The position numbers and the translations under genes were made by a program. A stretch of 25,062 nucleotides of DNA from a virus. The stretch spans positions 1 through 25,062 of IMG/VR virus record IMGVR_UViG_3300025112_000174; one strand, 5' to 3'. The notes below the pieces were generated by a model. The model ran no database searches. It was given only the letters and a program-made list of their open reading frames with translations, and was not told the DNA's origin. Positions 1 to 25,062 of this stretch are shown in pieces. How positions within the stretch are numbered: the stretch's first letter is position 1; each line of letters starts with the position of its first letter.

Positions 1-616
1 CATACGGAAGAAAAGCATCATTACCCAAAAGCCTGAAGTGTGATACCTGCCAGTTTTCTAGGACTGTGTTTCCTTGAGTTATCCATCGGAATCGAACAGC
101 CATTGGATCTTCTACGTCAAACCCTTCCTCACGCTCAATTTCGCTGATGGCGATTGGGTAGGCATTGATGACACCAAACTCAGGAGAGATATCATTGAAA
201 ATGAAGAAATCGCCATACTTGACTAGATTCCGAATCCACATGGTCAAATTGAAATCAACATTCAGCACATCATAGAACAGCTCTTCAAGAATCACCTGGA
301 TCCGACTGTTCTCAGAGTAGATGTGAAGAACCTTACCCTTGTCGTCTGAGCTACAGGTCTCTTCTGCGTAAATGTCAAGGGCACTTCCGATTTCTGGTGT
401 TGCCTCCATTTCGCTAAAGTCGCTATATCGCGACATCCGATCGAATGATCCGTATGCGCTTAGCGTGCTGTTATAAACATCGCTGTGTGCCTTTCGAAAT
501 ACTTCAAGGGCACTGGATGCAGATGGTTGGTTGAAATCCCTAACACGGCGGCGGACGACTGGGCCGGACCTGAATAGTCGTGTCAGTCGAGTAAATAGTG
601 ATTTGTTGTCGTTCAT
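1..616 (-). CDS. Portal vertex protein, T4 gp20-like (3' end outside window)
   Basis: The first 205 codons are visible; the C-terminus lies beyond the left edge. The portal is the dodecameric ring at the capsid vertex through which DNA is packaged and the neck is attached. The translation starts MNDNKSLFTRLTRLFRSG and contains EMEATPEIGSALDIYAEE, then HIYSENSRIQVILEELFYD, then MWIRNLVKYGDFFIF. This order (paired-helix 'EI..ALDIYAEE', 'I...LE.LF', 'W.RNLVKYGD.F') is the pattern I know from T4-type portals. The ATG at 616-614 follows a GAGAG SD about 2-3 bases upstream. The gene lies 58 bases after the terminase stop, the usual terminase-portal neighbourhood. Family recognition is strong; the exact size is unknown because of truncation. 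Confidence 0.9.
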   Translation of the reverse strand, partial: MNDNKSLFTRLTRLFRSGPVVRRRVRDFNQPSASSALEVFRKAHSDVYNSTLSAYGSFDRMSRYSDFSEMEATPEIGSALDIYAEETCSSDDKGKVLHIYSENSRIQVILEELFYDVLNVDFNLTMWIRNLVKYGDFFIFNDISPEFGVINAYPIAISEIEREEGFDVEDPMAVRFRWITQGNTVLENWQVSHFRLLGNDAFLPY

Positions 617-674
617 GGCTCTCTCAAATAGCTAAGTATCTTGCAACGTCATTGTAAGAACAACTTGCGTTTTG

Positions 675-2273
675 TTATTTGAGAAGCCAGTCAAACTCTT
701 CTGGAAGGGTTTCCATTCTTTGTTGTGATGCATACACGTCGGATGGTATCGGAACAAGAGGGTTAAGATTGTTGATATGACGAACCGGGCGCTGTTGTTC
801 TTTGTGGCGGCCATTGACAGCAAAGCCACCAAGCATTGCGCGTGATATATCAACGTCTCTTGTTGATCCCCAACCACCAGCAGAAATCAATGAATTGCCA
901 ATAGCCAGGGCCATCAACACATCATCGTGCTTTCCCTTTTTTGCTTTGGCTTTTTTTCCCTTCATTACGAATGTTTTCAATTCTTCGACTACTCGGGATG
1001 ACCGAACTCGAAGAGTATTGTTTCGGAGTCGCTCTTCAAGAACGCGAAGCATCGGGCCACGGGTTGCCACGCTGGTAGTGATACCAATCTTGCTTAGGCT
1101 TCCACCAGGGTCACTCCCATAAAGCATATCGAACTTAGCTTTGACGGTTTTGAAATAGAGGTTTTTATAGCCAAGCTCCACCAACTTGAGGATGGTCCCC
1201 TGTCCGTAAGTGTTGTTCTCTGGGCAGACCTCTGCATCATTGAATCTTTTTCCAACCTCTGCCAACAAAATTCCAAATTGGTCTGGCCGGATCTTGCCCT
1301 TGAATTCGCAGACCTGTTCACATGTATTTTTGTTCAACACTTGAAAAGCTGAGTAATCGGCAGAGTCTCCTCTAGACACGTCTGCTGAGATGATGAATTC
1401 ATCGTCCGGTTGTGGATATTTCCATTGCCAGATATTTCCACCCGGACCCCACTTCTCAATAGGATTCTCAATTTGCATGCTGAGTTTTTCAATTACATCT
1501 GTTGTAACAAACGTGTCTCCCGATGCAGCGAAGTCGCACATCAACTCCTGTGCAATTTCTGTGGGTGTCATATTCTTCGATTCTTTTCTTAGCCACTCTT
1601 CATCACGTCCAGGATGGACATCCCACAGAAGTTTGATGTAGTTGAAATCATTGGTCTTGTTTTTCGCCCCTTCAACAAGCTCGTGATATCTTCCTCCAAT
1701 ACCGTTTGGAGTGCTAATTACAATAGCTCGGCCGCCCTCAGACAGGCAAGAGTAAAGACCCTTCCACAGATCAGCAAAATTTCGAATGAAAGCTGCTTCG
1801 TCAACAACTAACAAAGAAAGAGCCTCTGATCGTCCAGCGTCTTCTGACGTTGGAATGGCCTTGATTTGAGATCCATTGCTAAATGAAATGTGCTGCTGTG
1901 TCTGCTCCACAATCCCTGGCATCACAAGCCATGGCGGCAAACATCTCATCGCAACTTTTACTTTCTTGATAAAGTTCTTTGCAGTTGAAAGCTTGGTTGC
2001 GATGATTAGAATGTTCTTGTCACGATAGAATATAGCCAACCAAACTGCGTAAATAGCTGTAACTGTAGAAAGACCTAGCTGACGTGCCTTAACAATGATG
2101 TTAAAACGATGTTCAATGAAGGATCGAACGCAGTCATCCTGGAATTCATATGTGGCGAATTTTATGGTTCCACGCTGAGGGTGTTGGATCTTCGCAAACT
2201 TGTTGATAAAGTAAACTGGATCCTTTCCACAGCGAATGATTTCTTTAGCTTGTGCAGGTGTTGGTCCGGCCAT
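675..2273 (-). CDS. terL: Terminase large subunit (ATPase and nuclease)
   Basis: The packaging motor docks on the portal, hydrolyses ATP to pump DNA into the prohead and cuts the concatemer. At 532 aa it is a normal length. The ATPase half shows the phage-type Walker A variant KARQLGLST (residues 62-70), Walker B LLVVDEAAF (154-162, D158/E159) and coupling motif STPNG (187-191). The RNase H-like nuclease half shows the three acidic positions: D298 in SADVSRGD, E352 in CPENNTYGQ, and D450/D451 in GKHDDVLMA. All catalytic positions look intact and there is no intein or intron. The ATG at 2273 follows SD TTAGGAT; the upstream gene stops only 4 bases earlier, so the two are probably translationally coupled. 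No small terminase was recognised. Confidence 0.96.
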   Translation of the reverse strand: MAGPTPAQAKEIIRCGKDPVYFINKFAKIQHPQRGTIKFATYEFQDDCVRSFIEHRFNIIVKARQLGLSTVTAIYAVWLAIFYRDKNILIIATKLSTAKNFIKKVKVAMRCLPPWLVMPGIVEQTQQHISFSNGSQIKAIPTSEDAGRSEALSLLVVDEAAFIRNFADLWKGLYSCLSEGGRAIVISTPNGIGGRYHELVEGAKNKTNDFNYIKLLWDVHPGRDEEWLRKESKNMTPTEIAQELMCDFAASGDTFVTTDVIEKLSMQIENPIEKWGPGGNIWQWKYPQPDDEFIISADVSRGDSADYSAFQVLNKNTCEQVCEFKGKIRPDQFGILLAEVGKRFNDAEVCPENNTYGQGTILKLVELGYKNLYFKTVKAKFDMLYGSDPGGSLSKIGITTSVATRGPMLRVLEERLRNNTLRVRSSRVVEELKTFVMKGKKAKAKKGKHDDVLMALAIGNSLISAGGWGSTRDVDISRAMLGGFAVNGRHKEQQRPVRHINNLNPLVPIPSDVYASQQRMETLPEEFDWLLK

Positions 2274-2277
2274 GATG

Positions 2278-2652
2278 TTATCCTAACGGAAGCGGCCAGT
2301 TCATCCGGTAGTAGGCGATCTTTCTCAATGAATTTGATGTTGCCGATATCAGTTCTACGTTATCTGCTCCCTCACCTTTTCCATGTTTGAGGGTGTTTCC
2401 GGTTTCGGCTTTGAATTCCTTCTTGATATCAGCTAGATAGCTATCCAGTCGTTGTCTTGCTTCATCTGCACACCGGACAACCTGGGCTCCTAGTGCAGCC
2501 TCACCTGCGAAGTGTACAATGGTACTGTATTTTAGTGTGAGAATATCACCACCAAGATCACACTTGATTGAATATGTTCCGTCTGGAGAAGATGATTTTC
2601 CAAACGTAGTGTTGATTATGTTGCCCAGGACGTTTACATCGTTGAAATCCAT
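2278..2652 (-). CDS. Small protein of unknown function preceding terminase
   Basis: A 124-aa acidic-to-neutral protein starting MDFNDVNVLGNIINTTFG. The N-terminal half looks like beta strands (YSIKCDLGGDILTLKYSTIVHF), the middle is a charged amphipathic helix (residues about 58-92), and it ends in RKIAYYRMNWPLPLG. I do not recognise a characterised family. Short proteins with a similar 'R+.AYYRR' tail seem familiar from T4-like genomes, but I cannot confirm this. The ATG at 2652 has a good SD (GAGGTAATC). It overlaps the zinc-finger gene by 19 bases and stops 4 bases before terL. Because of position, a packaging or virion role is possible, including a divergent small terminase, but nothing in the sequence proves it. 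Confidence 0.75.
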   Translation of the reverse strand: MDFNDVNVLGNIINTTFGKSSSPDGTYSIKCDLGGDILTLKYSTIVHFAGEAALGAQVVRCADEARQRLDSYLADIKKEFKAETGNTLKHGKGEGADNVELISATSNSLRKIAYYRMNWPLPLG

Positions 2653-2882
2653 TTTTTGATTACCTCACTTCTATCTGGCCGCCAACCTTTTTCCCATCTG
2701 TCGGCGTTGATGTAGTAGTAAGTATCCACACAAAGCGTGCATGCCGCCTTTTTGTGATAAGATTCGAAATCTTTGTTATCCCGAAACAAGTAACCACAAA
2801 CTGGACATTCAAAAACGACGTCACGATCCGGTGCTACGAGTTGATAGCTTCCGGATCGTGACCTGGATTTCTTCTCAATCAT
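2634..2882 (-). CDS. Small zinc-finger protein
   Basis: An 82-aa protein with two CxxC knuckles: C26-P-V-C29 and C48-T-L-C51, with H43 between them. The spacing fits a single treble-clef or zinc-ribbon site. The N-terminus is basic and Ser/Arg-rich (KKSRSRSGS) and the C-terminus is Trp-rich (DRWEKGWRPD). Such phage proteins usually bind nucleic acid or bridge proteins; no specific function can be given. Its ATG overlaps the stop of the methyltransferase gene (ATGA), with no clear SD of its own, so translation probably depends on coupling to that gene. Its 3' end overlaps the next gene by 19 bases. Confidence 0.75.
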   Translation of the reverse strand: MIEKKSRSRSGSYQLVAPDRDVVFECPVCGYLFRDNKDFESYHKKAACTLCVDTYYYINADRWEKGWRPDRSEVIKKWISTM

Positions 2883-3739
2883 TTGGTTAGGATAAACCTA
2901 CAGCCACCGTTCTCAACGTTCGGAGCAGACAAAGCGATTGCACGAGCAACCGGAGAGCCATACATACGACTGATTTCCGTCAAGAAATCTGCTACGGCTG
3001 GATGAAGAGATTTCTTAATTTCATTGGTTCGAATACTTGTTGAGAGTGAGTATCCCCACTTTTTGTCAATGTCGCTGTATCCCATCGCAAGCATTTCCTT
3101 TTCAAACTGCTCTACCGTCCAGAAGAAGATGTGGCCGAGGCCCTTCTCTTTTGTGGTATTGTGGAACTCGCGGGCCTCAGTGTTAATGGGAGATGCAACC
3201 AGAACCTTGCCACCAGGCTTCAGGACTCGCAATGCTTCTTTGAAGAAAATGACATTTGCATCATATGATAGGTGCTCAATCACTTCATTCAGGACAACAA
3301 TAGAGATTGAGTTGTCTTTGATGGGAAGTGGCTTTGTCAGATCGGTACACAAAGCTAGCACATCCTTTCGCTTCTTGACGATTGAACTTTCCAGATAGTC
3401 ACGTCGAATATCCACACCAATGATGTTGGGATAGTGATGAAACAGCTTGAAGACGTTGTAAACAGCAAGCTCTGCGCTGCCCATCTCAAGAATCACATCA
3501 TTTTTGGGATCGTCCATGTGCTTGAGGCACTGCTGTACTGTCCAAGTCCTTTCAAAAATGGTGAAGATCTCGTTATAAACATTCCCGGCTGATGTTTGAC
3601 ATTTCGCCACTTTGCTTTTTGCCAATCCGGCATCAAGATATGCGACTCCATCCTTCACTGGAATGTCTGTTGTTGTCAAAACATCCAAAATTTGAGGTGT
3701 TTTGTTCATGATTGTAGTGTCTTGATCGACTTTTGCCAT
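2879..3739 (-). CDS. Class I SAM-dependent methyltransferase
   Basis: A 286-aa protein with a Rossmann methyltransferase core. Motif I is VILEMGSAE (82-90), followed by the acidic ribose-binding residue in GVD110, an acidic post-II position at D133, the motif IV-like NEVIEH (151-156) and the signature RVLKPGGKVLVASP (171-184). This is a Methyltransf_11-like fold. Motif I is unusual: the glycine-rich loop reads E-M-G-S-A-E, with one clear glycine instead of the usual G-x-G. There is no DPPY or NPPY, so it does not look like an adenine-N6 or cytosine-N4 DNA methylase, and there is no PCQ motif of C5 enzymes. The substrate is unknown. A strong SD (TAGGAGAA) precedes the ATG at 3739; the SbcDC stop is 11 bases upstream. 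Confidence 0.82.
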   Translation of the reverse strand: MAKVDQDTTIMNKTPQILDVLTTTDIPVKDGVAYLDAGLAKSKVAKCQTSAGNVYNEIFTIFERTWTVQQCLKHMDDPKNDVILEMGSAELAVYNVFKLFHHYPNIIGVDIRRDYLESSIVKKRKDVLALCTDLTKPLPIKDNSISIVVLNEVIEHLSYDANVIFFKEALRVLKPGGKVLVASPINTEAREFHNTTKEKGLGHIFFWTVEQFEKEMLAMGYSDIDKKWGYSLSTSIRTNEIKKSLHPAVADFLTEISRMYGSPVARAIALSAPNVENGGCRFILTK

Positions 3740-3750
3740 TACTAATTCTC

Positions 3751-6700
3751 CTATAGAAAGCTAACTTTTGCGTCGTGGCCCGCATTTGTTGAAACTTCAA
3801 TGATGTTATCCACAACATCTTTGACTGTATCCACGTGTGAAATGATTATGATCGATCGAAATGTTTTTGTTAGACTTCGAAGCAATGCCGTGCACGCCTC
3901 AATGTTGGTTGCATCCAGCGCCCCAAACCCTTCGTCGATGATTAGGGTGTCGCACTTCGGAAGACTAGAGACTCGGACCAAAGCTGTCCGAATAGCCAGC
4001 GAAGACATCATCTTTTCCATTCCGCTGCAACACTCGATAACTCGTCTTGAGTCCCCGTAGTTGAGAATAATGTCCATGCCGGATGAATCGTCGGTAGTAA
4101 GTTCAACTGTAAATCCGGTGACACCCTGCAAGATGTTGGCAATTTCATTGTTGATGAGGGGAAGCTTCCGCTTAATAATCTGCAGTGGTATCCCATCTCG
4201 ACTCAAAGCTCGAACCAGCAGGGATAACACGTAGACCCGCTGGTTGTTCTTTTGAAACCCATCCTTGTCTTTTTTAAGTTGTCCAATGTCAGCGACCAAA
4301 AGCCCAATTCTCTCACTCAGCGTTTGGACTCTTCTTTTTGCTTCCAGAAACTTTTCCTCTGCTAGTTTTTTCTTCTTGACCAGAACCTCTCTGGACTTGG
4401 CATTCTCTGTTGAGCAAAGGTTGATCTTCATTCTGGTCAATTGTTCCTTTTCTGCCTCAAGATTTCTTTCGACTGTTGATATTAATGATTGTATCCTTAA
4501 GATCGACATATTACACTTCGAAATTGCCTGAAGCAACACGTATCGTTTTTCGTCATATGTCTGCTTTTGTTCGAGCTTCTCATCAATGTTCTCTTTCATT
4601 AACTTCTTGAGGGACGATCTCATTGCCGCGGCGTGTTTCTTTGACTGGCGCAATTCTTCTTTCTTGTCCAGCATGTTCCTCTCAGCTTTCTTGGCGCTAA
4701 TAATGTACTTGCAGGATGGAAAAGTGTCATCGCATGGAACATCAGTTAGCTTTTTGACTTCCCTCTTGTCTCGCCTAAGCTCTGACGACTTGGTTTCAAT
4801 CTCGCCTGTCAGGACCAACAGGCTGTGTTCAAACTCGGTAATTTTGTCCTTGGATTCTCGGATATCATCAAAGTCAATATCCTCAATCTCTTTCTCCATT
4901 TCCGATGCTGTCGATAACAAGGCTTCCTTTTGAAGCGTCTCGGTCTTTTTCGATTCTTCTAGGTCTTCCAAATCCAGCACCTGCTGGTTTACCTTCTCCT
5001 CTTGATCATCAATTTCGATTTGGGTATAAGCTTCATCTGATTGGGATCCTAGCGCCAAGTTGATGGTATTGAGAATGGCAGTGATTTTTTCCATCGCGAG
5101 TGCCTCTGCATCTCTCTCACTCTTTCTGGCAGTTAGCTTAGACCTACGATCAAGAATCTGAATATCGAATTGCTTTTCCGGAATGGCTGCCAGTGATTTC
5201 TTGGCAAATGAAAGCTCTTGTTTGACTTGATCATGAAGCGCATCCAAAATGTCCAACCTCAAAAACTTGGCAAGGATGTTCTTTCGTGTTGCCGACCCGT
5301 GTGATACGAATCGGTTTATGTCGCCCTGGGATGCCAACGAAGTTAGTAGAAAATCATCCAGGCTCCCAACCATGGTCCTCAGAAGCTTTTCTGTCTCCCT
5401 TCTTTGCTCCTCTGACATATCTCGAAGGACTGTTCCTGTCTCATCACATTCGAATAGATTCAATTGAGTTGATGCTGTTGTGGTGCCACTCCTGTTTGTT
5501 CTCTTGACTGTTTGTCGTTCCACCAGGAAGTTTTTTCCTTGTTTCGATATCACGGCCTTGCTTTTACAGTATCCCTTTCTCGCATTGACGATGTGAATGT
5601 TTTTCATCGGCCCACGATCAGTTCCGTTGAAAAGTGTGTAAGTTAGTGCCCCGCACAGGGATGATTTTCCAGATCGGTTCTTTCCAAAGATTCCAGTAAT
5701 TCCCGATGCCGACTCAAAGTTGACGATATTGTCCTCACCATACCCAAAGACATTATCAAATTCCATCTTCTTGATTGACCAGCGCCCGTTTGAGACGTTG
5801 TCAGTCAACCTAGCTGAACTCCATGTGGATGCCAGGATTTTCGACATTTCGTCATGAACCTGCTGCTTGAGATTCGACTTCGAGTAGTATTCACTGACAA
5901 GGGAGTTGACTGACTCATAGCTGTCGATTTGAGTTACCTCGTCTAAGGAGTCCCCGGAAATCTCAACTGACGATTCGTTTAGTTCACGCTTGAAGACAAT
6001 CTCAATGGGATCTGACACATTTTTGATTGCGCCCCTGATTTGAGTCATCTCTCCTTGTGTAACATTACTTTGAATCCGGACTCTCACATGGGATTGCACT
6101 TTCTGTTCTTCCATGACAGACTGCAGATTATCCACGTTTCCGTCATAGTCCAGCGTCACAAATGGGTGATCATGATCCACCTCGACGTGTTTTGCTTTGA
6201 ACTTCTTGCCGTCGATCTCCCAAAGCAGGAATCCTTTTCCTGTATCCTCTGAGTGATTTTGTTGTGGGAGGCTTCCCGGATAAGCAATCGTTGGGGTCAA
6301 AAACTGTTGCTTGTGAATATCACCCAGCATTGTGTAGTCATAGTCCTGGAAAAAATCCAGCCCAACAATGCAGTCAATTGCCCAGCTCTCATCTGTCTTT
6401 GTTCCTAGGACTGGGCCATGAAGCGTGGCAATGTTTATCTTACCGTCTTCCGGTTTCACATTCGGCCAGGCGGCCTCATCAAAACAAGAAAAAACACAGA
6501 GATTGTGCTGCTCGTCCAAGGGATAAACACCTGACTTCTTGTGAAGCATGATTCTTGGATTGTCGATGGCATGTATGATCGGAGAAATGGCGTCCTCTCG
6601 ATCTGGATTCAGAATCAAGCCATCATGATTTCCCAGTATCACTCGAACTTCTGCTATCTTGGCCAGGCCGTTGAACCACCACGTAAGATGATTGATCAGC

Positions 6701-6870
6701 TCTGGAGAGATCCCCTGTGTCTTGGAGTGGACTATGTCGCCCGCCACCAGAATAAAATCCGGGTTGATCTTCCGGAGCTTTTTGAAAGCGTCCTCAAACA
6801 CAAATCGATATTCTTTGTGTCTGGACAGAGACCTCCAGTGAATATCGGCCATGTGACATATTTTGATCAT
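3751..6870 (-). CDS. SbcD-SbcC (gp47-gp46/Mre11-Rad50-like) single-chain fusion
   Basis: A 1039-aa protein combining the recombination nuclease and its SMC-like ATPase in one chain. Residues 1-340 are a calcineurin-type phosphoesterase: D9-x-H11, AGD45, GNHD (80-83), H151 and GDIH (183-186). Residues 365-460 are the Rad50 N-lobe with Walker A GKNRSGKSS (396-404). A coiled coil follows, with a hook-like C713...C720, and then the C-lobe: ABC signature CSGMEK (948-953), Walker B TLIIDE (975-980), D-loop GALD (983-986) and H-loop SH1012. The complex resects DNA ends for recombination-dependent replication. An ATG 58 codons further upstream is open, but the start at 6870 is preferred: it begins the conserved MIKICHMADIHW block and overlaps the primase stop as ATGA. 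Confidence 0.93.
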   Translation of the reverse strand: MIKICHMADIHWRSLSRHKEYRFVFEDAFKKLRKINPDFILVAGDIVHSKTQGISPELINHLTWWFNGLAKIAEVRVILGNHDGLILNPDREDAISPIIHAIDNPRIMLHKKSGVYPLDEQHNLCVFSCFDEAAWPNVKPEDGKINIATLHGPVLGTKTDESWAIDCIVGLDFFQDYDYTMLGDIHKQQFLTPTIAYPGSLPQQNHSEDTGKGFLLWEIDGKKFKAKHVEVDHDHPFVTLDYDGNVDNLQSVMEEQKVQSHVRVRIQSNVTQGEMTQIRGAIKNVSDPIEIVFKRELNESSVEISGDSLDEVTQIDSYESVNSLVSEYYSKSNLKQQVHDEMSKILASTWSSARLTDNVSNGRWSIKKMEFDNVFGYGEDNIVNFESASGITGIFGKNRSGKSSLCGALTYTLFNGTDRGPMKNIHIVNARKGYCKSKAVISKQGKNFLVERQTVKRTNRSGTTTASTQLNLFECDETGTVLRDMSEEQRRETEKLLRTMVGSLDDFLLTSLASQGDINRFVSHGSATRKNILAKFLRLDILDALHDQVKQELSFAKKSLAAIPEKQFDIQILDRRSKLTARKSERDAEALAMEKITAILNTINLALGSQSDEAYTQIEIDDQEEKVNQQVLDLEDLEESKKTETLQKEALLSTASEMEKEIEDIDFDDIRESKDKITEFEHSLLVLTGEIETKSSELRRDKREVKKLTDVPCDDTFPSCKYIISAKKAERNMLDKKEELRQSKKHAAAMRSSLKKLMKENIDEKLEQKQTYDEKRYVLLQAISKCNMSILRIQSLISTVERNLEAEKEQLTRMKINLCSTENAKSREVLVKKKKLAEEKFLEAKRRVQTLSERIGLLVADIGQLKKDKDGFQKNNQRVYVLSLLVRALSRDGIPLQIIKRKLPLINNEIANILQGVTGFTVELTTDDSSGMDIILNYGDSRRVIECCSGMEKMMSSLAIRTALVRVSSLPKCDTLIIDEGFGALDATNIEACTALLRSLTKTFRSIIIISHVDTVKDVVDNIIEVSTNAGHDAKVSFL

Positions 6871-7823
6871 AGTATTGACCCGCTTTTGATGCCAGCAATC
6901 TTGTGATTGATCAGTGAAATCTTGGACCACTGCTTTGTTTGAGACAGAATATCGCGTACCTCTTGCTTTGATCTGCTTCCGAGATCGCTGCCATTGACAG
7001 ATAAGTTGTAGACATCGCACCCAGCCAGATGCAGACGATGGCAAACCTTGTGTGCTTTCAGCTCAGCACCAGAATCAAAGGCTACAATGACAGTACACCT
7101 ATTTTGTTTCAGTTGCTTGTACAGCTTGCAAGATGCCGGAAGAGAAGATCCCAAAACCGGAATAGTATTGTCAGGACACTTGACGGCATCAAAAACACCC
7201 TCAACCAGAATGATAGGCTTATCCCAGTCAATATCAATCTCATTGAAGATAACATTCCTTTTGGGAATCCTGGCATTTTTGTACTTGAATTTCGTCTCAT
7301 CAATGAATCGAGCTGTGTAGAAGTTGAATTCGCCTTCGGTATCAAATGATGGAAAAATGGCCGTGCGACGGAATCGATACTTGTTGGAAACACAAACTCG
7401 CCAGCGATACAGATCCATTCTGGACAATCCGCGGCTTTGAAGGTAAGTTAAAACATCTCTTGCATCTGGATCTTGACTGGCCTGTGCTAGCAGGACTAGA
7501 TCATCCGGTAGGTCAGGAGTCTGAATCTGCTCTTCAACCTGCACGGTCTGTATGCTATTGTTTTCCGGAAAAAGCTGGCGGCAGGCCTCAGTTCTGTTTG
7601 GAGCAAACTTGCGAAACAAGAAGTTGAGATTTTTCCCAGACAGTCCGCAGACCCAGCAGTGAAACCATCCGTCTGCTAACTGAATGTAGAGCTTCTTCTT
7701 GGATGTTCGTTTGTCCTTGCACTTTGGACAACACATAAGAAAATTAATGCCGTCGATATTAAGACAACCGCTTCCAAATGCACTTTCTAGTAGCTGTATT
7801 TTCTTAGATCTTTCTTGTATCAC
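6867..7823 (-). CDS. DNA primase, DnaG/gp61-like (zinc finger plus Toprim)
   Basis: A 318-aa protein that would make RNA primers for lagging-strand synthesis. The N-terminus holds a CHC2-like zinc site, C32-P-K-C35 and C56-W-V-C59, with the typical GWFHCWVCG between strands. The Toprim region has ILVEGVFDA (205-213, catalytic E208) and TVIVAFDSGAE (244-254, D250), followed by D280 in GSDLGS. The second acid of the usual D-x-D is a glycine (G252), so metal binding may be altered. No helicase domain is fused. The start is GTG, sharing one base with the TAG stop of the RuvC-like gene; no good SD is visible, so translation probably depends on coupling. The stop overlaps the SbcDC start (ATGA). 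Confidence 0.88.
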   Translation of the reverse strand: MIQERSKKIQLLESAFGSGCLNIDGINFLMCCPKCKDKRTSKKKLYIQLADGWFHCWVCGLSGKNLNFLFRKFAPNRTEACRQLFPENNSIQTVQVEEQIQTPDLPDDLVLLAQASQDPDARDVLTYLQSRGLSRMDLYRWRVCVSNKYRFRRTAIFPSFDTEGEFNFYTARFIDETKFKYKNARIPKRNVIFNEIDIDWDKPIILVEGVFDAVKCPDNTIPVLGSSLPASCKLYKQLKQNRCTVIVAFDSGAELKAHKVCHRLHLAGCDVYNLSVNGSDLGSRSKQEVRDILSQTKQWSKISLINHKIAGIKSGSIL

Positions 7824-8413
7824 TAAACAACTATATCATCCAGATCATCGATTTTCAAAACATCAGCACCCCAGACTGCCACCACAAATGCATCGGCAAT
7901 ATCGTAGCAAATTTCCTTGCGACGGGTTTTACCCTTGTCGGGCCCACCCTTGAGGACTTTTGTTGGCCACTGATACATCTCCATCTCTGGACGGGCCATG
8001 GCCCATTGCAATACCTGCTCTTTGGTTCCCACAGTCGACTTTCTGTCAATTGCGCACCCGACAGACTTCCGAGCCGACACTGAATTGACCAACGTGAGAG
8101 GGCACCTCAGCTCGGATCGAGCAATATAGCTGGCAATTCCATTGAATCGATTCAGTAAAGCAATCGTACCAGCCGAAGACATCCTACTTCGGAATGACTG
8201 TAAGGGCTCTTCAACGACGATGACATTGATGATGTGGTCCTGGGAGATCCTCTGTATGTGGTCCCTAAATTCACAGGACTTGGTGTAGAGGCCTCGAACC
8301 TTAGAGAGGGGTAGTCCATAGGCCTCACAAACCCGGTTCATCTGGGATTGTTCTGTGTCAATTACACATAGACCAATATTGGATGTTGATACGTCGATTC
8401 CAAGTATTTTCAT
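7823..8413 (-). CDS. RuvC-like Holliday junction resolvase (RNase H fold)
   Basis: A 196-aa protein beginning MKILGIDVSTSNIGL. Acidic residues are placed as in RuvC-type resolvases: D7 at the first strand, E68/E69 in VIVVEEPLQSF, and D171/D174 in CYDIADAFVVA. Such enzymes debranch recombination intermediates, allowing replicated DNA to be packaged, and many phages carry one in place of endonuclease VII. An open frame continues to 8464, but that start would overlap the upstream LamG gene by 41 bases and adds an unconserved 17-residue tail. The ATG at 8413 starts directly at the first beta strand and lies 10 bases after the previous stop. The SD is weak. Family assignment rests on motif pattern and context. 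Confidence 0.85.
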   Translation of the reverse strand: MKILGIDVSTSNIGLCVIDTEQSQMNRVCEAYGLPLSKVRGLYTKSCEFRDHIQRISQDHIINVIVVEEPLQSFRSRMSSAGTIALLNRFNGIASYIARSELRCPLTLVNSVSARKSVGCAIDRKSTVGTKEQVLQWAMARPEMEMYQWPTKVLKGGPDKGKTRRKEICYDIADAFVVAVWGADVLKIDDLDDIVV

Positions 8414-8423
8414 TGTTTCGCGA

Positions 8424-10919
8424 TTAGAAGTCGCATCTGACCCGGATCGTGTAGCGATCCCCATCTCTTTTCACAACCGGCTGCGCAAAGTTGGCTCGAG
8501 CCACTACGTTCATGTTCCCATCATGTAACTGCATGCCTGTTAAGTAAACAAACGAGCCGGCCGTTTCGCTAGGATAATCACTGGGGATCATGTCCCGATA
8601 TGATGAGTTGGATGATGAGTTGATGTAGCCTTTGTTGACCGGAACGTTTACCTCAAGAACATGAATGTTTCTCTGGCCTTCAAATGAAATCTCCCAGGCA
8701 TCGGCGCCGAAGAGTGGAAGATTAGGCGACTTCACCACCACAATCCCTTCCTCGTAAATGACATTTCCCACTGATGCCCATGTAGCATGAGCACTGAGAC
8801 TGTCAGCTCGATACAGATTTCCGTATCCGTCATCCTTGAGAGTTATCTGGACCCTCCCGTTGGTTCCGGTGACGGCCATGTCTTTTAGAACAACAGACTT
8901 CGGCTTGATCATGTCTCCGTAGAACATATTGGATATGTCAAAAAAAACCACTTCGTTGGATGTTGGATCTTTGGTTCGTTGCAAAATGGTCAAAATATTG
9001 CCGGGCGAGACTCCTGGATCTTCCGGGGTCGAGCCAATCACAGGTGCCAGAATCGAGCCGGTTCCCAAAGTGGTGGTGTCATTTGGGGCATCAAATGCAG
9101 GAAGAGATGCTGTGCTAACCATGTCCCTCAGAGTTATCATTGACAGGTCGATGTTTCCAAAATCATTTCGATACCTGTCGAGGAGAGATCCACTGGCTGC
9201 AGTCGTTTGGTTTCCTGACAGAAGTAGCTGGAAGTTTGGGAAGAACCTTCCGTTGTCGTTGGGAAGTACTGTCACATTTCGTTTTCGATTACTGCCTGAC
9301 TCATAAATCCAGTAGTTGGCCGTCCGGGCGATACTGGTCGTCTCATCAATTCGAGCAGCCTCGAGTCCAACATGTCGTGGATAGAAGCCTCGAACAAACT
9401 CACGAGTAAAGTTCTCCAAATTGAGTTCATGTCCGGCGATGCCAAACGACATAGCTACATTGAACGGGTCTTCAGTTGACCCAGTAGCGTAAAAGAAAGG
9501 CGTCTGATTGATCCAACGAGTTGGCGTGTTCTTGACAAAGAACGGCGGCACATAAAACAGAAGACCGTCGTTAGCAGAAGTTCCGGATAGTTGAGGCTCT
9601 GAGCCTGTCACACCGGCCTGCACGTAGTAAGGATTCAGAGAGAATCCCTCCTTCGACGACGTTAGAATCTGTTGCAGTGTTCGATAGTTGTCAAAGATTT
9701 TGAGATCGTGGACCTCGGCATTCAGTGGGTGATTGAACTGTGCATCTGCTGGATCAGCCGCGTTGGAGTCGCCATTGAAATCGAGAACACCAAACTCTGT
9801 GTGTGCATCCGGGCTGAAATACCCAGCAATTGGCTTGGTGTCCCGGTTAGTTCCCTCAAAAAAGTTTCCAATGAAAAGGGCGTCGGCATCATGAATCTCT
9901 GGTGTGGTCGAAATTGGTGCCATGACTGACGAACTGGTGATAAGGAAGCTACCTTGCTCTTCTCCATCAATAACAAATGACCCAGAACCGTGTTGAATGT
10001 CTGGATCCCACCTGATTGCAATATGATGCCAGGTGTTGAAATCTAAGCTGTTGTCGTTTGAAACGAAAAGGAATCCTGTGTCGGCCGATGATGCAGGAGC
10101 TGTCACAGTATTTCCAGAGACTAGAACAGTGCTCGGAGATATCTCAGCAGACTGACTTAGTTGCAGAAGAAGTCTAAACCCATTAGGCTTCGACGAAACT
10201 GAAGAAACCGACGTGCCAGTCACCAAGCTGATTGCGTAAGACGACGACATGTGAAACACAGTTCCGGCTGTGAACTCATCACCCACGTTTTCAATTGTGT
10301 ATCGAGGATTGATGTAGAAGTCAAACGTGAAAGCATCGTCCGGAGCATAAAAGTTCGTGTCTTGCAACGCCACAGTTCCTGTGCCGGCTGGATAAATGAT
10401 CGCCGTGTCCGATGCAAGAAATGATCCAGTGGCAAAGTTGAGGCTGTGATAATTGCTGTAAGCCCATTGCGACGATGGATACGCATTCCGGTAGTAGGGA
10501 AACAGAACATCCTTGACAACGCTCTTTCGTAGAAAATTGGGATTGATCTTGACACTTGGCTCGAACCTGATTACGTTCTGCTTCTTGGCAAACTTTGTGG
10601 ATGATGTTATGTCATGAACACCTGATACATAAGCCCACACCTGATTGTATGCATTTGATTCTGACACGACAGAGTCGACTGCTGCCGCACGGACAGATTC
10701 TATGCTGTGGGCGACCTGGGAAGTTGATGCATACAGGCCAATGTCGGTGTACACATCTTTCAGCGTGGCAGAACCATCGGCAAAAAGCGACAAAGCACCG
10801 GTAATTCCCGGAGGAGTCACATGAGAAACATTGGTTGATGCTGACTTGTACGTTCGCTGTGGGTTTGCCAGTAGCGTGTATCTTTCTATGTTATCCGAAG
10901 TGATCCTTGTGATCGACAT
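8424..10919 (-). CDS. Virion protein with LamG/concanavalin-like domain
   Basis: An 831-aa protein, probably a tail, neck or fibre component. Residues about 195-415 form a LamG-like jelly roll: FTFDFYINPRYTIENVG, FNTWHHIAIRWDPD (about 294-307), SGSFVIDGEEQGSF, and closing strand HDLKIFDNYR. Such domains commonly bind glycans. The last 113 residues (719-831), ending DRYTIRVRCDF, resemble the C-terminus of the 425-aa protein encoded at 12158-13435. The frame is open from a TTG at 10925, but the ATG at 10919 is the better start (MSITRITSDN). No strong SD is present. It is followed 10 bases later by the RuvC-like gene, so a structural gene leads into the recombination block. The exact virion location is unknown. 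Confidence 0.82.
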   Translation of the reverse strand: MSITRITSDNIERYTLLANPQRTYKSASTNVSHVTPPGITGALSLFADGSATLKDVYTDIGLYASTSQVAHSIESVRAAAVDSVVSESNAYNQVWAYVSGVHDITSSTKFAKKQNVIRFEPSVKINPNFLRKSVVKDVLFPYYRNAYPSSQWAYSNYHSLNFATGSFLASDTAIIYPAGTGTVALQDTNFYAPDDAFTFDFYINPRYTIENVGDEFTAGTVFHMSSSYAISLVTGTSVSSVSSKPNGFRLLLQLSQSAEISPSTVLVSGNTVTAPASSADTGFLFVSNDNSLDFNTWHHIAIRWDPDIQHGSGSFVIDGEEQGSFLITSSSVMAPISTTPEIHDADALFIGNFFEGTNRDTKPIAGYFSPDAHTEFGVLDFNGDSNAADPADAQFNHPLNAEVHDLKIFDNYRTLQQILTSSKEGFSLNPYYVQAGVTGSEPQLSGTSANDGLLFYVPPFFVKNTPTRWINQTPFFYATGSTEDPFNVAMSFGIAGHELNLENFTREFVRGFYPRHVGLEAARIDETTSIARTANYWIYESGSNRKRNVTVLPNDNGRFFPNFQLLLSGNQTTAASGSLLDRYRNDFGNIDLSMITLRDMVSTASLPAFDAPNDTTTLGTGSILAPVIGSTPEDPGVSPGNILTILQRTKDPTSNEVVFFDISNMFYGDMIKPKSVVLKDMAVTGTNGRVQITLKDDGYGNLYRADSLSAHATWASVGNVIYEEGIVVVKSPNLPLFGADAWEISFEGQRNIHVLEVNVPVNKGYINSSSNSSYRDMIPSDYPSETAGSFVYLTGMQLHDGNMNVVARANFAQPVVKRDGDRYTIRVRCDF

Positions 10920-10940
10920 GGGCAAGTCCGTAGCGTTGAA

Positions 10941-10962
10941 TGGTAGCGCTTACACACTACCA
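10941..10962. repeat. Short inverted repeat in 81-base intergenic gap
   Basis: TGGTAG (10941-10946) and CTACCA (10957-10962) form a perfect 6-bp inverted repeat with a 10-base loop, in the gap between the HAD gene stop and the LamG gene start. No U-run follows on the minus strand, so it is not a typical intrinsic terminator. It could be a weak RNA hairpin in the LamG leader. The rest of the gap shows no convincing promoter. Confidence 0.3.
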
Positions 10963-11000
10963 CCTTAACTATCTTCGCCCTCAAAGTAAATAGAGGCTAA

Positions 11001-11483
11001 CTATGTCAGTAGTTTGATTGCTTCCACAACATTCGCGTCAGACAAACCAGTATCAAAACTGGTTTGGACAAAGTGATCCGTCAAATGCTCCATATCATCG
11101 TCATCATCTAGAATCACAAATCGCTCGCAATTGGGAGCGTTTTCATCGAGCCACGCCTGGATTTCAATGCCGCGCGGGGTATGAAGGATCGGAGTCATGC
11201 CGACAAATTCTCCATGAACGTTCGCCAGCTTGTTGAAAAATGTTGCGGCGGCCTCTGTACTGTCGAAATGCATCCGCCATGTTGATGACAGGACAATCTT
11301 GGCGTCAACAGATGAAGTTAATCGATTCAGGCGTGCAATACAGTTTTTGTCAAGCATCTTAGCTTCACGTTCCCAGAAGCTTCCTGTGAGCAGCGGGCAG
11401 AAATTCTCATCAAAGAAATCCGCAGAGTTCAAAACACCATCAACGTCCAGAAAAACCAAGCAATCATTTTCATTCAGTGTCAT
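11001..11483 (-). CDS. HAD-superfamily phosphatase-like protein (RNA-repair-associated type)
   Basis: A 160-aa protein with the HAD motifs: FLDVDGVLN (11-19; nucleophile D13, acid D15), LSSTWR (65-70, motif II with following Arg) and VILDDDDDM (123-131, motif IV acids). The segment PRGIEIQAWL fits the small HAD family found in 'Swiss Army Knife' RNA repair proteins. The likely reaction is hydrolysis of a phosphate ester; a nucleic-acid 3' end or nucleotide substrate is inference from family resemblance. There is no fused kinase or ligase. A strong SD (AGAGGAA) lies 5 bases before the ATG and is inside the 53-aa upstream ORF, whose end overlaps this start by 14 bases. It is the last gene of the promoter-bearing cassette. 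Confidence 0.85.
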   Translation of the reverse strand: MTLNENDCLVFLDVDGVLNSADFFDENFCPLLTGSFWEREAKMLDKNCIARLNRLTSSVDAKIVLSSTWRMHFDSTEAAATFFNKLANVHGEFVGMTPILHTPRGIEIQAWLDENAPNCERFVILDDDDDMEHLTDHFVQTSFDTGLSDANVVEAIKLLT

Positions 11484-11631
11484 AGTGTTCCTCTTTTTTC
11501 AATGCAGCACGAATTTCATGTGCAGTCCACCCAGAAACCTGTTCAAGTTCATACCAGATAGAATATGAAATATCTGCAGCAACCCCTGCTGAATATCGAC
11601 GATGGACGCTTTGGATGGTATTGAGTGCCAT
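11470..11631 (-). CDS. Small ORF, 53 aa, unknown
   Basis: A short frame coding for MALNTIQSVHRRYSAG... and ending KKEEHYDTE, between the DUF7448-type gene and the HAD gene. It has a plausible small-protein composition with helices (VAADISYSIWYELEQ; TAHEIRAALKKEE), and it fills a gap that is otherwise unexplained in a genome with almost no spare bases. The ATG follows directly after an in-frame TGA. A GAGGTGAT SD-like sequence lies about 17 bases upstream, which is far, so initiation may depend on coupling with the tiny ORF before it. Its 3' end contains the SD of the HAD gene. No family is recognised; coding is likely but not proven. Confidence 0.55.
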   Translation of the reverse strand: MALNTIQSVHRRYSAGVAADISYSIWYELEQVSGWTAHEIRAALKKEEHYDTE

Positions 11632-11691
11632 TCAACCCATTCGGATCACCTCAGCTTCAGTTGCCCTCTCATCAAACTTACGAATCCTCAT
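11632..11691 (-). CDS. Possible 19-aa ORF linking two genes
   Basis: The frame reads MRIRKFDERATEAEVIRMG followed by TGA. The ATG overlaps the last codons of the DUF7448-type gene in another frame. An AGAGG sequence lies 6 bases upstream of this ATG, a good SD distance, and its TGA abuts the ATG of the 53-aa ORF. It could be a real micro-peptide or only a translational relay. It is too short for composition to support it. Confidence 0.22.
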   Translation of the reverse strand: MRIRKFDERATEAEVIRMG

Positions 11692-12091
11692 TGTCATCCT
11701 CTTTCTTCAGTCGATACAAGTCGACAGACTCGCTGTAATATCCGTTGGACTCACCAAGCCATCGGACGGTGACGTAACCCTTATTGGTTGCGAACTTGAA
11801 GAATGTCCAAGTCCAGCTCTCAGACCACCTATCAGGCCTATCAGTATCCTGTGACGCTGACTCATCTGCCTGTAACAGAGGGGAACCCACCAAGTCTTCG
11901 AGATCACCGGTGATGTCCTCGATTTTGACGGACTCACAGCAGTCTTGGTCATGAACGAAAACGTAGACCTCACCCTCAACTGTGATGAAAGTCAGTTCAT
12001 CTCCGTCTTCACCTTGTAATTGCTTGACAGACTTCATCGTCTTGCCAACAAGTTCGGAAATCTCAACTCGATCGTGAGCGTAGTAGTGCAT
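11678..12091 (-). CDS. DUF7448-type protein
   Basis: A 137-aa acidic protein. I recognise the conserved run VHDQDCCESV (46-55) followed by IEDITGDLEDLVGSPLL, and later WTFFKFATNKGYVTVRW and ESNGYYSESVDLY. This combination is typical of the DUF7448 family, found in phages and bacteria with unknown function. The conserved HDQDCCE cluster could be a metal or catalytic site, but that is inference. SD GGGAG precedes the ATG at 12091, and an extended -10 promoter lies about 34 bases upstream, making it the first gene of a separately transcribed cassette. The C-terminus is very acidic (KKEDDNEDS). Confidence 0.85.
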   Translation of the reverse strand: MHYYAHDRVEISELVGKTMKSVKQLQGEDGDELTFITVEGEVYVFVHDQDCCESVKIEDITGDLEDLVGSPLLQADESASQDTDRPDRWSESWTWTFFKFATNKGYVTVRWLGESNGYYSESVDLYRLKKEDDNEDS

Positions 12092-12107
12092 TTGAATCTC
12101 CCTCGCC

Positions 12108-12118
12108 GCGCCGGGCGC
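12108..12118. promoter_or_regulatory. GC-rich palindrome at presumed transcription start
   Basis: GCGCCGGGCGC (plus strand) is an 11-base odd-length palindrome: five complementary bases on each side of one central base. It begins about 7 bases after the -10 box and so sits at or just after the expected first transcribed base. Its GC content is far above its surroundings. An operator for a repressor is possible; chance is the alternative. Confidence 0.3.
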
Positions 12119-12124
12119 TTTTCC

Positions 12125-12153
12125 ATTATACCATGTTGGGAGAGTGATTACAC
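12125..12153 (-). promoter_or_regulatory. Sigma70-like promoter with extended -10
   Basis: On the minus strand the sequence reads TGG-TATAAT, a perfect -10 hexamer (12125-12130) preceded by the TGn extended element (12131-12133). At 17-base spacing the -35 position (12148-12153) is GTGTAA, only 3 of 6 matches to TTGACA, which is acceptable for an extended -10 promoter. It lies in the 66-base gap after the 425-aa structural gene and would give a leader of about 25-30 bases for the DUF7448-type gene. The match suggests use of host housekeeping RNA polymerase. Confidence 0.65.
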
Positions 12154-12157
12154 GGGA

Positions 12158-13435
12158 TTAGAAGTCTAGCCGCAGACGGAACGTGATGTCCCTCTCATCT
12201 GATTTCTCAATTGGGCGAGAAACCTTTGCCACTGCTAGCAAGTTTCCGTACTCATCATGAAGCCCAACAGTTGTTGGCATGGTGAACGTTCGCTGCGTGT
12301 CTTCCTGGCCAGAATCAACAACCCGGATCTTTCCAGTGCTATTGACGAATGTTGGGTTGGTTGAATAGTTGAACTCATCGGCAGTTGCACGGCAGAAGAT
12401 CAATGTTGAATTGATGTTGGTATTGTTCTGGAAAGTTGCTGCCGTTAGAGTTCCGGACTGGAATCGACAGGAAGCAACATGATCAATAATGTTGTCGATG
12501 GAGGCCGAGACCACAAAGTCCGGAATGAACTTGGCTTGTGGGTTTCCGGCAGATGATCCCATCACTGTTGATCCAGCGGGGATGGTGGCGCCATCAATGG
12601 TAACCCCATTTGCCATGGCGTCAATGGTTCCGGACATTTTTTGGGATCCTGAGAAGATTTTCTCGAGATCGAGAACCACAGTGCCGGCATCGTAGAATAT
12701 CAGTCCGGCTTCAATGCTTGTGTCTGCAGCGTTTTTGATAGTTCCTACGCCGCCGCCAAACGTCCTTTGCTGATTTGTGCTGGCCCCGATATCTGTGAAG
12801 ATACCTGATCCGGAGATTGAAGTCAAACTCAGATTAGCCTGTCCATTTGCAGTCAGAGTAGCATCCTCATCCCGTGCGCTGGTGGTTCCGGTCTGGTACA
12901 GTCGAATTGCAAATGTTTCTCTCTTGAGGGAGTCGCGGCCAAAGAGTCGCTTGAAGGACAGGAAAAGTGCATTATCAATTCGATTGGTTGGGACGCTTGT
13001 TGGTGTTGAGCTGATAGAAAACGGAGAGTAAAAAGCCTGTGTTGCATCACCCAAGAGGTTCGCGGCGTACTGTCGATAGATGTCAATCTTCTCACGCATC
13101 ATTAGACTTTGGGATGGGAACAATAGCTTTCCAGCTGAGTCCTCATTGGTCGATGCAGTAACAACCGTTGTTCCACTATACCAGAGACCCATGGTCATAT
13201 CAAGAATTGGATTGGCTGTCTGTAGCGTGAAATCCTGATCGTAGACGGTCTGGAACAAAGAGCTGGTTACTCCAGGGCCGATTCCGCCTGTTACAAAGAT
13301 CTGATATGACCTTCTCGTGGCACTTCCAGAGACATCTTCCTGAATTACGTCAACCAGTTGATTTAGTACAGATCGAGAGGGCTTGATGTCCTCAGGTGAG
13401 ATTCTCTTAAAGCTTCCGCCTATTACTTTTGCCAT
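12158..13435 (-). CDS. Virion structural protein, 425 aa
   Basis: The protein starts MAKVIGGSFKRISPEDIKP. Visible blocks are YQIFVTGGIGPGVTSSLFQ (44-62), LFPSQSLMMREKIDIYRQ (105-122), FLSFKRLFGRDSLKRETF (158-175), GLIFYDAGTVVLDLEKIF (244-261) and NINSTLIFCRATADEFNYS (340-358). It ends AVAKVSRPIEKSDERDI followed by a short strand RLRLDF. I recognise this as a conserved structural protein type of T4-like aquatic phages, probably tail, neck or baseplate, without a proven role. The C-terminal region (244-425) resembles the end of the 831-aa LamG protein. SD AAGGAAAT precedes the ATG at 13435, 13 bases after the previous stop. Confidence 0.82.
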   Translation of the reverse strand: MAKVIGGSFKRISPEDIKPSRSVLNQLVDVIQEDVSGSATRRSYQIFVTGGIGPGVTSSLFQTVYDQDFTLQTANPILDMTMGLWYSGTTVVTASTNEDSAGKLLFPSQSLMMREKIDIYRQYAANLLGDATQAFYSPFSISSTPTSVPTNRIDNALFLSFKRLFGRDSLKRETFAIRLYQTGTTSARDEDATLTANGQANLSLTSISGSGIFTDIGASTNQQRTFGGGVGTIKNAADTSIEAGLIFYDAGTVVLDLEKIFSGSQKMSGTIDAMANGVTIDGATIPAGSTVMGSSAGNPQAKFIPDFVVSASIDNIIDHVASCRFQSGTLTAATFQNNTNINSTLIFCRATADEFNYSTNPTFVNSTGKIRVVDSGQEDTQRTFTMPTTVGLHDEYGNLLAVAKVSRPIEKSDERDITFRLRLDF

Positions 13436-13448
13436 GACTTATTTCCTT

Positions 13449-14165
13449 TTATGAACTGCTGCTATTCTTGTTGATATTGACCATGAATTCTTTGCGAAGG
13501 CCTGACTGATCTCCAACCACTGCAACGACCGTGCTAATAGTGTCTCCGTTTCCATAAACATTGAACGATGTATCGTCTATTGCCCGTGTTTCCAGAGTGA
13601 ATTGCATCTGGGCTCCATTCTGACTTGTTGGTGTGGACCTAACAATGTTGTAGCTTGCAATGCGACTGGTCGGCTCGACCTGCAACGGGGTATGATCCCG
13701 GATTGTCAAGAAACGATCCGGCACAAACACAGTAAACATCACATCTCCTGTTCCGTCCGGAATTCGAGTCTGTGCATCAATTTTCTGGACAACCCTGACG
13801 TCTGACGTTGTTGTCGGATCAAGAGTGATTGTGTTGTTGGTGACTCCCAGGATTGACATCGAGGGAAGCCTGATAACTGTTGGATCCGGCAAGGTCAGCA
13901 GACGATATTTGAGAGCCAGAGCTCCCTGAGTCTGTGCTTCAAAGATTGGTGTGTTCTTTGTGATCTTCTCTTTTCCAACGGTGCGTCCAAACTTCTCGAT
14001 GATTGTGTAATCGACCTCATCATCGCCAAGCGAGAAAAACGCCAGCTTGAAACTTCCGTTGTTGTCCGCCAACTTGCGGCGACCGACGTCAGTTAGTACC
14101 GCGTCGATGATAATGTTGTTTGTAGAATTGTCAAGAAATCCGATATCACACCTCCAGTGGTGCAT
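13449..14165 (-). CDS. Virion structural protein with possible ATC start
   Basis: A 238-aa protein if it starts at the ATG at 14165, or 231 aa if it starts at ATC 14144-14142. Conserved sequence begins at GFLDNSTNNIIIDAVLTD, and then comes LGDDEVDYTIIEKFGRTVG. Relatives I remember begin with Met where this one has Ile (ATC). The seven residues before it (MHHWRCD) are read from the tail of the homing endonuclease gene. A strong SD, GGAGG, lies 6 bases before the ATC, whereas the ATG at 14165 has only a weak AAGTGG upstream. The N-terminal module resembles that of the 318-aa protein at 23380-24336. It is probably a tail or neck component; the start remains open. Confidence 0.8.
   Translation of the reverse strand: MHHWRCDIGFLDNSTNNIIIDAVLTDVGRRKLADNNGSFKLAFFSLGDDEVDYTIIEKFGRTVGKEKITKNTPIFEAQTQGALALKYRLLTLPDPTVIRLPSMSILGVTNNTITLDPTTTSDVRVVQKIDAQTRIPDGTGDVMFTVFVPDRFLTIRDHTPLQVEPTSRIASYNIVRSTPTSQNGAQMQFTLETRAIDDTSFNVYGNGDTISTVVAVVGDQSGLRKEFMVNINKNSSSS
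14143..14152. repeat. Direct repeat copy 1, at 3' end of homing endonuclease
   Basis: On the minus strand it reads GGTGTGATAT. It matches GATGTGATAT at 14861-14870 at 9 of 10 bases (8 contiguous). The two copies flank the homing endonuclease gene and may mark the insertion ends. Confidence 0.4.
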
Positions 14166-14817
14166 AGCGCCACTTGCACTTTTTGTGCGTCTGTCTTAGT
14201 CCTCGACAAACAGACAGTATTTTGCTGTCTGATCCGTTGACCAATGATTTTGCTGCCAATTGGGCTGATTCGAACCTTCGAATCTCATTCCCTTCCAGGT
14301 CAAGCTGGATTACTGGCGTCGTCTTGTATTTTCTTCGTCTGTTTGCTGCCGCGATCTTTGCTCGTGCCTCAGCCGACTGAGGTGTCCCGAACGGCCGGCC
14401 ACCGTTTCCGGGCAAGTCTGCTGCTAACAATCCCTTTGAAATCGCCTTGCAGTGAGCCGGTGATAGCTTCTTTCCCATCCGAGCTCGACTCATTGCCGCT
14501 TTGGCTTCATCAGTATGACGATATCCGAAGATTCCGTCTCCGCCAAGGGTCATATTGTATCCCCCTTGCTTCACAAAAGTCTCCAGCTTCTCAATCCAAA
14601 ATGTCTCTCTCTTTCGGAGGGATACTTCAGAGTCGCACTTCTCTATCGTTTTCATTTTGAAAGTGTCGGTGCCGTATTTTCTGATTGCTTTTGCCAGAAG
14701 CGTCTTCGCAGATTTTGAAGCATGAACGTGATATCTCCAGCGCTCAGAAAGAGGCTTGGTTGTGATTCCCACATACCCTTTTCCGTTCTGCGTGTTTTCT
14801 ATCAAGTAAACTTTCAT
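14146..14817 (-). CDS. GIY-YIG homing endonuclease (free-standing, Seg-like)
   Basis: A 223-aa site-specific DNA endonuclease that spreads its own gene. The catalytic domain is N-terminal: VYLIENTQNGKGYVG (3-17, GIY and YIG strands), R26, the helix FWIEKL with E76, and YNMTLGGDG (87-95, with N88). A NUMOD3-like DNA-binding segment (GYRHTDEAKAAMSRARMGKK, 98-117) follows. A NUMOD1-like helix-turn-helix (VIQLDLEGNEIRRFESAQLA, about 168-187) runs into a WRYA ending typical of these enzymes. All catalytic positions appear present, so it may be active. It sits between two virion genes in the same orientation, not inside a clear intron. The SD is weak (AAGAGAAA). Its end overlaps the next gene's upstream start and contains that gene's strong SD. 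Confidence 0.9.
   Translation of the reverse strand: MKVYLIENTQNGKGYVGITTKPLSERWRYHVHASKSAKTLLAKAIRKYGTDTFKMKTIEKCDSEVSLRKRETFWIEKLETFVKQGGYNMTLGGDGIFGYRHTDEAKAAMSRARMGKKLSPAHCKAISKGLLAADLPGNGGRPFGTPQSAEARAKIAAANRRRKYKTTPVIQLDLEGNEIRRFESAQLAAKSLVNGSDSKILSVCRGLRQTHKKCKWRYAPLEV
14149..14155 (-). promoter_or_regulatory. Strong ribosome binding site before a non-canonical start
   Basis: GGAGGTG on the minus strand is the best SD in this area. It overlaps the last codons and stop of the homing endonuclease gene. At ideal distance (6 bases after GGAGG) the codon in the frame of the downstream structural protein is ATC, not ATG/GTG/TTG. A GTG directly after the SD is too close and leads to an 18-codon dead-end frame. 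Confidence 0.6.
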
Positions 14818-14860
14818 TTTCTCTTTCGTGTTCCTGCACCTTGCGGCGCTACCAGACTAA

Positions 14861-14870
14861 ATATCACATC
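14861..14870. repeat. Direct repeat copy 2, upstream of homing endonuclease
   Basis: On the minus strand it reads GATGTGATAT, nearly the same as the copy at 14143-14152. It lies in the 73-base gap between the stop of the 601-aa protein and the endonuclease start. That gap has no clear promoter or terminator. Confidence 0.4.
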
Positions 14871-14890
14871 ATCCGGCTTTTCGTAAATTA

Positions 14891-16696
14891 CTAGATTTCG
14901 TCTCGTTTATCGCTGACTCGAATCTCAGCTGTTGTTGATTTCTGCAGATCAAGATTCAAAAAATGAACCTGATATGTTCCTTCGCTCTTGTTAGTCACCA
15001 ATGCATTGATGATTTTGCCTTTGTCGTCTGTTGCCTCAATTGTGTCGGGTGTGAAGTAGACATCCATTCGAGTGTGTCCACTATCAAAAATCGCATCCTG
15101 CGAAAATGAATCAACGGCAATGTTGTCGTCCAGATCCGGGTCGATAAAGAAGTTGGGATACTGCTTTGGGGCACCGGGTCGCGAGATGTTTTTCAAAGTC
15201 AGTATGTTGGATGTCTTATTGAATCCCACTTGTGTTTGTGCAGAGTATCCTGACGTCAATCCATGAGCATCTACTGCACAAACGGCATAAATAGCATCAG
15301 CTGAGTCCCGATTGAATGAGCGGTCCTCAAACATCGTCTGTGGTCCCTTTGATTTTATCACCAGGTCCGGACGAACTCTTTCGGGGCGTAATGTTGGAAT
15401 GCCCGAATCATCAAAATCAATCTCGGCCAGGCATTGGAATGGCTCATAAATGCTTCTTCTTCTGAACACTTGGAAAAACTTCACGTCTCGAGATCTTCCC
15501 GATGGGATCTGCCACGTCATGATCAGTCCGCGCCCTTTGCTGTAGTGGAAATTATAGAAGACACCATCAGGAAACTCCGGCGCCTGATACTCTTCAGTTA
15601 CCACTGTGACTGCTGCCGATGGACGTGAAGCGATCAGCGTGGCAATTTGGGACTTCTTATCCTTTCCTGTTGAAACAATTGCATCAACTCGATAAACTGC
15701 CCTGACTGAGTAGACGTATTTTGTTCCATACGCTACTTTTGAATCGATAAAGCTGGTGCTTTCTCTTCCGGACAGAACGAAAGTCTGAGGATTGCTCAAT
15801 CCAGTGGGGCCAGGGTCTGGGCAGCGGCCAGACGGAGCTAACTGCTTTCGAATCAAAATGTATCCGACGGTTGTTGCAGCCATGATTCGGACAGTGTCGT
15901 TGGATTCAATTCCGTCGGTAACAGTCTTGAATGGCGTTAGTGCAGCCTCAAAATCAGAATCCGTCAAATTGACAGAGTCGGCCGAAGACAGAAAATCACT
16001 TGCGATCTGATTTCCTATGCTTTTGTCTCCCGTTCGGCTAAGAGGAGACACATCGTCACCTCCCAATGTAGCGACTCCCAGGACTCTTTTGCTTACTAGA
16101 GAAGTAAGGGACAGCTGGGATGCGATGTCAAAAAGGGTTGCCTGTGATACATCGGGTTTGAAATTCACCTGTAGGTCTTTTTGATTTTCGTATGGAGAGA
16201 TTAGCTTTTGGATCCAACCTTGATCTACACCCAGAATTTGAGATAGCTTCTCAGACTGATGAGAATCTGAGAAGTCGAGATTTAGAGCATTGCTTAGTGA
16301 CTTTACCTTCTCAGACAGTCTTTTTGTGGCATCCGGATCAGACTCTCGAACTGACGCAAATGGCTCGTTTGTTATCGACTCTTCACTTGATACCTTCCCT
16401 TCCTTGAGAAACTTTGAAAGATCAGTGGTTTCCTTTGCGTCTCCAAAGTTGTTGAAATCTACACTCTGGGCCGGCTTGAAATTGATATTGACATATCTTG
16501 GGACCTTCAGTTTGAGAGATCTTTTCCTTATGGTTTCCTCGGTCGCCTCTCTTGTTCGGCCAATCCCGGGGACTCTCAAATCTCCTGCGTCATTTGTTCT
16601 CTCATCAGGGGTGAAAAAATTGTAGACAAACTCTGCCTTAATCTCAACCGGATCCGGTACCTCAACTATTGTAAATCGTCTACTTGCAGTTGCCAT
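14891..16696 (-). CDS. Large virion protein, 601 aa, with Fn3-like domains
   Basis: The N-terminal third (1-200) is mixed and charged, with helices at about 123-170. Two Fn3/Ig-like beta sandwiches follow. The first, about 277-365, shows GYILIRKQL and YGTKYVYSVRAVY (323-335). The second, about 372-490, shows GLIMTWQIPSG, FFQVFRRRS and DAIYAVCAVDAHGLTSGYS. The C-terminal part (500-601) is another beta-rich region ending AEIRVSDKRDEI. Fn3-like folds are common in tail, baseplate and fibre proteins; no enzyme motif is seen. The ATG at 16696 is preceded by GGTGG and lies 3 bases after the upstream stop. It forms a run with the 1279- and 939-aa genes and may act in the same virion substructure. 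The function is otherwise unknown. Confidence 0.78.
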   Translation of the reverse strand: MATASRRFTIVEVPDPVEIKAEFVYNFFTPDERTNDAGDLRVPGIGRTREATEETIRKRSLKLKVPRYVNINFKPAQSVDFNNFGDAKETTDLSKFLKEGKVSSEESITNEPFASVRESDPDATKRLSEKVKSLSNALNLDFSDSHQSEKLSQILGVDQGWIQKLISPYENQKDLQVNFKPDVSQATLFDIASQLSLTSLVSKRVLGVATLGGDDVSPLSRTGDKSIGNQIASDFLSSADSVNLTDSDFEAALTPFKTVTDGIESNDTVRIMAATTVGYILIRKQLAPSGRCPDPGPTGLSNPQTFVLSGRESTSFIDSKVAYGTKYVYSVRAVYRVDAIVSTGKDKKSQIATLIASRPSAAVTVVTEEYQAPEFPDGVFYNFHYSKGRGLIMTWQIPSGRSRDVKFFQVFRRRSIYEPFQCLAEIDFDDSGIPTLRPERVRPDLVIKSKGPQTMFEDRSFNRDSADAIYAVCAVDAHGLTSGYSAQTQVGFNKTSNILTLKNISRPGAPKQYPNFFIDPDLDDNIAVDSFSQDAIFDSGHTRMDVYFTPDTIEATDDKGKIINALVTNKSEGTYQVHFLNLDLQKSTTAEIRVSDKRDEI

Positions 16697-16699
16697 ATT

Positions 16700-19600
16700 C
16701 TAAACCACCGGTGATGCCGAATTGACTTCGGCTGAGTATGTCATGATAGAAACAGTTCCCTGGGTTGTGCTCGTAGCTACCCTGGCCATGTCCTTCGCCT
16801 TGCCTGTGTTGATCCTTTCCCCACCCTTGATGATCTCAATATTTCCATCGGATGTCTTAACAAACTCTCCAGAATCAAAGAAACAGCCCAGAACTTTATC
16901 GAAGTACACAGGGGAGAAGACCCGCTCTCGAATCAAGCCGTCATAGAAATACGGAGAACTAAATATGTCATAGAATAACTCCGCCGTTCCCAAATCGATA
17001 ACAGCTGGCTCAAAAATCTGGCCCTCTGTCGTCTTTGTAACATGTGAGACAATTGACTTGAGGATCATCGTTTCTGACAAACGGGTAACTCCATCTACAG
17101 TTGAGAATATCCCATCAAACGTTTTCTTCGGCAGACCCGCGACCTCGCTGATCTTTTGTGCCAGATCTTTAGCGCCGGGACTACGTTTTTCGTAATCGAT
17201 TTTGACCAAGTTCTCCTCTGTCATATCAACAGTCGAAAGAAGGGATAATGCTTTTTTCATCAGATGTGATGTCATCTCGTTTTCCAGCACCTGTCGTACA
17301 GCAGCCGGATTTTTGTGCTTATCAGCAAACTCCGCGCCGGTTTGGCCATTCGCTAGCATCATTTTATTCACAATGTCGGTTTTTGAAACCGTTTTCGGTC
17401 CAAATCCAGAAAAGCTGTTTCGATCAAAGAATCTCGTCACGAAGAAATCCTTCGACATCTTTTTGTAAAGAGCGTTGTCAAACACTCCGTCTTGAAAAAT
17501 CGATAGTGACATCACCTCATCTTCGATGTTTGCTTCATGCCCAGAGTCTAGACTAAACTTCAGCTGGCTAGAGATGAAATTACCAGGAAGACCAAATGAG
17601 CAAAAAACAATGTTGTCGGTCTGTTTGGTGCTGGCATCTCTGATTATTGCTTCGATGCAAACTTTTTCTCCCATCGAGAGTTTTTCCAGTCTCTTGCTTG
17701 GCCTCTCCTTTCCTTGCCTGATATCGTTGAGTCGATCTTGGGCAATGTCCAAGCTATAGTCCGTCACAGAATCCAGAAACTCTTTCCCTAGCTGCTCTTG
17801 TGCAAAGCTTCGAAGTGCTTTTGCCAAGTCATCCGGATCTTTATCGCCTCGAAGCATTGCGCCGAGACCGGACAAGATTTTTGTCTGCTGTTTGGTGTAT
17901 GCAATGAGTCCCCTTGCCGAAGCTAACGAAACAAAAGGTGCATCACGCTCTTCGGCAAGGCCAGTAAAGTTGGATTGAAGAGCCCTAAATGATTTTTCAT
18001 GTGGATACAACTGGGCTGTTACGACGGAGTCGATTGATCGATTGTCTAAATCGGGCAGCCTGTTGTTGTCACTAAGTAGCTGGGTGAAATCATTGGCTTT
18101 CGATCCCTGGACCAACAAGCGAGCTGCATGATAACCCGTGAAGTTCTGGGTGTCCGGACCTACCGGTGCCACCACAGAAAACCTGCCCACGAAGTCCTTT
18201 CTGACAGCCGAATCAGTAAACATCGATATCAAGTCTAGCGCGGCTTCAAACAAAATGGAGATCGACAACGTTCCATCAATTTGAGAATTACGTGTTAGTC
18301 GATCTGGACCGAGCCAGGTGGCATCTTCGTTTTCAGTTTTTGAGAAACCTTTTGCTTCCTCGTGCATGCTAATGAAAATCCCAACGATACGGCTGAGAAG
18401 TGATGTGTCAGACTCATAGATTTGCTCAAAGAATGTCGAAGGAAACATCTTGATAATGACTTCGTTAGCCGCCGCGGGAGGAGTCTGCAGCCTGCTTAGG
18501 TCCAAAAGGGCTTTTACAACCTCATTAGGAACGGCGTTTTGCATCTTCTCGCCGATCAAGTTGGAGTCATTTGGAGAAAACCTAACAACGTCATTTGAGA
18601 ATGTTACAACAGCACCAGAATCTGATTCCTTTTGTGACGTCGTGATTGTGTACGTCTTTCCGTCTGTTTCGTCACCCTCTTTGATGTTAACTTCCGTCGT
18701 TGTTGATTGCTGCGATTTTTTTCCGGCGGCTGCGTCCGATTTGAACTGCTGGAAATCTTTTCCACTTAGCTTCAGGGCAGCCTTCTTCGCCATTAAGGAA
18801 AGCAAATAGCGCTTGACAATGTTTGCTGGTGACCACTTGCTGTCAGAACTCTTTCCTGTGCTGGCTATTTCTCTCATGACAGCCAGCTCAACAATGCTCA
18901 ACTTTTTCCCGCTATTTTTTCCTGCCGCCATTTGCGACAAGGAAACCGATACCTCATCAAGGAGGCCTGTGTATAGGCCACGCGGTGTCAACAATACCGG
19001 CTCTTGATCTCTGAGGTGTAGCTTTTTGTAAAACTGAAGTCCTTCGTCCATGGATGTGCCGGCCCGAACTAGTGCGTCATCAAACAAATTCATCTTATTG
19101 GTGAGAGGGGAACGAGTCACAGATGTCATGAACTCATTAAATGAACTGTTGACTTCTGTGTTTTCCTGTGTTGAAATCACATCATTACTATCCAGAAGGA
19201 GTACCCGATTTTTTGCTTGGGTTTGAGCTGATCCGTCCGGTGCAATTACGAGATCGTCAACTAAGCTGTTCGGCTGTGTTGTTTCTTGGGATGCATCCTG
19301 AATTTCTTGTGTTCCCAAAAACGTGTTGATGTAGTTTTGGGAGTTTGACCCAAATCGATTTCCCAAAGGAGTTTCTGCCAGCCTACCCAGACCAGCGGAG
19401 ATTGCGTACTCGTTAGCCAACATCGTAACCAGCGCCAGTGATTTCTTATCAGACGGATCGATCATCTTTCTGTAGAAGTCAAGACTAACATACGCGGTTT
19501 CATTTGCCAGACCGTAGATGTAATTCTGTGCCGGGCTGTTTTTCATCGACAGGGACTTGATGTCAGTTGAATACTGCTTCTTCCCTGTTGCAACTGAGAA

Positions 19601-20539
19601 TAATCCCTCCTGACTGTTGAGAAGATGATTTCCCAAGATTAGAGGTGTATAGCACCTGAACAGCGCCTGCGATGCAATCTGTAGCACTTGGGTTATCAGG
19701 GCAGTCCGGCTCTTTAGAGGATTCTTATCTCTTTGCGGGCTAAAAAACCTAACAATCGACATGGGATCAACCGGTTTTTGTGAAGCTACCAAAAGAGGTT
19801 CCACTTTGCACAGATCGTTCATGATCTGGGTTGTGATCAACGATATACTTTTCTTCTCAATCTGGGGTGACATGGATTGATGCACCAATTGCAAAACTTT
19901 GAAGATTGATCGCAGCTGATCTATGGCGTTCTGAGCTGATGAAATCTGTTGTGATAGTCTAACATCTAGATCGGAGAAGGCAGAGTCATCTTCAGCTAGC
20001 AATTTTTCAAAAATTGATGTAGAGAACTCCTGCGATATTCGGTCCTCCAAGAAAGCCTGGACAACAGCAGCCTGCAGGGGCGAAAAAACATCGCCTTTGA
20101 AATCGCTTGTTTTCAAATTGAAAATAGCAATGGGCTCTATCCTCTTTTCATCCATCGCAATCTCTTGATTGGTCTTTGGCGCCTGGCTGGTTTCATTTTT
20201 TGCAGACAGAGATGAAAGAGAGCTCTTGTCCTCATTGTTAGCGTTGCCGATCGTAGAGTCTTTTTGAGGTGCTTGGTCAGCGATGGGAACCAGTTTGCTT
20301 TTTGATGATCCCCAATCAGGCGGTGGTCCGGGCGGAAAGAAATCTATCATGGGCGAAAGAGAAACGGCGAAGCTGGCAAGGTTTGGCAGCGGAGGCATCA
20401 AACTGATGTTGCTCGCAAGTGAAAATGTTGGGAATGAACCGACTTGCTTTGACGCGACCGCGGGCGGAGCAATGTTCTTCGGAGGGAGAAAAGACGACAC
20501 CTGCGATGAGATGCTAATTTTCATGAAATTAAGTGACAC
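16700..20539 (-). CDS. Very large virion-associated protein, 1279 aa, unknown
   Basis: The longest gene in the window. The N-terminus (about 15-80) is Pro/Ser/Phe-rich and apparently disordered (FLPPKNIAPPAVA; FFPPGPPPDWG), followed by a Ser/Lys/Gln linker to about 130. The rest looks largely helical with many conserved-looking hydrophobic blocks. There is no transmembrane tape-measure stretch, peptidase or lysozyme motif. I do not recognise the family; a large neck, tail or ejected virion protein is plausible from its place between two Fn3-bearing structural genes. The start is GTG at 20539, supported by SD GGGGG followed by TAAAAA, 12 bases after the previous stop. An internal ATG at 20524 lacks an SD. 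Confidence 0.75.
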   Translation of the reverse strand: MSLNFMKISISSQVSSFLPPKNIAPPAVASKQVGSFPTFSLASNISLMPPLPNLASFAVSLSPMIDFFPPGPPPDWGSSKSKLVPIADQAPQKDSTIGNANNEDKSSLSSLSAKNETSQAPKTNQEIAMDEKRIEPIAIFNLKTSDFKGDVFSPLQAAVVQAFLEDRISQEFSTSIFEKLLAEDDSAFSDLDVRLSQQISSAQNAIDQLRSIFKVLQLVHQSMSPQIEKKSISLITTQIMNDLCKVEPLLVASQKPVDPMSIVRFFSPQRDKNPLKSRTALITQVLQIASQALFRCYTPLILGNHLLNSQEGLFSVATGKKQYSTDIKSLSMKNSPAQNYIYGLANETAYVSLDFYRKMIDPSDKKSLALVTMLANEYAISAGLGRLAETPLGNRFGSNSQNYINTFLGTQEIQDASQETTQPNSLVDDLVIAPDGSAQTQAKNRVLLLDSNDVISTQENTEVNSSFNEFMTSVTRSPLTNKMNLFDDALVRAGTSMDEGLQFYKKLHLRDQEPVLLTPRGLYTGLLDEVSVSLSQMAAGKNSGKKLSIVELAVMREIASTGKSSDSKWSPANIVKRYLLSLMAKKAALKLSGKDFQQFKSDAAAGKKSQQSTTTEVNIKEGDETDGKTYTITTSQKESDSGAVVTFSNDVVRFSPNDSNLIGEKMQNAVPNEVVKALLDLSRLQTPPAAANEVIIKMFPSTFFEQIYESDTSLLSRIVGIFISMHEEAKGFSKTENEDATWLGPDRLTRNSQIDGTLSISILFEAALDLISMFTDSAVRKDFVGRFSVVAPVGPDTQNFTGYHAARLLVQGSKANDFTQLLSDNNRLPDLDNRSIDSVVTAQLYPHEKSFRALQSNFTGLAEERDAPFVSLASARGLIAYTKQQTKILSGLGAMLRGDKDPDDLAKALRSFAQEQLGKEFLDSVTDYSLDIAQDRLNDIRQGKERPSKRLEKLSMGEKVCIEAIIRDASTKQTDNIVFCSFGLPGNFISSQLKFSLDSGHEANIEDEVMSLSIFQDGVFDNALYKKMSKDFFVTRFFDRNSFSGFGPKTVSKTDIVNKMMLANGQTGAEFADKHKNPAAVRQVLENEMTSHLMKKALSLLSTVDMTEENLVKIDYEKRSPGAKDLAQKISEVAGLPKKTFDGIFSTVDGVTRLSETMILKSIVSHVTKTTEGQIFEPAVIDLGTAELFYDIFSSPYFYDGLIRERVFSPVYFDKVLGCFFDSGEFVKTSDGNIEIIKGGERINTGKAKDMARVATSTTQGTVSIMTYSAEVNSASPVV

Positions 20540-20551
20540 TTTTTACCCCCA

Positions 20552-23371
20552 TTAGAAGAATGATCCTTTTTTCAATATCTGCGACTTCTCATCGACATCA
20601 AATATCTCTTGATTGGCATCCAGTGATACAAAGCTGAAGAAGTGTGTCTTCTTGCCTTGGCCTGACGTGGATGAACTGTTAGCTGATATGAAACCGGCTC
20701 CTGGGTCTTTCTTTCCGTCTTCTTCTCTCGCTTCTCCAGAAAAGTTGGGTTGATCAACCTGCGACCAGTCGAATGGTTTTTCACTTGTGGATGAATCAAA
20801 CTGACTGTCAAGACCTCCAACAAGCTCCTGTAGTTTTGAGAAGTCCGGACTTGCACCTTGCAGAAAATCTTGCATTGAGTTTGCCGGAATTGAGAAAGGT
20901 GTATCAGTGCTAACCGAAACTGATCCCGCCATCTCATCATCATCAAAACTAATGGCCCTGATGCTGTATGCTTTTTCTCCCACCTCGTCAAAAAATGTGT
21001 CATCTCGAAATCGATATAAGGATGACGAATCGCTAGCTGCTATGGCTCCAAGAAGCTGATTGGCACCATTATGAGAGCAGTAAACCAAGAAGTAGCTGAT
21101 ATTTTTTGTATCGCCTGCAGCTCTCCAAGTCAGGGTCGAGTAGAAACTCTTTTTAGTCACCTGGAATGACTCTATTGTTGGGCTGGTTTTTGGAATCCTT
21201 GCATACACAGAGTTCTCTTGTCCTACTTGGGCCTCTAACAACAAACTTTCAATCGATTTTCCGCCCAGGACATCTCTGTCTGATGGCATCACACCAAGCT
21301 TGTCATATACCAGTCTCGAGAATCTTGCACCTTTCCTTTTGATCTCATCTCCGTAGCGATTTATCAGACCTACATTTGACGTCTGCAAAAAGACCTCTGG
21401 TTGCTGGAGACATGTCTTGACAATGTACTCGTACCTCTCGCCTGATCGGGGAGGAGGAATTTTTCGTGCCAGTCTTGTTGTCGACGAGTCAGAAAAGTTG
21501 CCAGCAGGATAGATTCCAAAGGTGTCTCGGCGACCAGATGAAAACTCAAACCTTTCCACCAAGAACATCGTAAACAGCTTGGCCTTAATGTCATCTTTCT
21601 GTAGAGCTGATATGAACTCATTTCCAACGCCCGCAGCTCGTAGAGAACTGATAACAGCTCTGAAGAGATCTGTTGTTTCCTTGGATTGAATGTCGAAAGA
21701 CACAGTTGTGTTGTTGTCTGCATCCTGGCTTACGGTTGCGTCTGTTACCGACACAATGAACGGGATGTCAGTTGTAACATATCGACGAATGAGAAGCTCA
21801 TCTTCGTCTGACAGTATTTCCTCTCCTAGAGAGGCATATCCAGGTTGTCCAATACGATACGCTACAAAATATCGGTACTTCTTTCCCAAAATTGCCGTCG
21901 AATCTCTGAACTCGAATGAGTCAATCACGCCGTTGACAAGGGTGAGATTATCATCACTGTCAGAAGGAATCACTGTCACCGAGTCGCTGAACGACCCTAT
22001 TTTGTCAAACTCCTGCCGCAATAGTCTGATTGTGTAAATGTCATCTGATAGCGTTGTTACTCGAATGTGAGCCGCGCCGAGCTTATTGATTGCCCTAATT
22101 GACACAGGAACTGCCGCTGTGTTCAAAGGATCACTTATCTTTTTGAAAGATGGAATTGGCAGGCTAGAAAACTCGCCTATGCTTCCATCCCCGTTGACAA
22201 CAGCTATTCGATACAGGACCTTGTTGGGACTAGCGTTGTCGACGAAGTCATCAAAGATGAGGGTGTTGTCTTTTGCAAATGTAAGGTCAGCAATATTCTC
22301 CAGGGATGTATTGGCTGCATTGGGATTTGTGATGATCCTAAAGACCCTGACAACGCGAAGTGACGGGTCTGTTCTCTGAATCTTGACCTTTATCTTCGCG
22401 GGTCCTGACGAGACAAGTGAAAGAATTGGTGGTTCTGGGTTTGCCAAAAACTCAGAAAGCTCGCGGCCGTGCTGGATTTCCACAATTTTCGTTTCGAACA
22501 ATACGTTTGTTTCACTTCCCGGGATGACTGATATCGTTGCATAAAGTTTTTCGGATCCGTGAACCAGCTCGTTGTTGATACTAAAGTCCTGCACAAACTC
22601 CCTCTTTGTTGGAAGGAAGCTGATGTACGCCGTATTTGACTGCGTGTCGGCAGTTGTTGGCGGCTCAATTGTTCGAACAAGCTCATTTGATTGTGGTCCT
22701 CTCCTCTTGGATCGGCTGATACTTCTTGTTGCTGCTAGGCTGCTTCTCCTTCGGATATTTGAGCCTGATGACCTTGCCCGAGATCTATCGTTCGGACGTG
22801 CATTATCACTGTCAAGAGAAATGGCGGTTTTCGGCGTGGTGGCAAAGAAGTTTCCGGTTGCAGCCAGCGCTGCCGGATCGAAGCCCATGATTCTCAGCAT
22901 CTTAGAAACACTTCTAAACGAAGGTGTTGGGGTTCTCTGACGGCCTGGAATTATCAACCTAGGAATTTTCGGTGGCAGCCTGTTGGCTGCAACCAGAACC
23001 TTCTTGAAAATCGCGGGCGGAACCCGAGTTATCACAGACTTTGTTTGAGTTTCTCCTTTTTTCTCGAGAATGTTTGCCGCTATGTCAAACTTGACTTCAA
23101 AAGATGCAACAGCATCAGTGGATGATGGCTTTCTCTCTCGAGGATCTGTTACAAACACCTCTACCCGCAAGCCGGTTGCTCCGAGCTCTTCCGACACCTG
23201 CTGGTTGATGAAAAAATGAGTCCGATATTCAAATTCATCTGTCTTTGAATCGATATGAACTCCATACGTTTCTGACTCGCTAACAATGTCAATGAGATCA
23301 AACGGGAGAACGCCAGAGGCGAACTCAAAAAACCTGTCGATGGATATTTTTCTTAGTCTAATGTTTGCCAT
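20552..23371 (-). CDS. Large virion protein, 939 aa, with Fn3-like repeats and RS-rich linker
   Basis: The N-terminal region (1-110) is beta-rich. Residues 191-224 are an Arg/Ser-rich basic stretch (about 11 Arg and 9 Ser in 34). Fn3-like domains follow: about 313-410 (KIKVKIQR, VRVFRI, VLYRIAVVNGDGSIGEFSS), about 420-520 (AHIRVTTL, YTIRLLRQEF, KKYRYFVAYRI) and about 745-850 (YSTLTWRAAG, SYFLVYCS, KAYSIRAISFDDD). The C-terminus (about 870-939) is polar and low in complexity. No enzyme motif is seen. The architecture suggests an elongated virion component such as a fibre, whisker or baseplate part. SD AGGAAG overlaps the preceding TAG stop; the ATG at 23371 is 8 bases downstream of it. Confidence 0.78.
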   Translation of the reverse strand: MANIRLRKISIDRFFEFASGVLPFDLIDIVSESETYGVHIDSKTDEFEYRTHFFINQQVSEELGATGLRVEVFVTDPRERKPSSTDAVASFEVKFDIAANILEKKGETQTKSVITRVPPAIFKKVLVAANRLPPKIPRLIIPGRQRTPTPSFRSVSKMLRIMGFDPAALAATGNFFATTPKTAISLDSDNARPNDRSRARSSGSNIRRRSSLAATRSISRSKRRGPQSNELVRTIEPPTTADTQSNTAYISFLPTKREFVQDFSINNELVHGSEKLYATISVIPGSETNVLFETKIVEIQHGRELSEFLANPEPPILSLVSSGPAKIKVKIQRTDPSLRVVRVFRIITNPNAANTSLENIADLTFAKDNTLIFDDFVDNASPNKVLYRIAVVNGDGSIGEFSSLPIPSFKKISDPLNTAAVPVSIRAINKLGAAHIRVTTLSDDIYTIRLLRQEFDKIGSFSDSVTVIPSDSDDNLTLVNGVIDSFEFRDSTAILGKKYRYFVAYRIGQPGYASLGEEILSDEDELLIRRYVTTDIPFIVSVTDATVSQDADNNTTVSFDIQSKETTDLFRAVISSLRAAGVGNEFISALQKDDIKAKLFTMFLVERFEFSSGRRDTFGIYPAGNFSDSSTTRLARKIPPPRSGERYEYIVKTCLQQPEVFLQTSNVGLINRYGDEIKRKGARFSRLVYDKLGVMPSDRDVLGGKSIESLLLEAQVGQENSVYARIPKTSPTIESFQVTKKSFYSTLTWRAAGDTKNISYFLVYCSHNGANQLLGAIAASDSSSLYRFRDDTFFDEVGEKAYSIRAISFDDDEMAGSVSVSTDTPFSIPANSMQDFLQGASPDFSKLQELVGGLDSQFDSSTSEKPFDWSQVDQPNFSGEAREEDGKKDPGAGFISANSSSTSGQGKKTHFFSFVSLDANQEIFDVDEKSQILKKGSFF

Positions 23372-23379
23372 CTTTCTTC

Positions 23380-24336
23380 CTAGTCAATCACCACAGTAAA
23401 CAAGCACAAAAATGTCTCGGATCCACGCGAGTCTCTTTGAATCTTTCCCACAAACAAGACCCTTTTTCCTGGACTGCGAGGTTCGTCGTCATCAAATGAT
23501 CCAAAATCAATGACAGAAAGCTTTTCGACACCGCCAAGATCTTGCTCGAAAAACTGGACGATGATGTTGTTGGACCGGCTGGTTTTGGAGAAGGTGAACT
23601 GTTGCATGTCCTTCCCTTTCAGCGACAACATCAGCTCGCCCAAAGACAAGATTTTCTGCTCATTGAGTCGTGGGTAGTATCCCATCAAGTCTCCGCCCAT
23701 CATTCCAGGCCGAGGAGTACTCACAGGTGGCAAATACAGGAAGTTGGCAAAATCAGAAAATCGTCGGTCACTGAAAATGCTGGGTATCTTATCAAGGACT
23801 GCCTCTCCTTTGTGATTTCCACGAAGATAGTGGGTTTCATTTGTAATGTCAAAGGTCCCGGTTAGTGGAGCCACTACAATCTCTTGATGCAGCGAAAACT
23901 CATCAATTGTTCCAATTATTCGCTGGTCAGTGAAGTTGTCTGTTATTCCATCCAGCATGGTGGTCACTGCAGGACCCAGATCGGAGGCTGACAATACATT
24001 TGGTGATTGACTTATTCCAGTTCGAAATGTCCCAGAAGCTATCGTACCACCTCCAACCTCAAGCTGTGATGTCCTAAATGGCCGCAAGCTAAATCCTGCT
24101 TCTAGTTCCGGAACAATAACGTCTTGATATCTGTTTCCTGCTTCAAAGAAAATCCTCGACGAAGCATCATCCGCCAGCTCTGGATCAGCCAGACTTCCAG
24201 ATAGCTCATAAAATGTGTGCAAATCCGTGAATGTAGCATACTTGAACTTGAGTTCACCGATGCCAGCCTGCCGTTTTCCCTCTTGGGTAACGACAAAGTC
24301 CATGATTCGTTCTTTGCTGTTGAGTATTCCTGCCAT
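23380..24336 (-). CDS. Virion structural protein, 318 aa
   Basis: It starts MAGILNSKERIMDFVVTQEG and continues KFKYATFTDLHTFYELSG, a start pattern I know from structural proteins of T4-like aquatic phages. It ends GKRVLFVGKIQRDSRGSE and then a hydrophobic strand FLCLFTVVID. The N-terminal module resembles that of the protein at 13449-14165. An open frame extends to an ATG at 24504, but this would overlap the upstream gene heavily and adds 56 unconserved residues. The ATG at 24336 has SD TAGGAT at good distance and lies 31 bases after the upstream stop. A neck or tail role is likely; the exact role is unknown. Confidence 0.8.
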   Translation of the reverse strand: MAGILNSKERIMDFVVTQEGKRQAGIGELKFKYATFTDLHTFYELSGSLADPELADDASSRIFFEAGNRYQDVIVPELEAGFSLRPFRTSQLEVGGGTIASGTFRTGISQSPNVLSASDLGPAVTTMLDGITDNFTDQRIIGTIDEFSLHQEIVVAPLTGTFDITNETHYLRGNHKGEAVLDKIPSIFSDRRFSDFANFLYLPPVSTPRPGMMGGDLMGYYPRLNEQKILSLGELMLSLKGKDMQQFTFSKTSRSNNIIVQFFEQDLGGVEKLSVIDFGSFDDDEPRSPGKRVLFVGKIQRDSRGSETFLCLFTVVID

Positions 24337-24367
24337 AACTATCCTAAGTATCCATTCTGCAAAGTCG

Positions 24368-25062
24368 TTAGATAGCCCACTTGTCGTCAAAATAATCTGC
24401 CAGCGTCGCAATATTTGCGGCCGTGATTTCTCCAGAATACAACACCAGCTCACATAACTCGAACAGCGAAGGATTTCCGCTTGATGGAAAGATTTCATTT
24501 CCAACCCTGACGCTATTTAGCCCCACAGTTGGATCTGACGGTCTAGTTGTGCTTCCTACAAATGTTCCATTGATGTACATGTTATAGGTTTTTGACCCAT
24601 ACGTGATAATCATGGACATTGTTGAACCGCTTACTACTTGAGACACCTTGGATGTAACATAGTCAGCTGCGTCAGCAGATCCAAAATCATGCCAAAGTCG
24701 GCTTGTTAGGCCTTGTGATGTGCCAACACTGACGGTCCAGCCAGAGCTGGCCATTCCGGTTATGATATCAAGCGCATATGGATTTGAATTAGACGTTGTT
24801 ACACGATTGGGTTTCATGACAATTCCGTATGTGTATGTCGTAGGAGTTGATGAGCCAAAGAGGGAGTCGGCGCCGGCTGAACTTGCCAAGATATCGTCGA
24901 CACCATCAAAGCTAATGACATCACGACCGTTGACCAGAGATGCTGATAAGAAAGGGCGAGCGGCAGCAAGATTAGCCTGCCATGTGCACGAAACAGATCC
25001 TTTGTTTGAAACTGACTCTACCAGACTTCCAGCCAGTGTAATTGAAGTGCTATCATTTGCAT
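24368..25062 (-). CDS. LamG/concanavalin-like virion protein (5' end outside window)
   Basis: The reading frame is open to the right edge, so the true start is outside the window; a TTG at 24889 is not a convincing start. The visible 231 codons form most of a concanavalin-like sandwich: NLAAARPFLSASLVNGRDVI and SFDGVDDILASS upstream of the TTG, then TYTYGIVMKPN, STMSMIITYGSKTYNMYING and the closing ELCELVLYSGEITAANIATL. The 'FDGVDD' and 'E.VLYSGEIT...I..LADYF..KW' elements are characteristic of LamG-like domains in phage fibre and tail proteins, and glycan binding on the host surface is a common role. It ends with DKWAI at the C-terminus. A second LamG gene occurs at 8424-10919. Confidence 0.8.
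   Translation of the reverse strand, partial: ANDSTSITLAGSLVESVSNKGSVSCTWQANLAAARPFLSASLVNGRDVISFDGVDDILASSAGADSLFGSSTPTTYTYGIVMKPNRVTTSNSNPYALDIITGMASSGWTVSVGTSQGLTSRLWHDFGSADAADYVTSKVSQVVSGSTMSMIITYGSKTYNMYINGTFVGSTTRPSDPTVGLNSVRVGNEIFPSSGNPSLFELCELVLYSGEITAANIATLADYFDDKWAI

What the first reader, a model, noticed from the sequence alone, without database searches (positions are those of the whole stretch)
3751..6870. Recombination nuclease and ATPase joined in one polypeptide
In T4 and most bacteria the Mre11-like nuclease (SbcD/gp47) and Rad50-like ATPase (SbcC/gp46) are separate genes. Here one uninterrupted 1039-aa frame carries all nuclease metal motifs in residues 1-190, then Walker A, coiled coil, hook, signature, Walker B and H-loop. 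Fusion fixes 1:1 stoichiometry and places the nuclease C-terminus directly at the base of the ATPase head, which constrains how the complex can move. The nuclease capping region also looks short.
Basis: partly seen in the sequence, partly recalled or inferred. Interest (0 to 1): 0.55.

Follow-up and report, generated by a model that had tools for sequence, protein, structure and literature searches.

The report
Phage fused Mre11-Rad50 (SbcD-SbcC) protein
This uncultured phage makes the two halves of the Mre11-Rad50 DNA-end-cutting machine as one protein chain; the join is real and shared by its close relatives, but fused versions of this machine have been known since 2011.

Summary
Window 3751-6870 (minus strand) is one 1039-codon frame (117.6 kDa): Mre11/SbcD-like nuclease, capping domain, helix-loop-helix, 8-residue linker, then a complete Rad50/SbcC-like ATPase with coiled coil and hook. 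It is no sequencing error: 112 of 132 and 144 of 157 loci checked carry both halves in one frame; nearly all the rest are cut by contig ends. No family member fetched from viral contigs was split at the domain junction. A true artefact of this kind exists elsewhere (Listeria phage LMTA-57, one base shorter than its sister phages) and served as control.

The fusion is not new. Yoshida et al. 2011 described Mre11/Rad50 fusion proteins, one in a phage, and suggested that Mimivirus R555-like sequences abundant in aquatic viromes may come from phages. The window protein has the two active-site substitutions they report for R555. I file it as a new member of that known kind. The junction keeps its length within 3 residues in 194 of 194 full-length proteins. 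The least expected detail is the hook: CX6C instead of CxxC in about 60% of the family. Function (DNA-end processing for recombination or replication) is inferred from homology and gene order only.

The parts
3751..6870 (-). Fused Mre11/SbcD-Rad50/SbcC-like protein, 1039 aa, 117.6 kDa
   Evidence: single frame; Pfam; PHROG_77 SbcC-like 253-1029, 2e-48; mass
6181..6870 (-). Nuclease (metallophosphoesterase) domain, residues 1-230; likely ligand residues D9, H11, D45, N81, H151, D184, H186
   Evidence: Pfam Metallophos; fold match to SbcD; conservation; ligand roles recalled for Mre11
6313..6321 (-). D184-I-H186: Asp in place of the first His of the Mre11 GHxH motif
   Evidence: 194 of 194 full-length fused proteins have D184 and H186; GHxH in 9 of 10 split comparators
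5971..6180 (-). Capping domain, residues 231-300 (strand-helix-strand-helix-strand)
   Evidence: AF2 model; aligned with SbcD cap
5809..5919 (-). Helix-loop-helix (Rad50-binding region), helices 318-328 and 336-354
   Evidence: AF2 model; matches the E. coli SbcD C-terminal part
5785..5808 (-). Linker between nuclease part and ATPase, residues 355-362 (8 aa)
   Evidence: AF2 secondary structure; residue 336 to W364 spans 27-30 residues in 194 of 194
5659..5685 (-). Walker A (GKNRSGKSS, 396-404)
   Evidence: sequence; K402 194/194
4204..5169 (-). Coiled-coil arms, residues 568-710 and 721-889
   Evidence: AF2 model
4711..4734 (-). Hook at the coiled-coil apex, C713-X6-C720
   Evidence: sequence; apex position; family survey
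4015..4026 (-). ABC signature SGME (949-952)
   Evidence: S and G 194/194, M 166/194, E 193/194
3913..3945 (-). Walker B and D-loop (LIIDEGFGALD, 976-986)
   Evidence: D979 and E980 194/194
6867..7823 (-). Upstream DNA primase-like gene; its stop overlaps the fusion's ATG by 4 bases
   Evidence: PHROG_47 1e-30; synteny; sequence
7823..8464 (-). RuvC-like resolvase gene
   Evidence: PHROG_159 8e-16; synteny
675..2273 (-). Large terminase, downstream end of the conserved block
   Evidence: Terminase_6N 3e-13; synteny

Best explanation
It is a single-chain Mre11-Rad50 (SbcD-SbcC) enzyme of a tailed phage, a phage member of the known Mre11/Rad50 fusion proteins. Most likely two chains dimerise through the ATPase heads, the nuclease and the hook, giving the equivalent of M2R2. 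ATP binding closes the heads on DNA; hydrolysis lets the nuclease reach the DNA end and trim it, giving 3' single strands for strand invasion, recombination-dependent replication and production of concatemers for packaging. The nuclease is tethered to its own head through the helix-loop-helix and an 8-residue linker. Shown here: the single frame, domain order, predicted folds, conserved motifs, constant junction length, gene neighbourhood. Inferred: dimer form, nuclease activity, role.
For: One frame of 1039 codons. Domain hits and fold matches: head 362-1039 to Rad50 3av0_B (Z 31.3, 359 aligned) and E. coli SbcC 7yzo_D (Z 30.2); residues 1-295 to SbcD 7dog_A (Z 25.3). Fusion is the rule among relatives: 112 of 132 loci in the first check; 144 of 157 in the deeper one, 12 cut by an end, 1 with an in-frame stop inside the nuclease domain. 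In 194 distinct full-length proteins (window included) D45, N81, H82, H151, D184, H186, K402, D979 and E980 are 194/194; D9 193, H48 193, E952 193, H1012 192, H11 183. Junction 336 to W364 is 27-30 residues in 194 of 194. Conserved neighbours RuvC - primase - fusion - two small genes - terminase: of 113 locus rows with the fusion (repeat fetches and comparators included), terminase 107, primase 96, RuvC 87. Fused Mre11/Rad50 already described, with the same two substitutions in R555 (PMC3175470).
Against: No experiment. Two active-site positions differ from canonical Mre11 (H48 for D, D184 for H), so activity is not assured; 10 of 194 proteins also have Q at H11. The hook is not CxxC. SMC-type heads (cohesin, condensin) score Z 24-27 in the same list, so the head fold alone is not specific to Rad50. 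AF2 pTM is 0.56, so the placing of the nuclease against the head is unreliable, and no dimer was modelled. The window is a 25 kb fragment, so a second, separate SbcC or SbcD elsewhere in the genome cannot be excluded; one far relative, the 735 kb phage LR756501, has a further SbcC-like stretch. Other named phages with similarity have split genes.
Confidence: 0.8

Rival explanations
1. The fusion is an artefact: a sequencing or assembly error removed a stop codon or frameshift between two genes.
For: Such artefacts exist: Listeria phage LMTA-57 is annotated with a fused 1009-aa exonuclease, but its stretch is 3030 bases against 3031 in the other 28 of 30 records listed (62 matched in all); 23 of those 28 have annotation, and it shows two features, once three. 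The aligned A511 record differs by one base in a homopolymer run just before the nuclease stop.
Against: Contigs from many different metagenomes carry the same single frame: 112 of 132 loci and 144 of 157. Between the window and four near relatives, synonymous positions differ at 44-100% per region and nonsynonymous ones at 9-45%; over residues 330-380 pn/ps is 0.33-0.41. The nine linker codons alone are too few to judge and show no restraint against L005 (ratio 1.0).
Confidence: 0.01
2. One frame but two products: an internal start or protease releases a separate ATPase, so the complex works as a normal two-chain MR.
For: Two in-frame Met lie near the junction, M342 and M369, and M369 has a purine-rich upstream.
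Against: Neither Met is conserved: residue 342 is M in 7 of 87 and residue 369 in 16 of 87 aligned proteins. The linker is short and of constant length with W364 in 194 of 194, unlike a cleavable tether.
Confidence: 0.07
3. The nuclease half is not a working exonuclease: the substitutions make it a structural or regulatory domain, and the protein acts mainly as an SMC-like DNA-binding or defence-related ATPase.
For: GDxxH and GDIH replace two Mre11 motifs; H11 is Q in 10 of 194 proteins. The ATPase tail matches the PADLOC model mad3 (3e-13).
Against: The substituted positions hold residues able to bind metal, and D184 and H186 are invariant, as for an active site. GDLH also occurs in the T5-like Vibrio D146 SbcD homologue, and GDLFH in four Herelleviridae homologues. 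The mad3 match covers residues 673-1030, the SMC-like tail only.
Confidence: 0.12

Closest known systems
Mre11/Rad50 fusion proteins (Mimivirus R555 type; Yoshida, Claverie and Ogata 2011, PMC3175470)
   Same: N-terminal Mre11, C-terminal Rad50 in one chain; capping, HLH and short linker kept; third Asp of the DXH/GDXXD motif replaced by His and the His206 equivalent by Asp, as the paper states for R555; abundant in aquatic viral sequences; the paper lists primases among genes on R555-like scaffolds.
   Different: R555 is 1351 aa against 1039. I did not compare the R555 sequence itself. No CX6C hook is mentioned in the parts read (1-3 of 5).
Microcystis phage Mel-JY01 WWT39521.1 (named phage relative)
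   Same: One 1066-aa frame of the same architecture, primase-like gene upstream with one small gene between; also the nearest terminase among phage records (38.7%).
   Different: About 26% identity overall to the window protein; CxxC hook.
T4 gp47/gp46 and E. coli SbcD/SbcC
   Same: Homologous domains, Walker motifs, coiled coil with apex hook; nuclease gene before ATPase gene; fold match for SbcC/SbcD.
   Different: Separate genes; GHxH and GDxxD motifs and CxxC hook.

Membership tests
[quoted passage not shown]
Mre11/Rad50 fusion proteins (PMC3175470) | Capping and HLH region present with a short linker (paper: 9-12 residues would bridge the gap; most but not all of its fusions have it) | tested here: met
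   predicted HLH 318-354 and 8-residue linker; constant length
Mre11/Rad50 fusion proteins (PMC3175470) | R555-type active-site substitutions (GDxxH; Asp for His206); not a feature of every fusion protein | tested here: met
   H48 and D184, against the paper's text for R555
Mre11/Rad50 fusion proteins (PMC3175470) | Branches with R555 in a tree | not tested
   R555 sequence was not fetched; one search shows only that 28 phage fusions form one side of a branch against 10 split pairs
Canonical Mre11/SbcD | GHxH motif | tested here: not met
   GDIH in this protein; D184 and H186 in 194/194
Canonical Rad50/SbcC | Split ABC head: Walker A, signature, Walker B, H-loop | tested here: met
Canonical Rad50/SbcC | CxxC zinc hook at the coiled-coil apex | tested here: not met
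   CX6C at 713-720 at the predicted apex; 74 of 194 family members keep CxxC
T4-type gp46/gp47 | Two separate genes | tested here: not met
   one frame; T4 genes
Mre11-Rad50 nucleases | Mn-dependent nuclease and ATP-dependent DNA-end processing | not testable with these tools
   needs purified protein

The most novel reading that the evidence does not exclude
The fused family repeatedly swapped its dimerisation hook between the canonical CxxC and a different CX6C loop (PCGDxFPxCK[FY]I) at the coiled-coil apex. If the CX6C loop holds zinc, or dimerises without it, in another geometry, this is a new hook class for Rad50-type proteins. With the nuclease locked to the head by a linker of fixed length, the hook would be the main freely evolving contact of the complex.
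Probability: 0.35. Interest if true: 0.45.

Novelty: new member of a known kind. Interest (0 to 1): 0.3.

Why it matters
Fused MR proteins seem little studied: five paper searches listed one paper devoted to them (open-licence library only). The family here is large and its place near the terminase is conserved. A naturally tethered MR is a ready-made test of whether the nuclease must swing far from its head, a question otherwise addressed with engineered constructs (recalled). The hook variant would test how much the zinc geometry matters.

Tried and rejected
Artefact: rejected by the relatives; the LMTA-57 case shows that the check can detect one.

Internal start for a separate ATPase: the candidate Met are not conserved.

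Intron or RNA element in the window: no Rfam match at gathering level and no tRNA. Locus L027 with its insert also had no Rfam match, so a group I intron is not shown.

Plasmid relatives: only 4 weak matches to the ATPase tail among 72,556 records. Cellular genomes: 16 stretches matched a pattern and 3 encode a relative, all in metagenome-assembled genomes, which may be phage contigs. PADLOC and NCBIfam hits are partial or far below cutoff and were not used for naming. One early DNA search with a 31-base query found nothing and says nothing. The Flavobacterium phage immuto, second nearest by terminase, has no PHROG_77 match, so near terminases do not imply this gene.

Named phages: of the 36 records matched at E 1e-5 I looked at gene arrangement in 10: fused in Mel-JY01 and LR756501, interrupted in LR756508, probable artefact in LMTA-57, split in SBSphiJ5, MTATph1, Vibrio D146, Rhizobium I1_18 and Mater; Bacillus phage G shows an SbcC-like gene and no annotated nuclease beside it, and was left out of the 10 split comparators.

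Biases: scans kept the best 80 of at least 566, 594 and 585 relatives by score over the whole protein, which favours fused copies. The ATPase-only search returned the same 25 contigs as and no split copy, but is seeded with this protein's own peptides. The 132 and 157 loci include repeat fetches of the same contigs; the de-duplicated set is 198 proteins, 194 of at least 1000 residues, window included. In one search the two proteins that fitted neither hook pattern were counted with CX6C. The trees used 27 of the 87 proteins then held plus L027 in pieces, against 10 split pairs; several end branches are long (L029 and most split rows), and for five split ATPases the Walker A pattern was not found, so their N-terminal piece was taken from residue 1. 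VIA-align is a second look at Foldseek's list; absence of a family there means nothing.

Full report
What is there. Window 3751-6870 on the minus strand is one uninterrupted frame of 1039 codons. The ATG overlaps the stop of an upstream primase-like gene by four bases, which suggests translational coupling (inference). Pfam and PHROGs give a metallophosphoesterase N-terminus and an SbcC-like remainder. An AlphaFold2 model from 63 aligned sequences (mean pLDDT 83.7, pTM 0.56) gives, in order: nuclease, beta-alpha capping domain, a helix-loop-helix (318-354), eight linker residues (355-362), the first ATPase strand (363), a coiled coil with its apex at 711-720, and the C-terminal ATPase half. 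Against solved structures the head matches Rad50 and SbcC best (Z 31.3 and 30.2), with other SMC-type heads following at 24-27, and residues 1-295 match SbcD at Z 24-25 (Foldseek). The low pTM means that the relative placing of nuclease and head is not reliable.

Is it an error? Scans of IMG/VR with the protein, with profiles and with the ATPase part alone brought relatives from many metagenomes. In the first check 112 of 132 loci carry nuclease and ATPase in one frame. The other 20 are 16 fetches of 10 contigs cut by a contig end, and L027 (interrupted by an insert), L030 and L031 (Listeria and Bacillus comparators) and L114 (a cut MAG contig). In the deeper check 144 of 157 are fused, 12 are cut by an end and one (L272) has an in-frame stop inside the nuclease domain, not at the domain junction. 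Two named or assembled phages agree: Microcystis phage Mel-JY01 and the 735 kb phage LR756501. Synonymous change near saturation with restrained amino-acid change over residues 330-380 (pn/ps 0.33-0.41) fits one selected chain; the nine linker codons alone are too few to judge.

A useful control. Listeria phage LMTA-57 also carries an annotated fused exonuclease. The same stretch is one base longer in the other 28 of 30 records listed (62 matched); of those 28, 23 are annotated, with two features and once three. In the A511 comparison the missing base lies in a homopolymer run just before the nuclease stop. So that fusion is probably an error, and the method tells the two situations apart. Other named phages with weaker similarity have split genes.

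How conserved is the join? In 194 distinct full-length fused proteins the stretch from residue 336 to W364 is 27-30 residues in all, and W364 is invariant. The 2011 paper estimated that 9-12 residues would bridge the about 28 A between the Mre11 C-terminus and the Rad50 N-terminus in the Thermotoga complex. Eight linker residues fit a nuclease held about where it sits in ordinary MR. This speaks for a natural complex made in one piece, and not clearly for a new way of moving.

Active site and hook. D184 and H186 are present in 194 of 194 and H48 in 193 of 194; H11 is Q in 10. Of ten split comparators nine have GHxH and one (T5-like Vibrio phage D146) has GDLH; four have GDLFH. So each substitution is known outside the fusions. 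The hook is CX6C in 118 of 194 (the pattern allowed six or seven residues between), with two more close to it, and CxxC in 74. None of ten split comparators has CX6C; nine have CxxC and one has neither. On a FastTree of heads and nucleases without the coiled coil, hook type needs five changes, four forced by supported branches. Two paper searches (listings and abstract starts seen, passages read in PMC9569753) showed no report of such a hook. That is weak evidence of novelty, as the library holds open-licence papers only.

Neighbourhood. RuvC, primase, fusion, two small genes and terminase recur together in this order: of 113 locus rows with the fusion (comparators and repeat fetches included), terminase is found in 107, the 124-aa gene in 105, primase in 96 and RuvC in 87; many loci lacking one end at a contig end. 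This supports a role in recombination and replication of DNA destined for packaging, by analogy with T4 gp46/47 (established for T4; inferred here).

Evolution. With 28 fused proteins and 10 split pairs, the fused ones form one side of a branch in both the nuclease (98/99) and the ATPase tree (100/97). Several branches are very long and R555 was not included. The 2011 paper found its thirteen fusions not monophyletic; my sample is phage-only, so the two do not conflict.

What is known. Yoshida, Claverie and Ogata 2011 (PMC3175470; parts 1-3 of 5 read) describe Mre11/Rad50 fusions in Mimivirus, bacteria, plasmids, eukaryotes and Bacillus phage 0305phi8-36. They suggest that some R555-like sequences abundant in viral fractions may originate from phages, note that fusion was confirmed in only a few environmental sequences, and report for R555 the two substitutions seen here. 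A jumbo-phage survey (PMC7824862; 12 of 13 passages) calls SbcC/SbcD practically universal in jumbo phages; the passages shown do not mention a fusion of the two.

Verdict. Real, well conserved and not artefactual; a new member of a known kind. The hook variant is the part that may be worth a bench test.

Noticed in passing
L027:5665-6582 (uncultured phage LR756508): The same fused gene is interrupted just after the GDIH motif by a separate ORF with HNH-endonuclease (PHROG_1271, 4e-15) and TnsA-like (6e-6) matches, a homing-type insert at the active site; no Rfam intron match.
   Followed up: partly
L030:4917-7946 (Listeria phage LMTA-57): Annotated fused recombination exonuclease that is probably a one-base error; the annotated sister phages listed have two genes (once three features).
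   Followed up: yes
window 2278-2652 and 2634-2882: Two small genes between fusion and terminase: the 124-aa one in 105 and the 82-aa one in 75 of 113 locus rows. The 124-aa one has no Pfam or PHROG match; the 82-aa one has only weak zinc-finger-like matches.
   Followed up: no
window 2879-3739: A methyltransferase gene directly after the fusion gene, found at this place only in L002/L032 (one contig) and L020 among 113 locus rows.
   Followed up: no
window 14146-14817: GIY-YIG endonuclease with a NUMOD3 (and a weak NUMOD1) motif, homing type, overlapping the start of the 13449-14165 frame.
   Followed up: no
window 11001-11483 and 11678-12091: Swiss-army-knife HAD phosphatase (RNA-repair type, 5e-32) and a DUF7448 protein (2e-29).
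   Followed up: no
window 16700-20539 and 20552-23371: Very large proteins (1279 and 939 aa) without any Pfam or PHROG match, probably virion proteins.
   Followed up: no
L302 (LR756501, 670999-672753): The 735 kb phage has a second SbcC-like stretch apart from its fused gene (PHROG_77, 4e-74), with stop codons counted within the match.
   Followed up: no

Follow-up and report, generated by a model that had tools for sequence, protein, structure and literature searches.

The 231-residue protein gene examined in this study carries ATC at codon 1, where its relatives have ATG. The main reading of this gene, held at a probability of roughly 80%, is that translation is initiated at AUC on an extended Shine-Dalgarno (SD) sequence delivered by the cassette of a homing endonuclease gene (HEG), with termination-reinitiation possibly helping. 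The gene lies in the window, i.e., the whole stretch of 25,062 nucleotides that was analysed (viral record IMGVR_UViG_3300025112_000174). AUC is in general a poor start codon and, to our knowledge, known bacterial and phage genes very rarely start with AUC; a literature search for a phage gene with an AUC start returned no case.

Layout of the locus

The features of the locus in the window, all on the minus strand, are as follows.

12158..13435 (-), downstream neighbour gene, 425 aa, conserved in L001
13449..14144 (-), 231-residue protein gene, N-terminus IGFLDNSTNN, under purifying selection
14142..14144 (-), ATC, codon 1, putative start codon; ATG in relatives
14145..14150 (-), TGTGAT, the six-base spacer from SD to ATC, with the HEG stop inside
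14148-14146 (-), HEG stop TGA, ending one base before ATC 14144-14142
14151..14155 (-), SD sequence GGAGG (GGAGGTG with the two bases that follow)
14163..14165 (-), ATG, sole canonical start in frame upstream of ATC; would add MHHWRCD; not common to the relatives
14146..14817 (-), GIY-YIG/NUMOD3 HEG, 223 aa (PF01541 and PF07460)
14818..14890 (-), 73-base leader separating the HEG from the upstream gene, counterpart of the leader that stands before the gene's own ATG in L027, an empty relative
14858..14865 (-), GATATTTA, late-promoter-like motif
14891..16696 (-), upstream neighbour gene, 601 aa; relatives have the same upstream neighbour

The minus strand reads ATG(14165) CAC CAC TGG AGG TGT GAT ATC(14144-14142) GGA TTT CTT GAC across the junction. 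The preliminary description had placed a GGAGG exactly six bases before the ATC, overlapping the end of the HEG and its TGA, and the minus-strand coordinates agree; it was also correct in naming ATG 14165 as the sole canonical in-frame start upstream, a codon without an SD comparable to the GGAGG. The product had additionally been called a structural virion protein. What stands of this is the inference from the gene's neighbourhood. The protein could be assigned to no family and matched no fold convincingly: Pfam, PHROGs, two AlphaFold models and fold searches gave generic beta-sandwich matches only, the C-terminal half being predicted as a beta-sandwich.

Elsewhere on the minus strand of the window, one ORF (3751-6870) contains calcineurin-like phosphoesterase and RecN/SMC/SbcC-type ATPase domains and is a probable fusion of T4 gp47 and gp46 homologues, and 11001-11483 encodes a HAD domain of the Swiss Army Knife RNA repair type (PF18143, E 5e-32).

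Codon 1 and its Shine-Dalgarno sequence among related loci

A first homologue search returned 16 viral loci, 15 of which begin with ATG-Gly-Phe-Leu-Asp; the other, L001, is 68% identical to the window gene and again has ATC behind an endonuclease gene. Every locus of this set that lacks the endonuclease carries a Met codon, in agreement with the earlier statement that the conserved N-terminus begins at I-GFLDNSTNN where relatives have Met. The full locus set combined a scan of a viral collection for a codon 1 not ending in G, an alignment-based search and a wider pattern. Codon 1 is ATC (10) or ATA (1) in 11 distinct related loci, window included, ATG in 72 loci of the de-duplicated set (73 before) and GTG in five, counts that do not represent frequencies because both patterns targeted non-ATG codons. 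One pattern match, L026, was discarded as a chance match. The ATC/ATA phages are uncultured contigs throughout; the same state was recovered in two separate contigs each for L110 (=L111) and L018 (=L022), and sequencing error as the source of ATC is ruled out by independent contigs.

The arrangement AGGTGT-NNN-ATC, with identical spacing, is common to 10 of the 11 ATC/ATA loci, and AGGTGT exactly 6 nt before codon 1 occurs in these 10 vs. one of 72 ATG loci. The mean anti-SD duplex energy is -10.9 kcal/mol for the ATC/ATA loci and -7.7 kcal/mol for their ATG relatives (Mann-Whitney p 3e-4), with -13.2 kcal/mol for the GGAGGTG of the window. The SD of the ATC/ATA loci is well spaced and on average stronger than that of AUG orthologues, with the exception of L018 (codon 1 at 2221-2219 (-), same in L022), where codon 1 is ATA, the AGG of the SD is lost (ACGTGTAAAATA), no canonical in-frame start is present and a full-length HEG lies upstream. 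The motif AGGTGTNNNATHGG occurs exactly once per record in 11 of 12 records (including one of 340 kb), only at the codon 1 site, and reversed control sequences gave zero matches. A search for a conserved hairpin over the SD and start gave pairing with the TTCCT codons in some loci only.

Five of the 11 loci (L018, L021, L023, L112 and L110) have an in-frame stop 5 to 13 codons upstream and lack any ATG, GTG or TTG between it and codon 1, and an AUH start in these loci has no canonical in-frame alternative, whereas the window retains ATG 14165. Codons 2-22 are as conserved as in the ATG relatives, and the segment GFLD.STNNII.DAVLTD, from codon 2 onward, is among the most conserved of the protein. 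Differences between the window and L027 amount to 0.59 at third positions vs. 0.15-0.21 at positions 1-2; this combination of conserved codons 2-22 and variable third positions therefore shows that translation takes in codon 2. Canonical codons further downstream are not common to the loci, and their use would drop the conserved N-terminal part. With five loci lacking a canonical start and conserved codons following, translation must begin at AUC/AUA or at another non-canonical codon just before it. The proposal that the window gene starts at AUC has thus gained ten further AUC/AUA loci and a conserved SD and spacing, and genuine initiation at AUC on the extended SD, with AUC as the probable P-site codon, is well supported by these sequence comparisons.

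The preliminary description had offered an N-terminal extension derived from the HEG as the other option. As a general account it fails on the in-frame stops of the five loci above; in the window itself, a start at ATG 14165 inside the HEG would add the seven residues MHHWRCD. Such a start is improbable: the ATG is in frame, no stop intervenes and coupling to the nearby HEG stop is conceivable, but the GGAGG is positioned for ATC and not for this codon, the L001 counterpart is out of frame, and five AUC/AUA relatives have no canonical upstream start to use. Possible upstream starts also differ between loci (ATG at -7 in the window, GTG at -9 in L001 and L020), and upstream ATG/TTG codons are present in L109, L113 and L114.

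Searches for altered initiation machinery found IF3_C in none of the 12 ATC/ATA records, and the fully read tRNA genes (one 340-kb contig) included no initiator-like tRNA with a GAU anticodon; this is weak evidence because most records are fragments. The 340-kb contig, IMGVR_UViG_3300036772_000425 (L145-L148), has 58 tRNA matches, several with abnormal anticodon loops in ARAGORN (caat, agaa, tc), and a similar abnormal loop (ttca) occurs in L149 of another contig.

The homing endonuclease and the history of the start site

A HEG or C-terminal HEG remnant lies just upstream of codon 1 in eight of 11 ATC/ATA loci vs. four of 77 ATG/GTG loci (Fisher's test p 1e-6). Full HEGs precede codon 1 in the window, L001 and L018, and a HEG HMM identified C-terminal remnants, which stop 5 to 35 bases short of the codon, in L112, L023, L020, L114 and L021, with scores that exceed those of every HEG-free ATG locus; the L020 remnant was also recovered by an independent profile search, and the HMM detected no remnant in L109, L110 or L113. 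An independent-pairs test gave 4.3 of 7 pairs going the same way and 0.3 the opposite way (median p 0.125), leaving the HEG-ATC association strong in counts and unproven under this strictest test. Four loci with a full HEG keep ATG (L051, L076, L102 and L104), so insertion does not force a codon change. A requirement of ATC for immunity to the endonuclease was also considered and is not supported: the L051 HEG is 65% identical to that of L001, yet ATG is kept. Among 34 loci with other relatives of the HEG, no non-canonical start was found beside the endonuclease except that of the 231-residue protein gene. In L104, the HEG overlaps the first 14 bases of the gene, and its TGA stop lies inside CTTGAT with ATG kept.

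The HEG consists of a GIY-YIG domain and a DNA-binding module in an ORF of its own with no intron, as in free-standing endonuclease genes, and is present or absent at the same site in the window vs. L027, L001 vs. L028 and L051 vs. L046. In L051 (=L015) the HEG begins MGFLDHDNYTVY: it has taken over the gene's leader and SD together with the ATG and the six opening codons, and downstream of the HEG the gene starts from a second copy, ATGGGGTTCCTTGATCAT. The leader is confirmed by L046, a relative with an empty site. The L001 HEG begins HDKYTVY at the contig edge, and what can be read of it there matches the L051-type fusion; in L021 ATGGGATTTCTAGATC is joined to the C-terminal remnant in a 25-codon ORF with its stop just past AUC. 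A motif resembling T4-type late promoters, NATA(A/T)TTA, is found at most 85 bases upstream in 41 of 77 ATG/GTG loci vs. four of 539 control windows and is shifted upstream in most ATC loci. In the window, the HEG ATG follows GATATTTA by 39 bases, and in L027 the motif stands 42 bases from the gene's own ATG; the window HEG probably occupies the gene's original start. Combined, the HEGs and remnants upstream of codon 1 and the comparison of L051 with the empty L046 support the earlier suggestion that endonuclease insertion was involved in the change of start.

The same duplications bear on two explanations in which AUC would not be used for initiation. Recoding, either by a frameshift out of the HEG frame or by a T4 gene 60-like bypass that takes off from the upstream MGFLD copy, would find a suitable arrangement in L021, where ATGGGATTTCTAGATC, about 50 bases of HEG remnant and ATCGGTTTCCTAGATC follow one another, and bypass in T4 involves an SD-like GAG located six bases ahead of the landing codon (PMC3014915). 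However, the HEG frame relative to the gene varies (+2 in the window, +1 in L001, L020 and L021, and 0 with a stop in L018), and neither L020 nor L110 contains a suitable take-off ORF, i.e., a translated one with a codon matching the landing codon, the upstream copy in L020 being destroyed; recoding is therefore considered very improbable. Removal of a self-splicing intron, or other RNA processing, could restore AUG in the mRNA, as many HEGs reside in introns and the L051 HEG lies between duplicated MGFLD segments. This explanation is given almost no credence, given that no Rfam intron match and no catalytic core with splice sites around the HEG were found, that 73 bases between the upstream gene and the HEG and one base between the HEG stop and ATC leave no room for a catalytic core, and that the whole intergenic space of L110 is 95 bases with no HEG.

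Returning to initiation at AUC, the proposed sequence of events would begin with insertion of a GIY-YIG HEG at the gene's start. The HEG would take over the gene's promoter and leader and, in L015/L051, also its SD, ATG and first six codons, and the 3' end of the insertion would become the new initiation site, with an extended SD (GGAGGTGT) six bases before AUC. Initiator fMet-tRNA would pair with AUC with a mismatch at the third base, and ribosomes terminating on the HEG could reinitiate there. In most loci the stop of the HEG or remnant ORF is close to AUC; where the HEG ORF is intact, its stop lies within about 20 bases of AUC, so that reinitiation probably helps, an SD being known to help reinitiation after a nearby stop (PMC2268962). 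L020 has no upstream ORF with a canonical start ending near AUC, and those of L110 are tiny, which means that coupling is not indispensable at every locus. The HEG would often decay, its last bases with the SD and AUC being retained because the gene depends on them. Protein yield may be reduced or tuned, which is plausible. A precedent for such initiation is found in Staphylococcus aureus, where AUU/AUA starts with an extended SD give about 10% of AUG expression (PMC13009471). Against it, a mispaired AUC gave little product in vitro (PMC10158994).

The ATC/ATA loci are scattered among ATG relatives: the window lies by L027 (ATG), L001 by L028, L021 by L037 and L110 by L075/L099, and there is a group of six with ATG loci interspersed. 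Descent of all ATC/ATA loci in one clade is rejected (p 1e-61); their distribution requires at least eight state changes. Five phages (L023, L109, L112, L113 and L114) have an identical AGGTGTAACATCGG, whereas their synonymous sites are near-saturated, one codon is kept at only 20 of 160 conserved residues, and the adjacent HEG remnants have diverged. With AGGTGTAACATCGG unchanged although ATG is one base change away, the AUC block looks as if it is maintained by selection. That distant lineages share the wording of the junction suggests that it spread along with the cassette through homing and co-conversion, flank co-conversion being known for phage HEGs (PMC2988022).

Two accounts of this upkeep can be given. 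Tentatively, and short of calling it probable, the 3' end of the HEG cassette is proposed to be a portable, selection-maintained ribosome-binding site with an AUC start: the endonuclease would seize the gene's start, leaving the gene expressed at a reduced, termination-coupled or IF3-sensitive level, and the remnant could not be lost once the ATG was gone. AUC may have escaped replacement by AUG through a lower yield, through initiation-factor timing or as a trace of cassette origin. Alternatively, AUC would be used yet be a passive scar, having arisen in a HEG-carrying allele and spread with the flank by homing, neutral since because a strong SD suffices. This is rather unlikely; AGGTGTNNNATC shared by far lineages, the scattered ATC/ATA distribution and the known co-conversion of HEG flanks would all suit it, but the block has stayed the same in lineages that have lost the HEG and substituted most synonymous positions, though one base change would restore ATG.

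Comparison with known systems

The AUC state is recurrent, its likely cause (a mobile endonuclease on the gene start) is visible, and it has outlived that cause in several lineages. Gene finders will miscall AUC/AUA starts, and these loci provide a natural test both of how far SD strength and termination-reinitiation offset a bad start codon and of the lasting marks that selfish elements leave on host gene expression.

Among bacterial AUH starts (AUU in infC and pcnB, and AUU in cvfC1 and AUA in ccpN of S. aureus), a conserved gene, a close extended SD and cross-species conservation are likewise seen, and a lower yield is expected, as here (PMC13009471). Unlike those cases, the present one is a phage AUC in a putative virion gene, tied to HEG insertion rather than to a cellular regulator, and known from sequence. 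The seg GIY-YIG HEGs of T4-like phages and the gene-splitting insertions of mobA/mobE (PMC2988022) are also intron-less and between genes with an upstream phage promoter, with overlap of neighbours, possible disruption of host genes and a stop adjoining the next start. In contrast to them, the insertion described here lies at the start codon, where the HEG can capture the start of the host gene, and the non-canonical start codon left to that gene persists after the HEG has decayed. The bypass of T4 gene 60 beside mobA (PMC3014915) is likewise an insertion associated with a HEG and leaves behind a changed translation signal, with an SD-like sequence six bases before the codon at which decoding resumes; unlike T4 gene 60, several loci of this study are without a take-off ORF, and the evidence favours initiation.
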